From Myxococcales bacterium 68-20 (GTDB taxonomy: Bacteria > Myxococcota_A > Polyangia > Polyangiales > Polyangiaceae), in the NCBI GenBank assembly GCA_001899635.1, contig MKVQ01000005.1:621114-685113 (forward strand): DNA of 64,000 nucleotides, given 5' to 3'. Positions within the stretch are counted from its first letter, which is position 1; every line of letters starts with the position of its first letter. The position numbers and the translations under genes are program-made. The notes below the pieces were generated by a model. It searched no databases. It was not told the origin of the DNA and worked only from the letters and a program-made list of their open reading frames with translations. Below, in pieces: positions 1-64,000 of this stretch.

Positions 1-1008
1 TGGTGCGCGACCGACGTTGACCCGAAACTCTCGTTCGACGACCTCTGGCCGCTCCCGGGTGGAGCGGCGGTCGCGGTCGCGTCGCGTGACGGCCGATCCG
101 CGGTCCTCTTGTACGAACGTTCCTCGTGGCACGTGATCCACGAAGTTCCGTTCGTGCTCACGTCCGTCTGGGCCGATACCGCGGACATCTGGATCGCGGG
201 CGCCGACCCAGGCTACGTCGCTCACGGCCGCCGCCAGGGCAACAACGGGATCGACCCGGAATGGAACTGGACCGCACACCCTCTCCCGGTCCAGACGCCG
301 GTCGCCGTCGTCCGCGGGACCGGAGAGCACGAAGTCTACGCGCTCGCCGACACGCGGGTGTGGCGTTTGGCGGAAGATGGTGGCGGCTGGGCGGTCGACT
401 ACGGAGGTGACGCTCCAGCCCCCGATATGACGTTCTCCTCGCTGTCGGGAACGAGCAAAGACGACCTTTGGCTGACCGGCCATCGCGGGATTTTCCCTCC
501 CTGCGCCGTCGTCGCGCACAAGACGGGCGGCGCCTGGGTGACGGTCATCGACGGCACGGCTGATCCGTGGGGCCCGTGGCCTCCAGTCTGTGAACCCCCC
601 GAAGGGGCCGTTTCGCTGGTCGCGTATCCGAACATCGCAACGGCGACGGCTCCGAACGAGCTCGTCACGTTCGCCGAGGGCATCGACGGTTACATCGTCG
701 CGCGGATGCGGCACCTCCCGGACGGAGGCCTGGATATCGCTCAGCACGACATGCCCTTCGACCCTCAGATCCCCATCAGGGATCGGCGATCGATCTGGGG
801 CGCGTCCGCCGACGATCTCTACCTGGCGGGCTTCAGCAAAGTGCGCCGAGGTCGCAACCTCTGGGCGGACGGCGGCGGCTGGGAAATCTCGACGGTTGCG
901 TTCGAGGGCCTTCCGCTGTCGACACAGTTTCATGTCGTCCGCGGAACGCGGAGCGACGACGTCTGGCTAGCGGGAGAGTCGTATGTTTTCCACAAGACGA
1001 TCGACTGA
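1..1008 (+). CDS. beta-propeller-like repeat protein, 5' end outside window
   Basis: The frame is open from the first base of the window, so the true start lies upstream; the first in-window start codon (TTG at 109) is probably internal. What is visible is about 335 residues of short repeats, each containing a DD-x-W/Y-x-x-G signature (TSKDDLWLTG near residue 157, SADDLYLAGF near 271, RSDDVWLAGE near 321, counted from base 1). Such repeats are common in secreted myxobacterial beta-propellers of the kelch or BNR kind. No catalytic motif is visible. The end overlaps the start of the RCC1 gene by 26 bp in another frame, which suggests translational coupling within a three-gene surface-protein operon. 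The function is unknown. Confidence 0.75.
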   Translation, partial: WCATDVDPKLSFDDLWPLPGGAAVAVASRDGRSAVLLYERSSWHVIHEVPFVLTSVWADTADIWIAGADPGYVAHGRRQGNNGIDPEWNWTAHPLPVQTPVAVVRGTGEHEVYALADTRVWRLAEDGGGWAVDYGGDAPAPDMTFSSLSGTSKDDLWLTGHRGIFPPCAVVAHKTGGAWVTVIDGTADPWGPWPPVCEPPEGAVSLVAYPNIATATAPNELVTFAEGIDGYIVARMRHLPDGGLDIAQHDMPFDPQIPIRDRRSIWGASADDLYLAGFSKVRRGRNLWADGGGWEISTVAFEGLPLSTQFHVVRGTRSDDVWLAGESYVFHKTID

Positions 1009-2299
1009 GCACATCGCGTTCCGCCGGGTGCTTCCACGTGCGGCGGTAGCCCTCCTCTTGCTCGGTGTCGCAGCGAGCTGCAGCGAAGATCGAGCGGACG
1101 CTGGGCCAAACCTCCCCGATGCAGGGCCGCCAGAGCCGGACGCCGGGCCCCCGGGCTACGACGCCTCGGTCGACGCTCGGACCGACGCTCCAGACGACGT
1201 CGCTCGCCCCGAGGTCACCTGCGCCGTGACGCCGTGCGCGCGCGCTCTCTCCGCGTCTTGGTCAGAGAGCTTCTGCGCGCTCCTCGACGACGGTCGTGTC
1301 GCGTGCTGGGGACGCAACGCAAACGGAGAGCTCGGCCGAGATGCCGGCTCGTGGAGCGCGACGGCCGCGCCCGTGGAGGGCGTGACGAAGGCCGTCGCGC
1401 TGGATCGTACCTGCGCCGTCGACGCCGACGGAAAGGTCGTTTGCTGGGGCCCCACACAAGCACCGGTATGGGACGAGGCCTCTCGTCCGGCCGTGCGTTC
1501 GGTGCGTAGCGGCAATAGCTTCGGCTGTGCCGTCTTGACCGACGGGCAGGTCGCTTGCTGGGGAAAAAATGGCGAGGACGGCGTCCTCGCATACGCCGGC
1601 GCTGGCATCGGAGCGGACGTGCCGCCGACGATCGTCCCGATCGATGGTCCGGTCGACGAGATCGCGATTGCGCGTGGGACGGCCCTCGGACCACCACCCT
1701 TTCCGTGGTTGCCGCCGGCGCCCGTCACCGTCCACGCCGTCATCGCTCGCCGAGCGAATGGTGAGGTGCTGAGCTGGGGGCGCACCCCGCTGATCGGTCG
1801 AGCGACGGAGCTGAAGCCCGATCCCATTCCCGGCCGCATCGCGGTCGATCATGCCACGCACGTCTCTGGCGGTCATGGAGGCTGCGTCCTCGCTGGGACT
1901 GAACTCGGGTGCTGGGGCTACGGCCGGGACCCCGCCGACGGCGCCATTCTACCGCTTCCGATTACGGGCGTTCCGCGCGCAGTCGACGTCGCGCTCGGCG
2001 ACTATGGGGACGGTCACTTCGGCCGTGGCTGCGCGGTCACGCCCGGGGGGAAGGTCTATTGCTGGGGCGAAAACGACTACGGACAGGCGGGTGACGGAAC
2101 GCAGGTGTTCCGTGATCTGGCTGTGGAGGTGAAAGACCTTCCCGAGCCGATCGTTCGCGTGCAAGCCACGGCCCGGACGAGCTGCGCGCTCGCCGTGAGC
2201 GGCCGCATCTATTGCTGGGGAGACGACGCATTTGGTCAGCGCGGACAGAAGAAGCCCTTTACGAAGAACCCGTCGCCGCTGCCGGTGGAGCTACCATGA
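983..2299 (+). CDS. RCC1-repeat lipoprotein
   Basis: A protein of 438 aa with an Arg-rich N-terminus, a hydrophobic stretch and a lipobox (GVAASC, Cys33), so probably an exported lipoprotein. A Pro/Asp/Ala linker follows. Then come about seven RCC1-type blades with the pattern C-A-x-x-x-D/G-G-x-V-x-C-W-G (for example near residues 92-115, 135-155, 175-190, 355-375, 405-420), each carrying a Cys pair that may form a disulfide. Eukaryotic RCC1 is a GEF, but bacterial exported RCC1 repeats are usually binding or structural modules, and no enzymatic role can be claimed. The gene overlaps the preceding one by 26 bp and its stop overlaps the next ATG (ATGA), so the three genes are probably co-translated. 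Confidence 0.9.
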   Translation: MFSTRRSTEHIAFRRVLPRAAVALLLLGVAASCSEDRADAGPNLPDAGPPEPDAGPPGYDASVDARTDAPDDVARPEVTCAVTPCARALSASWSESFCALLDDGRVACWGRNANGELGRDAGSWSATAAPVEGVTKAVALDRTCAVDADGKVVCWGPTQAPVWDEASRPAVRSVRSGNSFGCAVLTDGQVACWGKNGEDGVLAYAGAGIGADVPPTIVPIDGPVDEIAIARGTALGPPPFPWLPPAPVTVHAVIARRANGEVLSWGRTPLIGRATELKPDPIPGRIAVDHATHVSGGHGGCVLAGTELGCWGYGRDPADGAILPLPITGVPRAVDVALGDYGDGHFGRGCAVTPGGKVYCWGENDYGQAGDGTQVFRDLAVEVKDLPEPIVRVQATARTSCALAVSGRIYCWGDDAFGQRGQKKPFTKNPSPLPVELP

Positions 2300-4074
2300 T
2301 CGTTTCGTTGTTGCGCCCTCGTTTCCTCGTGCTCGGCTTCATCGCGGTGGGCGCGGTGGGCGCGTGCAGTGGAAGGGACGGAGGCTTCGCTCCGCCTTCG
2401 GTCGAGACATTTCCCGATGCCGGCAGCGAGGCGGGCGACGAGTCGTGTGATCGCGTTCGCTGTTCTTACGACTCGCGATCCATCGTCAAGAACTGCACCG
2501 AAGAAGTCGTCGCGACGTGTCCCCCCGAGCTCGCGTGCGGGGACGCCGAATGCTTGGACCCGTGTACCGCGGCAGAGCGCGAGAAAGGCTCGCGCGGCTG
2601 TGAGTTCTATTTTCAGCCGCCGCCCCTCTACAGCGCGATCAATATCGATCCCCCGGGCAAGACGGGCTGCTACGCAGCGTATCTCGTGAACGTCTCAGCG
2701 ACGCCGAGCACCGTCCGTCTGGAGTATGGCAATCAGGACCTCGATCTCACCGGCTCCATCTACACCCTGAAACAAGGGGACACGACGCTTGCTCCTCACG
2801 AGGGGCCGATCGGGCCGGGCGAAGCGGTCGTCGTCTTCCTGGCCGATCCTCCTGGGTCCGATCACATCAAATGCCCGGACGGGGTCCGGGCGGCGACGAC
2901 GGAGAATCCGGATAGGATCATCCGTGGAACGAGCACGTCGTTCCACCTCGTCACGTCCGTGCCGGTGAGCGCGTCGACGATTTTTCCGTTCGGCGGCGCC
3001 GCCAGCGCCTTGCCGACCGCCACGTTGCTCCTCCCTACCTCGACGTGGGGGACGGAGCACGTCGTCATCGAGCCATGGGGGCTCGGCCTCACGACTCACG
3101 GCCGGTTCGGGCTATTCCCGGCAGTACAAATCGTCGCGAAGGAGGATGACACCGAAATCGAGATCCGCCCAACAGCGCAGATTCAAGACGATCGCGATTT
3201 CGTGGGCGCTCCGAAGGGAGGACCAGCAACGTATCGGCTCAACCGCGGTCAATATCTCCAGATCGCCCAGCCGGAGGAGCTCACCGGGAGCATCGTCACC
3301 TCGTCGAAGCCGACGACGGTGTTCGGCGCGCACTCCTGCATGTGGCTGCCGGAGGACACGCTGGCATGTGATACCGCGCAGCAGCAGATCCCGTCCTTCG
3401 CGCAATGGGGATCGGAATACGCTGTAGTGGGGCACCTGCCCCGGCTTGGGGATTCGGAGGATTCGCCGTACCGGATCGTTGCCGCCGTCGACGGTACGGA
3501 GCTCACCTACGATCCGGCGCCTCCGCCGGGCGCGCCGACGAAGCTCGCAGGCGGCGAGGTCGCGACGTTCTGGACGCGCGACCCGTTCGTCGTTCGGACG
3601 CAGGACGCAGAGCATCCGATCTACGTCGCCAGCTACATGACCGGATGCAATTACGTCTCGCCAGCTTTTACGACCGGCGATCCCGAGTTCGTCAACGTCG
3701 TCGCCTCGGCCCAGTATCTCAACGACTATAGGTTCTTCGCCGATCCGACCTATCCGAACACTTCGCTGGTGGTCATTCGAGAGCGCGGACCGAGAGGCTT
3801 CGAGGACGTGAACCTCGAATGCGCTGGTGGCGCGCTCTCGGGGTTCATTCCGCTCGGCACCGAGGGCCGCTTCGAGTACGCGCGCCTCTCGCTCACGAAG
3901 GACGGGAAGCTACAGACGGTCGGCGCCGGCACGTGCGGCTATGGCCTCCACCACATGTGGAGTCGGAGCCCATTCACGGCGACGCTCTGGGGTACCGCCT
4001 ACGCCGCGAGCTACGCGCTCGTCGGCGGCCTCGCGCAGCGCACGCTGGTCCAGCGCTCGCTGGTCGTCCGCTGA
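2296..4074 (+). CDS. IgGFc-binding-domain lipoprotein
   Basis: The ATG at 2296 was chosen because it forms an ATGA overlap with the RCC1 stop and places a lipobox (AVGAC, Cys24) behind a hydrophobic segment. The same frame is open further upstream but only inside the RCC1 gene. The protein has 592 aa. A Cys-rich segment (about residues 38-100) precedes a long beta-rich domain. Its stretches, such as the VPVSASTIFPFGG region, the TTVFGAHSC region and a HLPRLGDSEDSPYRIVAA-like block, match the bacterial IgGFc-binding N-terminal family as remembered. Members are secreted or surface proteins of Myxococcota and Bacteroidota, possibly adhesive. It is the last gene of the operon and converges on the broken recX. 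Confidence 0.85.
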   Translation: MIVSLLRPRFLVLGFIAVGAVGACSGRDGGFAPPSVETFPDAGSEAGDESCDRVRCSYDSRSIVKNCTEEVVATCPPELACGDAECLDPCTAAEREKGSRGCEFYFQPPPLYSAINIDPPGKTGCYAAYLVNVSATPSTVRLEYGNQDLDLTGSIYTLKQGDTTLAPHEGPIGPGEAVVVFLADPPGSDHIKCPDGVRAATTENPDRIIRGTSTSFHLVTSVPVSASTIFPFGGAASALPTATLLLPTSTWGTEHVVIEPWGLGLTTHGRFGLFPAVQIVAKEDDTEIEIRPTAQIQDDRDFVGAPKGGPATYRLNRGQYLQIAQPEELTGSIVTSSKPTTVFGAHSCMWLPEDTLACDTAQQQIPSFAQWGSEYAVVGHLPRLGDSEDSPYRIVAAVDGTELTYDPAPPPGAPTKLAGGEVATFWTRDPFVVRTQDAEHPIYVASYMTGCNYVSPAFTTGDPEFVNVVASAQYLNDYRFFADPTYPNTSLVVIRERGPRGFEDVNLECAGGALSGFIPLGTEGRFEYARLSLTKDGKLQTVGAGTCGYGLHHMWSRSPFTATLWGTAYAASYALVGGLAQRTLVQRSLVVR

Positions 4075-4684
4075 CCGCGGAGGTCGGTAGCGGAGGTGCT
4101 CCTGCAGCCGCTCGTCGGCCTCCTCGCGGTCCGTCCCGCGCGCGCGCTCGCACGTGCGGAGGTCGACGCCCGCCCGCGCCATCGCGGCGATGCCTTCTGC
4201 TTCGCCTCGCGGTCGGTCGTGCCCTCGCGCGCATAGGGACCGATGCGACGCTTCCGCGCGAACGCGAGCTCGACACCGGCGTCGTGCGGAAGCGCTTGGC
4301 GCACGGTCTCCGCGTCGACGCCCTTCGCGGCGAGGTGAGCCGAGATCGCGCGCCGCGAGCGCCCAACGCGCGAGAGGCTTCGCGCGCGTGACTCGGCATA
4401 GGCGGCGTCGTTGACGAGGCCGACCTCGCGGAAGCGCACGACGATCCTTCGAGCGCCGCCTCGCACCCGCTCACGTCGGCGGCGACGGGCTCGGGACGCG
4501 CGCGGGCCCGTGCCGCCTTGCGCGCCCAGGTCGACACCTTCCGGTCGGGCACGCGCGTGAGCGTCGCGGCGGTGGCGGAGCCTCGGGCGAGGGCGGCCTC
4601 GTGGAGGACGTCTCGCGACAGCGCGGGCCCGGGATCGCCGCTCCCATCCCGCGCGCGCGGGCCTTCTTCGCGGCGCCGCTCCAT
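4075..4684 (-). pseudogene. recX: recX-like gene broken by two frameshifts
   Basis: Read on the minus strand, three frames in succession give recognisable pieces of a RecX regulator. The first runs from ATG 4684 to about 4470 and carries the N-terminal helix region (LHEAALAR, then RVPDRKVSTWARKAA). The second runs from about 4466 to 4190 and carries the highly typical RecX core (NDAAYAESRARSLSRVGRSRR, continuing into HLAAKGVD, then FARKRRIGPY). The third runs from about 4185 to 4075 and carries the C-terminal MARAGVDL and DREEADERL segment. No single frame contains all three. RecX modulates RecA filaments. Two shifts mean a pseudogene or two sequencing errors; the window cannot tell these apart. 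The 3' end abuts the convergent IgGFc gene, so the exact end is uncertain. Confidence 0.7.
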
Positions 4685-4834
4685 CGCGTCGTCATCACGA
4701 GCCCCTCGTCATCAGGCCCATCGGTAGAGCTGCTACTCTCGGAGGGCCACGACAGAGATGGTGAACGGCCCGAGCGGTCGCCCATCCCGTGGCCCGCTCG
4801 GTCGCACCTTGCCGCGGCCCACTCCGAGAGCGCC

Positions 4835-4938
4835 CCGGACAACATCCCTCGGACGGATGCTGCCGAAGGTCCGGTGACCTCCATGGTGACCTCGGGTCAC
4901 CTCATCCGGTCAGCAGCGCTGTAACTCCGGACAACATC
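4835..4938. repeat. 12-bp direct repeat flanking a perfect hairpin, downstream of tRNA-Cys
   Basis: CCGGACAACATC occurs at 4835-4846 and again at 4927-4938. Between them lies a perfect inverted repeat, GGTGACC at 4885-4891 and GGTCACC at 4895-4901, with a three-base loop, and an additional GGTGACC at 4873-4879. The element sits 14 bp beyond the 3' end of the minus-strand tRNA-Cys and upstream of recX. It could be a tRNA transcription-end structure or a remnant of an insertion; neither is shown. Confidence 0.5.
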
Positions 4939-4951
4939 GAGGGACTTCTAG

Positions 4952-5023
4952 AGGCGCGGATCGGATTCGAACCGACGTATGACGGTTTTGCAAACCGTTG
5001 CCTAACCACTTGGCTACCGCGCC
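4952..5023 (-). tRNA. tRNA-Cys (GCA)
   Basis: The minus strand folds as a 72-nt tRNA. The 7-bp acceptor stem pairs GGCGCGG with CCGCGCC, and there is a 3-bp D stem. The anticodon stem ACGGT/ACCGT has loop TTGCAAA, giving anticodon GCA. The T arm has loop TTCGAAT. The discriminator base is U73, as expected for tRNA-Cys. CCA is not encoded. Confidence 0.97.
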
Positions 5024-5550
5024 GTTGCAAGGAGACGCATACCGGGCGCAGCTCGCGCCGTCAACGGGATGTCGGAGGAACCGTGCCATTTCAATAAGGC
5101 ATCGGCATGGATCGTCCCTGGTCGAGCTCGACTGGTACCTCGTGCTTCCTCCTGCGGCGCTGGAGGCAGCAGGCCCCGGAGCTCTCGCGCGCCCCGGGGC
5201 CGGGCGGTGCGTCTCCCGCCCCCTGCCCCGCTCGCGACGAGGGCGATACGAGTCGAGGAGGGCGCGGCGCTCGGTCCCGTCGCGCACGGGATCGCGCTCG
5301 GTTCCGGCGGCTCCGGCGCGCGGCGGCCCAACACGTGATCGGAGCACGTCACCGCAGGTTTTCCACAGGCTCCGCGGGGTTGCGAGACGTGAGGCGAGAC
5401 GTTCTGCCAACCGACGGCGGCGAGGTCGCGTTGTGCCACGCTCGGACGAGTGAACCTGCGCTCACACGACGAGCTTCCGTGCTGTGAGCGGCCGCAGGAT
5501 CGACTGGCGCGTTGGTTGCTCGAAGGCGCGCGAAGCTCGGGAGGTCCTGA
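5024..5550. other. non-coding stretch between tRNA-Cys and the DUF2188-like gene
   Basis: No reading frame here has a plausible start, ribosome-binding site and protein-like composition. It presumably contains the tRNA-Cys promoter on the minus strand and the leader of the next gene. Nothing else is recognised. Confidence 0.5.
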
Positions 5551-5787
5551 ATGAAGCGCGATGCGGTCTATTACGTGATGCCCATGGGTGAGATCTGGCT
5601 CCTTCGAGCCATTGGATCGTCGGCCGAGGCCTTCCCGACGCTCGACGATGCGCTCGCTGCCGCCAAAAAGCTCGCGGCGCGAGGGGCACACGTCCGCGTC
5701 CTGTCGCGCGCGGGGCGCGAGTCCGCGCTGCCCTCGCTCGCGCGTACGTCGAGCGATCCGCAGGAAGCCGACCGCGCCGCGTCCTGA
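5551..5787 (+). CDS. DUF2188-like small protein
   Basis: A 78-aa protein with a good ribosome-binding site (GGAGG, 6 bases before the ATG). The arrangement (YYVMPMGEIWLLR, then SSAEAFPTLDDALAAAKKLAA, then HVRVLSR) is a short beta strand pair, a helix with the spacing of an amino-terminal x-T-x-D/x-A-x-x-x-A-x-x-L, and a terminal strand. This resembles the DUF2188 fold (small proteins with a W/Y-x-V core and a T-x-x-E-A-x-x-x-A helix). The role of the family is unknown. It stands alone, convergent with the GH1-like gene. The last 20 residues look disordered. Confidence 0.7.
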   Translation: MKRDAVYYVMPMGEIWLLRAIGSSAEAFPTLDDALAAAKKLAARGAHVRVLSRAGRESALPSLARTSSDPQEADRAAS

Positions 5788-5971
5788 TCCCCGAGCCTAC
5801 GCCCGAGCGTGGACGAAGAACACGCCACGGGCCCGGGCCATCGTCGCTCGACGCGCATCGCGCATCCCAGCCGTGATGCGCGACGAGCGATGAGACCACG
5901 ACCAATGACGGCGAGGACCGGCGAGCCCGCCGCCGCCGATCCATCGATGCAAGACGCGCGTGCGGGAGACG

Positions 5972-7249
5972 TCAGCCCTCGCCTGTCGTCTCGGCGTCGG
6001 AAGACTCGATGCGCCCGCGGAGCATCGTCGCCCTCGATGCCTCGAGCCTCGGCGTCTCGCGGATGAGCACGCTCAGGAGATCGCCGTCGGGCTCGCGGTG
6101 CCCCGCTTCGTCGGCGTGGCCCCAGAGCCCCTCGTCGGAGCGACCAACAACGCTCGCTCGCGCCTCGCCGCCACTCGCCTCCCCGTGATCCACGATCGGG
6201 TAGAGCGTGACGCCGTGGAGCTCGCAGCCACGGCGGAGCGCAGCGATGCACTGCCCGCTGACGTAGCGAAGCCAGGGTCCACGCTCGGCACCTGCGCTCC
6301 CCGTCTTCGACACGATCATCGGACGGTCGTAGCGCCTCCACACGTCGAGGAGCATCTTCGCGAAGGGGCGATAGCGGACGTCATCCCGCTCGATCGTCGC
6401 GCCGCCGTCGGTGAGCTGGCTGCCGGCGTCGAAGTCGACGCCGACGATGTCGAGATAGCGCGGATGGCCGCCGAGCGACGGCCAGACGCGCCCGACCAGC
6501 ATCTCCCACGCCTGGTACTGCAGGAGGTTCTCCGACTCGACGTGCTCCGACGTCCGCCCGTGCGCCTTCGAATCGACGATGTGGATCACCGGCTCGGGCT
6601 GCACGAAGCGCGCTCCTGGGATCACGAGACGGACCCCCTCGATCGCCTCGATCGTCGCTCGTACGAGCTGCGCCTTGAGCTCGACACCGCGCGCGGCCGC
6701 GAAGGGATTCAGGCGGCGAACGTCACCGCCCGCCCGAGCGAGCGACGACATCTCGCTCACCGGGGCGACGATCACGGGTCGATCCGTCTCCATCGACAAC
6801 CAGCGCGCGAAGGTGGACGCGTAGCGCCCGAAGCGCGCCGGGAACGCAGCGCTGAACGGATCGACGTCGTCCGGCCATCCGAAGCGCATCAGGTCCCAGA
6901 TGACGTCGATGCCATGACGGCGCGCGGCGCGGACCATCGGTGCGAACCGCGTGAAGTCGAAGCGCCCCGCGCGCTCGACGAGCGGCCACGGCAACCCGTC
7001 CCGGCACGCCGTCATTCCGATCTTGCGCAGGCGCCCGTAGTCCTCGGCGACGAGCTCGTCGTGGCGCGTGGCCGCGAGCACGTCGAGCCGGCGGCCGTCA
7101 GCGAGCCGGTGACACGCGCACTCGAACCCTCCGAGGAAGACCCCCTCGAAGAGAGGAGCCTCCGCGAGCACCGCTCTCCGCGAACGCTCCACCGACGGCA
7201 CGTCGGAAGAGGTCGGGGGCACGGCTGAGCGCGAACCTGCTCGAGTCAT
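5972..7249 (-). CDS. GH1-like family glycoside hydrolase homologue
   Basis: The ATG at 7249 gives about 425 aa; a GTG at 7294 would add 15. The protein opens with FLGGFECACHR and continues with a TIM-barrel pattern (ATRHDELVAEDY, RFAPMVRAARRHGIDVIWDL). It matches a GH1-like group of bacterial beta-glucosidase/amine-oxidase-linked proteins as remembered (AGGDVRRLNPFA, ELKAQLVRATIEAIE, LYPIVDH). In that group the acid/base Glu sits in an N-E dipeptide, here S-E in APVSEMSS, and the nucleophile Glu in an E-T-G motif, here VSKTGSAG. The second glutamate thus appears to be Lys. It may therefore be inactive or have another function. The C-terminal 40 residues are variable. Confidence 0.75.
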   Translation of the reverse strand: MTRAGSRSAVPPTSSDVPSVERSRRAVLAEAPLFEGVFLGGFECACHRLADGRRLDVLAATRHDELVAEDYGRLRKIGMTACRDGLPWPLVERAGRFDFTRFAPMVRAARRHGIDVIWDLMRFGWPDDVDPFSAAFPARFGRYASTFARWLSMETDRPVIVAPVSEMSSLARAGGDVRRLNPFAAARGVELKAQLVRATIEAIEGVRLVIPGARFVQPEPVIHIVDSKAHGRTSEHVESENLLQYQAWEMLVGRVWPSLGGHPRYLDIVGVDFDAGSQLTDGGATIERDDVRYRPFAKMLLDVWRRYDRPMIVSKTGSAGAERGPWLRYVSGQCIAALRRGCELHGVTLYPIVDHGEASGGEARASVVGRSDEGLWGHADEAGHREPDGDLLSVLIRETPRLEASRATMLRGRIESSDAETTGEG

Positions 7250-7616
7250 CGCGAGGACGTCGCCTGCAAGGCGTGGACGAATGCGCGCGGTCACTACGCC
7301 CCGGCACCACGATGCCCGCGCTGAGCTCGCGCCACGTCCTGACCGGCTCGGCGATCACGATTCGAGCGAGCGCCGATCCGCCGTGTGCGTGAGGGAAGAA
7401 CACGGCGAGCGCGTCGCGCGTGCGTCGCGCGCGACGGCGATCAGACCGCGCCTGCGGCACCTGCACGCGCGACGTCGGATCGACCTCCACGAGCCCGTCT
7501 GCGACGAGGGCGCGCCAGCCATGGACCGCCGTCGCCTTCCGCCACACGAGCATTGCCCAATGCTCAGGACAAACGCGCGGCTTTCGCGGGCACGTCGTGT
7601 GCTGGCCGAACGACAT
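7098..7616 (-). CDS. possible small protein overlapping the GH1-like gene (uncertain)
   Basis: On the minus strand, ATG 7616 is preceded by a purine-rich GGGAGAGGGGAG and opens a frame with a protein-like start (MSFGQHTTCPRKPRVC, then AMLVWRKATAVHGWRALV). It ends about 150 bp inside the GH1-like gene, where its composition becomes Arg/Ser-rich like a shadow frame. The only rival is a plus-strand frame ending in a very acidic tail (DDEDILDDDDDCPLSVLDPE, stop at 7752) that shares the same wobble positions, so codon bias cannot decide between them. At most one of the two is likely real. No family is recognised. Confidence 0.3.
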   Translation of the reverse strand: MSFGQHTTCPRKPRVCPEHWAMLVWRKATAVHGWRALVADGLVEVDPTSRVQVPQARSDRRRARRTRDALAVFFPHAHGGSALARIVIAEPVRTWRELSAGIVVPGRSDRAHSSTPCRRRPRDDSSRFALSRAPDLFRRAVGGAFAESGARGGSSLRGGLPRRVRVRVSPAR

Positions 7617-7763
7617 GCTCCCCTCTCCCGCTATCGCCTTCGGTCCCGATGACGAGGTGGTCACCATCGACGACGAGGACATCCTCGATGACGACGACGA
7701 CTGCCCGTTGAGCGTGCTCGACCCGGAGAAGGCTCACGACGACGCCTGCTGAGCCACCTCGGC

Positions 7764-9122
7764 TCAGCAGCGACGGCGACGCCGGAGCACGACGAGCGCG
7801 ACCGTCGCGAGCGCCGTGGACGCCGAGATCGTCCCGGCGTGCGAGCCGAGCGCCGTAGACGCCGTGCAGCGCGCCGCGCGCGCCTTCGTGAGCGCTTCGA
7901 GCTCGTCATCGCTCGAGGACGACCATTCGGCCACGAGATCGGCGGTGGGACGAGGCGATCCGGCATCGGCGCCGTGAACCGGAGCCAGCGCGCTCGGCGT
8001 CATCGGCCCCGCATCGACGAGCGACGCCACCGGAGGCGCCGGCGCCGGCGCGGGGACGCTGTCGTTCGATTCTCCGCAGCAGCGGAAGCTCTGCTGGTAG
8101 GCGATGAAGTCCTCGTTGTGCGCGCGCGTCGCCGGACGGCAGCGCGCTCGGACGGGCCCCCAGTAACCTCCCTTGAGGATCGATCGGTACCCCGTGGGGT
8201 TCACGCTCCGAGTCCACTCGTCGACGTTGCCCGTCAGGTCGTAGACGCCGAACGGGCTCCGGCATCCACCGCGCGATCCCGAAGGCTCGCCCTGCCAGAG
8301 CCGATCGAGCTCCTCGCGCGCCTTTTGCCCGTCGCGCGGCTGGAGCGCGCCGTCGGTGAACGCCCGCCACGATCGATCGATCACGCACGCCGTCGTGTCG
8401 CGCGTCCAACCGTACGGGTACGGACGGACCTCTTCGCCTTCACACGCGAACGTCCACTCGTTCTCGGTGCAGAGGCGCTTCGAGCTCTTCTTGCAGATCG
8501 CCTCGGCCTCGCGGAACGTCGCCACGATCATCGGGTTCTGACCGAGCACGTTCGGGTACTCGAAGCGATCGATGCAGTAGTCCATCTGCTGCGTCGGCAG
8601 CTTCGCCACCTCGGACGCGATCTTCTCGCGATCGAACGTCCGGCAGCGCGCGGGGAACTCGCGGCTGATCCAGTCGGTGCAGGCAGCGTCCTGGAGGCGC
8701 TCGACCTCCCCGGTCGCCGTCCCGTTGAGCTCGCGGCGGAAGGCGCCCTTGATGCGCACCATCCCTGCCTGACACCCGGCACTGTTCCCTTCGCGCGCGT
8801 CGGTGACCTCGGGGCTCTCACCAGGAGTGTCCGCGACGGCCTGCCAGTGCTTCTTGTCGACCGACTGCCACTCGAAGCGCGGATCGTCGCCTCGACGGAG
8901 CTCGCTCATGAGCTCGCCTGCAGAGAGCTCATGGGTTTGCACCCAGTAGCCCGCGCCGAGCACGCCGGTGAGCCCGAGGCCGGCCAGCGCCTTCATGACG
9001 AAAGCGGTCCGCGACCTCCGACGACGCGGGACGAGTGAAACCTGCGGGGGCGGCGAATGGCTGGTGCTCACGTCGACAAAGCCTCGGTTGGAGAGCGATG
9101 GACGCTCGACCGCATCATCCAT
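7764..9122 (-). CDS. membrane-anchored FGE-sulfatase-fold (SUMF1-like) protein
   Basis: A 452-aa protein. Its cytoplasmic N-terminus, with PRRRRSR, precedes one transmembrane segment (about residues 43-62), and then comes a formylglycine-generating-enzyme-type domain. Typical marks are MDYCIDRFEYPN, AEAICKKSSKRLCTENEWTFAC, PYPYGWTRD, VYDLTGNVDEWT and SFRCC. Of the Cys pair that catalyses in true FGEs (GGSF-x-C-x4-C), only the second seems present (GGYWGPVRARC), so it is more likely a binding or structural FGE-fold protein than a sulfatase-modifying enzyme. The end (Cys at about 415, hydrophobic ALATVALVVL, then RRRRRC) resembles a MYXO-CTERM sorting tail. It is divergent from the small lipoprotein gene. 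Two other proteins of this fold lie in the window. Confidence 0.85.
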   Translation of the reverse strand: MDDAVERPSLSNRGFVDVSTSHSPPPQVSLVPRRRRSRTAFVMKALAGLGLTGVLGAGYWVQTHELSAGELMSELRRGDDPRFEWQSVDKKHWQAVADTPGESPEVTDAREGNSAGCQAGMVRIKGAFRRELNGTATGEVERLQDAACTDWISREFPARCRTFDREKIASEVAKLPTQQMDYCIDRFEYPNVLGQNPMIVATFREAEAICKKSSKRLCTENEWTFACEGEEVRPYPYGWTRDTTACVIDRSWRAFTDGALQPRDGQKAREELDRLWQGEPSGSRGGCRSPFGVYDLTGNVDEWTRSVNPTGYRSILKGGYWGPVRARCRPATRAHNEDFIAYQQSFRCCGESNDSVPAPAPAPPVASLVDAGPMTPSALAPVHGADAGSPRPTADLVAEWSSSSDDELEALTKARAARCTASTALGSHAGTISASTALATVALVVLRRRRRC

Positions 9123-9249
9123 TCATCGCATCGCGTCGGGCGAGCGCCGGGGGCGGCACAGAGGACCACAGTCCTCACTAACGCGACCTCCGCTCTGAAA
9201 TCCTTCTGTTTTTTCACAGCGAGCCCACCAGGCGTCACCTCGCAAAGAT

Positions 9250-9268
9250 CGTCTCGAAACACGAGACG
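9250..9268. promoter_or_regulatory. inverted repeat in the divergent promoter region
   Basis: CGTCTCG and CGAGACG are separated by five bases, a perfect 7-bp inverted repeat in the 221-bp gap between the FGE-fold gene and the small lipoprotein gene. The gap is visibly poorer in G+C than its surroundings and has a TTGACG at 9292-9297. An operator is possible, but no -10 box convinces me. Confidence 0.3.
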
Positions 9269-9343
9269 CCATGCCAGAGTGCCACTTTTCCTTGACGAAT
9301 GCCCTCCAAACGGCGGAAAACACCCGCCCTGGAGGCTATAACA

Positions 9344-9550
9344 ATGAAGAAGCTCTTCGTTCTTTCCGCTATCGCGGTTCTCGCGGCGTGCGGCGGCAGC
9401 GACCCCAAGCCGGCCGATCCGTCGACCACCAACAACACCAGCACGACGGCTCCGGCCAGCACGGAGACCCCGGCCCCGGCGTCGACCGACTCGGCCGCTG
9501 CTCCGGCGTCGACGGACGCGGCCCCCGCGGCCACCCCGCCGAAGAAGTGA
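9344..9550 (+). CDS. small Ala/Thr/Pro-rich lipoprotein
   Basis: 68 aa. The ATG is preceded by GGAGG at 8 bases. Signal peptide MKKLFVLSAIAVLAAC has its lipobox Cys at 16. The mature part is only a low-complexity chain of Ala, Pro, Thr, Ser and Asp ending in PPKK. Proteins of this kind are often abundant outer-membrane spacers, by analogy only. It is monocistronic, with a strong terminator directly behind it. Confidence 0.85.
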   Translation: MKKLFVLSAIAVLAACGGSDPKPADPSTTNNTSTTAPASTETPAPASTDSAAAPASTDAAPAATPPKK

Positions 9551-9586
9551 GCTCGCTGCGCGGCTAGCCGCGCGTCGAGAGAGAGA

Positions 9587-9620
9587 GGCCCGCTTGTTTC
9601 AGGCGGGCTTTTCTCATTTT
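9587..9620 (+). terminator. Rho-independent terminator of the small lipoprotein gene
   Basis: GCCCGC (9588-9593) and GCGGGC (9603-9608) form a perfect stem with a nine-base loop, followed by TTTTCTCATTTT. It is the clearest intrinsic terminator in the window. Confidence 0.9.
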
Positions 9621-9647
9621 GTCTCGATGGCCTAGTGTTCCGGGTCG

Positions 9648-10505
9648 ATGAAGGTCGCCCTCGCCACGTGCACGACGCTGCCCGCGCCCGACGCCGACCA
9701 GGCGCTGCTCGTCGGCGCGCTCGAAGATGCGGGAGCGAGCGTCCGGCTCCTCGCCTGGGACGATCCGATGAACGCGCCGGACGCCGGCGAGCTCGTCGTC
9801 ATTCGCTCGACATGGAACTACTTCGAGGACGTCGACGGCTTCCTCGCGTGGGTGGAGCGCACGGCGAAGACGACGCACCTCTTCAACCCCGCCTCCATCG
9901 TCCGGCAAAACGCGCGCAAGACGTACCTCCGCGATCTCTCGCGCCGCGGTATCGACGTGGTGCCGACCGAATACGCGATGAAGGGCGACGCACGGTCGAT
10001 CCCGGACGTCACGCGTGAACGCGGATGGGACGCGATCGTGATCAAGCCCGTCGTCTCTGCGGGCTCCTTTTCGACGCAGCGCTTTGCCGCAACCGAGGCG
10101 GCCGCCGCCCAGCGCTTCCTCGACGAGCTCACGCGCGAGCGCGACGCGATGATCCAGCCGTGGATGCCATCGGTCGACACGTACGGAGAGCGCTCCCTCG
10201 TGTGGATCGACGGCGAGCTCACGCACGCGATCCGAAAGTCGCCGCGGTTCAGCGGCAGCACCGAGGCGGTCTCCGCGGCGATGCCGATCGCTCCGGAAGA
10301 GCGCGCCTTCGCCGAGAAGGTCCTCGAGCCGATCGCCACGGATCTGCTCTATGCCCGGGTCGACGTCGTCCGGGACGAAAACGGGGTCCTCCGCCTCATG
10401 GAGCTCGAGCTCATCGAGCCCTCGCTCTACCTCGTGCAGTGCCCGCCCGCGCTTGCTCGCCTCACGCGCGCCATCGTTCGCCGCGCGACGGCCGACATGG
10501 CGTAA
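9648..10505 (+). CDS. ATP-grasp ligase, glutathione-synthetase/RimK type
   Basis: 285 aa, a full-length member of the COG0189-like ATP-grasp group. The N-terminal domain carries RSTWNYFEDVDGF. Position about 75-90 has FNPASIVRQNARKTYL. The ATP-binding lysine lies in DAIVIKPVVSAGSFSTQRF. The metal-binding end is RLMELELIEPSLYL (E-x-E-x-x-x-P-S). Such enzymes join a carboxylate to an amine with ATP hydrolysis; the substrates are unknown. The gene lies just behind the terminator and 9 bp before the HIT gene, with which it is probably co-transcribed. No Shine-Dalgarno is obvious, but TAGTGT ends 11 bases before the ATG. Confidence 0.9.
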   Translation: MKVALATCTTLPAPDADQALLVGALEDAGASVRLLAWDDPMNAPDAGELVVIRSTWNYFEDVDGFLAWVERTAKTTHLFNPASIVRQNARKTYLRDLSRRGIDVVPTEYAMKGDARSIPDVTRERGWDAIVIKPVVSAGSFSTQRFAATEAAAAQRFLDELTRERDAMIQPWMPSVDTYGERSLVWIDGELTHAIRKSPRFSGSTEAVSAAMPIAPEERAFAEKVLEPIATDLLYARVDVVRDENGVLRLMELELIEPSLYLVQCPPALARLTRAIVRRATADMA

Positions 10506-10514
10506 GCTCGGGCC

Positions 10515-10856
10515 ATGGGCTGCCTGTTCTGCAACATCCTCGAGAGGAAGGTCCCTGCCACCGTCGTGTACGAGGACGACCACGCCCTCGCCTTCCGCGA
10601 CATCCGGCCGGTCGCGCCGACGCACGTGCTCGTCATCCCGAAGAAGCACGTCGCGGCGATCCACGACCTCGAGCCTGCGCATGCGGAGACGATGGGCAAC
10701 CTCCTCATCGCCGCCCGTCGTGTGGCCGATCAGGAGGGACTCACGAAGGACGGCTATCGCCTCGTCATCAACGACGGCGATGCCGCCGGCCAGACCGTGC
10801 ACCACATCCACGTGCACGTCCTCGGCGGGCGCCAGATGACGTGGCCGCCGGGCTGA
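10515..10856 (+). CDS. HIT-family nucleotide hydrolase (HinT-like)
   Basis: 113 aa. It has N-terminal C-x-x-C (MGCLFC), the FRDIRPVAPTHVLVIPKKH signature, INDGDAAGQTVHHIHVHVLG with the histidine triad, and the usual C-terminal QMTWPPG. Length and order match bacterial HinT, which hydrolyses AMP-lysine or similar nucleoside phosphoramidates. The association with an ATP-grasp enzyme is interesting because those enzymes can release adenylated by-products, but the link is an inference. The final codons lie in a 76-bp tandem duplication. Confidence 0.95.
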   Translation: MGCLFCNILERKVPATVVYEDDHALAFRDIRPVAPTHVLVIPKKHVAAIHDLEPAHAETMGNLLIAARRVADQEGLTKDGYRLVINDGDAAGQTVHHIHVHVLGGRQMTWPPG

Positions 10857-10976
10857 TCCTCCCGGCCGGACGTCAGTCCCCGAAAAAAGCCGCGAGCTCG
10901 CGCGCGACGAGATGACGTGGCCGCCGGGCTGATCCTCCGCGTCACTCCCCGGAAGGAGCGGCGAGCTCGCGCGCGA
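10834..10976. repeat. imperfect tandem duplication at two convergent gene ends
   Basis: A 29-base block (starting AGATGACGTGGCCGCC) occurs at 10834-10862 and identically at 10910-10938. The rest of each unit is similar but diverged (a GTCASTCCCC-like piece, then GCGAGCTCGCGCGCGA at 10892-10907 and 10961-10976). Unit 1 is 76 bp, unit 2 about 69. Unit 1 contains the end of the HIT gene and a copy of the end of the facing 171-aa gene, so the junction between two convergent genes was duplicated. Confidence 0.85.
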
Positions 10977-11457
10977 GGCGCGCGACGTCGAGCGACGCCT
11001 CGCCGTCCATGAGCCTGGCCAGGGATCTCGCGACGAGGTCCCGGTCGGACGCGCACGGCGGCAGAGCGCGGATGTTGCCCCGCTCGGCGACGAGACGCAG
11101 CGCCGCGAGCTCCGTCGCCGAAAGCTCGACGACGCGCGTGAGGTGCACGGCTGGAATGATGTAACGAAGCACGAACGCCGTCTCGCCGCCCCGCGCCTCA
11201 CCCGACAGAGTGATCGCCGTCGCGCGTGCGAGCTGCGGGACGATACCTCGCACGATCCCCGCTCGCTGGCGCGCGCGCCGCGCGCCCGACGACGTGAAGA
11301 GGTCGAACATGCGGTTCCGCACGTAGACGCCGGGCGCCACGATCATCGCGACGGTAAGCGCCTCGATCTGCTTCTCCCCGAGCTCGCGCAGCGGCCGTGC
11401 GGACGCGGCCGCCGGCGAGACACGCGCGCGCGGCGGGGGGAAGGACGAGCGCCTCAC
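10942..11457 (-). CDS. hypothetical protein translationally coupled to prfA
   Basis: GTG at 11457 overlaps the prfA stop (GTGA), giving 171 aa. A longer frame upstream only reads through prfA. Visible: an Arg/Pro/Ala-rich start, then QIEALTVAMIVAPGVYVRNRMFDLF, an Arg-rich stretch (SSGARRARQRAGIVRGIV), and a C-terminal helix-rich part with ERGNIRALPPCASDRDLVAR. In many bacteria prfA is followed by prmC, but this protein has no methyltransferase motif and is not prmC. I do not recognise the family. Its 3' end has been duplicated (10834-10909). Confidence 0.7.
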   Translation of the reverse strand: MRRSSFPPPRARVSPAAASARPLRELGEKQIEALTVAMIVAPGVYVRNRMFDLFTSSGARRARQRAGIVRGIVPQLARATAITLSGEARGGETAFVLRYIIPAVHLTRVVELSATELAALRLVAERGNIRALPPCASDRDLVARSLARLMDGEASLDVARLARELAAPSGE

Positions 11458-12569
11458 TGGTCCTCGTCGTCCCCGGTGCCGAACATGTTGGTCATGGCGC
11501 CGCCGCCGTTGACCTGGTTGAGGAGCGCGGCCTGACGATGCGTGCGCAGTGCAGTCACGAGCTCTTCGAGGTCGCCCTCGACGATGCGCTCGAGCTTGTT
11601 CAGCGTGAGCTTGATGCGGTGATCGCTGACGCGGTTCTGCGGATAGTTGTAGGTGCGGATCTTCTGGCTCCGCTCGCCGGTCCCCACCATCCCGCGACGC
11701 TCGGCCGACAGCGCGGCTTCCTGCTTCTCGCGCTCGATGTCGAGGAGGCGGCTCTTCAGGACCTTGAGCGCCTTCGCCTTGTTCTTCAGCTGCGAGCGTT
11801 CGTCCTGGCATTTCACGATGATGCCGGTCGGCTTGTGCTGGATCTGCACGGCGCTGTTCGTCGTGTTGACGCCCTGACCACCGGGACCGCCGCTCGCGGC
11901 AATCGAGATCTCGAGGTCCTTGTCGTCGATCTGCACGTCGACGTCGTCGGCCTCGGGGAGCACGGCGACCGTCGCGGTCGACGTGTGGATGCGCCCCTGC
12001 GTCTCGGTGGCTGGAACGCGCTGCACGCGGTGGACGCCGCCCTCGAAGCGGAGGCTCGAGTACACGTCTTTCCCGGCGACGAGCGCGATGCACTCCTTGT
12101 AGCCGCCGGTCGTGCTCTCGCTGAGGGACATGACCTCGAGCGTCCAGCCCTTCACCTCGGCATAGCGCCCGTACATGCGGAAGAGATCCGCCGCGAAGAG
12201 GGCAGCCTCTTCCCCGCCCTCGCCACCGCGAATCTCGAGGATGACGTTCTTCTTGTCGTTCGGGTCGGCGGGGAGGAGGAGGATCTGGATCTCCTTCTCG
12301 AGCCCCGTGAGCGACGCTTGGAGCTCCGGGATCTCCAGCTCGACGAGCTCGCGAAGCTCGGGGTCGGCCAAGGCCTCCTCGTCTTCCTTGAGCTTCTTCT
12401 GGACGTCGCGGTAGCGCCCATACGCCGCGACGAGCGACTCGAGGTCACTTCGCTCCTTCGTCAGCTTGCTCAGCTGATTGCGGTCCGTGAGCACGTCGGG
12501 GCGACACATGAGCTCGTCGAGCTCCGTGTAGCGTCGGGTCAACTGTTCGAGCTTCTCGAGAGGAAGCAT
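11454..12569 (-). CDS. prfA: peptide chain release factor 1
   Basis: About 371 aa from ATG 12569; a GTG two codons upstream is also possible. The codon-recognition P-x-T motif of RF1 is present as VPATETQG (about residue 190), and the universal GGQ motif in SGGPGGQGVNTT at about 230. Thus it reads UAA/UAG and triggers peptide release. The GGEGGEEAALFA region is also typical. It is separated from DUF1385 by a terminator and is the first gene of a two-gene unit with the overlapping 171-aa gene. Confidence 0.97.
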   Translation of the reverse strand: MLPLEKLEQLTRRYTELDELMCRPDVLTDRNQLSKLTKERSDLESLVAAYGRYRDVQKKLKEDEEALADPELRELVELEIPELQASLTGLEKEIQILLLPADPNDKKNVILEIRGGEGGEEAALFAADLFRMYGRYAEVKGWTLEVMSLSESTTGGYKECIALVAGKDVYSSLRFEGGVHRVQRVPATETQGRIHTSTATVAVLPEADDVDVQIDDKDLEISIAASGGPGGQGVNTTNSAVQIQHKPTGIIVKCQDERSQLKNKAKALKVLKSRLLDIEREKQEAALSAERRGMVGTGERSQKIRTYNYPQNRVSDHRIKLTLNKLERIVEGDLEELVTALRTHRQAALLNQVNGGGAMTNMFGTGDDEDQ

Positions 12570-12679
12570 TGGCACGAGAGGCTACCACGCGCCGCGCACG
12601 ATCCGCGCGCGATCCGCGGCGCGCAGATGGGCGAAACGACGCGATGCCGCTGGACCAGCGCGGCCGACGATGACCGGCT

Positions 12680-12721
12680 CGGAAACGAAACGCGGCGCGG
12701 GCCGAAGGGCACCGCGCCGCG
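12680..12721 (-). terminator. Rho-independent terminator behind DUF1385
   Basis: Perfect 10-bp stem CGCGGCGCGG (12691-12700) with CCGCGCCGCG (12712-12721). On the minus strand it is followed by TTTCGTTTCC. It separates the rpmE-DUF1385 unit from prfA. Confidence 0.7.
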
Positions 12722-12798
12722 TGGACCGGAGGGCGCCGCCGCGCCTCGTCGACGCGCGAGCCCGAACGCCTCTTCTGTCCCTCGCTCCTGCGGCGAGC

Positions 12799-14034
12799 TC
12801 AGGCCGCGCGCCGGAGGTGCGGCGACTTCATGAGCGCGTCGAACGTCGCGTAGCGAACGTCACCGCCGTTCTTCGTGTCCTCGCCCTTCTCGCGGAAGAG
12901 CGTGACGCGGAGCGACGCGAGCGCGACCTCGAGCTGCTCGTCATCGGGCTCGATCGTCGTGATCTTCTGGCAGAGGAAGCCGGGCCAGAGGAGGACGCGG
13001 AGCGGTCCCGTGGTGCACCACCGCGCGAACACACGCTGGATCTCGAACGTCACCGCCGCGATGAGCGGGAGGAACGGGAGCTTCTCGAAGAAGAAGACCA
13101 CGTTGTCGAGCGCAGCGTTGCCCGTCTGGATCTTGGGGAGGAAGCCACCGACCCCCGTGAAGACGAGGATCGAGACCATCGCCACCATCACGAGGAAGGT
13201 CGTGCCGCAGCGCGGGTGAAGCGTCGTCTTCGTGCGCGCGTTCTCGACCGTCAGCGGCTGGTTGTCCTCGTAGGTGGTGATCGTCTTGTGCTCGGCGCCG
13301 TGGTACTGGAAGACGCGCCGGATGTCCGCGAAGACGTTGCGGACGAGCAGCAGGTAGCCGATCACGATCGTGAGCTTGAAGGCGCCGGTGAGCGCCTGGA
13401 ACCCGGGCGACTGCACGTCGAGATCGAGGTGCAGCAATCGGTTGATGCCGGCGGCCGCGGCCTGAGGCAGCGCGATCATGAAGCCGACCATCAAGACGAC
13501 CATGAAGGTCATCGGGGCGCGGGAGCCCTTCTTCTCTTCCTTCGGGACCGCGAGGCCCTCGTCGCGACTCGCTGGATCGCTCGGCTCCTTCGACGAAGCG
13601 GGACTCGCGGTGTCGCCGTCGGCCGTCGTCAGGAGAAAGAGCGTGTAGCCGATCGTACGGAGCACGGCGAGCATGCTCGTCCCTATTCCGGTCTTCGCAG
13701 CCTTGGCCTTCGCCTCCGCTTCCTCGGCCTCGAAATCGCGCTCCATCTGCTCGGCGGAGAACCGCAGCGCCTCGCTTCCGAGGCGGAGGCTCTCACCAAG
13801 GGACGCCATTCCGCGGATGAACGGGAGCTTCGCGAAGCCCGTGCGGCCATCGGCCATCGCGCGCTCGCGAACGTGGAGCGAGCCGTCTCGACGGCGCACC
13901 ACGATCGCAAGCGACTTTGGCGCCCTCATCATGACGCCTTCGAGGACGGCCTGCCCGCCGATGTAGGGCCTGGTGGCCACTACCTCGGCAGGGGACGGGC
14001 CGGCGGTGCGTGAGGGATCGGTCGACTCGGGCAT
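12799..14034 (-). CDS. DUF1385 family membrane protein
   Basis: 411 aa. Diagnostic segments: YIGGQAVLEGVMMRAPKS at the N-terminus, FRYHGAEHK-like YHGAEHKTITTYE in the middle, LHPRCGTTFL and PGFLCQKITTIEPDDEQLEVA at the end, all typical of the YqhQ/DUF1385 family. Several hydrophobic segments (around residues 170-200, 215-240 and 280-330) indicate a polytopic inner-membrane protein. An acidic/Ala-Lys linker (about 100-165) is inserted. The function is unknown, but the neighbourhood rpmE-DUF1385-prfA is conserved in many phyla. It follows rpmE by 35 bp. Confidence 0.93.
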   Translation of the reverse strand: MPESTDPSRTAGPSPAEVVATRPYIGGQAVLEGVMMRAPKSLAIVVRRRDGSLHVRERAMADGRTGFAKLPFIRGMASLGESLRLGSEALRFSAEQMERDFEAEEAEAKAKAAKTGIGTSMLAVLRTIGYTLFLLTTADGDTASPASSKEPSDPASRDEGLAVPKEEKKGSRAPMTFMVVLMVGFMIALPQAAAAGINRLLHLDLDVQSPGFQALTGAFKLTIVIGYLLLVRNVFADIRRVFQYHGAEHKTITTYEDNQPLTVENARTKTTLHPRCGTTFLVMVAMVSILVFTGVGGFLPKIQTGNAALDNVVFFFEKLPFLPLIAAVTFEIQRVFARWCTTGPLRVLLWPGFLCQKITTIEPDDEQLEVALASLRVTLFREKGEDTKNGGDVRYATFDALMKSPHLRRAA

Positions 14035-14069
14035 GGATCGACAACTCTACGCACGAGAGGCGTGAGCGG

Positions 14070-14339
14070 CTACTCGGAGGCGGCGGGGGTCTCGGCCTTC
14101 TTCTCGGCCTTGGGAGCGGGCGCGGGCGCGGCCGCCTTCTTGTCGGCACCGTAGCGCTTACGGAAGCGATCGACGCGACCTGCGGCGTCGATGAGCTTCT
14201 GCGTACCCGTGTAGAACGGGTGGCACGCGGCGCAGACGTCGACCTGGAAGTCGCCGCGCGTCGAGCGCGTCACGAAGCTGTTGCCGCACGCGCAGCTGAC
14301 GGCCGCCGGCGGGTACTCGGGATGAATGCCTTCTCGCAT
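14070..14339 (-). CDS. rpmE: 50S ribosomal protein bL31
   Basis: 89 aa. The zinc-binding form: Cys16 and Cys18 in SCACGN and Cys36 and Cys39 in [18 protein letters not shown] 25-residue Ala/Lys/Pro tail ([17 protein letters not shown]) extends beyond the usual end and may be disordered. First gene of the rpmE-DUF1385 unit. Confidence 0.97.
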
Positions 14340-14440
14340 GGGGTTCCTCGGGTCCTCCGTTGGCGGCCGCGACGAAGCTGCGCGGGCATATAGGAGGAAG
14401 GCCGGCCTTCTTAGCGAACGAGCCTACCTAGGGCAAGAAC

Positions 14441-14470
14441 AACCCGACCGACAATCGCTCGGGTTTTGGG
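14441..14470. terminator. terminator-like hairpin between ssb and rpmE
   Basis: AACCCGA (14441-14447) pairs with TCGGGTT (14459-14465). T-rich sequence follows on both strands (TTTTGGG on plus, GTTGTTCTT on minus). It probably ends ssb transcription. The rest of the 14340-14613 gap shows no gene. Confidence 0.6.
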
Positions 14471-14613
14471 TCGCTCCGCCGGCCTTGCCGTCGTCGCGCT
14501 CGCGCTTCACCCTCTCGTTCGGGCGAAGCACCCGAGGCCGCGCAGACGCTGCCTCGCTGGTCCTGAAGCCACGAGCCGTTCGCCCAAACGGGCCCAAACG
14601 GGCGGATGGCGAA

Positions 14614-15159
14614 TCAGAACGGGATGTCGTCGTCGCCGCCGCCCGGGTAGTCGCCGAAGTCGTCGGCCGGAGGCGGCGCCGCCTGCTCGCGCGCCGGTGC
14701 GCGGCCGCCGCCGCCGCCGCCGCCACCATAACCGCCGCCGCCGCCGCCGCCGCCACCGCCGTAACCGCCGCTGTCGCGCTGCGGAGCGCGGCGCTCGTAA
14801 CCGCCGCCTTCACCCGCCTCGCCGCCCTTGCCGCGGCCGGCGAGGATGATGTTCGTCGCGACGACCTCCGTACGGTAGCGCTTATCGCCGTCCTTTTCGT
14901 AGCTCGACGTGCGGAGCGAGCCCTCGACGAAGATGCGCTCGCCCTTCGAGAGGAACTTCGCGAGGGCCTCGCCGCGCTTCCCCCAGAGCGTGACGGCATG
15001 CCACTCGGTCCGCTCCTGACGGGTGTTGTTCCGATCGAGGTAGGTCTCGGTCGTCGCCAGACGGAGCTTCAGGATGGCCTGGCCGCCCTGCGTCACGCGC
15101 AGCTCCGGATCCGCGCCGAGGTTCCCGAGCAACATGACCTTGTTCAGACCTTCCGCCAT
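14614..15159 (-). CDS. ssb: single-stranded DNA-binding protein
   Basis: 181 aa. OB-fold start AEGLNKVMLLGNLGADPELR, central WHAVTLWGKRGEALAKFL, VEGSLRTSSYEKDGDKRYRTE, a glycine-only flexible linker (two long Gly/Tyr tracts, about residues 130-155) and the conserved acidic tip DDDIPF that recruits partner proteins. ATG 15159 is preferred over the adjacent GTG 15162 because AGGAG lies 6 bases before it. The leader contains a short tandem repeat. The gene is monocistronic. Confidence 0.97.
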   Translation of the reverse strand: MAEGLNKVMLLGNLGADPELRVTQGGQAILKLRLATTETYLDRNNTRQERTEWHAVTLWGKRGEALAKFLSKGERIFVEGSLRTSSYEKDGDKRYRTEVVATNIILAGRGKGGEAGEGGGYERRAPQRDSGGYGGGGGGGGGGYGGGGGGGGRAPAREQAAPPPADDFGDYPGGGDDDIPF

Positions 15160-15176
15160 CACACGCTCCTTGTTTG

Positions 15177-15252
15177 GACTCCCGCTGAGAGCCCTCGACT
15201 CCCGCCGCGGGCTCTCGACTCCGCCGAGGGCTCTTGGAGTCCCGCTGAGGAC
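15177..15252. repeat. about 20-bp tandem repeats in the ssb leader
   Basis: Four degenerate units (GGACTCCCGCTGAGAGCCCT; CGACTCCCGCCGCGGGCTCT; CGACTCCGCCGAGGGCTCT; TGGAGTCCCGCTGAGGACC) follow one another directly upstream of the ssb Shine-Dalgarno. Because ACTCC and GGAGT alternate, neighbouring units can also pair. The rest of 15253-15462 holds no gene. Confidence 0.75.
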
Positions 15253-15462
15253 CGCGCATCAATCGTACGGTGCGTCCCGCATGTCAACGGTGCGCGCGGG
15301 CTTGCCTGAGATTGTCCGGGATCTCAGCCACGACCGGGGAAAGCCCGTGCACAACGCGCGGACAACCCGTGCGCGAAGCGTGGGAACGGGAGCCGCCGCG
15401 GTCGAGCATGACCGCGACCGTGACCCGAGCGAAAGGTGCAGCGCCGCCTCGCGACGCGCCCC

Positions 15463-16518
15463 TTACTTCGCCGTCTCGATCACCTGCTTGGACTTCTGCG
15501 TCTGACGGATCGTCTGCTTGCCGCCGCCGGACGGGTCGGGCACCTCGATCGTCTCGTTGATCGAGAGCTCGCCATCAGCCTTCGACGCGAGCTGGTTCCA
15601 GCGAACGTGCTGGCTGTTGTGGCCCTTGCCGTCCACCTCGATGAACATCGTCCCGCCGCGCGGGCTCTGCGTCGCACGGCGCGGAATCTTGATCTCGATC
15701 TCGGACTCGACGGTGGCGCCCTCGTTCGAGACTTCCTTCAGCGTGAAGCGCTTCGTCCCCTGCTCCGCATCCGACTTGCTGCCGAGCTCCCACTTCGCGC
15801 CGAGGCCGATCGGCTCCGTCGGGAGCGGAGAGACGAAGAGCTGCGCGGCCTGGCTCACGCCCTGGAGGATGCTCTCTGCGAGCTGGTTCCTCATCTGCGG
15901 GGAGCCGACGAACGAGACCTCTCCCGCCTCGCCGCTCGACGAGATCTCGAACGTCCCGGCAAGCCCGTTCACGGCTGCGAGCATCTGCGCGGCCTGAGGC
16001 GGCGCGCCCGGAAGCTCTACCTTCGTGACCTTGGCCTCCATCATCGCGCCAGCCGGTTTCACCTGCTTCGGTGTGACGTCGAGGTGGATCTTCAGCGTGA
16101 TCTCTTGCGCAGGCGCGTTCTGCCCGCCGGCGCTCTGCGAGACCGCCTGCGTGATCGTGAGGATGCGCTTGTCGACCTTGTTCGCGACGAAGGTGTATTT
16201 CCGGACCGCGCGGGGCTCGGCACCGGCCTCGATGACCTTGACGGCGAGCTTGTCGCCCTCGTGCCCGCCATGCGCGTCGCCCGGCTCGCCGCCGCCGACC
16301 TCCCCGAGGCCGCCCTCGAGCCCGGAGTCGCGAACGCCGAGCCCAGCCGCGCTCCCGGTGGACGGAAGGAAATCGTTGAAGACCATGTCCGACGGGACCG
16401 GAGTCGGCTCCGCCTTCGTGGACGCCTCGGACTTGGGCTTGTCCTTGCTACAACCCGAGGCAGCCAGCGCGAGGACGACGATTGCTCCGAGCAGCGAGGA
16501 TGAGCGAAGACGGGCCAT
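15463..16518 (-). CDS. lipoprotein of unknown function
   Basis: 351 aa from ATG 16518, chosen because it starts a clear lipoprotein signal (lipobox AASGC, Cys23); the frame remains open upstream only as antisense of the glycosyltransferase gene. After an Asp/Lys-rich spacer, the mature protein shows repeated beta-strand patterns (KLAVKVIEAG, RKYTFVANKVDKRILTITQ, KWELGSKSDAEQGTKRFTLKEV, ESEIEIKIPRR). This is suggestive of an envelope protein with a duplicated beta domain. I do not recognise the family. It is divergent from the GT2 gene across 120 bp. Confidence 0.75.
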   Translation of the reverse strand: MARLRSSSLLGAIVVLALAASGCSKDKPKSEASTKAEPTPVPSDMVFNDFLPSTGSAAGLGVRDSGLEGGLGEVGGGEPGDAHGGHEGDKLAVKVIEAGAEPRAVRKYTFVANKVDKRILTITQAVSQSAGGQNAPAQEITLKIHLDVTPKQVKPAGAMMEAKVTKVELPGAPPQAAQMLAAVNGLAGTFEISSSGEAGEVSFVGSPQMRNQLAESILQGVSQAAQLFVSPLPTEPIGLGAKWELGSKSDAEQGTKRFTLKEVSNEGATVESEIEIKIPRRATQSPRGGTMFIEVDGKGHNSQHVRWNQLASKADGELSINETIEVPDPSGGGKQTIRQTQKSKQVIETAK

Positions 16519-16638
16519 CGGGCGGACCCTACTAGACGCGACTTGGCGGCGCCACCTCGCCCGTACTAAAAGGTCTCCCGACCTTCTCCCCTTCTCCTTG
16601 CATTCCCCGCTCCTCGTGGGGGAGGGACCGATCGCCCC

Positions 16639-17373
16639 ATGGCCACGTCCGACGCACCGCGCATTTCGATCGTCATCCCCATCTACAACGAAGAGGCGAT
16701 CCTCCATGCGGCGATCGTGGACGTCCGTGAACGTCTGAAGCCGCTCGGGTGGAAGTACGAGATCATCCTCGCGGAGAACGGCTCGAAGGACCGCACCATC
16801 GAGATCGGTCAGGCGCTCGCCGAGAAGTACGGCGACGCCGAGGACGGTCAGGTGAAGATCATCAGCATGGGCGAGCCGAACTACGGCAAGGCGCTCAAGC
16901 AGGGGATCTTGCTGTCGCGCGGCGACCTCGTCATCTGCGACGAGATCGACCTCTGCGATGTCGACTTTCACCGTCGAGCCGTCGACATCCTCGAGAGCGG
17001 AGAGGCCGACCTCGTCATCGGGTCGAAGCTCGCGCACGGTGCGGAGGACGACCGCCCGGCCATCCGCCACGTCGCGAGCATCGCCTACTCGTCGATGCTC
17101 AAGATCCTGCTCGGCTTCCGCGGCACCGACACGCATGGCCTGAAGGCCTTCCGCCGCCTCGCGCTCCTCGACATCGTGCGGTCCTGCCTCGTCGACAAGG
17201 ACGTGTTCGCGAGCGAGCTCGTCATTCGTGCCGATCGCGGCGGGGTGCGCACGAAGGAGATCCCGGTGCGTGTGATCGAGAAGCGTCCGCCGTCGATCAA
17301 CCTCTTCAAGCGTGTCCCGAACGTGATGAAGAGCGTCCTCAAGCTCACCTACGCGATCCGCGTGCGCGGGTAG
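16639..17373 (+). CDS. GT2 family glycosyltransferase
   Basis: 244 aa. It has the GT-A start ISIVIPIYNEEAIL, the nucleotide-sugar loop ILAENGSKDRT, a GKALKQGILLSRGDLVICDEID segment containing the acidic metal-binding site (DEIDLCD), and no transmembrane segment. It resembles polyprenyl-phosphate sugar transferases of the DPM1 kind, but donor and acceptor cannot be read. ATG 16639 follows GGGGGAGGG at about 12 bases. Confidence 0.88.
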   Translation: MATSDAPRISIVIPIYNEEAILHAAIVDVRERLKPLGWKYEIILAENGSKDRTIEIGQALAEKYGDAEDGQVKIISMGEPNYGKALKQGILLSRGDLVICDEIDLCDVDFHRRAVDILESGEADLVIGSKLAHGAEDDRPAIRHVASIAYSSMLKILLGFRGTDTHGLKAFRRLALLDIVRSCLVDKDVFASELVIRADRGGVRTKEIPVRVIEKRPPSINLFKRVPNVMKSVLKLTYAIRVRG

Positions 17374-17429
17374 CGAGGAGCCCGGCCGTTCATGGGGCCG
17401 CTGCAGCGGGTGAAGGGGCCGCCGGGTTG

Positions 17430-17813
17430 ATGTATCCTGGGCGCCGGCTCGAAGTGGAAGATCACGTCTCCAGGCGAGCAGCGTTTCTCGCGTCCATGGC
17501 GCTGCTCTCGTTCAGCGCGCTGACAGGGCTTGCCCTGGTCGGGTGGTTTCACCGGAGCGAGGTCCTGTGGAACTGGAAGAGCGTGCTCGCGATCGGCTGC
17601 GCCGTCCTCGCGGTGACGACGAGCGCGCTCGTCTGGCGCGCGCCCACGCGGATGCACGCGATCATGGGCATCGGCGTGATGCTCTTCTCGCTCCTCCGGA
17701 TCGGACCGCCGGGCGAATGGACATGGGTGAGCTTCGCCCTCGTCGCGGTGACGTTCGTCCTGCTGATGCCGCTGGTCCATGCGGCGATCGTCCTCCGGGA
17801 CGACCAGCACTGA
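17430..17813 (+). CDS. small four-helix membrane protein
   Basis: 127 aa from ATG 17430. The same frame is open upstream but only as a shadow of the glycosyltransferase. Four hydrophobic segments are visible (residues about 17-40, 52-70, 74-92, 97-121), connected by short charged turns, ending in RDDQH. No family is recognised. The gene begins 57 bp after the GT2 stop and may be co-transcribed with it. Confidence 0.65.
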   Translation: MYPGRRLEVEDHVSRRAAFLASMALLSFSALTGLALVGWFHRSEVLWNWKSVLAIGCAVLAVTTSALVWRAPTRMHAIMGIGVMLFSLLRIGPPGEWTWVSFALVAVTFVLLMPLVHAAIVLRDDQH

Positions 17814-17905
17814 AGCGCTGCCCAGAGCGGATACGGACCGAGCCCGCATCGGAATGCGGGCCGAGGCCGACCGCTGCGCGTCGGCCGAGCGCCCCCCTCC
17901 CCGGG

Positions 17906-19360
17906 CTACTTCGAGAGCGGCGCCTTCGCGGACATCTGGGCCTTGAGCATCTGGTAGCCGACCCGGAGGACGACGTCGTTCGAGCTCGACGGGTCCAGCG
18001 GGACGTCCCGAGCGATCGTCCCCGCGACGTCGTCCGCGCCCGCCTCGACCCGCACGGCCGCGCCGCCGTCGCGCGGGGCACTGCCGCCCTGCGGCCCCTC
18101 CGCGGGGAGATGGCCCGGCAGGTCGCGCTCGCGCACGACCTTCGGCGTCTCGGCGGGAGCCCGCGTGCCCGGCTCGAGCAGGACGTCCGGGTGGATGCCG
18201 TCCGCCTGGATCGCGTGCCCGCTCGGCGTGTAGTAGCGCGCCGTCGTCAGCTTGAGGCCCGCGTGGTTCGGCAGCGGCAGGATCGACTGAACGCTGCCCT
18301 TGCCGAAGGTGTTTGCCCCGACGACGGTCGCGCGCTTGTTGTCCTGGAGCGCGCCGATCAGGAGCTCGCTCGCGCTCGCGCTCCACTCGTTCACGAGCGC
18401 GACGACGGGCAGATCGGCGAACGCGCCGCCGGGCCGAGCCTTCAGGTCCTCGATCACTTCCCCGCGATGGCGCATCGAGTAGATGCCGCCCGACGCGAGG
18501 AACTCGTCCGCGATCTCGGTCGCCTCGTCGACGAGGCCGCCTGGGTTGCTCCGGACATCGAGCAGGATGCCCGCCAGGCCGCCGCTCTTCGACTCGGCGC
18601 GCATCTTCGCGGCCGCCGCCATGAGCTCCGCGTGGGTCCGCTCCTGGAACTGCTTGATGCGGAGGTAGCCGACGTTGCCGTCGAGGAGCTTGTGGAGCAC
18701 GGCCGACACGTGGATCACCTCACGCGTCAGCTCGAAGGTGAGCGTCTGCCCCGTGCGCTCGGGCGGCGGAGCAGGGGCCGCTGCACCGGCGTCGGCGGCC
18801 TCTTCCTTCGGCTCCTTCGCCTCGCGCGATGCCCTCTCCTTCGTCTTCGCGCCCTTCACCTCGCGAAGCACCGTGATCTTCACCTTCGTGCCCGCCGCGC
18901 CGCGCATTCGCTTCACGACCTTGTCGAGCGGCTGGCCGAGCACATCCTCGCCGTCGACACCGACGATCTGATCGCCGCTCTTGATGCCGGCACGCTGCGC
19001 CGGTGAGCCCTCGATCGGCGCGATGATGATCAGCTTGTCGCCACGTCCGTCGACCTCGAGGCCCACGCCGCCGAACTTTCCTTCGGTGTCGCTCTGGAAC
19101 TGGCGCCACTCCTCGGGCGGCATGTACGCCGAGTGCGGATCGAGATTCTCGACCATCCCCTTGATCGCGCCCTCGACGAGCTTGTTGCGCTCGACGGGGT
19201 CGACGTAGTGGTTCTCGACCTGCACGAGGACACGCCCGAGCTGGTTCACCGACTGATACGGATTCTGGTTCTCGGGCGTCGCCTCCGCGCGGTAGGTCCC
19301 GAGCACGAGCCCGCCGGCGAACGCACCCAGCGTGGGAAGAAGAATGCGGAGCAGCTTCAC
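17906..19360 (-). CDS. S41 family C-terminal processing peptidase
   Basis: 484 aa with an N-terminal hydrophobic export/anchor segment. The CTP N-domain has DPHSAYMPPEEW, and a PDZ domain follows (GGVGLEVDGR to GTKVKITVLREV, about residues 93-165). A 40-residue charged Lys/Glu/Ala-rich insert (about 165-205) separates it from the protease core. Core motifs are GYLRIKQFQ, LDVRSNPGGLVDEA, the serine motif VNEWSASASE (about 320) and the lysine motif GANTFGKGSVQ (about 350), forming the Ser-Lys dyad. It cleaves periplasmic proteins from their C-terminus. The start ATG leads directly into the export signal. The C-terminal 80 residues are variable. Confidence 0.95.
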   Translation of the reverse strand: MKLLRILLPTLGAFAGGLVLGTYRAEATPENQNPYQSVNQLGRVLVQVENHYVDPVERNKLVEGAIKGMVENLDPHSAYMPPEEWRQFQSDTEGKFGGVGLEVDGRGDKLIIIAPIEGSPAQRAGIKSGDQIVGVDGEDVLGQPLDKVVKRMRGAAGTKVKITVLREVKGAKTKERASREAKEPKEEAADAGAAAPAPPPERTGQTLTFELTREVIHVSAVLHKLLDGNVGYLRIKQFQERTHAELMAAAAKMRAESKSGGLAGILLDVRSNPGGLVDEATEIADEFLASGGIYSMRHRGEVIEDLKARPGGAFADLPVVALVNEWSASASELLIGALQDNKRATVVGANTFGKGSVQSILPLPNHAGLKLTTARYYTPSGHAIQADGIHPDVLLEPGTRAPAETPKVVRERDLPGHLPAEGPQGGSAPRDGGAAVRVEAGADDVAGTIARDVPLDPSSSNDVVLRVGYQMLKAQMSAKAPLSK

Positions 19361-19573
19361 GGCCGCCAGCCTACCGCTTCTTTCAGCCGAGCGCCGTCCC
19401 TGCCTCCGGCCGAGGCGCGCGAAGCTTAACGCTCCACGATACCGAAGCCGATCGAAACCAGTGGACGGATCCGCCGCAGAAGTGGATCATTGTCGGTGAA
19501 CGGGGCAAAGGGGCTCATAGCGTCACCGACGTGCCCCAAAGAGCCCCTGAACGTCCACCACAGGAGGCTCGCC

Positions 19574-19813
19574 TTGGCGAACGACAAGGACTCGATCAGC
19601 AATCTCCGCAGTGAGAGCTCCAAGACCGATAAGAGGAAGCAGAGCCTCTACTTCCCCGAGTCGATGCTTCAGGAGATCAAGGAAGAGGCAGCTCGCCTCG
19701 ACCGCTCCCTCTCGTGGGTCGTCCAGCGCGCCTGGAAGATCTCGCGCCTCGAGATCAAGAAGCTGCCGAGCGTCAACGAGGTCGGCGACGGCGAAGAAGA
19801 CGACGACGGTTGA
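19574..19813 (+). CDS. TIGR04563-like small protein (ribbon-helix-helix type)
   Basis: TTG 19574 is chosen because GGAGG lies 6 bases before it; the frame continues upstream without a better start. 79 aa. The core KQSLYFPESMLQEIKEEAAR followed by LDRSLSWVVQRAWK is the diagnostic pattern of the TIGR04563 family of deltaproteobacterial small proteins as I remember it. A basic strand followed by two helices resembles a ribbon-helix-helix DNA-binding fold. The C-terminus is acidic (GDGEEDDDG). The targets are unknown. Confidence 0.8.
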   Translation: MANDKDSISNLRSESSKTDKRKQSLYFPESMLQEIKEEAARLDRSLSWVVQRAWKISRLEIKKLPSVNEVGDGEEDDDG

Positions 19814-19843
19814 GCTCGAACGTACACGGATGACGATCGGGCG

Positions 19844-19862
19844 CCCCACCGCCTAGGTGGGG
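19844..19862. terminator. hairpin behind the TIGR04563-like gene
   Basis: CCCCACC and GGTGGGG form a perfect 7-bp stem with loop GCCTA, 30 bp after the stop codon. There is no T-run, so termination is only possible. Confidence 0.4.
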
Positions 19863-19948
19863 ACGCTCGCTGGCCGCGTACGTGCTTCAAACATCCTCGA
19901 TCGGGTTACATTCAACGCAGCAGCCTCCGCGCTGAGCGAGCAGCTCTC

Positions 19949-20905
19949 GTGAGCGAAAGCGTACGTCCTCCTTCTTTGCCGCCGCCACCGTCGGGCCGTC
20001 CACCTCCGCCCGATCCGGCCGAGCGCCAGCACACCGTAGCGGCGGAGGACGGCACGCGCCTCTACGTCCGGACGATGCCTGCGCGCCATCCGGAGCACAA
20101 GCTCGGCATTTCGACCGTCTTCTGCGACGGCATCCTCTGCGACGGCTTCATCTGGAAGTACTTGTGGAAGGGGATCGCCGAGGTCTGTGATGTCGCCCAC
20201 TGGCACTACCGCGGCCACGGACGCAGCGGCGCACCGGTCGACAAGGCGCGGATCGACATCGGTGCCCACGCAACGGACCTGAAGACCGTTCGCGACGACC
20301 TCGGCGACAAGCCGTGCGTGCTCATCGGGCACTCGATGGGAACCCAGGTCGCGCTCGAGGAGTGGCGTCGCTACCCGAAGAACGTCAAGGGCATCGTCCT
20401 CATCTGCGGGAGCTACGGCAAGGTCACGCACTCGTTCCGCGGCGTGCCCATCCTCGACATGATCCTTCCGAAGCTGATGGACATCGTCGACAAGCAGCCA
20501 GACATCGTCCGCGCGATCTGGTCGCGCATCCCGCCCGAGGTGGCGCTGAAGGCTGCGCTGCTCGCGCGCGACGTCGACCCGAGCAACGTGCGCCGCGAGG
20601 ACATGCTGCCGTACCTCAAGCACATGACCCACGTCGACTTCCCGATGTTCCTGCGCATGCTTCGCGCCGCAGGAGATCACAGCGCGGAAGAGTGGCTCGG
20701 CGAGGTCGACGTTCCGGTCCTCGTCATCGCGGGCGAGAAGGACACCTTCACCCCTGCATCCCTCTCGGAGGCGATGGCAGAGCGCATCCCGAACGCCGAG
20801 CTCCTGATGGTGAGCGGCGGGAGCCATGTTGCCCCGATCGAGCAGCCCGAGCTCGTGGGCGCGCGCATCCGAGCCTTCGTCGAACGTGTCGCTTCGACGA
20901 CGTAA
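19949..20905 (+). CDS. alpha/beta hydrolase
   Basis: 318 aa. A Pro-rich start (PPPPSGRPPPPDP) precedes a complete alpha/beta hydrolase fold: HWHYRGHGRSG (oxyanion region), nucleophile elbow LIGHSMGTQ, acid GEKDTF, and base histidine GGSHVAP. A lid of about 90 residues lies between nucleophile and acid. The substrate cannot be read; lipase, esterase and dehalogenase-like functions are possible. The end overlaps the start of the kinase-like lipoprotein gene by 20 bp. Confidence 0.92.
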   Translation: MSESVRPPSLPPPPSGRPPPPDPAERQHTVAAEDGTRLYVRTMPARHPEHKLGISTVFCDGILCDGFIWKYLWKGIAEVCDVAHWHYRGHGRSGAPVDKARIDIGAHATDLKTVRDDLGDKPCVLIGHSMGTQVALEEWRRYPKNVKGIVLICGSYGKVTHSFRGVPILDMILPKLMDIVDKQPDIVRAIWSRIPPEVALKAALLARDVDPSNVRREDMLPYLKHMTHVDFPMFLRMLRAAGDHSAEEWLGEVDVPVLVIAGEKDTFTPASLSEAMAERIPNAELLMVSGGSHVAPIEQPELVGARIRAFVERVASTT

Positions 20906-21923
20906 CTCCGCGCTCGTCCTCGCGCTGGCGTTCGTCGCCGCGTGTGACGGCAAGAAGGCGACGCCGGAGACGACCGTCCCGGCTACGGCCAGCGCGACGC
21001 CGAGCCTCGCGTCTCCGAGCGCGCCCCCCTCCCCTCCCGTCGCGACCACGGTCGACGGCGACGCCGCTGTGGCCGTGACCGACGCGAAGCCCACGTGGGC
21101 ATTCGACTGCACGGACACGAGCACGCCGAAGGGCGGAAAGAGCATCGGCCACACCTCCGTCGTCTTCAAGCTCCTGCTCTCGAGCGGGAAGAAGGCCGCG
21201 TGGAAGCCGAACGCGAAGAAGGTGAAGGGCCGGTACAAGGGCGAGGTCGCCGCCTTCCGCCTGGCCGAGGCGCTCGGCATCGCGAACGTGCCGCCCGCAT
21301 GCATCCGGGTGTTCGACGCACGAGCCGCCGCCGCGGTGCTCGCGCAGAGTGACGAGGCATCGACGCTCTTCGCCGACGAAGTGATCGTCGAGCAAGGCAA
21401 GGTCTACGGCGCCCTGATCCCGTGGATCGACGGGCTCTCGTTCTGGCCAATCGAGAAGGAGCCGCTGAGGACCGAAGCGCGCGCCTGGCTCGGCGCGGGC
21501 AAGCCGATCCCCGCGGGCAAGAGCGATCTTGCACGTCAGGCGAGCATGCTCGTCGCCTTCGACTTCATCACCGGCAACTGGGATCGCTACAGCGGCGAGA
21601 ACGTCGGGCTCGACCCGACCGGCACGCACGTCCTCTTCATCGACAACGACGCCGCGTTCATGGAGGGTCCGCCGAAGGCTCAGCTCGAGCGGAACAAGGC
21701 GCTGCTCGACGGCACCGACCGCTTCTCGCGAGCGTTCGTCGCCGGCGCGCGCAAGCTCGACGCCGAGCGCCTCGCTGCGGTGTTCGGAGACGAGGCGCCG
21801 GGACGTCCGCTGCTGTCTTCCGCGGTGACGGAGAACGTCGCTCGACGAATCAAGGAGCTCGTCGCGATCGTCGACGCGAAGATCGCCGCCCGCGGCGAGG
21901 CCGAGACGCTCTACTTCCGCTGA
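20886..21923 (+). CDS. lipoprotein with a FAM20C/HipA-like atypical kinase fold
   Basis: GTG 20886 gives 345 aa with a lipoprotein signal (RRRNSALVLALAFVAAC, Cys20); the start overlaps the hydrolase stop. After a Thr/Ala/Pro linker, segments fit the atypical kinase superfamily. AAWKPNAKKV and RYKGEVAAFRLAEALG, then NVPPACIR, give the nucleotide-binding Lys and Glu. LVAFDFITGNWDRYSGENVG is the catalytic loop with D-x-x-x-x-N-x-D and Asn, and VLFIDNDAAF is the metal-binding Asp in the DFG-equivalent. FAM20C phosphorylates secreted proteins; HipA is cytosolic. The lipobox places this one in the envelope. The kinase fold is an inference from motifs. Confidence 0.7.
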   Translation: MSLRRRNSALVLALAFVAACDGKKATPETTVPATASATPSLASPSAPPSPPVATTVDGDAAVAVTDAKPTWAFDCTDTSTPKGGKSIGHTSVVFKLLLSSGKKAAWKPNAKKVKGRYKGEVAAFRLAEALGIANVPPACIRVFDARAAAAVLAQSDEASTLFADEVIVEQGKVYGALIPWIDGLSFWPIEKEPLRTEARAWLGAGKPIPAGKSDLARQASMLVAFDFITGNWDRYSGENVGLDPTGTHVLFIDNDAAFMEGPPKAQLERNKALLDGTDRFSRAFVAGARKLDAERLAAVFGDEAPGRPLLSSAVTENVARRIKELVAIVDAKIAARGEAETLYFR

Positions 21924-21952
21924 TTCCCTGACGGTGCCGGTGACGGCGCCCG

Positions 21953-23092
21953 TCAATCGGGCTGCGGGATGATCGGGCCGGTGTCGACGATCTCGAAGTC
22001 CGCGCCCCGGATCTTGCCGAGCTGCGTGTTCAGCGCGCCCATGTCCCAGGTGTCGTTCTGCTCGCCGCTGATGTACCAGTCCGAACCGTTGTCGGCGAGG
22101 ATGAGGCCGTACTTCTTCATCGCCTTGACGATGACGAGAGACGGTCCGCTGAACTGACTCTCGTCGATCGCCGCCTTCAAGCGGACACGGAGCCCCATCG
22201 ACGGCAGGGTGGCGTCGTCGGATCCGGCCGCGTGCGTGGCCGGATGGATGTACGCGTGGCGCGTGCGGCTCATCGTGAAGCGCAGCGCGTGCGTGATCTC
22301 ACCGCGATCGATCTCTTCCTTGCGCACGAGACCCGGCATGATCGGCAGCCCCGCCGCGTCCGCACTCGTCCAGCCTTCGGGGCGGCGCGCGTTCGAATCG
22401 AGCGCGAAGATGGCAGCGCTCGACGCGGTGAAGCCGGACCCGCTCCTCCTCGCCGCGAAGAGCTCGTACAGAATGCACTTGTCCGGAGCGCCGTCGGTCG
22501 CGAGGAACAGGATGTGACGATCGCCGCCCCCCTCGATCTTCGCGTCGAGCGGGATCGGATAGCAGAAGTCCCCGCCGCCGCCCGCGCACGGGAGCTTGTC
22601 GCTCTCCCTCGGGCCCCAGTTCGTATCGAACGAGATCGGCACCGGTGCGCTGGCCTTCCCGACCGTGATGGGGATCCCGTAGTCCTCTGCGGACGAGCCC
22701 CAGTCCGGGTGCAACCCCCGCGTAGGGCTCATCTTCGGCATCACCGTCGTCATCAGGTCGGATGCGACGGCAGCACCGGCGATGTCGAGGTTCCACGCGT
22801 TGTCGTTCGGGAAGATCCTGCAGCCCGCATGGGTCGTCCCCGGACCCGAGACGCCGCCGCTCGACGCGTCTGCGCCACCGGAGCTCGATCCGCCCGAGCT
22901 CGCCCCACCCGAGCTCGATGCCCCCGAGCTCGATGCCCCCGAGCTCGATGCCCCCGAGCTCGATGCCCCCGAGCTCGATGCCCCCGAGCTCGGCGCCACG
23001 TTCTCGTCATCGCTGCAGCCGGCGGCGGCGGCGAATGACACACACGCCGCGACGACGACGGTAGCCCCTATTCCCTTCGAGATGCCCGTCAT
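21953..23092 (-). CDS. lipoprotein with a GASSS repeat linker
   Basis: 379 aa with lipobox AAAAGC (Cys26). Residues about 32-80 are a Gly-Ala-Ser repeat, GASSS in tandem, encoded by a 15-bp minisatellite. The globular part (about 90-379) has RIFPNDNAWNLDI, SFDTNWGPRESDKLPC, HILFLATDG and YISGEQNDTWDMGALN. Comparable regions occur in secreted Myxococcota and Actinobacteria proteins of unknown function. No catalytic site is claimed. It is convergent with the kinase-like gene. Confidence 0.8.
   Translation of the reverse strand: MTGISKGIGATVVVAACVSFAAAAGCSDDENVAPSSGASSSGASSSGASSSGASSSGASSSGGASSGGSSSGGADASSGGVSGPGTTHAGCRIFPNDNAWNLDIAGAAVASDLMTTVMPKMSPTRGLHPDWGSSAEDYGIPITVGKASAPVPISFDTNWGPRESDKLPCAGGGGDFCYPIPLDAKIEGGGDRHILFLATDGAPDKCILYELFAARRSGSGFTASSAAIFALDSNARRPEGWTSADAAGLPIMPGLVRKEEIDRGEITHALRFTMSRTRHAYIHPATHAAGSDDATLPSMGLRVRLKAAIDESQFSGPSLVIVKAMKKYGLILADNGSDWYISGEQNDTWDMGALNTQLGKIRGADFEIVDTGPIIPQPD
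22911..22985. repeat. 15-bp minisatellite, five perfect copies
   Basis: GAGCTCGATGCCCCC is repeated five times without change at 22911-22985. Degenerate copies flank it from about 22881 to 22997. It lies in frame in the lipoprotein gene and encodes GASSS. Copy number can change without breaking the frame. Confidence 0.95.
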
Positions 23093-23229
23093 TGTGGAGA
23101 CGAGAGTCTATCCTCATCGCCCCGAGCGCCGATGCGTTTCCGGCCCCAGGCTCTCGCAGAGCGAGGAAGCCGGCGTGATCACGACGCCATCGCGTGAGGA
23201 TGCCCGCGGCACGCACGCTCGCGCGACCG

Positions 23230-24468
23230 TCAGTACTGGACGATCACGGCGCGGCCGTCGTCGCGCAGGCTCACGGCGCCGTGCTCGCCGGCGCAGCTCC
23301 AGCACGTCGTCCACCGGAGCTCCTTGCGCCGCGACGGCTCGTAGGCGAGCGCCACGGGCGCCATGTAGTCGAGGAGGAGGAACGACGATGCGAAGCGATA
23401 TTTGCCCCCCGGCAACGCCCAGAGCGCGACTACGAAGCCCGTCTTCTTCGCGCGCCCCGTCGCGACGAGCAGCTCGACGCCGGGCTCGGGGCTCCACAGG
23501 ATCGGCGAGGTCGCGAAGCTGATGCCCTCGGCGACGGAGGCGGTCGTCCCGTCCGCACGAGCGCGCGGAGAGCTGCGCGCAAGGATCGTCTTCACGTCGG
23601 CATTGTCGTAGAGCCGGACGCCCGCGCCGATGCGCGCGAGCTCCGGCACCCCGGCGAAGATCTTCTCGAGAGCAGCAGCGTCGAGATCCGTCTTGCGAAA
23701 GGCCGGCCGGGCCTCGATCGGCGCGACGGCGACGTCGTTGCGATCGCCGTGGCAGCAGCGGAACGCCATCCGCGCGGGCATTCCCTTCGCCGTCGCGCGC
23801 GCGCGCGCCGCGCATCGCCGTGCGCTGTCGGGACCTCCGCGAACGACATGGGTCTCGTTGTCCTTCGAGGGCGCCACCGTGCTGTCGGTCCATTCGCGCA
23901 TGAAGCCCATCGCGCGGGCCCCGAACCCAGAGGCGCAGAGCGAAGGTGAGCGGTCGCACGCTTCGTTCCAGACCGGGCCCGTGGCGAAGCGATCGTCGTC
24001 GGGCCCCTTGCACGCGCGCTCCCACTCGAGCTCGGTACAAAGGCGCGCGCCACGCTCGTTGCACAGCCGCGCCGCTTCGCTCGCCGAGCTCACGAGCTCG
24101 GGCGCGGCCGTCGGGTCGTTCGGATACGGGAGCGCGTCGATCGCGAACGCGCCCATCTTCACGTCCACGAGCAGCGGCTCGAACGAAGCCTCCCGTCCGT
24201 CGTCACCGGGCGTGCTTCCGCTCACGAACGTGCCCGCGGCGACGTCGAGGCGTTGACCCGCTGCCGCGGGCACCGCGAGGGCTCGCGCGCTTCCGGCATC
24301 CGCGACGGACACCGCCAGCTCGGACGCCGCGCTGACGAACCCGGCATCGACCTCGATGCTGGCCGCGCTCGTCTGGAGGGCGACCGCCCCCGCCTTGGCG
24401 TCGTCACTCGAGCTTCGGCTGCAACCGCCGATGAACGCGAGGAGAGAGAGAGCGATGACGACCCGCAC
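23230..24468 (-). CDS. FGE-sulfatase-fold (SUMF1-like) lipoprotein
   Basis: 412 aa with lipobox FIGGC (Cys16). The FGE-type domain is recognisable from AIDALPYPNDP, AARLCNERGARLCTELEWERAC, GFMREWTDSTV, VVRGGPDSARRC and MAFRCCHG, but it is short and lacks the catalytic Cys pair, so no enzymatic activity is assumed. The C-terminal third (about 250-412) has FAGVPELARIGAGVRLYDN and WTTCWSCAGEHGAVSL with a C-x-x-C pair and is not assigned to a family. It is the second of three FGE-fold exported proteins in the window. Confidence 0.82.
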   Translation of the reverse strand: MRVVIALSLLAFIGGCSRSSSDDAKAGAVALQTSAASIEVDAGFVSAASELAVSVADAGSARALAVPAAAGQRLDVAAGTFVSGSTPGDDGREASFEPLLVDVKMGAFAIDALPYPNDPTAAPELVSSASEAARLCNERGARLCTELEWERACKGPDDDRFATGPVWNEACDRSPSLCASGFGARAMGFMREWTDSTVAPSKDNETHVVRGGPDSARRCAARARATAKGMPARMAFRCCHGDRNDVAVAPIEARPAFRKTDLDAAALEKIFAGVPELARIGAGVRLYDNADVKTILARSSPRARADGTTASVAEGISFATSPILWSPEPGVELLVATGRAKKTGFVVALWALPGGKYRFASSFLLLDYMAPVALAYEPSRRKELRWTTCWSCAGEHGAVSLRDDGRAVIVQY

Positions 24469-24530
24469 GTCTCGCTTCTACCCCGACGTACGCAAGGCGG
24501 GCGAGTTTGGAGCCGCTCCGAGCCAGCCCC

Positions 24531-24770
24531 TCACCACCGCGCGCCGGCCTCGTGCTTATCGAAGGACTTCTCGACTGCGTAGCGCACGGCGCCGGCATCG
24601 GCGCACCGGCGCGACCGTTCCGAGCAGGATGGCCGCCGCCATCCCCCGGATGAAGCCGAGGCTCTGCTTCTTCGCCCGGGGCGCGAAGTAGAAGGCCGCA
24701 AGAGGCCGACGAGGCCGGTCACGAGGATGAAACGGCCCGACGAACGCCGAGCGAAGACCGACGACGACAC
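24531..24770 (-). pseudogene. possible small membrane protein gene with compensating frameshifts
   Basis: The frame from ATG 24770 begins SSSVFARRSSGRFILVTGLVGLL, a good membrane start, then turns Arg/Ser-rich. At that point another frame gives AAFYFAPRAKKQSLGFIRG followed by MAAAILLGTVAP, a second hydrophobic helix. After that the first frame resumes with AGAVRYAVEKSFDKHEA. Together they would make a two-helix membrane protein of about 80 aa. This may be a decayed gene, two sequencing errors, or chance. Confidence 0.35.
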
Positions 24771-24778
24771 CCTCGTCC

Positions 24779-24913
24779 GTGCGCTCCTCGCGCGTCACGC
24801 CCGAGCCGCAGCGCGTGCGGCGCTCGTCCGCGCCTTCGACGACGGTCCCTGTCGTGCTTGCGAGCGTGGTCGGGCTCTACATCTTCTGGGCGTTCGCGCC
24901 GCCGTCGCGCTGA
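24779..24913 (+). CDS. possible 44-aa single-pass membrane protein
   Basis: From GTG 24779: a basic N-terminus (RSSRVTPEPQRVRRSS), then a hydrophobic helix (VPVVLASVVGLYIFWAFA) and PPSR stop. The pattern is typical of small membrane proteins, but no ribosome-binding site is clear. It would overlap the promoter of the divergent gene. Low certainty. The rest of 24469-24973 holds nothing recognised. Confidence 0.35.
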   Translation: MRSSRVTPEPQRVRRSSAPSTTVPVVLASVVGLYIFWAFAPPSR

Positions 24914-24976
24914 GCCAGTAGCGACCCGCTCCGAAAACGTGACGGACGCGGATCCGGGTGCAACGATCGAGGGGTG

Positions 24977-25756
24977 ATGACGCTCACGCACCCCACGGTC
25001 GAACGCTTGCTCGCGATCATGGACCAGAAGCACCACTGGGCATACCCGTCGCTCACGCGACCGGGTCTCTCCCGGGCGCAGCTCCTCGTGCACTTCCGTC
25101 ACGAGTACGCGGTCTACGTGCGTGACTTCCCCGTGCTCCTCGCACGCTGCCTCGGGCAAGTGCCGGACCTCATCGACGTGCGCCGTGCGCTCGCCGAGAA
25201 CCTCTACGAGGAGCAGACAGGCGGGCTCTCGAAGAGCGCACCGCATCCGGAGCTCTTCCTCCGCATGATGGAGGGCCTCGGCTACGCGCGCTCGCAGTTC
25301 GACGATGCCGATCTCCATCCCGCCGCGCGCTCGTACAAGGAGTGGCTCTTCGACACGGCAGCCAAGGGGCCATGGCAGGCGGCCGCTGCCCTCCTCACGA
25401 TCTTCGTCGAAGGCAGCGTCAACGAGCGCGCCGAGCTCGCCGGCACCTATCAGCGTCCGCGGGGCGACGCCGCCGTTGCTCGCCACGCGCTCGTCGTCCA
25501 CTACGGCTGCCCGCCCGAAGCGATGCAGCTCGTACGAGCGCACGGCGACGTCGAAGGCGGGCATCGAGGTGACGCGTGGAAGATCCTCCTCGACAACACC
25601 ACCGACCCCGAGCTCGAGAACACCATCGTGAGCACGTGCATGGACGCGCTCGTTCGCTGGCACCGCTATCGCGACGGCGTCGCCGAGCGCATGGGCCTCG
25701 AGCGTGACGGCGCCACCACCGCGCCGCCGCCCGCCGTGATGAAGCGCACCGGCTGA
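24977..25756 (+). CDS. iron-containing redox enzyme (heme-oxygenase-like diiron fold)
   Basis: 259 aa from ATG 24977; a GTG three bases upstream is equivalent. Mostly helical, with metal-ligand patterns of the PqqC/TenA-like diiron oxidases: ENLYEEQTGG and HPELF, VEGSVNERAEL, and HGDVEGGHRGDAW near the C-terminus (H, D/E-x-x-x-H). In this family an Fe(II) pair activates O2 for oxidation or N-oxygenation. The substrate is unknown and the gene stands alone. Confidence 0.8.
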   Translation: MTLTHPTVERLLAIMDQKHHWAYPSLTRPGLSRAQLLVHFRHEYAVYVRDFPVLLARCLGQVPDLIDVRRALAENLYEEQTGGLSKSAPHPELFLRMMEGLGYARSQFDDADLHPAARSYKEWLFDTAAKGPWQAAAALLTIFVEGSVNERAELAGTYQRPRGDAAVARHALVVHYGCPPEAMQLVRAHGDVEGGHRGDAWKILLDNTTDPELENTIVSTCMDALVRWHRYRDGVAERMGLERDGATTAPPPAVMKRTG

Positions 25757-25922
25757 CGTCCCGCGCACGGAGCTGGCTCCCGCCCGCGACGTGGCGACGA
25801 ACGGTGGTTCACGCGTTGGTGGAGCCGAGCGAAGCTTGGTCGGCTCGCGTAGCCCTCGCGCCGCCGGCGCAGGCGCACGGAATCCCCTGCGGCCCAGTCC
25901 AAACGACCGCCGAGCTCGTGCC

Positions 25923-27194
25923 TCACGCCGCGAGAGCGTCGTCGATGGCGTCGAGCAGTCGATTCGTGTCGGGCTCTTCGATCGTGAGCGGCGGCATGAC
26001 GTAGACGACGTCCGCATGGGGGAGCCGCAGCGGCCGGAGGAAGACCCCGCGCTCGGCAAAATCGGCGGAGGCGGGCGCCGTGCCGGGCTTCATCTCGACG
26101 ACGCCGATCGCGCCGAGCACGCGCACGTCGACGACGTCCGCGCGCGTTCGCAGCGCGCCGAGCCGGCCTCGAAGGAGGGCCTCGAGCCGCGCAACGCGAG
26201 CCGCGAAGTCGCCGCGCTCGAACAGGTCGAGGCTGCCATGAGCGGCGGCGCAGGCGAGCGCGTTGCCCATGTACGTCGGTCCGTGCTGGAGCGCGCGATC
26301 GGCCTGCTCCGAGAGGAAGCACGCGAACACCGCCTCGCTCGCCACCACCGCGGCGAGCGGCAGCGTTCCGCCCGTCAGCGCTTTGCCGATCGTGACGATG
26401 TCCGGCACGACACCGGCCGCATCGAGCGCGAAGCGGGCGCCGGTGCGGAAGAACCCCGTCGCGATCTCGTCGAAGATCAGCCACACGCCGTGCTCGTCGC
26501 ACGCGTGCCTCAGCCTCTGCAGCGTCTCTGGCTCGTGGAAGCGCATCCCGCCGGCGCACTGCACGAGCGGCTCGATGACGACCCCCGCCACCTCGCCCGC
26601 GACGCTGCGGAAGGCCTCTTCGAACGCGCCACCATCGTCCGCGCGAGGCACAGGCAGATGAATCGCGTCGATGCCCATGCCGGCGAACGCGTGATGCATG
26701 CCGCTCACGGGATCGGAGAGCGCCATCGTGGCGAGCGTGTCGCCGTGATACGCGTTCTCGAAGCAGACGATGCGTCGTCGTCGCGGCTCGCCGCGGTTGT
26801 GGAACGACTGCACCGCCATCTTGAGCGCCACCTCGACCGAGACCGAGCCGCTCTCGACGAAGAAGACCCGCGACAGCGGCGCGAGAAGCGCGGCGAGACG
26901 CTCTGCGAGCGCATACGCCGGCTCGTTCGCGAGACCGCCGAACGCCACGTGCGGTAGCCGACGGAGCTGCTCCTCGACGCGCGCTGCGATGTGGGGATGG
27001 TTGTAGCCGTGGGCCGCCGTCCACCACGAAGCGACGCCGTCCACCAGCTCGCGCCCGTCCGCGAGCACGAGCCGCGAGCCATGCGCGCCGACCACGGCGA
27101 GCGGTGTCGGAGCGGTCTGGTGCTGGCAGTACGGCCGCCACACATGGGGAGCGCCGGAACGCAGCCAGGCAGGATCGCGAGGAGAGGTTGCCAT
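25923..27194 (-). CDS. bioA: adenosylmethionine-8-amino-7-oxononanoate aminotransferase
   Basis: 423 aa from ATG 27194 (the upstream Arg-rich extension is rejected). Class III PLP aminotransferase with VWRPYCQH, SWWTAAHGYNHP (SAM-specific BioA signature), SVSVEVALKMAVQ, AYHGDT, FDEIATGF, the PLP lysine in TIGKALTGGTLPL, and GPTYMGNALACAAA. It transfers the amino group from SAM to KAPA in biotin synthesis. No other biotin gene is in the window. Confidence 0.96.
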   Translation of the reverse strand: MATSPRDPAWLRSGAPHVWRPYCQHQTAPTPLAVVGAHGSRLVLADGRELVDGVASWWTAAHGYNHPHIAARVEEQLRRLPHVAFGGLANEPAYALAERLAALLAPLSRVFFVESGSVSVEVALKMAVQSFHNRGEPRRRRIVCFENAYHGDTLATMALSDPVSGMHHAFAGMGIDAIHLPVPRADDGGAFEEAFRSVAGEVAGVVIEPLVQCAGGMRFHEPETLQRLRHACDEHGVWLIFDEIATGFFRTGARFALDAAGVVPDIVTIGKALTGGTLPLAAVVASEAVFACFLSEQADRALQHGPTYMGNALACAAAHGSLDLFERGDFAARVARLEALLRGRLGALRTRADVVDVRVLGAIGVVEMKPGTAPASADFAERGVFLRPLRLPHADVVYVMPPLTIEEPDTNRLLDAIDDALAA

Positions 27195-27420
27195 CGGGAG
27201 CCTCGATCTACCCGATCGGCGACGACGACGCTGCAACGGCGAGCCGTCAGCTCAGGCGTTCGTCGGCTCCGCCGCTCGTGCGCGACGCGAGGCGGAGAAT
27301 GGGTCACGACGCGTCATCGCTCGCGCGCGACGGCCTCCCGCGCTGTCGGTCGATCGGGCACGCCTGCCGTCCGCGCAGCGCGTCCTCGATCGAGCGCCCC
27401 GATTTGCTACGCTCCAGTGG

Positions 27421-28236
27421 TTGCGGCCGTCACCCCCAGCCCTCTTCGTCATGGCCGCGCTCGCGCTCGCGGGCGGCATCGGCGTCGTCGCCACGCGCCA
27501 CGCCGAGGGCGCGTCGGATGACGGTCCGGCCCTGCCGAGCGACGCTGCGACCTTCGGCTTCGTGGTCCGGGGCCATGCGAGCGGCGTCGCGCTCCTCGAG
27601 TCCACGAAGCCCTTCTCACTCGCGCTCGCCAACGGGCCGGTGCACGGCGTTCCGCCGACGAGCGCGCGACTGGCAACGGCCTCCGCGATCGTGTCCCGCG
27701 AGCTGGCGCGGTACCCCGTGGCGTTCCTCCGCGGCGTGCGGCTCGCGGGGATCGTGCTCACGGAGGATCTCGCCGAGAACGAGATGCCGATCCCGTCACT
27801 ACCCAACGTCGGCGGGCTGCTGCTCCTCGACGTGTCGAGCGTGGAGAGCGATCTCGTGCGGAGCCTCCATCACGAGATCTTCCACTTCTTCGATCTTGCC
27901 GATGACGGACGCGTCTCCCCCGACGCGGCGTGGGAGGCACTGAACCCGCCGGGCTTCGTCTACGGCTCGGGCGGCCGAACGCTCCGCGGCACATGGGCGG
28001 CGCACCCCAGCGACGACCTCCCCGGCTTCGTCTCGGTCTACGCGACGAGCGGCGTCGAGGAGGACAAGGCCGACACCTTCGCGTTCGCCCTGACGCGCGC
28101 ACCGCTCGTACGCGCGCGGATGACGTCGAACGCGGTCCTTCGCGCGAAGATCGAGGAGCTCACCCGCCGCGTCACTGCCCTCGACGCCGCGGCGGCCCAG
28201 CGACTCGGCCTCGACGCGCTGCTCGCGGCCCGATAG
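27421..28236 (+). CDS. putative secreted zinc metallopeptidase
   Basis: From TTG 27421, 271 aa; ATG 27451 would remove 10. The N-terminal hydrophobic segment (ALFVMAALALAGGIGVV) is a signal or anchor. HHEIFHFFD at residues 150-158 is a zincin H-E-x-x-H motif, and VSVYATSGVEEDKADTFAF supplies the distal Glu of a gluzincin-like site. This matches the putative zinc-binding metallopeptidase group seen in Myxococcota. TACGCT lies 7 bases before the TTG and no Shine-Dalgarno is visible, so translation may be leaderless. Confidence 0.8.
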   Translation: MRPSPPALFVMAALALAGGIGVVATRHAEGASDDGPALPSDAATFGFVVRGHASGVALLESTKPFSLALANGPVHGVPPTSARLATASAIVSRELARYPVAFLRGVRLAGIVLTEDLAENEMPIPSLPNVGGLLLLDVSSVESDLVRSLHHEIFHFFDLADDGRVSPDAAWEALNPPGFVYGSGGRTLRGTWAAHPSDDLPGFVSVYATSGVEEDKADTFAFALTRAPLVRARMTSNAVLRAKIEELTRRVTALDAAAAQRLGLDALLAAR

Positions 28237-28715
28237 CTCGAGCACCACAGCGACAGAGCATCCCCAACGGAGAGAGCGCTTCACTCGCGGCGTTCGTGCA
28301 GTGGCTGAGCACGTTGGGTCGGCGTCGATGGTGCATCGCCGCGATGTGCACGTCGCGGTGCCGTCACGCCGTATGCCTTCCATCCTCCTCGACTTGCCCT
28401 CGCGTGACGCGCGACGCGAGATGGCGACATCGGGCGCAGGCCCGCCTGAGCGCCGCGCGGCTTGATCCCTTCGAGCGGGATTGTCACCAGCCGCGCGTCG
28501 CGGTGTCCGATGACGATTTCGGACTTCTCGCTTGACGTCCCTCGAGACGACACCGGCTCTCTAGCGCGGGAGGTCGCGGGAACCGGGGCGTGCCGGCGGC
28601 GATTGGCATCCTCCGTCGCTATCGCGCTCCGAAGACCGCGCGACGAGGTCCGAGCTTCGATCGCCTGCGGACGGGGCCTTCCCGTGCCCCACGAAAGTGC
28701 GTGTTAGGAGCGGTC
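28237..28715. other. non-coding stretch with a nested inverted repeat
   Basis: No convincing gene. CGCGCGGCT (28454-28462) pairs perfectly with AGCCGCGCG (28489-28497). Inside it ATCCC (28465-28469) pairs with GGGAT (28477-28481). A minus-strand frame from 28553 reads SEIVIGHRDARLVTIPLEG and might be a gene fragment; it has no ribosome-binding site. Confidence 0.45.
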
Positions 28716-30230
28716 ATGGACACGCTCGGGGATCTGTCCGACGAGGAGCTGCTGGCGCACCTGCGCGGGCATGTCGGCAATGGGAACGTCTGGTGCGCGG
28801 AGCTGATCGCCTATCTCGTCGAGGTCGAGGAGCGACGCCTCGATCGCGTTCACGCGTGCTCATCGATGTGGGACTTCTGCACGCGCAAGCTCGGGATGAG
28901 CGAGGGCGAAGCTCACCGTCGAATCGCGGCGGCCCGCACCGTCCGGCGCTTCCCCCAGGTGCTCGGCGCCATCGCGCGGGGCGACGTCCACCTCTGTGCT
29001 CTCTACGCGCTGCGGAAACATCTGACGATCGACAATGTCGACGAGCTGCTCCGCGAAGCGTCCGGCAAGAGCACGCGGGAGGTCGAGAAGATGGTGGCCG
29101 CGTGCTTTCCGCGACCGGACGTACCGACGTGCGTGGAGCCCGTCACGCCGCAAGCGCTGCTGTCGCCGCCATCGCCGGTATCCGTCGCGATCCCCTCCGA
29201 TGCAGCGTCCACGTGGTCTCTGGCGCTGGCGGCGGCGCCCACGACTGGACCTCGGCCGAGGGTCGAGCCGCTCTCGGCGACGAGGTATCGCATCGAGCTC
29301 ACCGTGAGCACCGGGACGAAGGAAGCGATCGATCGCATCAAGGACCTGATGCTCCATCGCAACCCGAGCGGCGATCTCGAGACCATCCTCGACGCGTCAC
29401 TCGCGCTCCTGCTCGCCCACCTGGAGAAGGAGCGGCTCGGCAAGACACCGCGTCCTAGGAGGCGCAAGCCTGCCGAGGCGACGAACGCATGCGCCTCGTC
29501 CGCCGCGACGTATGCGGAGGCCACGACTCGAGCTCCGAGCGCGCCCATACGGGTGGAGCCGACGGGCCATCCAGCCGCGCCCGCGCGCTCGGAGGCAAGG
29601 ACACAGGATCCAGGCGCGCACCTGCACGCGGATGCGCTCGCCGCCAATCGTCGCGTGTCGTCGCGCGGCCCCGCGAACGCCGAGCCGAGCACCGTGGAGC
29701 CGGATGATGTCGAAGCCGTTCCGGGCGCCGAAGTATCGGTCGCGGCGCGAAGGACGTGGCCCGCAGCGTCCCCCCCTGCAGCGAAGGCATCGCGCGTGCG
29801 ACTTCGATACGTCCCGATGGATCTGAGGCGGGAGGTCTTCGCCCGAGACGGCACACAGTGCACCTACGTCGGACCTGACGGCGATCGCTGCCCCGCACGT
29901 GGCTACCTCGAGCTGGACCACGTCCACCCGAAGGCACGCGGAGGGACGGAGACGGCAGCCAACCTGCGAGTGAGGTGCAGAGCACACAACGCGCTGTACG
30001 CCGAGCAGGTCTTCGGCCGCACGCACGTCGCGAGCCGCATGGACTTGCGGCGTCGCAAGTCCGCGCCGCCGACACCGGCCTCCTTCGAAATTGCCACCCG
30101 TGGACTGCGCTCCCTGGGCTTTCGCGAGCCCGAAGCGCGGCGAGTCCTCGAGACGCTCGCAACGAAGCCGGAAATGCAAGCCGCTACCGTCGAGATGGTC
30201 CTCCGCGAGGCGCTGCTGGTTCTCACGTAG
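28716..30230 (+). CDS. HNH endonuclease with RuvA-C-like tail
   Basis: 504 aa. ATG 28716 is preceded by TAGGAG at 7 bases; the longer upstream frame is rejected. The N-terminal half resembles the DUF222-type domain that precedes HNH in many actinobacterial and myxobacterial proteins (SMWDFCTRKLGMSEGEAHRR, AARTVRRFP). A linker of about 120 residues rich in Ala/Pro follows. The HNH core is at about 375-430 (FARDGTQCTYV, LELDHVHPKARGG, RCRAHN), with paired Cys for zinc. The last 45 residues (LRSLGFREPEARRVLETLA) resemble the UBA-like end of RuvA. It lies next to a decayed copy of its own 3' end. Confidence 0.9.
   Translation: MDTLGDLSDEELLAHLRGHVGNGNVWCAELIAYLVEVEERRLDRVHACSSMWDFCTRKLGMSEGEAHRRIAAARTVRRFPQVLGAIARGDVHLCALYALRKHLTIDNVDELLREASGKSTREVEKMVAACFPRPDVPTCVEPVTPQALLSPPSPVSVAIPSDAASTWSLALAAAPTTGPRPRVEPLSATRYRIELTVSTGTKEAIDRIKDLMLHRNPSGDLETILDASLALLLAHLEKERLGKTPRPRRRKPAEATNACASSAATYAEATTRAPSAPIRVEPTGHPAAPARSEARTQDPGAHLHADALAANRRVSSRGPANAEPSTVEPDDVEAVPGAEVSVAARRTWPAASPPAAKASRVRLRYVPMDLRREVFARDGTQCTYVGPDGDRCPARGYLELDHVHPKARGGTETAANLRVRCRAHNALYAEQVFGRTHVASRMDLRRRKSAPPTPASFEIATRGLRSLGFREPEARRVLETLATKPEMQAATVEMVLREALLVLT
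30041..30062. repeat. perfect hairpin inside HNH gene, conserved in the decayed copy
   Basis: GGACTTGCG and CGCAAGTCC pair over 9 bp with loop GCGT. The same hairpin (loop GCAT) occurs at 30439-30460 in the pseudogene, in the best preserved 78-bp block of the duplication. Confidence 0.85.
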
Positions 30231-30242
30231 CTGCAGCCGCGG

Positions 30243-30624
30243 AGTGTCTTCGCGCGTGACGGCAAGGGGTACACCTGCGTCGGCCCTGCCGGCGATCGCT
30301 GCCCCGCCGCGGCACGTCGGGCTCGATCACATCTGCCCCAAGGGCTCCGACATCATCCAACATTCGAGTGAGGTACCGAGCGCACAACGCGCGGCATACG
30401 GAGCAGGCCTTCTGCCGCACGCACGTCGCGAGCCGCATGGACTTGCGGCATCGCAAGTCCGCGCCGCCGACACCGGCCTCCTTCGAGCTTGCCTCGGACT
30501 CCGCGCCCTGAGCTCTTGCGCGCCCGAAGCGCGTCGAGAGTTCGCGACGCTCGCAACGAAGCCGGACATGCAAGCGGCTGCTGTCGAGATCATCCTCCGC
30601 GAGGCGCTGCTCGTTCTCGGATAG
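30243..30624 (+). pseudogene. decayed tandem copy of the HNH gene 3' end
   Basis: About 380 bp begin 12 bp after the HNH stop codon and align with the last 400 bp of that gene: first VFARDGKGYTCVGPAGDRC, then a disrupted HNH core, then an almost identical block (30409-30486 against 30011-30088, 2 mismatches in 78) and finally an intact end LATKPDMQAAAVEIILREA. The first and last parts lie in different frames and there is no start codon, so it is not a gene. Divergence outside the 78-bp block is clearly higher. Confidence 0.9.
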
Positions 30625-31233
30625 CCGTCGCCAGCGCACCGCCGAGCAGCTCGACGGCATCACACGAGCGCGCCGGTGATCCTCGCGCAGCACGCTCGCC
30701 ATATCCTCGGTCGCCGTCGATGCACGGACCGCCATGCGCATCGACGTCCGCACGCGGCTCCACGCAAGTCGGTTGCACCGTCATGCGCGATACGCTCGGC
30801 TGCCGCGCTCATCGCCCAGCCACCGCACGGCGTGCTTGGGCCAACAGCATACGACGACCATCCAATGGCGACGGGCCCCATGGGATTGCTAGCCTCCCAT
30901 ACGAGCTCGAGCTGCACGGGGGCTGGCACACGCCGGAACAATAGCGACCGCGGCCTCCTGAGCCGAGCAGGTCCACACGACTGCGAGTCGCCCAATAGCT
31001 GCAAGCTCCGGTCAGCGCGAGACGTAACGACGACGGGAACAAAAGACGTGTCCGGAGGAGGAGCTACAAGGCGATGCAATGCGATGGGGCTAGGCGGAAA
31101 GACGACGGGAGCAGCCGCCTCGGAGCTTGGAGCTCGGAGGTGTCCTGCGACGCCCGGTGTCGCGCGCGAGCACCCCAGCTCGCGGAAGCCCCGCGCGTTG
31201 CGCCCGGAGTCCTTTACGCTCGAGTGCATTGCT
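30625..31233. other. stretch of about 600 bp without a recognisable gene
   Basis: Frames here have weak wobble-position bias and no protein-like segments. The frame of the following EEP gene is open through most of it but has no start with a ribosome-binding site and no conserved feature. It may be decayed accessory DNA or a long leader. Confidence 0.4.
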
Positions 31234-32505
31234 ATGACGACACTTCGGATCGCGACCTGGAATCAGGATCACTGGAAACGGAATCCCGCCCAACGTGAGG
31301 CAGCGTGGACTCGCCTCGAAGCGATGGGCGCCGACGTCGCGCTGCTGCAGGAGTGCGTTCCGCCGAACAGCGTCGGGCGAGAGCGCGTTCTCTGGCGTGA
31401 GATCGGCGGCACGCGTCGTTGGGGCTCCGCGGTGCTCTCGTTCGGCATGCGCCTCGAGGAGATCACGCACGCTCGCACGAAGTACGCCCGCCATGCGTAT
31501 GCGCTGCAGCAAACGTATCCGGGGGCAGTCGCGATCGGCCGCGTGCATCCACCGAGCGGACTCCCTGTGACCGTCATCAGCATGTACGGCGTGATGGATC
31601 CGTACGTTCAAACGACGCTGTTTCGGATGGTCGCCGACTTGATACCGCTCTTCGACTCGGTCGACGGACGACGCGTGATCCTGGGTGGGGACCTGAACCT
31701 CGAGACGGCGTCTCAGAGTCCGGAGCGCCCGCGGCTCCTCGCGATCCTTGGAAGCATCGAGAGCCTTGGCCTCGAGAACCTGTTCAAGGTCGCCAAGGAG
31801 AGGCCACCCGTGTCACCGAGCTGCCCCTGCGAGACTGGCACGAGCTGCTTCCACGTGCAGACGCATCGACACACGAGCTTCATCGGCACCGAACGCGAGC
31901 AGTTCCCTGCACACCTCGATTACCTCTTCGCGTCCCCGGAGCTCGCTGCCGATTGCACCCGCTTGTGGCTCGACGACGGCGATCCGAACTGGGAGATGAG
32001 CGATCATCGCGCCGTCCTTGCCGAGTTCGATCTTTCCGAACGGCCCGATCCGGTGCGCCGCTGGGACGAGCGCTCTTTCGTCGAGCAAGTCGAACGGACC
32101 CACGGAGCCGAAGCGGGGTGGGTCGCCAGGAACGCGCTCGATTGGGCCGAGAAGCATCAACTCCGAATCGCGTTCGAGGACGCCATCGAAGGGCAATGGT
32201 GGGCACAGCTCGACGGACCGAACGAGCTACAGTGGACCTTCTCCATGCGGACGGGAGGTGACCTCGTCATCCAATTCCAGCACATGCGTGCGCCATTCGC
32301 GGACAGCACGGCGAAGGACGCTCTCCGGAGCCGACTCAACACGATCCCCGGCGTTGCAATTCCGTCCGAACGACTCGGCGGCCGGCCGACGATCCCGCTG
32401 TCCGCGCTGCGCGGTCCGGCGCACCTCGGGACGTTTCTGGACGTGTTCACCGACGTGGTCAGTCAGACGCGCTCCTATTGGGACTCGAATCAGAAGTCCC
32501 GATGA
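31234..32505 (+). CDS. endonuclease/exonuclease/phosphatase family protein
   Basis: 423 aa from ATG 31234, which opens directly into the EEP domain: RIATWNQDHW, VALLQECVP (metal-binding Glu), VILGGDLNLET, and MSDHRAVLAEF (catalytic Asp-His). A Cys cluster (CPCETGTSCFHV) lies before the HLDYLFASPELAA strand. The last 150 residues form a second domain with WAQLDGPNELQWTF and DALRSRLNTIPG; its role is unknown. DNA, RNA or phospho-inositol substrates are possible. It lies in the accessory-looking region with the HNH nuclease. Confidence 0.88.
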   Translation: MTTLRIATWNQDHWKRNPAQREAAWTRLEAMGADVALLQECVPPNSVGRERVLWREIGGTRRWGSAVLSFGMRLEEITHARTKYARHAYALQQTYPGAVAIGRVHPPSGLPVTVISMYGVMDPYVQTTLFRMVADLIPLFDSVDGRRVILGGDLNLETASQSPERPRLLAILGSIESLGLENLFKVAKERPPVSPSCPCETGTSCFHVQTHRHTSFIGTEREQFPAHLDYLFASPELAADCTRLWLDDGDPNWEMSDHRAVLAEFDLSERPDPVRRWDERSFVEQVERTHGAEAGWVARNALDWAEKHQLRIAFEDAIEGQWWAQLDGPNELQWTFSMRTGGDLVIQFQHMRAPFADSTAKDALRSRLNTIPGVAIPSERLGGRPTIPLSALRGPAHLGTFLDVFTDVVSQTRSYWDSNQKSR

Positions 32506-32891
32506 GCTCGGCGTGCGGGAAGAAAGGAACACAAGGAACGTAAAGAGCCGCGAGCCGCGCCATCAGCAGTCACGCTGCCCGCTGGCATCCCCTCGCGCCG
32601 CGTTGGCCCCGCCTCGGTCGTCGTCCGTGCACGACCGACGCTGAAGACCGCTTCACGTGAGCTCGTCGGTCTCGCCTCGCGGCGCGCTGGCCTCATGCTG
32701 GGCAGCTTGGATGCGAGCACAGCTGAAGCTCGACCGCGCCACATGAGCACGCCGGTGCTCCCCTCGCAGTGCGTTGGCCCCTCCACGCCCGCCCCCCGGA
32801 GGGGCAGGCGCTCGAACGGGCTCGGCGGATGGATGTCCCCGACGTCGCGCCAGGTCGGACCGACGTGGGTCAGCCATCAGGATCGGCGCGC
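32506..32891. repeat. degenerate tandem repeat of 84-87 bp in a gene-free stretch
   Basis: A motif CCTCGC-x-x-x-GCG(T/C)TGGCC recurs at 32591, 32675 and 32762. Between copies 1-2 and 2-3 further matching words occur in the same order (GCTGAAG, CAC(G/A)TGAGC, CGNCGGT). I read about 2.5 diverged units from about 32587 to 32790. No gene is recognised in the stretch. Confidence 0.6.
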
Positions 32892-34061
32892 CTACTCGGC
32901 TGTGTGATCGATCGTGGCCGGGCGTTCGAACGTGATGCGCGTGGACTGCTTGCGGACGCGCCGGTAGCCGAGGATGTGGAACATGTCGTGACGGTAGACC
33001 TGCGTCACGCGCTCCTCGACGACGAGTCGCGAAGGCTGCTCGGGATCGCGGGCGATGCCCGGGAGCAGGTGGAGGAAGCGATCGAGCTTCATGTGACGGA
33101 GGACCTCCGACACGCGCATGCGTGTGGAGCTCATCTCGCGTCCCCAGAAGAAGCCGTCCGCGCCCTGCCCTTGATAGAGCGGCAGGATCACCATGCCGTC
33201 CTTCGGCGCGCGCACCTCGCCGTGGCGGGTCCGCGCAAGGAGCTGCCCGGCACGCGCGCGCGCGAGGTTGAGGAAGCCGGGCTCCATCACGAACGCGTCG
33301 TCCGCGGTAATCGCGTGGCGCGAGACGACCTCCATCACGCGCGGGAGATCGCCGCGGCGGCGGTCGAGCAGTGCGTGGGCAGCGCCCGTCTCGGTGAGGA
33401 GGCCCGAGCCGAAGAGGCCGGCGGACTCGGCGCCGAGGAGGACGACCGCCTCGAGGTTGTCGACGGACCCCGGATCGTCGTGCTGACCGCCCTCGACCGC
33501 GAAGGTCGCGCAGCCCTGTTGTGTGAAGTAGGCGGTGAGGACGCCGTCGAGCGCCTCCTCCAGGCCCATGAGCAGCGGCAGCGGGATCACGCTCGCGAAC
33601 TTGCGCTGCTTCAGCGTGTCGCCGAAGAGGATGAACGGGAGGCCGTGCGCGCTCGTCGTGTGGAGGTCGATCAGGTAGACCGGGCCGCGCGCGCGTGCGA
33701 TCGCTGCGCGGATCGCGGCGAGTAGCTCGAGCTGCTCGTGGTCCTCCGCGTCGAGCGCCTCGCCGCTGCGGGCACGCGCCTCGAGGTCGGCGATGCGCTC
33801 GTTCGTCCAGACGCGGTTCATGTCGCGCTCGCGGTAGCGAATGCCGAGTCGCATCGCGCCGAGATTGCCGGCGAAGGCGACGAGCTCGCCCATCACGCGG
33901 CCCTGACGGCGCGTGAGCGTGGCGAGGGCGCGGCGGACGGCGCTGAGCCCGGCGTGCTCGTTGCCGTGGATGCCGGCGACGACGATGAGTGTTGGACCGG
34001 GCGCGTCTCCGACGACGCGCCCAATCTCTCGCCCCTCCGGCAAATCGTACGCGGCGCTCAT
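32892..34061 (-). CDS. AstE/aspartoacylase-like M14 amidohydrolase
   Basis: 389 aa from ATG 34061, which overlaps the stop of the GCS2-CBS gene (ATGA). The succinylglutamate-desuccinylase/aspartoacylase core is clear: VVAGIHGNEHAGLSAV (zinc ligands His32 and Glu35), NLGAMRLGIRYRERDMNRVW, YLIDLHTTSAHG (third ligand His) and ATFAVEGGQHDDPGSV (catalytic Glu). Such enzymes cut an N-acyl amide bond of an amino acid. The C-terminal part has FFWGREMSSTRMR. Last gene of a three-gene minus-strand operon, so it probably processes the product of the ligase in front of it. Confidence 0.92.
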   Translation of the reverse strand: MSAAYDLPEGREIGRVVGDAPGPTLIVVAGIHGNEHAGLSAVRRALATLTRRQGRVMGELVAFAGNLGAMRLGIRYRERDMNRVWTNERIADLEARARSGEALDAEDHEQLELLAAIRAAIARARGPVYLIDLHTTSAHGLPFILFGDTLKQRKFASVIPLPLLMGLEEALDGVLTAYFTQQGCATFAVEGGQHDDPGSVDNLEAVVLLGAESAGLFGSGLLTETGAAHALLDRRRGDLPRVMEVVSRHAITADDAFVMEPGFLNLARARAGQLLARTRHGEVRAPKDGMVILPLYQGQGADGFFWGREMSSTRMRVSEVLRHMKLDRFLHLLPGIARDPEQPSRLVVEERVTQVYRHDMFHILGYRRVRKQSTRITFERPATIDHTAE

Positions 34062-36238
34062 CGAGACGGTCTCCTGACCCCCTGTGGTCCTGCCGTGTGA
34101 TCGATCGCCTTCTCCCGCGTGGAGCTCTTCACGGAAGGCTCTTCGAGCGGTTCGAGAGCACCGATCTTCTGCTCGAGGAGATCGGCGGCGATGCCCATGA
34201 AGTCTTCCTCCATGACCATCGCAACGATGCGTCCATCCTTCACCACAGGCAAGCACCCAATGCGGTGCCGTCGCATCAGCGCGATCGCATCGAGCGTGGA
34301 GGTCTCGGGGGAGACGGTGACCAAATCTCGCTTCATCACCTCGCTCACCGTCACGTTCGCGGGCACGTTCGCCGGCACGTTCGCTGGCACAGGGGCTGGC
34401 GGAGAAGGTGCGCTCCCGAGCTTCTCGAGGTCCGCGATGAGGGACGCGGAGCTGTCGGAGCGCGGAAGCATGGCTGAGCTCTCGCTTCGCGGCAGCATCG
34501 CGGTGCTGTCCGTACGCGCGCCTGGGAGGTTCGCGAAGTGACGGAGCACGGCGCGCGAGGTCACCAAACCGACGAGCTTGCCGTTCTCGTCCTCGACCGG
34601 CAGGTGGCGAATGCGCTCCCAGCTCATGATGTCGGCGGCAAGCTCGACCGGATCGTTCGGATGGACGATCACGAGATCGGTCTGCATGTACTGCGAGACC
34701 TTCGCCCAGCCCGTACGCCGGGCCGACATCTCGTCGAGCCGAGCGCGCTCCCACTCGGCCACCGGACGCCCCGCATCCTGGCGCGCGATCGTCGCCGCGA
34801 CGAGCGCGGTGAGGTGCTCGCCGTGCGAGCCCTTTGCCTTCATGTCCGCGAGCGAGCGGAGCGCCCAGCGACTGCCGGTGTGGAGCGAGCGCACGCGCTT
34901 CTCGATGATGCCGAGGTACTTCTTCCCGTCCGCGTCGTCGACCCCCGCGCGTGCGAGGCCGGCCTCGGCGATGGGGAGCAGGCGCTCGAGCACGAACGGC
35001 TGCGCGATCACCTCCTCACCGTCGAGCCAGGAGAACCGAGCCGCGAGCCCGTCGCGCGCGGCGTTGTAGAAGTTCGCCTGCGCCTGGTCGAAGTCCATGC
35101 GCGACGGCAGATCCTCGATCGTCGCGCAGAGCTCGCGCATGAGGCCGATCCAGAACGCGGCGTTCGCGACCTCGTCGACGATCGACGGGCCCGAAGGGAG
35201 CGCGCGGAGCTCGATGCGCAGATGCGGCTTGCCGCTCGCAGAGATGCCGTAGCAGGCGCGGTTCCAGCGGTAGATCGTTCCGCTGTGGAGGCGGAGGGCG
35301 CGCAGCTCGGGGACGCCGCCGCCGTCGAGGACCATCATCGAGTCCTCGTCGACGCTCATCCCGACGAGCGGGCGGAAGCGGGTCACGTTCTCCTTGAAGA
35401 TGCCGACCGCGCCGCCGTGCGTCGCCCAGCCCTTCCCGAACGACACGCGCGGCGCGTCCTGACGTGCGTGGAGCGTGCGCGTGCGGATGTCGCAGGACTG
35501 CTCGAAGAGCGCGATGCGCGTCTCTGCCCAGAGACGCTTGCCGAACAACGTGGGGGAGTTGGTCCCGATCGCGAGCGTCGGTGCGAGCACGAGCTGCGCG
35601 ACGTCGTAGTCGTGACCGAAGCGGCTCGGATCGATCGACTGGAGATGGACCTGGAAGCTCGCGTTGCACGCCTCGAACATCAGCGAGTCGTGCTTCGCGA
35701 CGAGCTCGTCGAGGCCCTTGATCGCGATGTCGTAGCCGTCGCCCTTCGCCGCGCGCATCACGCGGTTGAGCGTGAGGTAGCGCGGGTTCGGCACCATGTT
35801 CTCGAGTGACAGGTCCGTGCGCGCGAGCGTGGGGAGGATCCCGGCGAGCACCGGCTGGACGTCGAGCTCGGAGGCGACGGCCTGGACGCGCGCGTAGAGC
35901 TGGACGAGCTGCGCCTCCATCCTTGCGAGCCCGGCGCCCTCGAGCGCCTGCGGGTCGGCGTTCATCTCGAGGTTGAAGAGCCCGAGCTCGGTGGTGAAGT
36001 GCGGATCGGCGACCCGGTCGATCAGCTCGAGCGCCGTCGGCGACGCGTTGTAGGCGCGGTCGACGAGGAACATCTCCTGCTCGGCGCCGATCGTGGAGAT
36101 GCCGGTCTCGAACCGGCCCTCGGCAAGCATCCGCTCGAGCGCGCGGAGGTCGGTGAGCAGGGCCCGCACGTAGCGCGCGCGTTCCGCGCCCTGGAGCTCG
36201 CCGGCGGTGGTCTTGTCGTTGAGGGGGCCGATTTCCAT
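34058..36238 (-). CDS. GCS2-type carboxylate-amine ligase fused to a CBS pair
   Basis: 726 aa. Residues 1 to about 470 are a glutamate-cysteine-ligase-2-like domain (STIGAEQEMFLVD, FNLEMNADPQAL, AIGTNSPTLFGKRLW, HLRIELRALPSGPSIVDEVANA). This family joins an amino acid gamma-carboxylate to an amine with ATP. Two CBS modules follow (starting near 517 and 632), which commonly bind adenine nucleotides. The linker between them holds short repeats, AMLPRSESS/AMLPRSDSS near 578-597 and PANV three times near 616-627. An allosteric AMP/ATP sensor on a peptide-ligase is the inference. It starts 2 bp after the esterase stop and overlaps the AstE-like gene. Confidence 0.9.
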   Translation of the reverse strand: MEIGPLNDKTTAGELQGAERARYVRALLTDLRALERMLAEGRFETGISTIGAEQEMFLVDRAYNASPTALELIDRVADPHFTTELGLFNLEMNADPQALEGAGLARMEAQLVQLYARVQAVASELDVQPVLAGILPTLARTDLSLENMVPNPRYLTLNRVMRAAKGDGYDIAIKGLDELVAKHDSLMFEACNASFQVHLQSIDPSRFGHDYDVAQLVLAPTLAIGTNSPTLFGKRLWAETRIALFEQSCDIRTRTLHARQDAPRVSFGKGWATHGGAVGIFKENVTRFRPLVGMSVDEDSMMVLDGGGVPELRALRLHSGTIYRWNRACYGISASGKPHLRIELRALPSGPSIVDEVANAAFWIGLMRELCATIEDLPSRMDFDQAQANFYNAARDGLAARFSWLDGEEVIAQPFVLERLLPIAEAGLARAGVDDADGKKYLGIIEKRVRSLHTGSRWALRSLADMKAKGSHGEHLTALVAATIARQDAGRPVAEWERARLDEMSARRTGWAKVSQYMQTDLVIVHPNDPVELAADIMSWERIRHLPVEDENGKLVGLVTSRAVLRHFANLPGARTDSTAMLPRSESSAMLPRSDSSASLIADLEKLGSAPSPPAPVPANVPANVPANVTVSEVMKRDLVTVSPETSTLDAIALMRRHRIGCLPVVKDGRIVAMVMEEDFMGIAADLLEQKIGALEPLEEPSVKSSTREKAIDHTAGPQGVRRPSR

Positions 36239-36239
36239 C

Positions 36240-36998
36240 TTAGACCTGCACCGCTCTTTCGACCTTCTTCGGCGCGGTCCAGTCGTCGAGATACTTCGGT
36301 AGCTTCGCGCGCCACGTCACCCAATCGTGATCGACGTTGCCCCACGACTCGACCCAGTTCGGGATCCCCTTGTCGCCGAGAACGCTCCCCATCCGGAAGC
36401 TCTCGCCGATGTTCTCCCACTTGCCCTCGCCCGACGCGAGATGGATGTAGCGCGTGCGGAGGAGGTCGAGGTGAGGGCCCGCGAGCGTGGGCACGAAGTG
36501 CAGCGGTGACGAGACACGGTAGTAGTCCGTCGGCTGCGGATGATCGATGAAGCGCAGGAGCTCGTAGCTCCCGCTCATCCCGAGCGCGCGGTGGAACAGA
36601 TCGGGGAAGCGGCAGGTCACCGCCACGGCGTGAAACGCACCGATCGATGCCCCCGTCGTCCAGATCGGAATGTCCGGCGTCTTGCAGTCCGTGCGGATCG
36701 CGGGGACGACCTCGTGCTTCACGTACTGATGAAACTGGTTCATCACGTACATGCGGTGCTCGACATGCTGCTGCTTGTCGAAGAACACGCGGCCCGCGAT
36801 GCTGTCACACGAGTAGACCTTGATGCGTCCGGCAGCGAGCAGCGGCTCGAGCACCTGGATCATCTTGAAGCGCTCGACCTCCTCGGCATCCCCGCCGGCC
36901 GTGGGGAAGAGGAGGATCGGCTGACCGGAGAACCCCCAGCGCGCGAGCGTCGTGTCGCACTGCAAGCGTGACGAGTACCAATGAGACTTCTCGAACAT
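36240..36998 (-). CDS. esterase-family protein (alpha/beta hydrolase fold), copy 1
   Basis: 252 aa. Serine elbow TTGASIGAFHA (G-x-S-x-G), then a region with HRALGMSGSYELLRF, and the C-terminal catalytic histidine in GNVDHDWVTW. This is the esterase-D/Fes type fold. It is the first gene of the esterase, GCS2-CBS, AstE-like operon. A second esterase in the downstream ATP-grasp operon carries closely similar motifs. The substrate may be an ester or an activated amide of the ligase product; that is an inference. Confidence 0.9.
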   Translation of the reverse strand: MFEKSHWYSSRLQCDTTLARWGFSGQPILLFPTAGGDAEEVERFKMIQVLEPLLAAGRIKVYSCDSIAGRVFFDKQQHVEHRMYVMNQFHQYVKHEVVPAIRTDCKTPDIPIWTTGASIGAFHAVAVTCRFPDLFHRALGMSGSYELLRFIDHPQPTDYYRVSSPLHFVPTLAGPHLDLLRTRYIHLASGEGKWENIGESFRMGSVLGDKGIPNWVESWGNVDHDWVTWRAKLPKYLDDWTAPKKVERAVQV

Positions 36999-37337
36999 GC
37001 ATCCCTGCCCTGCCCCGGAGAGGACGGGCCCTCACCAACCCCAACCGAAGAGCTTGTGATCCGTCGTAGCGGCGCGCGGGCCCCGTCGCAAGTAAACCCT
37101 GAAACCCCGCGCATTTGAGACATCCCGGAGCCGAGCTGGAGGCCTCGGCGCGTGGCCAAATCGGCTCCGGCCGAGCTAGCTATCCTCACGGGACACATGG
37201 GCTTCGCGTCGGTCGCCGGGCCCCCGCGGCCCCTCCCTCGCCGGGGCACGCCATGCTCGTCGGTCGACCGTCACCAGACCCGAGGAAGTCGAGTCGGTGC
37301 GGGGCCCTCGACGCTCGTGATAAATCTTGTCGCGGGC
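36999..37337. other. divergent promoter region between esterase and kinase genes
   Basis: No gene. Holds the promoters of the minus-strand operon and the plus-strand kinase. The kinase frame is open from 37152 but without family-like sequence before 37338. Confidence 0.5.
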
Positions 37338-39425
37338 ATGGTGGAGCATCGGCCGTCGGGCTGGATCGGCGCGGTCCTGCAAGGCAAGTGGCGGATCGAG
37401 GCGAAGATCGCCCGTGGCGGCGTCGCGACCGTCTTCCGCGCGACGCACCGGCGAGGTCAGGTCGCCGCGATCAAGATCATGCACCCCGAGCTCGCGCAGA
37501 ACGCCGACGTGCGGAGCCGCTTCCTCCGTGAGGGCTATGCCGCAAACAAGGTCGGGCATCCCGGCGTCGTGCGCGTCCTCGACGACGACGTGACCTCCGA
37601 CGGCACGGCGTACATCGTGATGGAGCTGCTCGAGCACGGCGAGGAGCTTGAGGACATGCGCGAACGGAGCGGCGGGTTCCTCCCCGTCCAGGACGTGGCC
37701 CGCATCTGCGACCAGGTCCTCGAGGTCCTCGCGGCCGCGCACGAGCAGGGCATCATCCATCGCGACATCAAGCCGGAGAACATCTTCGTCCTCGAAGGCG
37801 GCTCGGTGAAGGTGCTCGACTTCGGGATCGCGCACATCAAGGAGGCGGCCGCCGCTTCCGGAGAGCGGACGGCCACGGGGCTCCTGCTCGGCACGCCGGA
37901 GTACATGGCGCCGGAGCAAGCGCTCGGGAAGCGCGGACAGATCGACGCGCACACCGACGTCTATGCCGTCGGCGCGACGATGTTCACGCTCCTCTCGGGC
38001 GAGGCCGTCCACGTACAGGACACGCTGAGCGCCTTGCTGATGGCCACATCGACCCGGCAGGCGCGGACGCTTGCGTCGACGCGCGTCGGGAAGACGATCC
38101 CGCGCGAGGTGATCGCGATCGTCGACAAGGCGCTCGCCCTCGAGAAGCATCGACGCTGGCGGAGCGCGAGCGAGATGCGGGACGCGCTCCGGAAGGCCGT
38201 GCCGCAGGAGGTTCCGTCCAGGCCGTCGCTCGCGCCGCCCGCGACGACGCCGCAGAGCGGCGCGAAGGCGGAGACGGCACCGCCCCCCGCCGACGCCGCG
38301 CCTCCGCAGAAGGCGATCTCGCTGAAGCCCCCGCCGATGCAGAAGCTGCAGCGCATCCCGCTGCCGTCGGCGCCGCCGCCGGGACCGGGAACGACGGCAC
38401 CGAGAGCACTGGTGAAGATCCCGGCGCCCTCGGCCGTGCCCGGCGCCACGTCGCGCGCGGGTGTAAAGGTCCCCGCGCCCGGTGTTCCCGCGATCCCGCC
38501 GGGCGCAGGCGTGAAGATGCACGCGCCGCCCGCGATCACGCCGGGCTCGGGCGTGAAGGTCCCCACGTCGCCGCCACCGCGTGCGTCGCGGCCACCTCCA
38601 GCTCCGCTGGCGGCGCGGCCGGTCGCGAACAAGCCTCCGGCGTCGCTCGCTCCTTCGTCGGAGCCGAAGAGCGATCCCCCTCCGCCGTCGTCAGGACGGA
38701 CCTCCGTCGTCGGTGCGCCTTCGCCGTCGCATTCCGAGCGCACCGTCGTGCGCCCGCCGCGCGCCGCTCCGGCGGCCGACTTCCGCGCGCCGATCGACGG
38801 GAGCCTCGAGTCCGCCTCGCTCCCCACGCCGTACGACGCGAACGATCCGTGGACCGCCGAGTTCACCGACGGCGACATGGAAGGCCCGACCGTCTCGACG
38901 ACGGAGTCGCCGGCGCTGCGCTCCCTCCCTCCCCTCCCTCGATCCGTCGCGCAGTCGGCGGAAGCGACACACGCTCTTCCCGCTCCCCCGATCGCCCGCG
39001 CGGCGAGCAGCATCGCCGCCACTCCCGGCCCGGCGTTCGTCGCCGAAGACACCAGGCGCACGGTGCGCCTCGATCGACCGGGAACCGACGGCGCAGTCGA
39101 CCCGAGGCAGCTCACGCCGTTCGCGCCGTTCCATTTCGAGCGAGAAGGTGGCGGCTCAATCCTTCCGCCGCCACCACGACGAGCCGAGCGCGATGCCATT
39201 TCGCGCACCGCGCCGGTCCTGTCGTCCGTCGACGCGCACATGCGCGAGGCGGCGGGGCCGATGGCGAGGGGACAGGCTGGCTGGCTCCCGCATCAGGTGT
39301 CGCCGCGGCTGCCCCCGCCGGAGGCAACGAAGCCGCAGGCCATACGGCTCGCGGAGCTCGCCCTCGCCGCGCTCGTGGTGATCACGCTCTCGATCGGCGG
39401 CTGCATCCTGCTCCGGCATCGCTGA
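37338..39425 (+). CDS. eukaryotic-type Ser/Thr protein kinase with C-terminal membrane anchor
   Basis: 695 aa from ATG 37338, just before the kinase domain. Subdomain marks: G-loop IARGGVATVF (26-33), Lys46 in VAAIKIMHP, HRDIKPEN at 141-148, DFGIAH at 161-166, GTPEYMAPEQ, and DVYAVGATMFTLLSGE. A tail of about 370 residues, very rich in Pro and Ala, holds a repeated word of the type (S/G)VKVPAPG. One transmembrane segment closes the protein (LALAALVVITLSIGGCILL). Typical of Myxococcota PSTKs. It faces the AMP-sensing ligase operon across a divergent promoter. Confidence 0.95.
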   Translation: MVEHRPSGWIGAVLQGKWRIEAKIARGGVATVFRATHRRGQVAAIKIMHPELAQNADVRSRFLREGYAANKVGHPGVVRVLDDDVTSDGTAYIVMELLEHGEELEDMRERSGGFLPVQDVARICDQVLEVLAAAHEQGIIHRDIKPENIFVLEGGSVKVLDFGIAHIKEAAAASGERTATGLLLGTPEYMAPEQALGKRGQIDAHTDVYAVGATMFTLLSGEAVHVQDTLSALLMATSTRQARTLASTRVGKTIPREVIAIVDKALALEKHRRWRSASEMRDALRKAVPQEVPSRPSLAPPATTPQSGAKAETAPPPADAAPPQKAISLKPPPMQKLQRIPLPSAPPPGPGTTAPRALVKIPAPSAVPGATSRAGVKVPAPGVPAIPPGAGVKMHAPPAITPGSGVKVPTSPPPRASRPPPAPLAARPVANKPPASLAPSSEPKSDPPPPSSGRTSVVGAPSPSHSERTVVRPPRAAPAADFRAPIDGSLESASLPTPYDANDPWTAEFTDGDMEGPTVSTTESPALRSLPPLPRSVAQSAEATHALPAPPIARAASSIAATPGPAFVAEDTRRTVRLDRPGTDGAVDPRQLTPFAPFHFEREGGGSILPPPPRRAERDAISRTAPVLSSVDAHMREAAGPMARGQAGWLPHQVSPRLPPPEATKPQAIRLAELALAALVVITLSIGGCILLRHR

Positions 39426-39466
39426 CGCGCGACGCGGAACAGGAAGCGCTCGCCGATCGTGTGGCC

Positions 39467-39925
39467 TCAGCCCTTCAGCTTCGCGATGTCGTCGAGCACG
39501 GCCTTCTCGTGCCCGTTCGGATCGACCTTCGTGTAGACCTTGCGAACGACGCCGCTCGGATCGACGAGGAACGTGGTGCGGTCCCAGTACATCGTCCCCT
39601 TCCATTCGGACTGGCCGACGCCGAGCGCACCGAGGAGCTTCGTCTCCGGATCGGCGAGGAGCTCGATCGAGAACGAGAACTTGTTGCAGAAGTCCTTGTG
39701 CGACGACACGTCGTCCGCGCTGAGACCGACGACGACCACCCCCGCAGCATCGTAGTCCGCCTTGGTCGCAGTGAAGGACTTGCCCTGGATCGTGCAGCCC
39801 GGGGTGTCGTCCTTCGGGTAGACGTAGAGCACGAGCCACTTCCCGGCGTAGCTCGCGTTGGTCTTCGTCTGTGCGTCCTGGTTCTCGAGACTGAACTCGG
39901 GGAGCTTCTGGCCGGCGTCGATCAT
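39467..39925 (-). CDS. peroxiredoxin of the BCP/PrxQ type, apparently one-Cys
   Basis: 152 aa. YPKDDTPGCTIQGKSF holds the peroxidatic Cys44 in the P-x-x-x-T-x-x-C motif; the resolving Cys five residues later, usual in BCP, is Lys here. The only other Cys is in SHKDFCNKF (about 80), a position that resolves in some PrxQ proteins. It reduces peroxides with a thiol reductant. It faces the kinase gene convergently. Confidence 0.93.
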   Translation of the reverse strand: MIDAGQKLPEFSLENQDAQTKTNASYAGKWLVLYVYPKDDTPGCTIQGKSFTATKADYDAAGVVVVGLSADDVSSHKDFCNKFSFSIELLADPETKLLGALGVGQSEWKGTMYWDRTTFLVDPSGVVRKVYTKVDPNGHEKAVLDDIAKLKG

Positions 39926-40030
39926 GGACGGTGGTCTATCACGAAGGCCTCGTGGAGAACGCCGGGTGGGTGCACGATTCCCGTGTCACGGCATGACGGC
40001 TGCACGAGGAGCGCTCGGAGTCGGGAGCCA

Positions 40031-41422
40031 ATGGCCGAAGCGCGCAGGAATCACGGTGGATCGCTCGTCGGGTCGCGGGATCGCCTGGATCGCCGACGTG
40101 GATCCCGCGGGCACCTGCGGGCCATCGCGACGGTCGTCGCGCTCGCATGGGCGGTCGGCTGCTCGAGCGCAACGAGCAACGACAGCGCGCCTCTCGATGA
40201 CTCGAGCACCACGCCTCCCGAGGCGACGGACGTCGGCGCGCCGACCGATCCGACGACACCGCCGAAGCCCGACGGCTCTTGTCGCTCGGCGGCCGAATGT
40301 GAATCAGGAGTGTGCAAGGACTCCGCTTGCGTTGCCCCTTCCCCCACCGACGGCGTGAAGAACGGCGATGAGACGGACGTCGACTGCGGAGGGACCGCCG
40401 CGCCGAAGTGCGCCACTGGCAAGACGTGCAAGGCACATGGGGACTGCGAGACCGACGCGTGCCCTTCGGGGATCTGCGCCGCCTCGCGAAGCTGCCGCCA
40501 GCACTTCGGCGGTGACACCTGCGGCGTGCGCGAGGTCGACGATCCGGCGCGGGCCCACGAGGACTGTTGCGTCTCGATCCAGCCGGGCAACAAGCCGTAC
40601 CGCCTCGACAAGTACCTCATCACCGCCGGGCGCATGCGCGCGTTCATCGAAGCCGTCGGCGGCAACGCTCGCAGCTGGGCCCAGGCGAATCGCGCGCTCT
40701 TGCCGGCGGAGTGGTCCGACACCTGGGACAACTCCCTCCCCGCGAACGAGGTCGACGTCGTCCAGCTCATCGGGACCGGTCAGGGCGCGAACGCCTACTG
40801 GAACACGCAGGGGCGCGCGAACGGCTGCTACGCCAAGGGAATGGGCGGCCCGACGTACTGGCATCCGGCCGACAAGCTCCTCGCCTACTCGGACGACGTC
40901 CGCGGCTGGACGAAGGACGAGCTCGACACCAAGACGCTCAACTGCGCGCCGCGGGCGCTCTTCGTCGCGTTCTGCGCGTGGGACGGCGGGCGCCTGCCGA
41001 CGTACCAGGAGTGGCTCTACGCGATCCGCGGCGAGGAGACCGAAGCCGCGCGCCCGTTCCCGTGGGGCACCGACACGAACATCTCCGCGCGAGCGTCGTA
41101 CAACTTCAACTACGCGTGGCCTCCGCCGCGCGCCGGCGTGCCGCTCGCGAACGACGGCATGCCGATCGATCGCGCCTACCAGGTCGCCGCTCCCGGGCGG
41201 TTCCCGACGGGCAACGGACCGTTCGGCCACGCCGATCTCCTCGGGCTCGTCGAGACGTTCGTCGCCGGCAATGCGTCGGGCGCCAACCTCGAGCGAGGCG
41301 GCGTCCGCCAATACGCCTTCCAGGAGGCGTACTACGGAGTCGAGAAGTACGGCTCGCCGAAGACGTGGGGCCACTACATCAGCCACTACGCCGTCGGCGC
41401 CCGCTGCGCGCGCCCGCTCTGA
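40031..41422 (+). CDS. Cys-rich FGE-sulfatase-fold lipoprotein
   Basis: 463 aa from ATG 40031. A basic N-terminus precedes a signal with lipobox AWAVGC (Cys44). Residues 80-160 form a Cys-rich module (CRSAAECESGVCKDSAC, CATGKTCKAHGDCETDAC) like those in myxobacterial surface proteins. The FGE-type domain follows: YRLDKYLITAGRMRAFIEA, LFVAFCAWDGGRLPTYQEW, PFPWGTDTN, GHADLLGLVETFVAG, and YAVGARC at the end. The catalytic Cys pair is not present. Third protein of this fold here. A strong hairpin terminator follows. Confidence 0.85.
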   Translation: MAEARRNHGGSLVGSRDRLDRRRGSRGHLRAIATVVALAWAVGCSSATSNDSAPLDDSSTTPPEATDVGAPTDPTTPPKPDGSCRSAAECESGVCKDSACVAPSPTDGVKNGDETDVDCGGTAAPKCATGKTCKAHGDCETDACPSGICAASRSCRQHFGGDTCGVREVDDPARAHEDCCVSIQPGNKPYRLDKYLITAGRMRAFIEAVGGNARSWAQANRALLPAEWSDTWDNSLPANEVDVVQLIGTGQGANAYWNTQGRANGCYAKGMGGPTYWHPADKLLAYSDDVRGWTKDELDTKTLNCAPRALFVAFCAWDGGRLPTYQEWLYAIRGEETEAARPFPWGTDTNISARASYNFNYAWPPPRAGVPLANDGMPIDRAYQVAAPGRFPTGNGPFGHADLLGLVETFVAGNASGANLERGGVRQYAFQEAYYGVEKYGSPKTWGHYISHYAVGARCARPL

Positions 41423-41460
41423 ATGACCGAGCGTGATTCGAAATCACGCTCGGCCCATTC
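41421..41460. terminator. bidirectional hairpin terminator
   Basis: CCGAGCGTGATT (41427-41438) pairs perfectly with AATCACGCTCGG (41442-41453); outside it GAATG and CATTC extend the stem. It lies between the convergent FGE-fold gene and the ATP-grasp operon. Confidence 0.75.
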
Positions 41461-41476
41461 AGGCCCTTCTCATCAC

Positions 41477-41568
41477 GGGGCGGCACGCGCCGCCCCGCCC
41501 CGAAAGAGCGCGGTCTTTCGGGGTCCCCACCCCACGCGGGCTCGCTTCGCGAGCTAGATCGCGAAGCG
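41477..41568. repeat. three further perfect hairpins in series
   Basis: GGGGCGGC/GCCGCCCC at 41477-41496 (8 bp, loop 4), CCCCGAAAGA/TCTTTCGGGG at 41498-41523 (10 bp, loop 6), CGCTTCGCGA/TCGCGAAGCG at 41543-41568 (10 bp, loop 6). They follow the terminator above, so four hairpins fill the 160-bp gap. None has a T-run. Confidence 0.9.
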
Positions 41569-41583
41569 CGACCGGCTCTCGAG

Positions 41584-42834
41584 CTAGGCGCGCTTGGCGC
41601 CGGGCTCCTCCGACTTGCGCCACTGCTGGATGCGGTCCCAGAAGTGCTCGGTGAACTTCTCGTGCTCGTGCGCCGGGAAGAGCGCGGCGACCTTCTGCCG
41701 GACGGCCTCCTTCGCGGGCGTGCTGCCGAAGAAGCTCCAGGCGACCTCGTCGAGGTGCGAGAGGTGCTTGGTGCAGAACTCGTCGAAACGTTCGGTGTCG
41801 AAGCGCTCGTCGGCGATCTTGGCGTAGCGATCGAGCTTCTCCTCGAACGAGAGGTCCGTGTCCGCGATCGCGATGAACGGCGCCCAGTCCTGGTTCTTCC
41901 GCATCTTGCGCTTCGTCGCGGCGCAGAAGATCGACCAGCGAAGATAGGCCTTCACCATCCACGGGAAGTGCCAGTGCAGGGACGTCACCTGCGAGTCGGG
42001 GCACGGGTTCGCGTAGTCGATCGGATACCAGAGCTCGTCCTTGCGGAGCGCCTCGCAGGAGTTGAACTCCCAATCGAAGAACGCGTTGATCGTCAGGGTG
42101 ATCTTGCGGAGGTGCGCCTCTTCCTCCTTGCTGATGAAGTTCGTCTCCGTCGTGTAGCGCTCGTGGAGCGGCGCTGCCGGGTCGTAGAGGACGCAGTGCG
42201 TCTGCGGACCGAAGCCGATGCAGCGGACGAAGCGGTCGAAGCCGTGCACCGCCTGCTGCACGTGCATGACCGACTTGCCGCTATCGTCGTAGGCCTTCCA
42301 GAGAGCCTCGGCGTCGTCGACCTTCGTGACGCCGCGCCAGCCGCCGCCGTCGTACGGCTTCATGAACATCGGCCAGCCGAGCTTCTGTCCGAGGAGGCTC
42401 ACGTCGAAGAGCTTCGCGTGCCGCGAGAGCGTGAGCTTGAGATCGGGATTCGGCTCGTACGTCTTCGGCGGGATCATCCACGTCTCGGGGATCCGCATCC
42501 CGAGGCGCATCATTGCGCAGTACGTGGTGTGTTTCTCGTTGGCCTGGACGCTCCACGGGTTGTTGAACACGTAGAGGTCATCCATCAGGATGGCCTTCTT
42601 TATCCACTCACGACTCGTGTGATACCAGTGCGTCAGCCGGTCGACGACGAGGTCGTACTTGCAGTCCTGGCGGAGATCGAACGGCTCGATCGTGACCCGC
42701 TCGACCGCGAAGCGCACCGTGTCGCCGTCGTGCGGGATGCGGAGGTCGAGCTCCTTCATGATCGCTTCGAAGCAAAGCGGCCAGCAGATGTCCGCGCCGA
42801 GCGAGAGCCCGATGTGCCTAGTTACTTCTCCCAT
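41584..42834 (-). CDS. ATP-grasp enzyme (last gene of the ligase operon)
   Basis: 416 aa from ATG 42834. It begins GEVTRHIGLSLGADICWPL; the ATP-grasp body is seen from SLLGQKLGWPMFMKPYDGGGWRGV (nucleotide-binding Lys and Gly loop) to AFFDWEFNSCEAL and WYPIDYANPCPD, where the metal-binding D/E-x-N is replaced by a D-Y-A-N-P type motif. The last 100 residues are helical and charged. It belongs to a different ATP-grasp branch from the other operon member (45090). Substrates are unknown. It follows the esterase by 41 bp. Confidence 0.88.
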   Translation of the reverse strand: MGEVTRHIGLSLGADICWPLCFEAIMKELDLRIPHDGDTVRFAVERVTIEPFDLRQDCKYDLVVDRLTHWYHTSREWIKKAILMDDLYVFNNPWSVQANEKHTTYCAMMRLGMRIPETWMIPPKTYEPNPDLKLTLSRHAKLFDVSLLGQKLGWPMFMKPYDGGGWRGVTKVDDAEALWKAYDDSGKSVMHVQQAVHGFDRFVRCIGFGPQTHCVLYDPAAPLHERYTTETNFISKEEEAHLRKITLTINAFFDWEFNSCEALRKDELWYPIDYANPCPDSQVTSLHWHFPWMVKAYLRWSIFCAATKRKMRKNQDWAPFIAIADTDLSFEEKLDRYAKIADERFDTERFDEFCTKHLSHLDEVAWSFFGSTPAKEAVRQKVAALFPAHEHEKFTEHFWDRIQQWRKSEEPGAKRA

Positions 42835-42875
42835 GATCCTGCTCTCCCCTACTCCCCAGTAGCGACTCTCTGTCG

Positions 42876-44057
42876 TTATTCGTAGATGAACATCAGCGGG
42901 CCCGGGAAGAGCCACGAGAGCCCTTCGCGCAGGCGGTCCCGCCAGTTTTCCCAGTTGTGACCGTCGCGCGCCTCGACGAACTTCACCTGCATGCCGGTGG
43001 AGTCGAGCAGCGGAACGAGCGAGCGGTTCTCGTAGATCAGCGACTCGTAGACACCGCAGCTCATGAAGACGCGCTCGCTCACCGCCATCGGGTTCGCGCG
43101 CACCTGGTTCACGAACTCGACGACCTTGTCGAAGAGCGGGCCGCGCCGGTTCGTCTTCCCGATGTCGGTGAAGGCGAACGAGCCCGACTGGAGGAGCAAG
43201 CGCCCCCACACGCCCGGGTAGCGGTACGCCGTCGAGAAGGCCGCGACCGCGCCGAAGCTCGCTCCCATGAGGCAACGCGACTGCGGGCGATCGATGATCG
43301 GCAACCGCTGCGTCAGGTCAGGCAGGAGCTCCTCGGTGAGGAAGCGCGCGTGCTGCTCCGTGTTCGGGTACTCGCGGATGCGATCGGGCGAGTCCGTGAA
43401 CGCGACGATCATGTCGGGGATCTCGAGACGCTCGATCAGGTTGTCGAGCACCGTCTTCATCGCCGCAAAGTTCAAGTAGTCCTTGCCGTCGTGCACGACG
43501 AGGAGCGGATAGAGGCGCGACTTGCGGAAGCGCGCCGGCAGGTAGATGTGCCCGCTGCGCATCCCGCCGAACGCCTTGCTGTGGAACCCGAACGGCTCGA
43601 GGAGCCCCGGGCGCGCGGTCGGGTCCGGGCGCACCCAGTCGGGGACCGCGTAGCCTTCACCCTGGAGGACGGAGTTCGCGCCGAACGGGTCGCGCGCACG
43701 GTTCGGATTGCGCGGGTCCTCGATCCACTCGCTCCGGTCCGCCCGATGGATCTCGAACTTGTACTCGACGCGCGAGCCGTGAGGGATGTCGAGCGTCAGA
43801 TGCCAGAGGTCCGTGTTCGGGATGCGCGTGAGGGAGCTGCCCGACTCGAGGCCGAAGATCCAGTGGCGGAGGCTCACGCCGTTCGCTTCGCCCCTCCAGA
43901 CGAACGTGACCGCGGGTCCTTCGACGATCGGGATCGCGCGCCCCTCGAGGAAGCGATCGACCTTCGCGCCGTCCGGCTTCGAGTCGATGAGCGCCTGGAT
44001 CGCCGACTTCGGCGCCGCCCGCATCGACGCCGAGGCGGGCTTCATCGATCGCTTCAT
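42876..44057 (-). CDS. esterase-family protein with N-terminal beta domain, copy 2
   Basis: 393 aa from ATG 44057, overlapping the stop of the preceding gene (ATGA). Residues about 40-150 form a beta-sandwich like the E-set/CBM48 domain of Fes-type enterochelin esterases (VTFVWRGEANGVSLRHW, RVEYKFEIHRADRSEW). The esterase domain follows: YPLLVVHDGKDYLN, nucleophile CLMGASFGAVAA, and catalytic His in DGHNWENWRDRL. The G-A-S-(I/F)-G-A and H-x-W motifs match the esterase of the neighbouring GCS2 operon, suggesting related substrates. Confidence 0.92.
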   Translation of the reverse strand: MKRSMKPASASMRAAPKSAIQALIDSKPDGAKVDRFLEGRAIPIVEGPAVTFVWRGEANGVSLRHWIFGLESGSSLTRIPNTDLWHLTLDIPHGSRVEYKFEIHRADRSEWIEDPRNPNRARDPFGANSVLQGEGYAVPDWVRPDPTARPGLLEPFGFHSKAFGGMRSGHIYLPARFRKSRLYPLLVVHDGKDYLNFAAMKTVLDNLIERLEIPDMIVAFTDSPDRIREYPNTEQHARFLTEELLPDLTQRLPIIDRPQSRCLMGASFGAVAAFSTAYRYPGVWGRLLLQSGSFAFTDIGKTNRRGPLFDKVVEFVNQVRANPMAVSERVFMSCGVYESLIYENRSLVPLLDSTGMQVKFVEARDGHNWENWRDRLREGLSWLFPGPLMFIYE

Positions 44058-45019
44058 GAGCCGATCCCTCCAGCCCCCGAGACCTCGAACTTGGTATGGG
44101 TCCCGTCGTCGCGCAGCGCGAGGATGCCGGACGGGTTCTTCGGGCCGCGCTTCAGCCACGTCACGCGCGAGCGCGCCGGCAGCGCGAGGCAGGTCGCCGG
44201 TGCGAAACGGCGAGCCAAGACGCTGATGCGCTCGCGATCGTCGAGGCGGAGGCGGAACTCCGGCTGTGGGAGGCACACCACGTCGCCGACCAGCGCGAGC
44301 CCTTCGTCGAGCACCTCCGCTGCGCCTGGGCCCTGCGGCGGCGAATGATGGAACAGGACGACGCGCTCGCTCACCGCCATCGCGCCACCGCACCACGCGA
44401 ACACGACCTTGCCGGCAGCGAGCTTCGCGATGTCGAACATGCGCAGGCGGTTGAGGAGCGAGGCCACGTGACCGCCCGCGATCGCGATCGCGTCGCAGCC
44501 CTTCACGATCTCGGCGATCTCGGCGATCTGGTCGGCGACCGCGGGGCGCTCGGTCGGGCGCCAGCGCTCCTCGAACGCCTTGTGATCGCGCACGCAGCGC
44601 TCGAGGTGCATCCGATCGATGTCGCGGATCGCCTGGATCGAGGCACGCGCCTCGTCCCGGAGGATGTCCTTCGGCGCGGCGCGGCTCGCGATGACGTGCT
44701 GCGCCTCGAGCGCGTGCTCGAGGCGGATCCGGTAGAAGTCCTGGCGATGACGGAGGATCGCCTGACGCTCACGATGCGCGGCGTGCAGGTCGGGATCGTT
44801 CTTGAAGACCTCCTCTGCCCGCGCGTGGAGACGCAGGTTCACCGTGCGCCCGCCGAGGTGATCGTGGAGCTCGTCGTCTTCCTCTTCGCGCTCCTGCCAG
44901 CCCGCGGTGATCGCCGCGATGGAGCCCTCGACGCCGAGCTCCGCCACCGCGTCCGCGAGCGTGGGATCGAATCGTTGCGCGCCGAGGAGGACGACGGCGC
45001 GCGTGTTGCCGGAAATCAA
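44054..45019 (-). CDS. class I glutamine amidotransferase-like / S51-like protein
   Basis: About 321 aa from TTG 45019 (GGAGG upstream); GTG 45058 is an alternative. The start TRAVVLLGAQRFDPTL and the central IAIAGGHVASLLNRLR fit the peptidase-S51/cyanophycinase fold. The nucleophile loop reads VVFAWCGGAMAVSERVVLF. Related proteins have W-S-A-G-A-M there as I remember them, so Ser seems replaced by Cys. PPQGPGAAEVLDEGLALV and RISVLARRFAPATCLALP follow. A Cys nucleophile would suit amide transfer or hydrolysis; this is an inference. Second gene of the four-gene operon, overlapping the esterase by 4 bp. Confidence 0.82.
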   Translation of the reverse strand: MISGNTRAVVLLGAQRFDPTLADAVAELGVEGSIAAITAGWQEREEEDDELHDHLGGRTVNLRLHARAEEVFKNDPDLHAAHRERQAILRHRQDFYRIRLEHALEAQHVIASRAAPKDILRDEARASIQAIRDIDRMHLERCVRDHKAFEERWRPTERPAVADQIAEIAEIVKGCDAIAIAGGHVASLLNRLRMFDIAKLAAGKVVFAWCGGAMAVSERVVLFHHSPPQGPGAAEVLDEGLALVGDVVCLPQPEFRLRLDDRERISVLARRFAPATCLALPARSRVTWLKRGPKNPSGILALRDDGTHTKFEVSGAGGIGS

Positions 45020-45089
45020 CGGGGGTGCCCTCCGACTGCTCGGCGAGCCTCCGACCACCCCATCGGAAGCCGCCGTTCCATCCGTCCGC

Positions 45090-46316
45090 TCATGATGCGC
45101 GCACCTTCAACGTCTGCCCGACGACGTCGAGCATCGAGCGCAGCGTGTCGTAGTCGTAGTGCTTCATCCGGAGCCACGCGTTCGCCATGTACCCCGCCTC
45201 GACGCCCTGCGTGGGCGTACCCGGCGGCGGGAAGTGGCTGTCGATGATCATGCCGTCGAAGCGGCGGAAGATCTCGTCCTTGCCATCGTAGTGCGTGATG
45301 TGCCCGTCGCGGTCGGGCCGGAGCGCGATGATGCCGGCGGCGAAGCGACGCGAGAGCGTCTGGCTCGGCTTGCCGTGCACGATCGCCATCGCCCACTCGC
45401 GGTAGATGTCGAACTCGTTGGCCGCGGCGTAGAGGTCCCACGCGCGCACGCCCGGCGGCCGGCAGCCGATCTCGCTGAACTTGAGCCCCTTCGGACCGTA
45501 GAACCACTCCATGTGCGTGGCGGAGGTCCCGATGCCGAGCGCAGTGATGACCTTCTGGCCCATCTCCTTCAGCTCTTCGTAGCTCGGCTGATCGACGCGG
45601 TTCGTGGCGATGAACTGGGGCGAGATCCAGCGTGTCCGCATCGCCTCGAGCACGTTCGGGTAGTAGTGCGAGACGAAGTCGTGGATGACCTTCCCGTTCG
45701 CGGTGATCGTGTCGTAGAAGCCCTCGTGTCCCTCGATGAACTCCTCGACGGCGACGCTGCGTCCCTTGTCGACGTGACACGCGACGAGCGCATCGTGGAG
45801 CTCGCCCGCGTCGTTCGCGCGGTAGGTCCCCGAAGCTCCGGCGGCGTCGCGCGGCTTCACGATGAGCGGGAAGCCGACCTTCTCGGCGAACTCCTTGATC
45901 TCGGCCGGATCGGAGCTGCCGATCGACTGCGCGCAGGGAACGCCCGCCTTGCGCAGCGCTTCCTTCATCGCCGGCTTGTCACGGCAGAGGAACGCCGTCT
46001 GGACGCTCGTGCCCGGGATCCCGCACCTCTCACGGACGCGAGCTGCCGCCATGACGTGCGCCTCGACCACGGCCTCGAGCCGCTCGATCTTCACGCCGGG
46101 GCGCGCCTGGAGCCAGCGCACCGCCTTCTCGAGCTGGCCCTCGTCGGTGACGTTGCCGATCTCCTCGTAGTGCGTCAGCCACTGACGCAACCCGTCGTCG
46201 AGCGACGATTTCGGCCGCTCGCCGATGCCGATGACGCGAGCACCGACGGAATGAAGAGCACGCGCGAACTCGCGCTGGTTCGCAGGGAATGACGGCTCGA
46301 TGAAGATGACGTCCAC
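45090..46316 (-). CDS. ATP-grasp ligase (first gene of the operon)
   Basis: 408 aa from GTG 46316; longer upstream frames lack family-like sequence. It starts VDVIFIEPSFPANQREFARA, then CRDKPAMKEALRKAGVPCAQ (typical biotin-carboxylase-like ATP-grasp entry), FPLIVKPRDAAGASGTYR (ATP Lys), VEEFIEGHEGFYDTI, and the metal site HMEWFYGPKGLKFSEIGCRP. Two paralogues at 58758 and 60154 share H-M-E-W and G/S-E-I-x-x-R-P. The enzyme probably forms an amide bond with a carboxyl phosphate intermediate. It is followed by the amidotransferase-like gene after 70 bp. Confidence 0.93.
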   Translation of the reverse strand: MDVIFIEPSFPANQREFARALHSVGARVIGIGERPKSSLDDGLRQWLTHYEEIGNVTDEGQLEKAVRWLQARPGVKIERLEAVVEAHVMAAARVRERCGIPGTSVQTAFLCRDKPAMKEALRKAGVPCAQSIGSSDPAEIKEFAEKVGFPLIVKPRDAAGASGTYRANDAGELHDALVACHVDKGRSVAVEEFIEGHEGFYDTITANGKVIHDFVSHYYPNVLEAMRTRWISPQFIATNRVDQPSYEELKEMGQKVITALGIGTSATHMEWFYGPKGLKFSEIGCRPPGVRAWDLYAAANEFDIYREWAMAIVHGKPSQTLSRRFAAGIIALRPDRDGHITHYDGKDEIFRRFDGMIIDSHFPPPGTPTQGVEAGYMANAWLRMKHYDYDTLRSMLDVVGQTLKVRAS

Positions 46317-47075
46317 GGTCGCTCGGCCTTTGTGGAAATAGGCGGGCAAGCTAGCAGCCCGGTCCGCTACATTCCATCTCAGCCGTAGCCGCGAGCTCAA
46401 GTTCTCGTGCAACGGTGGCCTGATGCACGCTCTTCCCGTTCGCCGTCCTCGTCACGGTTCGAACCGCAGCCGGGCGGCCGAAGCGCGAGGCTCCCGGTCA
46501 TGCCCCTCCTGGCACGTCAGACGGTCGATGCGCCAATCCTCGAGGAGGACTACAAAGCTCAGAAGAAGGAGGACTGCCCGCAGGCTGGCGCGTGCCTGGC
46601 GCACCAGTACCTGTTGCGCCCGCGGGCAGTGCGCGGTCGTCTTCGAGGGGACTCCAGACTGGCCGAAGGACGCCGCCGCGCCACGGCAGGAATGACGCGT
46701 GACGACGGATCCACGCCTCCGCGGCCTGCACGTTGGAGCCCGCGGGCTGAGTGGAGGCGATCGTCGTGGTCAGTCCGGAGTCGCCAACACGTCGGGCGAC
46801 GCTGCTCGTTGCCCTGCGACGCGTACCCGTGCCATCGTGGCACCTCGCAGTGGACGCGACGGGCTGCGAAGTCGACCACCGTGCAGGCAGCGACCGGCGG
46901 CGCTTCGAGGCGGAACGCGACCCGCCCGCGCGGTCCGGAAGCGTCGCTAAATCAGCGCCCCCCAAGAGCTCGGAGCGCAGGAGAGGCGTGAACACGGCAA
47001 GCGCGGCCGCGACTTCCCCGGACGTGCTGCGGCTGCGGGAGCTTCTTCGCTCGAACGCTCCGCCGGGAGAGCGCT
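46317..47075. other. long gene-poor region upstream of the ligase operon
   Basis: About 760 bp between the divergent-facing ends of the ligase operon and the Cys-rich lipoprotein gene. Weak frames exist (for example plus strand from GTG 46751, reading SPESPTRRATLLVALR) but none has typical wobble bias or a known family. It contains the three-way-junction element listed separately and the operon promoter. Confidence 0.45.
46573..46630. ncRNA. 58-nt element able to fold as a three-way junction
   Basis: Outer stem ACTGCCCGC (46573-46581) with GCGGGCAGT (46622-46630), 9 bp perfect. Inside, with almost no unpaired bases, AGGC/GCCT (46582-46585 and 46594-46597) and GGCGCA/TGCGCC (46598-46603 and 46615-46620). 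Nearly every base outside the loops is paired. It can fold on either strand. On the minus strand it would lie about 260 nt upstream of the ATP-grasp operon start. Whether it is transcribed is unknown. Confidence 0.4.
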
Positions 47076-48209
47076 TCACCTACCCGAGCGCGCGATCGTC
47101 CAACATCCGAGCGAGGGCAGAGGCTCGTTCGTGTTCCCATTCGTGCCCGCCTGCACGAGGTTCACGCACTGATCCTTCAGCTCTCCGCGCGCCGTGTAGC
47201 ACCCACCTCCCATGGTATCTGGTAGTCCCGCCGGACAATCGGAGACGCCCGCGGAGCAAGGCTTCTTCGACTTCACCGTGCAGAAGCGCTCGCTCGAGAT
47301 CCCCGCCTCGAGGCAATATCCGTCCGGACAGTCCGCGTCGCTCCGGCACGGGGAGCAAAGTCCGCCGTCTCCGCGGCATGAGCCTGCGCGCGGCAAGCAC
47401 ACTCGGACCTCGGTGCCAGCCGCCGTCCCACAATGCCCGTCGAGGTTGCAATTGCGATCCGTCGTGCACTCGGCCGCGCAGATCCTCTCGCCTCCTTCAG
47501 CGCCGTCCGCGCTGACGCAGTGTTGGCGGAGGCCCTCGTTCATCGGACAGTCGACATCCGAGCTGCATGGCGAACAATACGACCCTTGCCACGGGCTCCA
47601 CGCGCGAGGCAGACACACCGTCGTGGTCGCGTCCGCTCCGTAGCTGCGCTTGAGCGTGGTGACGTTTGGCTTCTTGTTCACCGTGGCGCACCAGTAGCCG
47701 CCTCTGCAGTCAGCGTCTTCCGCGCAACCGTATTGCGTACAGAACGCCCTGGCATCCGTCGGACTGATCCCGTAGCACCAGAAACCATTCTCGAGATCGC
47801 ACGATGGATTCCCATCGATGCCCTCCGCTGGATTGCAGGGAGCTCCCCACCGGCCCGCCGTCACCGAGAGCGGATACGAGTGTTTGTCGGGCACGCAGTA
47901 GGCGACTGCGCCGCCTCCGCTCGCGCCTCCCGCAGAGCAATGGAAGTTCGGCGGACACTTGTCTTGGGAGGCGATGCTCCGATCGTCCGGGCCGATAGAG
48001 CAGAGGAGGCGACACTTCGTGGTCTGCTTGGAGAGATCTCCAGCAGCCTCATCTGCCTGGGTATCGAAGCCGACCACGCATGAGTTTGCCTCGGGGCAGG
48101 AGGAGGACTCGCACGTCGCCTCCGGGCTCGAACATGCCCACAGGCCGAAGCCGACGGCGAGCATTGCGCTCACGATTGCGAATTTCAGCGTTCTTCGAGT
48201 GTCATTCAT
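47076..48209 (-). CDS. Cys-rich lipoprotein (37 cysteines)
   Basis: 377 aa with lipobox GLWAC (Cys26). The mature part holds 37 Cys in repeated arrangements such as CSPCSSDVDCP, CAAECTTDRNC, CSPCRSDADCPDGYC, which recall the Dickkopf-like N-terminal or disaggregatase-type modules of myxobacterial surface proteins. No enzyme motif. Its start is 205 bp from the divergent operon that encodes two thioredoxin-like proteins, which could form or shuffle its disulfides. ATG 48209 has no Shine-Dalgarno. Confidence 0.88.
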   Translation of the reverse strand: MNDTRRTLKFAIVSAMLAVGFGLWACSSPEATCESSSCPEANSCVVGFDTQADEAAGDLSKQTTKCRLLCSIGPDDRSIASQDKCPPNFHCSAGGASGGGAVAYCVPDKHSYPLSVTAGRWGAPCNPAEGIDGNPSCDLENGFWCYGISPTDARAFCTQYGCAEDADCRGGYWCATVNKKPNVTTLKRSYGADATTTVCLPRAWSPWQGSYCSPCSSDVDCPMNEGLRQHCVSADGAEGGERICAAECTTDRNCNLDGHCGTAAGTEVRVCLPRAGSCRGDGGLCSPCRSDADCPDGYCLEAGISSERFCTVKSKKPCSAGVSDCPAGLPDTMGGGCYTARGELKDQCVNLVQAGTNGNTNEPLPSLGCWTIARSGR

Positions 48210-48222
48210 GCGCGCGCGCCAA

Positions 48223-48238
48223 GCGAGCCGTGTGCCAT
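48223..48238 (-). promoter_or_regulatory. candidate sigma-54 promoter of the Cys-rich lipoprotein gene
   Basis: On the minus strand ATGGCACACGGCTCGCTT contains GG and GC separated by exactly ten bases, and TGGCAC matches the -24 box well. The -12 GC lies 14 bases before the ATG, so the transcript would have almost no leader. Matches of this kind are not rare in GC-rich DNA. Confidence 0.35.
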
Positions 48239-48368
48239 CGACGAAATGCGAAGGCAGCCCCGTGACCCTACGCGCACCGTTCCAACCATTACGTCGCGAC
48301 CATTACACCTCGCCTCCCTCGCCTACCCCACGGTCTGCATTCCGGCGGAGAATCCCGCGCGCCGCCAG

Positions 48369-48385
48369 CGGCACGCGGCCTGCAC
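48369..48385 (+). promoter_or_regulatory. candidate sigma-54 promoter of the thioredoxin/OMP/activator operon
   Basis: CGGCACGCGGCCTGCAC fits the -24/-12 consensus: GGCACG, five bases, TGCA, with GG and GC ten bases apart. It lies 30 bp before ATG 48415, leaving room for a leader with the GAGGAGCC ribosome-binding site. The same operon encodes a sigma-54 activator. Confidence 0.45.
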
Positions 48386-48414
48386 CAGAGCCGACTCCGT
48401 TCACCGAGGAGCCC

Positions 48415-49167
48415 ATGAAGAACCCATTCATCGCGACCGCGTCGTGCGCCCTGATGTGTGTAGTCCTTGCCTGCGGTCAGCCGCACGAAGACTTTGGCGG
48501 GGTCGATCCCGCAGCGCCGCCGCCCGGTTCGTGCGACCAGAATCCGAACGGCGATTGCTATCCAATCGACGATCTCGGAACGAATCCCCGACAAGGAAAG
48601 ACGGCTGGACAGCGCATTAGAAACCTCAAGTTCTTCGGCTTCAAGAACATCGACCCGTCAACCAAGACCGACCCCAGCGGTGCCCCTCAGCGTGTCTCGC
48701 TCTCGGAGTTCTACGACCCGACCGGGACCCAGTTCAAAGTCATTCACCTCATCGGAGCCTCCAACTGGTGCCCGCCTTGCAACCACGAAACCGAGGTCAT
48801 TGCCTCGAGTGCTGCCGCAAAGCTGGCTCCGCGAGGCGTCGTCTTCCTCGAGGCTCTCATCGACGGCCCTACTGGTGGCGTCGGCGCGACCACGGAGGTC
48901 TTGAAGAAGTGGATTACGGGGCCGCGTCGAGACGACAGCGGCCAGGTCTTCACCACTCCGCTCAACTTCACAGTCATGCTCGATCCTGACCAGAACGCGC
49001 TCGGCCCGTTCTTTCAGGCCAACTCAGTTCCCTTCAACCTGAACATCGACGCCCGATCGATGGAGATCCTGACATCGCGCCAAGGCGCGCCGCCGGACAT
49101 CGTGGCGGACGTCGAGAAGTGGCTGGATTGGACGGCAAGCCATCCCGCCAAGGGCACGAACGAATAG
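48415..49167 (+). CDS. thioredoxin-like lipoprotein, WCPPC type
   Basis: 250 aa from ATG 48415 with GAGGAG before it. Lipobox VVLAC (Cys20). After a Cys/Pro-rich spacer and a beta strand region (KFFGFKNIDP), the thioredoxin fold shows IHLIGASNWCPPCNHETEVI with active site Cys119-x-x-Cys122, and a cis-Pro-like NSVPFNLNID. Such folds act on disulfides in the periplasm or at the outer membrane. First gene of the plus-strand operon; 14 bp separate it from the next. Confidence 0.9.
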   Translation: MKNPFIATASCALMCVVLACGQPHEDFGGVDPAAPPPGSCDQNPNGDCYPIDDLGTNPRQGKTAGQRIRNLKFFGFKNIDPSTKTDPSGAPQRVSLSEFYDPTGTQFKVIHLIGASNWCPPCNHETEVIASSAAAKLAPRGVVFLEALIDGPTGGVGATTEVLKKWITGPRRDDSGQVFTTPLNFTVMLDPDQNALGPFFQANSVPFNLNIDARSMEILTSRQGAPPDIVADVEKWLDWTASHPAKGTNE

Positions 49168-49181
49168 AGCCAGGAGCCAGA

Positions 49182-49724
49182 ATGACCTCCAACGGACTGC
49201 GATGCTTCGTCGTCGCGACGATCTTCCTCTCTGCATGCGGCGTGAAGAGCGACCCGAGCGAAGGCGCAAAGAGTCCCCTCGGCAAGGGAACGACGGCCAA
49301 GGACTTCACCACGAAGGACGTCGACGGTCAGACATTCCGCCTGAGCGATCATGTTGGAAAGAGCGTGATCCTGATCGACTTCTGGGCGACGTGGTGCGAG
49401 CCCTGTCTTGCGGAGTTTCCGCATCTCCAGACGCTCTACGATCAGAACAAGAGCAAGGGATTCATCGTCGTCGCCGTCTCGATGGACGGTCCCGATTCGA
49501 TCGCGATGGTTCCCGCGTTCGTGAAGCGCAACGGACTCACCTTCCCCGTCGTCCTGGACGAGGACTCACGCATCGCGAGTATCTACAATCCGCGCAAGAG
49601 CGCACCGCTCTCCGTATTGATCGACCGCGCGGGGCACATCGTCGTCGTCCGCGAAGGGTACAACCCAGGAGACGACGAGCTCATCGCCGCGGACGTTCGA
49701 CGTGTCCTCGACGCAGTCGAATAG
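49182..49724 (+). CDS. TlpA/ResA-like thioredoxin lipoprotein
   Basis: 180 aa; ATG 49182 preceded by CAGGAG. Lipobox LSAC (Cys19). TlpA-type domain: AKDFTTKDVDGQTFRLSDH, VILIDFWATWCEPCLAEFP (active site 71-75), VSMDGPDSIAMVPAF, and SAPLSVLIDRAGHIV with the cis-Pro. It is a thiol reductase of the ResA/TlpA family. Having two different thioredoxin lipoproteins side by side suggests a relay. The stop overlaps the beta-barrel gene by 23 bp. Confidence 0.94.
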   Translation: MTSNGLRCFVVATIFLSACGVKSDPSEGAKSPLGKGTTAKDFTTKDVDGQTFRLSDHVGKSVILIDFWATWCEPCLAEFPHLQTLYDQNKSKGFIVVAVSMDGPDSIAMVPAFVKRNGLTFPVVLDEDSRIASIYNPRKSAPLSVLIDRAGHIVVVREGYNPGDDELIAADVRRVLDAVE

Positions 49725-51549
49725 CGCGCTTGGGGTTGCCGTCGCGTTCGCGATCGTCACGGCATCCGAACGAGCGAGCGCTGTGGACCTCCCGCCAGTC
49801 CGCGACGAGCCTGTGAAGCTCGACGTCACGAACGTCTCGATCTTCACCCAGCGCTTCGATCCGCGAACCACCGAAGGACAGAGAGCTGCGAGCGCAGGAT
49901 TCGGCTTCTGGATCAATCGGCTCAATGCGCAGCTCTCACTCGGGCATTTCACGCTGGGTACGCGGCTCGACTCCTCCATCTACTGGCGCCGCCCCGAAGA
50001 TCTTGCGAACAATCCCGCGGACAAGCGCGATCTTCTCGCGTTCGACTCCTATCGCTTTCCGACGACCATCTACCCGGCAAAGCTCTGGCTGACGTATTCG
50101 GCTCCGGGAATCGAAGTCACGGTCGGCGACGCCTACGCGCAGATGGCGCGTGGCTTCGTGATGTCGATGCGGAAGGTCGACGATCTCGGCATCGACACGA
50201 CCGTTCGCGGAGGAAAGGTGGCCATCACCAAGGGCCTCTTCTCGTTCACGGGGGTCGCCGGACTTGCAAATCCTTCGCGCGTCGACGAAGCGTCGGGTGG
50301 GGCTCTCTTCCTTCAACGAGTCTCCACGGACAATCGGTCTCCGCATCCGGTATTCGGTTCGGACCGTGTCGTGGCTGCGGAGATCCAGGCGGGGAGAGGG
50401 CTGCCGATCGTGCTCGCGACGTCCGCCGCCCGCTATACGCGGTGCGCTCCGTACGCATTCGATCGAGGACGAATCGCGGATCGCGGGCTTCTCTCGGAGC
50501 TCGGCTCGTGCGACCCCGCCGACACCCAAACCTGGATCGACGTCCTGGATACGACCGATCCGACGCGCCGGGCCACCGAGGTCGACATGGCCGCGCAGTC
50601 GGTGGAGGTGCCGCGCCTTGGTCCTCTCGGAAGCCTCTACGTCGTGGGGGTCACGCAGCGCCGCGCTTTCGATGACCCCGCACGGAACGGGGCCATGTCT
50701 CAGGGCAATGCCCTGTACGCGACGCACTCCGGAACGTTCGGCCCCATCGTCACCACCCTCGAGCTCAAGAGCTATCGCAACTTCCATCCGGTCGCCGCGG
50801 CCGTCAACACGCGCACGGCAGACGCCTTTGCCAATCTCGCCTATTCCCAGGCGCCCACCGCGGAAGCCATCACCCAGGACAACATGGCAGGTGCTTTCAA
50901 TGCCTGCGTCAACGGCGGGCGCGCCCGCGTCGACGTCCGCCTGTCGAAGAACCTCGTTCCTTATGTGCAGGCCATCCATGCTCGTACACAGACCGAAAAC
51001 AGCGCAGGGGCGTGCGATCGGGCCGGCAACTTCGTCGGTGACCGCACGAAGAAGCCCGCAGCCGCCCAGAACGACGTCTGGGACGGCACGACCGGCCTCC
51101 AGCTCTACTGGGATGAATCCCGGTCCTACCTCTTCTCGACGGTCGGATTCCGAAGCGACGTCACCGGCGAGGGATCGAGCTTCTATCAGGAGAAGAGCGT
51201 CACCTACACGCTCTCGCAGTACGTCGGGCGCGCCACGTCGATCGAGCTCATGGGACGCCACCGCCTTCGTGAGCCAGGCGGGGGCGCCGAGGGCTGGCGC
51301 GAAGGCGAACACTACACCGCCCTGAAGATCGCGCCGAAGTGGGTCTTTAGCCAGGGGTTCGAGTACACGACGCGCCCGGGCAACCCGACCTACTACCTGA
51401 ACGGCGGGCTCTTGTTCCGAATGAGCAGCGAATCGAACGTGAAGGTCCTCGTCGGACAGCAACGCGGCGGACTCAAGTGCGTCAACGGCGTTTGTCGGAT
51501 CTTCCCCGCCTTCGAAGGGGCGCGCATCGAGCTCACACTGCGCTTCTGA
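49702..51549 (+). CDS. outer-membrane beta-barrel protein (DUF6029-like)
   Basis: 615 aa from GTG 49702, inside the end of the preceding gene, so probably coupled. Signal peptide with ASERASA before VDLPP. The rest is alternating beta-strand sequence with aromatic girdles (SLGHFTLGTRLDSSIYW, FPTTIYPAKLWLTYS, GLQLYWDESRSYLFSTVGF) and a terminal Phe (RIELTLRF), the hallmark of Bam-dependent porin-like barrels. It resembles the DUF6029 group as I remember it. It holds at least five Cys, unusual for a barrel. A channel or receptor for the thiol system is an inference. Its antisense frame is open for 1,276 codons but is not a gene. Confidence 0.85.
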   Translation: MSSTQSNSALGVAVAFAIVTASERASAVDLPPVRDEPVKLDVTNVSIFTQRFDPRTTEGQRAASAGFGFWINRLNAQLSLGHFTLGTRLDSSIYWRRPEDLANNPADKRDLLAFDSYRFPTTIYPAKLWLTYSAPGIEVTVGDAYAQMARGFVMSMRKVDDLGIDTTVRGGKVAITKGLFSFTGVAGLANPSRVDEASGGALFLQRVSTDNRSPHPVFGSDRVVAAEIQAGRGLPIVLATSAARYTRCAPYAFDRGRIADRGLLSELGSCDPADTQTWIDVLDTTDPTRRATEVDMAAQSVEVPRLGPLGSLYVVGVTQRRAFDDPARNGAMSQGNALYATHSGTFGPIVTTLELKSYRNFHPVAAAVNTRTADAFANLAYSQAPTAEAITQDNMAGAFNACVNGGRARVDVRLSKNLVPYVQAIHARTQTENSAGACDRAGNFVGDRTKKPAAAQNDVWDGTTGLQLYWDESRSYLFSTVGFRSDVTGEGSSFYQEKSVTYTLSQYVGRATSIELMGRHRLREPGGGAEGWREGEHYTALKIAPKWVFSQGFEYTTRPGNPTYYLNGGLLFRMSSESNVKVLVGQQRGGLKCVNGVCRIFPAFEGARIELTLRF

Positions 51550-51579
51550 CCGTGGGCGGGGTCCGTACTCAAAGTAACG

Positions 51580-55184
<3,605 letters not shown>

Positions 55185-55188
<4 letters not shown>

Positions 55189-55625
55189 ATCGCTCCTACC
55201 CTGCGTGGCTCGTCGGCTGTGCGCTCGTATTCGCTGGGTATGGCTGTGCAGCGGACGCAACGAGCATCGTGACGACGATCGAAGAGACGGAGACACCTGC
55301 TGCGCCTTCGAACGCTCCGTCTCCCGAAACCGAGCGCGAAGTCGCGCCCGCATCCTCGAACACGAGCGCGAGCACGGCCGCGAGCGCGAGGATGGTGGAG
55401 ACGGTCGCCCCCGTTCGGATGGTCCGACCGGCTGAAGAGTTGCAGGGGCCACAGCCCGTTCCGTGGTGCAGCGCGTTCGTATGCGGAACCGTGAGCTGCC
55501 CCTGCCTCCCTTTTCTCTTCGATGAGGCCATCGCGGTCGACTTTGGTGCGAGAGCAATTCCAATCGCCGCGGACGCGGACGGCTCTCGACCGATATCGAT
55601 GCCGAACGATCCCGACGAGCGCTGA
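55185..55625 (+). CDS. small Cys-rich lipoprotein coupled to the activator gene
   Basis: 146 aa; ATG 55185 overlaps the activator stop (ATGA) and has AGGAGG before it. Lipobox FAGYGC (Cys21). A Thr/Pro/Ala/Glu-rich linker is followed by [20 protein letters not shown] with four Cys in 12 residues, a possible metal or disulfide site. No family is recognised. Strict coupling to the activator suggests it is part of its sensing or the same envelope module. Confidence 0.8.
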
Positions 55626-55730
55626 CGCGTCGGCCACTACCCTCGTCAGCCTCTACGCGAGAGCCGTCGGGATGGTCGGACCGAGTTCGCCCTCACCGAT
55701 GGGCGCGACCGGTGCTACGCTGCGCCCCCC

Positions 55731-57194
55731 TTGAACGTCCTATTCGTCTCATCCGAAGTGGCGCCGTTCGCCAAGACGGGGGGCCTCGGCGACGTTGCGG
55801 CGGCCCTTCCTCGTGCGCTCGGCGGGCGTGGTCATGACGTGCGGATCGTCATGCCGATGTACGCGCGGGTGCAGACGCCCGACCGCAAGTTCGAGACGGT
55901 CATCCGCGAGGCAGTGCTCGTCCTCGGCGGTACGCGGATCGTCTTCTCGGTCCACGAGGCGACGCTCCCGGACTCCAAGGTCCCGGTGTACTTCGTCCGC
56001 TGCTCCGGCCTCTACGACCGGGAGGGCATCTACACCTCCGACCACGACGAGCACCTCCGCTTCGCGGTCCTCTCGTGGGCCTCTCTCGTCATCTGCCAGC
56101 GGCTCGGGTTCCGCCCGGACATCGTCCACGCGAACGACTGGCAGACGAGCCTCATCCCGCTCCTCCTGAAGACGATGTTCGCGTGGGACCGCATCTTTGC
56201 GGCGACCCGCACGGTGCTCACGATCCACAACATCGGACACCAGGGCACGTTCGGCGGCAGCGCCATCGCCGACACCGGGCTCTCCGATGCCGCGCATCAC
56301 TTCCATCAGGACCAGCTCCGCGAGGGGCGGATCAACTATCTCCTCACCGGAATCCTCTACGCGAACGCGATCACGACGGTCAGCCCGACCTACGCGCGCG
56401 AGATCCAGACCCCCGAGCACGGCGTCGGGCTCGATGCGTTCCTCCGCCAGCGGAGCGAGATCCTCTTCGGCATCCTCAACGGGATCGACGAGGGCGAGTG
56501 GAGCCCCGACACGGACGCGCACATCCCGCACCGCTATTCGGCCGAGGAGCTCGAAGGCAAGGAGAAGAACAAGCAGGAGCTGCTCGAGGGAGCGGGCCTC
56601 CGCTACATCCCGCGCGTCCCGATCATCGGCATCGTCTCGCGCCTCGCCTGGCAGAAGGGCTTCGACCTCTGCATGAGCGTCCTCCCACGCGTGCTCGCGA
56701 AGCGACAGGTGCAGCTCGTGGTGCTCGGAACCGGCGAGCCGCAATACGAGCGCTTCTTCGCATCGCTCGCGTTCCAGTTCCCGAAGCAGGTCGCCTACAA
56801 GCGCGGCTTCAGCGAGCCGCTCGCGCACCTCATCGAGGCGGGCGCGGACATGTTCCTCATGCCGTCCCGCTACGAGCCGTGCGGCCTGAACCAGATGTAC
56901 AGCCTCCGCTACGGCACGCCGCCGATCGTTCATCGCACCGGCGGCCTCGCCGACACGGTCACGCCGTTCGACGCCGCACGGAAGACCGGCAACGGCTTCC
57001 TCTTCGATCACTTCGACGAGGGCGGGCTCGGCTTCGGCATCTCGCAGGCGCTCGCCACGTGGGGCTCCGGCGAGGGCGAAGACCGCGAGCGCTGGCGCAC
57101 GCTCCAGAAGAACGGCATGCGCGCGCGCCTCGGCTGGGACGAACGCGTCACCGCCTACGAGATGGTCTACCGGATGATCGCGCCCGGCCGCTGA
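55731..57194 (+). CDS. glgA: glycogen synthase (ADP-glucose type)
   Basis: 487 aa from TTG 55731, the first codon of the GT5 start NVLFVSSEVAPFAKTGGLGDV, where K15-T-G-G-L-G-D binds ADP-glucose. HANDWQTSL, TIHNIGHQG, YANAITTVSPTYAREIQT, GILNGIDEGEW, IVSRLAWQKGFDL and SRYEPCGLNQMYSLRYG (E-x7-E site) are all present. It elongates alpha-1,4-glucan. There is no Shine-Dalgarno; TACGCT lies 9 bases before the TTG, the same arrangement as at 27421. Confidence 0.96.
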   Translation: MNVLFVSSEVAPFAKTGGLGDVAAALPRALGGRGHDVRIVMPMYARVQTPDRKFETVIREAVLVLGGTRIVFSVHEATLPDSKVPVYFVRCSGLYDREGIYTSDHDEHLRFAVLSWASLVICQRLGFRPDIVHANDWQTSLIPLLLKTMFAWDRIFAATRTVLTIHNIGHQGTFGGSAIADTGLSDAAHHFHQDQLREGRINYLLTGILYANAITTVSPTYAREIQTPEHGVGLDAFLRQRSEILFGILNGIDEGEWSPDTDAHIPHRYSAEELEGKEKNKQELLEGAGLRYIPRVPIIGIVSRLAWQKGFDLCMSVLPRVLAKRQVQLVVLGTGEPQYERFFASLAFQFPKQVAYKRGFSEPLAHLIEAGADMFLMPSRYEPCGLNQMYSLRYGTPPIVHRTGGLADTVTPFDAARKTGNGFLFDHFDEGGLGFGISQALATWGSGEGEDRERWRTLQKNGMRARLGWDERVTAYEMVYRMIAPGR

Positions 57195-57219
57195 GGCTCC
57201 GGCACGTCGGGCTTCGCGA

Positions 57220-58680
57220 TCAGCGCGAGCGCGTCGCCGAGACGGAGGCCTTCGGCGGCGGGATGCAGATCGGCGCGCTTCCGCCCGGACAGGCCATACG
57301 CGCGATCGTGATGTCGTATCTGTACGTGCCCCTCGACTGAGCGGCGAACTGCACCCAGAGGTCGTTGTTCACGTTCGGGAGAAGGACGTCGTCCGGCTCG
57401 ATGAAGAAGCCGTTGTTGATGACGTCCGAGTAGGAGACGCACGTGCGAGCGTTGCCGACGTTCTTGATCGCGAACGCCTTCGTCTCGTTGACCCGGAAGC
57501 CGCCGAGGGAGGCCGGGGTCACCTCGATGATGGCGCCGTAGGCACCGACGTGGAGTTTCACGATCCGGGTGGCAACCGCCTCCGACGGGGCGGTGATCTT
57601 CACCTCGAGATCCTCGTCGAGCTCGCCGAGCGGCAAGCCGATCGTGTTCGCGCCGACGACGATGTCGACCTTCGACGGCGTCGGGGTGTTCGCCGCTCTT
57701 GGGACGGTGCCGCCCCCTCCACTCACGATCTTGAAGCGGGAGGCCGGAGAGAGGAGCTTCGCTTCGTAGGTCGCCGTGTTCGAGGTCGAGTAGTTGGTGA
57801 CCCCGATGGCCGCCTGAGCCGTCGGCGTCACCCCGCAGTCGAAGTCGCCGAGGTCGGCGGTGAGCGGCCCCACCGTGACGTCCTGGCTCACGCGCTTCCC
57901 CTTCAACGTCAGTGCCGGCGCCGGGGCGCACAGCGCGCCGCCCACCTGCGGCGTCACCTGGATCTCGCGAACCACGTCCGAGGCCTGCCCCACGGTCATC
58001 GTCGCGCCGACCGTCGCGGTCCCGTTCGGCGGGATGATCACCGTCGCCTGCGACAGGGCGAAGTCGCTCGTGAGCCCGGCGACCCCGGTGACGCTGATCT
58101 GCTCGTTGCCCTCGTTCTTCAGCTCGATGGGGACCACCGCGCTCTCGCGGTTCTGCTGGACTTCGCCGAAGTCCACCAGCGTCGGATTCACCGCGAGGAG
58201 GCCGCCGAGGACATCGACCTTCGCGTTGATCTGCTGGACGCTGCTCCCCACCTTCACGACGACGTCGATCGACTGCGGGCCCGGCGCCGAACCGATCGCG
58301 TCCACGTACACGAGCACGAAGCCTCCGCGATCGATCGTTCCTTTCATGATGCCGTCCGTCGCGCCGCGCAGCGAGAACGTCTGGTTCTGCGAGAGGATCA
58401 CCTCGTACGGAGCCGCAGCATCGCCATTGTTCGTGATCGTGATCGCGCTGCTCTGCTTTTCCTCACAACGAATGCCGGGAAGCGTGAGCGCGCTCGGAGC
58501 GATCGTGATGCCGTCCGCCGTCTGAATCGCTCCGTCCACGACGAGCGACGCGTCTTCGGGCTCGGCGCCCGTCGCCCCGTCGCCATCGGAAGGAGCCTCG
58601 ATCCCGGCGAGAGTGGCGCACGCCAGGAGGGCGCCGGTGCTGGCGAGAACGACGAGCGTCTGGCGCAGGCGAGCGAGCAC
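57220..58680 (-). CDS. lipoprotein with ASH/HYDIN-like beta domains
   Basis: 486 aa with lipobox ALLAC (Cys21). It contains three or four immunoglobulin-like repeats of the ASH/choice-of-anchor-D type: SALTLPGIRCEEKQSSAITITN, PTLVDFGEVQQNRESAVVPIE, SVTGVAGLTSDFALS, and PASLGGFRVNETKAFAIKN. Such domains are structural in secreted myxobacterial proteins. Several Cys pairs lie in equivalent repeat positions. It converges on glgA. Confidence 0.85.
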   Translation of the reverse strand: MLARLRQTLVVLASTGALLACATLAGIEAPSDGDGATGAEPEDASLVVDGAIQTADGITIAPSALTLPGIRCEEKQSSAITITNNGDAAAPYEVILSQNQTFSLRGATDGIMKGTIDRGGFVLVYVDAIGSAPGPQSIDVVVKVGSSVQQINAKVDVLGGLLAVNPTLVDFGEVQQNRESAVVPIELKNEGNEQISVTGVAGLTSDFALSQATVIIPPNGTATVGATMTVGQASDVVREIQVTPQVGGALCAPAPALTLKGKRVSQDVTVGPLTADLGDFDCGVTPTAQAAIGVTNYSTSNTATYEAKLLSPASRFKIVSGGGGTVPRAANTPTPSKVDIVVGANTIGLPLGELDEDLEVKITAPSEAVATRIVKLHVGAYGAIIEVTPASLGGFRVNETKAFAIKNVGNARTCVSYSDVINNGFFIEPDDVLLPNVNNDLWVQFAAQSRGTYRYDITIARMACPGGSAPICIPPPKASVSATRSR

Positions 58681-58757
58681 GGCAGATCAAGGCTAGCAGC
58701 GGTCGGCCGTGCCGGCGACGCGGCGCCCGTTCCCTGCCCGTCGAGGAGGAGACGCCC

Positions 58758-59978
58758 CTACTCGGCGTAGTGGACCTTCACCGTCTCGATGATCTTCTTG
58801 ACCATGGCTCGGACGGTGTCGGTGCTCTCGTGGCGGACGACGACGTACCCGTCGCCCTCGTAGCTGTCGGCCTTCGTCGCGCCGAGGGTCGGGAGCTTCG
58901 CCTCCATGACCCACTTGCCGACGGCTTCGTGCACCTCGTGGACGCCGGTGACGTTGACGATGCGGCCCTGCCCCATCCCGCGGAGGTAGGCGCAGCCGAC
59001 CGCGTATTTCCGCGGCCACGGCGCATCGAGCTCGTTGTCGACGACCGCGCGCGCCCAGGCCCGGTAGGCGTCGATGTCGTGCGCGAGGCCGGTCATGCGG
59101 GTGAGGTTGGCTCCGGGCGGACGCTGCGCGATCTCGCCAATCGCAAGAGAGCCGTCCTCCTTCTCGAACCACTCCATGTGCGTCATCCCGCTGTCGAGAC
59201 CGAGCGCCTCGATCGCGGCGAAGCCCATCGCGCGAGCCTTCTCGTGAAGGGGACCGCCGATCTCTCGAGGCAGGATGGTGGCCCACTGGATCCACGCGTT
59301 CTCGACGACGTCGAGGCAGCTCGGGTGGTAGTCGGAAATCGACCACGCCTGCGGCTTGCCCGAGATCGTGATCGTCTCGAAGCTGTGCTCGCGCCCGCGA
59401 AGCATCTCCTCTGCAAGGACGGGCGAGCTCGGTGATACGCGCATCCCCACCACGGCACGGAGGAGCGCATCGAGCGAGCTGACCCGGAACGTCGCCTTCG
59501 CGCCCATGCCTGCGGGCGGCTTGAGGACCATCGGGAAGCCGACCTGCTCCGCGAACCCTCGCGCGTCGGCCTCCGACGTGACGAGGCAGTGCTTGGCGAC
59601 CGGCAGGCCGGCGGCGCGAAGCGCGTCCTTCATCCGCGCCTTGTCGCGGAAGAGATCGGCGACCTCGGGCCGCGTGCCCTCGATGCCGAACCGTGCGCGC
59701 GCCTCCGCGAGCTGGACCATCATCGGCTCGAGAATGCCGATGAGCCGATGAGGCTGCCCGTGACGCCGGCGGAGCACCTCCACACCTTCGAGCACGTCCC
59801 CGAGGTCGAGGGGCCTCGTGACCCGTACGACGTCGTGGAAGAGGCGCGCGTCGTCCCCTTCCGGCGGGGTATGGCAGACACCGAGGAGGCGCACGTCGTC
59901 GAGCTTCGCCGTTGCCCGGACGAAGCGCATGGTGGTCTCGATGGGGAACGGGGCTACGAAGATGACGTTGCGGGGCAT
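58758..59978 (-). CDS. ATP-grasp ligase, paralogue 2
   Basis: 406 aa. RNVIFVAPFPIETTMRFVRA start, FRDKARMKDALRAAGLPVAK, FPMVLKPPAGMGAKATFRV (ATP Lys and Gly loop), EEMLRGREHSFETI, and metal site HMEWFEKEDGSLAIGEIAQRP. The order and spacing equal those of the ATP-grasp genes at 45090 and 60154. It is divergent from the third paralogue across 175 bp. Confidence 0.92.
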   Translation of the reverse strand: MPRNVIFVAPFPIETTMRFVRATAKLDDVRLLGVCHTPPEGDDARLFHDVVRVTRPLDLGDVLEGVEVLRRRHGQPHRLIGILEPMMVQLAEARARFGIEGTRPEVADLFRDKARMKDALRAAGLPVAKHCLVTSEADARGFAEQVGFPMVLKPPAGMGAKATFRVSSLDALLRAVVGMRVSPSSPVLAEEMLRGREHSFETITISGKPQAWSISDYHPSCLDVVENAWIQWATILPREIGGPLHEKARAMGFAAIEALGLDSGMTHMEWFEKEDGSLAIGEIAQRPPGANLTRMTGLAHDIDAYRAWARAVVDNELDAPWPRKYAVGCAYLRGMGQGRIVNVTGVHEVHEAVGKWVMEAKLPTLGATKADSYEGDGYVVVRHESTDTVRAMVKKIIETVKVHYAE

Positions 59979-60110
59979 GGGGGAAGGTCCAGCGTGCCCT
60001 CAGGCAACACGGCCCGTCAACGCATGCGTGCGAGACAGTCGAGACGAGACGCAATGGTGCACTGGGCCCTTGGGATCGAGTGCCGTATGGTACACACCGA
60101 CGTCGTCTCC

Positions 60111-60146
60111 TCACGTCACGTCGAGTCACGTCAGGACCACGTCGAG
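60111..60146. repeat. two tandem TCACGTC...ACGTCGAG units in the divergent promoter
   Basis: TCACGTCACGTCGAG (60111-60125) is followed by TCACGTCAGGACCACGTCGAG (60126-60146). With ACGTC at 60100 there are five ACGTC words in 44 bp, ending 7 bp before the next ATG. Possibly a regulator-binding cluster for the ATP-grasp pair. Confidence 0.7.
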
Positions 60147-60153
60147 CCCACCG

Positions 60154-61371
60154 ATGCGAGTCGTCTTCCTTTCCCCCGCCTATCCGCCGGAGATGATCGA
60201 ATACACCCGTGGCCTCGCCGAGGTCGGCGCCACGGTCTACGGGGTCGGTGACACGCCGTTCGAGGCCCTGCCCGCGCGCGTGCGTCCGTATCTCCACGAT
60301 TACCTCCGCGTTCCCAAGATCATGGCAGAGGACGACGTGATCGAGCGCGTCTCCACCTGGCTGCGCGGTACCGAAATCGATCGCGTGCTCGCGAACTGGG
60401 AGCCGCTCGTGATCCTCGCGGCGCGTCTCCGCGAACGCTGGGGCGTCCCGGGGATGTCGGTCGACGCCGTCCGCGGTTTCCGTGACAAGCAGCTCATGAA
60501 GGAGCGGGTCAAGGCGGCTGGGCTCCGCGTCCCGAAGTCGCGTCGCGTGAAGACCGAGTCCGAGACACGCGCCGCGGTCGAGGAGATCGGCTATCCGCTC
60601 ATCCTGAAGCCCATCGCCGGCGCCGGCAGCGCCGACACGCACAAGGTGACGAGCGCCGCCGAGCTCGAGCCCGTCCTCAAGGCGATGCGCGGCGTGCCCG
60701 AGGCCAGCTGCGAGGAGTACATCGAGGGCGAAGAGTTCACGTTCGACACCGTCTGCATCGGTGGCAAGCCCGCTTACGAGAACGTCGCCGCGTACCTCCC
60801 GAAGCCGCTCGAGATGCGGACGCTCGAGTGGATCAGCCCCGTCATCATCACCGTGCGGGACATGCAGCAGGCGAAGCTCCAGGGCGGGATCACGCTCGGA
60901 CGCAAGGTGCTCGACGCGCTCGGCATGGGCGACGGCTTCACGCACATGGAGTGGTACCTCACCCCGAAGGGCGAGGCCGTGTTCGGCGAGATCGGCTGCC
61001 GCCCGGGCGGCGCGCACATCGTCGACCAGATGAACTACACGAACGACATCGATCTCTTCCGCGAATGGGCGCGCGTGTCGTGCTTCGGGAAGTTCGAGGC
61101 GAGCTCGCCGCGGAAGTACAACGTCGGCATCGTGTTCAAGCGGGCCCGGGGCGAGGGCAAGATCACGCGCATCGAGGGCCTCGGTGACTGGATACGCGCA
61201 TGCGGCGAATGGGTCGTCGAGGAGAAGCTCCTCCGCCCGGGCACGCCCCGCCGCAACTGGAAGCACACGCTGCTGTCCGACGGCCACGTCCTCGTACGCC
61301 ACCCCGAGTGGGAGGAGGCGCACCGGATGTCCTTCGCCGCGGCGACGGGCATCAAGATGTACGCCGAGTGA
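60154..61371 (+). CDS. ATP-grasp ligase, paralogue 3
   Basis: 405 aa from ATG 60154; the longer open frame is antisense of the divergent gene. RVVFLSPAYPPEMIEYTRGL start, GFRDKQLMKERVKAAGLRVP, YPLILKPIAGAGSADTHKV (ATP Lys), CEEYIEGEEFTFDTV, metal site HMEWYLTPKGEAVFGEIGCRP. The nearest relative in the window is 45090 (the shared words HMEW, PKG and EIGCRP). Substrates are unknown. Confidence 0.93.
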   Translation: MRVVFLSPAYPPEMIEYTRGLAEVGATVYGVGDTPFEALPARVRPYLHDYLRVPKIMAEDDVIERVSTWLRGTEIDRVLANWEPLVILAARLRERWGVPGMSVDAVRGFRDKQLMKERVKAAGLRVPKSRRVKTESETRAAVEEIGYPLILKPIAGAGSADTHKVTSAAELEPVLKAMRGVPEASCEEYIEGEEFTFDTVCIGGKPAYENVAAYLPKPLEMRTLEWISPVIITVRDMQQAKLQGGITLGRKVLDALGMGDGFTHMEWYLTPKGEAVFGEIGCRPGGAHIVDQMNYTNDIDLFREWARVSCFGKFEASSPRKYNVGIVFKRARGEGKITRIEGLGDWIRACGEWVVEEKLLRPGTPRRNWKHTLLSDGHVLVRHPEWEEAHRMSFAAATGIKMYAE

Positions 61372-61514
61372 CACGCGCGTGAACGCCGCGAGCCGTGAGC
61401 GCGGCGAGCCCCGTTCATCGAAGGTCGGGGCTGCTGCGGCACGGCAGCCCAGGGCGGAGCGTCCGCTGGCCGAGGGGAGCCAGCGCCGGCGCGAGAGTGA
61501 TAGAACGACGGGCC

Positions 61515-62540
61515 ATGGCCGCGAAGAAGCGCGCACCGTCGAAGACCCCGAAGCGCCGTACCCCTCGCAAGCAGAAGGCCGGATCGGCCGGGCTCGATCC
61601 GGTGTCGTGCCAGCTCGACGCGAACGACGCGACGATCGCGCCGCTCGAGAAGATCATCGAGCACGAGGGCGGCATCGTCGTCGGTCGATACAAGGAGCCG
61701 CTCGGCGGCCACCCGCTCGTCACCGCGATCCTGCCCATCGCGAAGATCGAGCCGACGCCCTTCCAGCGTGACCTCAGCGACACCCACCACAAGCGCCTCG
61801 CCGACGTGATCCAGAAGACGGGGCGCTTCCTCGACCCGGTCATCGCGATCACCGCGCCGAAGCACGCCCCCTCGAAGGCGAAGAAGGGCGACGGTGATGG
61901 CGAGCCCGCGTTCTGGACGCCGAACGGGCGCCACCGCCTCGAGGCGATGCGCCGTCTCGGCGCGAAGGCGATCACCGCGCTCGTCGTGCCCACCCGCGAG
62001 GTCGCGTGGCAGATCCTCGCGCTCAACACGGAGAAGGCTCACAACCTGAAGGAGCGCTCGCTCGAGGTCATTCGCATCTACCGCAGCCTGCTCGAGGAGG
62101 ACGACTCGCTCGCCGAGAACGGCTTCGCCTTCTACCTCGAGGATCCGGCGCTCGTGACGCTGGGCGTCTGCTACGAGAAGAACGCCCGCTTCGCCGGCGG
62201 CGCGTATCACCCCGTGCTCCGGCGCCTGGAGGTGTTCTCGGAGGCCCCGATCGCAAAGGCGATCCACGAGCACGAGAGGCTCGCAACGCTGACTCTCGAG
62301 GTCGAGGAGAAGGTCGCCGCCGCGGTCGCGAAGCTCCGCGAAAGAGGGCTCGTCAGCCCGTACCTCCGCTCGTTCGTCGTCGCTCGGATCAACCCGCTTC
62401 GCTGGATCCAGGGCGACGTCCCGCCCGCCGAGAAGGTCCTCACCACGATGCGCGACCGTGCCGCCAAGTTCAACGCCGAGAAGGTCAAGCAAGAGGACCT
62501 CACCCGCATGGGCGGCGGCGTTCCCGACGAAGAAGCCTGA
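61515..62540 (+). CDS. ParB/Srx-like nuclease-domain protein
   Basis: 341 aa from ATG 61515. A very basic N-terminus (AAKKRAPSKTPKRRTPRKQK) precedes a ParB N-terminal-like domain: LPIAKIEPTPFQRDLS, RLADVIQKTGRFLDPVIAI, and NGRHRLEAMRRLGAKAITALVV (the GxxR-like CTP-binding region in ParB is GERR; here G-R-H-R). ParB-type HTH and dimer domains are not clear; the C-terminal 150 residues are helical. No parA is nearby, so a chromosomal partition role is doubtful. No ribosome-binding site is visible; TAGAAC lies 8 bases before the ATG. Confidence 0.85.
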   Translation: MAAKKRAPSKTPKRRTPRKQKAGSAGLDPVSCQLDANDATIAPLEKIIEHEGGIVVGRYKEPLGGHPLVTAILPIAKIEPTPFQRDLSDTHHKRLADVIQKTGRFLDPVIAITAPKHAPSKAKKGDGDGEPAFWTPNGRHRLEAMRRLGAKAITALVVPTREVAWQILALNTEKAHNLKERSLEVIRIYRSLLEEDDSLAENGFAFYLEDPALVTLGVCYEKNARFAGGAYHPVLRRLEVFSEAPIAKAIHEHERLATLTLEVEEKVAAAVAKLRERGLVSPYLRSFVVARINPLRWIQGDVPPAEKVLTTMRDRAAKFNAEKVKQEDLTRMGGGVPDEEA

Positions 62541-62772
62541 ACGCGAGCGCGAGGGCCGCGCTCGCTGCTCGGGTGCTCGCGTGACGACCGCTCGCGATCA
62601 TCCGCGACGTCCTCCCGAGCTCGAGTCGGATGGGCGCGGCGACACCGATCGACCGTCGCACCGGCGAGCACGACCGAACGCGTGCAGCTGCGTGCGCCTC
62701 CACGCGAGCGCTCGGGGGCGCGCACGTTGCACGGCGAAAACGCGAAACCGGAAACGCGAAAGGAGCGTCCTC

Positions 62773-63684
62773 ATGACGACCGAAAACGCTGCTGTGCTCT
62801 CGCCGGTGATGGCGGCCGCGCCGCCCGAGCGAGCGGGAAGACTGAGCTGGGGAGGTCTCATCGGCGGCCTCTTCGTCGCCCTCGCCGTATGGGTCCTCCT
62901 CACCGTCCTCGGTCTCGCGGTGAGCCTGGCCGCGATCGAGCCCAGCAATCCCGCCGCGTCGCTCCGAGGGGTCGGGACCGCGGCCGGCATCTGGTCCGTC
63001 GTCGCATGGATCGGCGCTCTCTTCGCCGGAGGCGCGGTCGCGGGCCACGCCGCGGGCATCCTCGAGCGTCCGCGCGGAGCCATCCACGGCTTCGTGCTGT
63101 GGTCACTCGCGACCGTGCTCAGCATCTTCCTCGTCGCGGGACTCTTGCGCACCGTCGTTCGAGGCGCACTGGCAACGGCGGAGTCGGCGGTGGCGGCCGC
63201 GGGCGCGGTCGGCGCGGAGGCCGGCCAGGTCCTGGAGCTCGACGTCGGCGCGGTGCTCCGGCCGATCAACAACCGGCTCCTCAGCGAGGGCAGGAGCCCG
63301 ATCTCGCCGGCAGAGGTCCAGGCTGCGCTCCAGGACGTGACGGTCAGCGGCCTTCAGGCAGGGCGGCTCGACAAGAGCGCTATCGTCCGCACCCTCACCG
63401 AGAAGACGTCGCTCTCGCCGGGCGACGCGGACGACCTCGCAGACAGCGTCGTGGCGTGGTTCGACGAGCGCGCCGCCGTCGCGCAGGACGTCCGCGGCGC
63501 CGTGCTGTCGGCCGCAAGCACCACCGGCAAGGCGCTCTGGTGGGTCTTCTTCGGCATGACCCTCGGGCTCGGCGCGTCGCTGATCGGCTCCACGCTCGGA
63601 ACCGGACGCAGGCAGAAGCGAGCGGCTGCGCTCGCCGTCATGGAGCGGCCTCCGCTCGAGACCACACGCGAAGCGCACGCATGA
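62773..63684 (+). CDS. membrane protein of unknown function
   Basis: 303 aa from ATG 62773, with AAAGGAG before it. Four hydrophobic helices (about residues 25-54, 70-92, 101-125 and 258-276). Between the third and fourth lies a soluble segment with PISPAEVQAALQDVTVSGL and TSLSPGDADDLADSVVAWF that looks like a helical domain in the periplasm. The C-terminus is basic. I do not recognise the family. The 62541-62772 gap before it shows nothing. Confidence 0.72.
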   Translation: MTTENAAVLSPVMAAAPPERAGRLSWGGLIGGLFVALAVWVLLTVLGLAVSLAAIEPSNPAASLRGVGTAAGIWSVVAWIGALFAGGAVAGHAAGILERPRGAIHGFVLWSLATVLSIFLVAGLLRTVVRGALATAESAVAAAGAVGAEAGQVLELDVGAVLRPINNRLLSEGRSPISPAEVQAALQDVTVSGLQAGRLDKSAIVRTLTEKTSLSPGDADDLADSVVAWFDERAAVAQDVRGAVLSAASTTGKALWWVFFGMTLGLGASLIGSTLGTGRRQKRAAALAVMERPPLETTREAHA

Positions 63685-63711
63685 AACCTCACCTGGCCCG
63701 CATGGCCGAGC

Positions 63712-64000
63712 TCACCTGATCCGGTCGACGTTCGCCTCCCACTCCTTGCCGTCGAACGGCTCGACCACGAAGCGCGACGCAGCGTCACCATCGAGGCAGC
63801 GGACGTTCACGTCGACGCCGTCCGGGTGCGATCGCGGCGTGTAGAACGGGTGCACGCCGCAGAAGCGGCAGAACGTGTGCTTCGCGACGTGCGTGCCCCA
63901 AGTATACGTGGTGATCGCCTCCGAGCCCGACAAGAGCTCGAATGCGTCCTTCGTGACGATGAGATGAAGGAAGCCCTTCATCCCGCACATGGAGCAGTTG
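63712..64000 (-). CDS. GFA-family protein, 5' end outside window
   Basis: The frame remains open to the right edge of the window. It reads NCSMCGMKGFLHLIV at the edge, then THTFCRFCGVHPFYT-like HTFCRFCGVHPFYTPRS, giving the zinc-binding Cys pattern of the glutathione-dependent formaldehyde-activating (GFA/CENP-V) fold. About 96 residues are visible; the first CxC pair is expected just outside. Family members bind zinc; few act on S-hydroxymethylglutathione, so the activity is not assumed. Convergent with the membrane protein. Confidence 0.9.
   Translation of the reverse strand, partial: NCSMCGMKGFLHLIVTKDAFELLSGSEAITTYTWGTHVAKHTFCRFCGVHPFYTPRSHPDGVDVNVRCLDGDAASRFVVEPFDGKEWEANVDRIR

Follow-up and report, generated by a model that had tools for sequence, protein, structure and literature searches.

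The window analysed here, a stretch of 64,000 nucleotides from Myxococcales bacterium 68-20, raises the question of what is made by two neighbouring minus-strand operons that are rich in amide ligases, hydrolases and esterases, and whether the two belong together at all. The original prediction saw in them a pathway for a small peptide or gamma-glutamyl-like product. On re-reading the window sequence all seven of its enzyme genes proved to be real, A1-A2-A3 in operon A and B1-B2-B3-B4 in operon B, as did the minus-strand ATGA overlaps at 34061-34058 (A3/A2) and 44057-44054 (B3/B2), and A1 and A2 are spaced by 1 bp. The interval that had been given does include B4; the outline of operon B was drawn too short, as B4 goes down to 41584, below its limit. 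In the profile searches the B3 entered lacked its first codon, and B1 and B4 carried extra codons at their upstream ends; the matches were unaffected. The features of the locus are as follows.

A3, 32892 to 34061, minus strand: AstE/aspartoacylase-type Zn amidohydrolase (PF24827, 4.5e-17; HxNE, DLH and EGG motifs), which closes the run in relatives
A2, 34058 to 36238, minus strand: GCS2-like carboxylate-amine ligase with two CBS domains (CBS, 3.5e-28; GCS2, 2.7e-4; GAEQE motif)
A1, 36240 to 36998, minus strand: short PF00756 serine esterase (1.2e-6)
Kinase, 37152 to 39425, plus strand: Ser/Thr protein kinase between the operon halves (PF00069, 8.5e-41)
FGE gene, 39458 (start approximate) to 41422, plus strand: FGE-sulfatase/EgtB-like domain gene between the halves (PF03781, 8.5e-8)
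B4, 41584 to 42834, minus strand: RimK/Ddl-type ATP-grasp ligase with an extra C-terminal helical region (AlphaFold2 model; RimK by Foldseek)
B3, 42876 to 44057, minus strand: enterochelin-esterase-like serine esterase with an early-set-like N-terminal domain (PF00756, 2.6e-18; Enterochelin_N, 2.8e-7)
B2, 44054 to 45058 (start approximate), minus strand: peptidase S51/cyanophycinase-like fold (AlphaFold2 model; Foldseek)
B1, 45090 to 46316, minus strand: L-amino-acid-ligase-type ATP-grasp ligase (PF02222, 1e-9; PDB profile matches)
GlgA, 55731 to 57194, plus strand: glycogen/starch synthase (GT5) of the cluster-linked clade (PF08323, 1e-75; trees)
B1b, 58758 to 59978, minus strand: second B1-family ATP-grasp ligase (PF02222, 8.3e-8)
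B1c, 60154 to 61371 (start inferred), plus strand: third B1-family ATP-grasp ligase (ATP-grasp_3, 5.2e-6)

In relatives the two operons form one unit. The order B1-B2-B3-B4-A1-A2-A3 is found on one strand in 11 of 20 fetched loci, which were the analyst's choice, and in seven of the 20 it is a tight same-strand run with gaps of at most 600 bp and no matched gene in between. Among the best 80 of 452 confirmed relatives, all of them MAGs, A1 adjoins B4 in 54 of the 74 loci with room. Ten loci of another search, in which the B4 relatives have about 30% identity, were left out of the orthologue counts. The conserved gene order rules out two unrelated operons and, since the genes also co-occur, the association exceeds chance. 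The original prediction was to be abandoned if the operons were never linked; as the seven genes are joined in relatives, this is not what is found. The kinase and FGE genes, on the plus strand in the window, split the halves here and in its closest kin, L071 and L072, and the kinase is probably a later insertion. Both esterases do carry the G-A-S-(I/F)-G and H-x-W motifs that had been taken as the tie between the operons, but GAS(I/F)GA and H-x-W are general features of PF00756 esterases, and it is gene order that provides the tie. An orthologue of B4 (at least 55% identity) is present in 77 of 283 genomes of the phylum, and the plasmid collection searched held no match to B4.

The window also holds a gene resembling bacterial glycogen synthase GlgA, predicted to be a GT5 enzyme, with 255 bits against PF08323 where the cut-off is 22.7. 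A GlgA was counted as linked when its start lay within 7 kb of the B1 or B4 start in the locus, or when it stood beside B1 elsewhere in the genome; L145 and L133 were counted although the near gene there is not an adjoining B1. The KxGGLxD motif is found in 41/41 linked GlgAs. Linked GlgAs from MAGs of Myxococcota, Acidobacteriota, Planctomycetota and Gammaproteobacteria form one clade. In a first tree this clade has 43 rows, 41 linked and two solo (100/99), and in a second tree, where three long rows are unsure, it has 28 rows, 24 linked and four others (100/100), with 26 other GlgAs outside. The clade of the window GlgA is separate from the two further GT5 genes that its genome carries, and GlgAs of the clade type stand alone in G008 and G010. 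Among the best 80 of 452 relatives, 50 loci were assessable for this neighbourhood, and in 34 of them no more than 600 bp separate GlgA from B1, the two being on the same strand in 24 and divergent in 10, and in a close relative GlgA and two extra ATP-grasp ligases adjoin the seven genes. Three genomes whose B4 locus is without GlgA have one beside, or 1.4 kb from, a B1 elsewhere. A GlgA of at least 50% identity was found in all 25 tested relatives with a B4 orthologue as against two of 20 without, the 45 genomes being the analyst's choice.

The reach of this link is bounded. GlgA is not a universal part of the core, as none was found within reach in 20 analyst-chosen loci (15.8-20 kb each) of B4-positive genomes from more distant groups, and it lies within about 10 kb of the core in only four of 47 B4-positive genomes of those groups. 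Of the 77 B4-positive genomes 47 are without a GlgA of at least 50% identity, and two of 15 genomes reached via other loci (L150 and L127) have none at E <= 1e-20. No conserved stand-in neighbour was found in the distant groups, where the best recurrent family, lipoprotein-like, occurs in five of 23 loci. A different GlgA (40-42% identity) is near the core in four distant-group genomes, with GlgC too in three, and in the gammaproteobacterial L138 GlgB, a second GlgA and GlgC stand beside the cluster. The link to the GlgA clade is recurrent, and a handful of genomes show one to GlgC, GlgB or MalQ as well. Within Myxococcota GT5 is present in 77 of 77 B4-positive and 43 of 80 B4-negative genomes (about every second of 170, again an analyst's choice), a comparison that ignores phylogeny; the gap shrinks in genomes of at least 5.5 Mb, to 39/39 against 27/38.

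For the enzymes themselves, the earlier naming of ATP-grasp, GCS2-like, AstE-like and esterase genes holds at the level of superfamily by Pfam, PDB profile and Foldseek searches. The closest solved structures to B1 are L-amino acid ligase 4wd3 (3.7e-20) and BacD (1.8e-14). This is the likeness to the L-amino-acid ligases RizA and BacD; what differs here is the presence of three paralogues, B1b and B1c having 32% and 34% identity to B1, and of a glycogen synthase neighbour, B1b standing beside GlgA in L071 and other loci. B4 has no Pfam match and weak D-Ala ligase and LysX matches, and its AlphaFold2 model (mean pLDDT 83.7) has as its best Foldseek match RimK 5zk6, bound to RpsF (2.2e-9). A2 scores 20.8 bits against GCS2, just under the 21-bit cut-off, and, in the comparison that bears on glutathione synthesis, 21 bits against the YbdK subfamily, far below the 176-bit cut-off; the GAEQE motif is present, and an alignment of 13 A2 rows was made.

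One assignment has to be given up. B2 had been called class I amidotransferase-like, but it has no match in Pfam or NCBIfam, a GATase family included, and its sole PDB profile match, the class I amidotransferase PdxT, is non-significant (E 0.25). All 12 Foldseek matches to its AlphaFold2 model (mean pLDDT 87.7) at E <= 0.001 are S51-type, led by 6nqc (5.7e-7) and cyanophycinase 3en0 (3.3e-6), although TM-scores by query length are only 0.40-0.46. On the model, then, B2 resembles cyanophycinase/dipeptidase E and not an amidotransferase. The nucleophile of peptidase S51 is a conserved, motif-borne Ser, and at the presumed position the 21 orthologues of B2 have Cys (11), Ser (6), Thr (2) or Ala (2), so that a conserved Ser is not found. 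A3 has the HxNE, DLH and EGG motifs, which we take to be catalytic; it belongs to superfamily PF24827 and scores 42.5 bits against the AstE equivalog TIGR03242, where the cut-off is 305.65. Among the loci of the best 80 of 452 relatives an AstE is found in 21, an N-formylglutamate-amidohydrolase (FGase)-like relative in 12, and both in none.

The Ser and His of both esterases are invariant in orthologue alignments (Ser118 and His224 in 19 rows of A1), and the catalytic motifs of ligases and esterases are kept. B3 matches Fes in the PDB (1.5e-19) and differs from enterochelin esterase in scoring 106.4 bits against NF007758, below the cut-off of 222. The N-terminus of B3 weakly resembles starch-binding modules, with matches at E <= 1 to CBM_20 in 12 of 20 rows (best 0.012) and to CBM_48 in 6 of 20 (best 4.7e-4), those of the window B3 being 15.2 and 14.0 bits, both below cut-offs. 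With Fes and the CBM-bearing CE1 feruloyl esterases B3 shares the esterase domain, and its N-terminal domain has a weak likeness to their early-set type; the CBM-bearing esterases match it in the esterase domain only.

The operon linkage and superfamilies of the original prediction hold, and its context was incomplete, GlgA, B1b and B1c of the window having been missed; with GlgA and two further ATP-grasp genes the likely context moves from a free peptide to glycogen. We would put at roughly 0.7 the probability that the seven genes together with GlgA, B1b and B1c are a module functionally tied to glycogen (alpha-glucan) metabolism, and the gene set points to a pathway, so far unrecognised, that would connect amino-acid chemistry with glycogen. 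Bacterial glycogen is commonly regarded as plain glucan; our preferred mechanism is its covalent decoration, which we hold tentatively and as less likely than not, and against which stand the absence of GlgA from the 20 sampled distant loci and the two genomes in which none was found. B1, B1b, B1c, B4 and A2 would join amino acids, probably Asp or Glu, through ATP-driven amide bonds. An acidic substrate is our guess from the families nearby, since cyanophycinase/dipeptidase E, AstE/aspartoacylase and N-formylglutamate amidohydrolase all act on amides of these two amino acids. The CBS pair of A2 could read adenylate charge, B3 and A1 would load the product onto sugar hydroxyls of the GlgA-made glucan or strip it from them, and hydrolysis of an N-acyl amino-acid intermediate would fall to A3 or to the FGase-like protein. 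The full version is a multi-phylum pathway in which amino acids or short acidic peptides are bound covalently to glycogen, and which would have a GlgA clade of its own, as many as five amide ligases, esterases that bind glucan, and a deacylase for which AstE and FGase types can replace each other; it is possible and somewhat less likely.

Carbon and nitrogen might instead be stored jointly, with a free cyanophycin-like or short acidic peptide as the reserve, S51-like and AstE/FGase-like enzymes to recover it, and GlgA co-located through common control only. The fold of B2, the CBS pair on A2 and the occurrence of the core without GlgA in distant groups are consistent with this, and an ATP-grasp ligase and an S51 fold are shared with cyanophycin metabolism (CphA synthetase and CphB cyanophycinase). 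Co-storage nevertheless seems doubtful to us: there is no cyanophycin synthetase or full-length relative of CphA (B1 scores 31.3 bits against TIGR02068, where the cut-off is 850), the B2 nucleophile is not fixed, its position being Ala or Thr in 4/21 orthologues, and the cluster has GlgA and two esterases in addition, the latter left unexplained.

It would seem unlikely that the product is, as first proposed, a peptide or gamma-glutamyl-type metabolite, which might be a signal, osmolyte or low-molecular-weight thiol, with GlgA a bystander. Several amide ligases and hydrolases would suit such a product, as would the core without GlgA in 20/20 sampled distant loci, but the adjacency of GlgA and B1 is kept over four phyla and in two orientations with a GlgA clade of its own, and one would not expect a bystander to pair anew with another kind of GlgA together with GlgC. 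More improbable again is protein modification, in which the RimK-like B4 and the other ligases would tag glycogen enzymes with amino acids, so that glycogen synthase is regulated and the glucan is unchanged. The top match of B4 to RimK bound to RpsF would agree with tagging, as would the protein kinases that are often nearby, but kinases are common in these genomes, the esterases are again unexplained, and in the compact cluster L122 no further gene would fit. Layouts read by eye, with clustering of ORFs of at least 80 aa, showed neither a conserved small acceptor protein nor a conserved tail.

Among the papers listed in literature searches, apart from the main prior survey (Iyer 2009), none describes the cluster by its title or abstract, and the relevant passages of PMC4431377 and PMC2922099 do not describe it. 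Iyer et al. 2009 reportedly set out amidoligase operons with ATP-grasp and GCS2/glutamine-synthetase-like ligases, which would share with the present cluster several ATP-grasp and GCS2-like ligases together with peptidases in one predicted operon; what would differ here, on that account, is the specialised GlgA clade, the two PF00756 esterases and the fusion of the GCS2-like ligase to CBS domains. If the tie to glycogen is true, some bacteria would modify their glycogen with amino acids, or would couple nitrogen-rich metabolites to carbon storage.

The seven genes put forward in the original prediction are all found in the window, within an assembly of 11.9 Mb, and the ATGA overlaps at 34058 and 44054 are confirmed in the sequence; the closest titled contigs, with B4 90% identical, are from Labilithrix MAGs. 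Pfam profile searches identified A1 and B3 as PF00756 esterases, A2 as GCS2-like with two CBS domains, A3 as AstE/aspartoacylase-like and B1 as an ATP-grasp ligase, with no match for B2 or B4. The model of B4 has a RimK/Ddl-type ATP-grasp fold (pLDDT 83.7; 5zk6 match, 2.2e-9) and that of B2 an S51 fold with a long helical insert (pLDDT 87.7; 6nqc, 5.7e-7; cyanophycinase, 3.3e-6). The presumed nucleophile position of B2 varies (Cys 11, Ser 6, Thr 2, Ala 2; n=21), so B2 possibly has no hydrolase activity. Nearest to B1 are L-amino-acid ligases. The match of B3 to Fes covers most of the protein, whereas that to CBM-bearing esterases is confined to the esterase domain; Enterochelin_N was recognised at the B3 N-terminus in 20/20 orthologues and, weakly, CBM_20 in 12/20 and CBM_48 in 6/20. 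A tRNA-Cys gene lies at 4951-5023 of the window.

That the two operons belong together is borne out by both conserved order and co-occurrence. Of 20 neighbourhoods fetched around B4 orthologues, 11 carry B1-B2-B3-B4-A1-A2-A3 on a single strand, 7 of them as tight runs with gaps of at most 600 bp and no matched gene between; the same order is seen in 17, and tightly in 10, of 80 titled loci, which are the best 80 of 452 relatives and in many cases truncated at contig ends. The halves are split by an opposite-strand kinase and FGE-domain gene in the window and in the related loci L071 and L072, a pair that, given the tight runs in relatives, is taken as a probable later insertion. Counting only those of the best 80 of 452 relatives with room, B3 is next to B4 in 73/78 loci, B2 next in row after B3 in 68/75, A1 next to B4 in 54/74, A2 next to A1 in 36/51 and B1 next to B2 in 39/65. 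Among 283 genomes of the phylum B4 occurs in 77, A1 in 63 and both in 60, and B1 was present in all 47 B4-positive genomes tested.

Distant relatives of A1 and B4 (about 30% identity) stand side by side, with the rest of the cluster absent, in three of ten loci fetched for such B4 relatives, and are possibly a minimal esterase and ATP-grasp pair:

L051, 6841-8498: A1/B4-relative pair
L055, 9352-10999: A1/B4-relative pair
L060, 8783-10412: A1/B4-relative pair

The commonest extra neighbour is GlgA, a GT5 glycogen synthase (35 ORFs in 34 loci by neighbour clustering of the best 80 of 452 relatives), which was overlooked in the window together with two B1-family ATP-grasp genes:

55731-57194: GlgA (PF08323, 1e-75)
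58758-59978: B1-family ATP-grasp gene
60154-61371: B1-family ATP-grasp gene

L071 carries, in this order and within about 16 kb, B1c, B1b (both B1-family ligases), GlgA, B1, B2, B3, B4, FGE, kinase, A1, A2, A3, a gene set stretched through inserts over 32.9-61.4 kb in the window. Of the 50 loci with room, 34 have B1 and GlgA at most 600 bp apart (24 same strand, 10 divergent). Between them in the window lie an AhpC/TSA-type thiol peroxidase-like gene (49119-49724; 4.5e-24) and a TPR and sigma-54 activator gene (51580-55188; Sigma54_activat 8.8e-69), possibly a local regulator or an unrelated insert; L148 holds four consecutive B1b/B1c-type genes (13947-18862). An N-formylglutamate amidohydrolase (FGase)-like gene is found directly upstream of GlgA in L106, L108, L109, L113, L117, L118, L120, L122, L123, L125, L131 and L148, and A3 is absent from the stretch covered in these 12 loci. 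Among the best 80 of 452 relatives A3 occurs in 21, the FGase-like gene (PF05013, 3.1e-10) in 12 and both in none, an exclusion that reads as the replacement of one deacylase by the other.

The assembly has three GT5 genes, of which one alone sits in the cluster. Judged from the trees, cluster-linked GlgAs (starting within 7 kb of the B1 or B4 start, or next to B1 elsewhere in the genome) form a dedicated clade: in a first tree of 64 rows 41 linked and 2 solo genes grouped (100/99) with the other 21 apart, and in a second, with paralogues of other phyla added, 24 linked and 4 other GlgAs grouped (100/100) with 26 outside. Those four are the solo genes of genomes G008 and G010 and two from genomes with B4 elsewhere, one on a 3.3 kb contig and the other without a core gene in 11.4 kb. 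The distances between GlgAs are correlated with the corresponding distances for B1, B4 and B3 (Spearman 0.70-0.75, 38 loci), which can also be explained by common descent of the hosts. Clade-type GlgA stands alone in two genomes of the same genus, 4.2 and 4.8 Mb in size, with core genes absent around it in the 17-19 kb fetched:

L184, 5242-6702: solo clade-type GlgA
L185, 9550-11010: solo clade-type GlgA

Against a GlgA link, B4 is absent in two relatives retaining clade GlgA; G061 and G199 likewise have no full B4 at the threshold used, though in G061 a contig breaks off within a partial B4. GlgA was found in 0/20 loci of distant-group B4-positive genomes (15.8-20 kb fetched each), and GlgA of at least 50% identity is missing from 47 of 77 B4-positive genomes. 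All 47 have some GT5 gene, as against 43/80 sampled B4-negative genomes (Fisher 6.5e-10, kinship between genomes ignored); with 30 protein-search finds included the contrast is 77/77 to 43/80 (7.8e-14), and in genomes of at least 5.5 Mb 39/39 to 27/38 (1.8e-4), both likewise ignoring kinship. Among 15 genomes reached via other loci, GlgA at E <= 1e-20 is absent from those of L150 and L127, matches at 37% only in that of L147, and in that of L115 (46%) has no core genes around it.

Other alpha-glucan genes accompany the cluster in some genomes: in L138 (a Gammaproteobacteria MAG) it has GlgB, a second GlgA and GlgC next to it, and in L127 (an Acidobacteria MAG) it lies 8 kb from a 4-alpha-glucanotransferase. 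GlgA is absent from the B4 loci L141, L143 and L149, and in their genomes (G337, G338, G339) is found elsewhere, adjoining B1 or 1.4 kb off, in one with MalQ and GlgC too. Four of 47 distant-group genomes have a GlgA of 40-42% identity near the core, accompanied by GlgC in three, MalQ in one and an FGase-like gene beside GlgC in two; by identity these GlgAs would differ from the clade type.

Amide-ligase operons as such are already known as a predicted kind, reportedly from Iyer and colleagues in 2009. Our literature search, with most subscription papers outside its coverage, did not find this gene combination described. The observed basis is the gene set, its order, the recurrent GlgA link and the motifs kept. 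Relatives of S51, AstE, FGase, RimK and GCS2 proteins act on Asp or Glu. An acidic amino-acid conjugate would be built by the amide ligases and carried to or from glucan by the esterases, the CBS pair would sense energy charge, and AstE or FGase would take off the acyl group. Covalent decoration of glycogen is the mechanism we favour, tentatively and at clearly less than even odds, and we put the probability that the cluster is a glycogen-associated module at 0.7.
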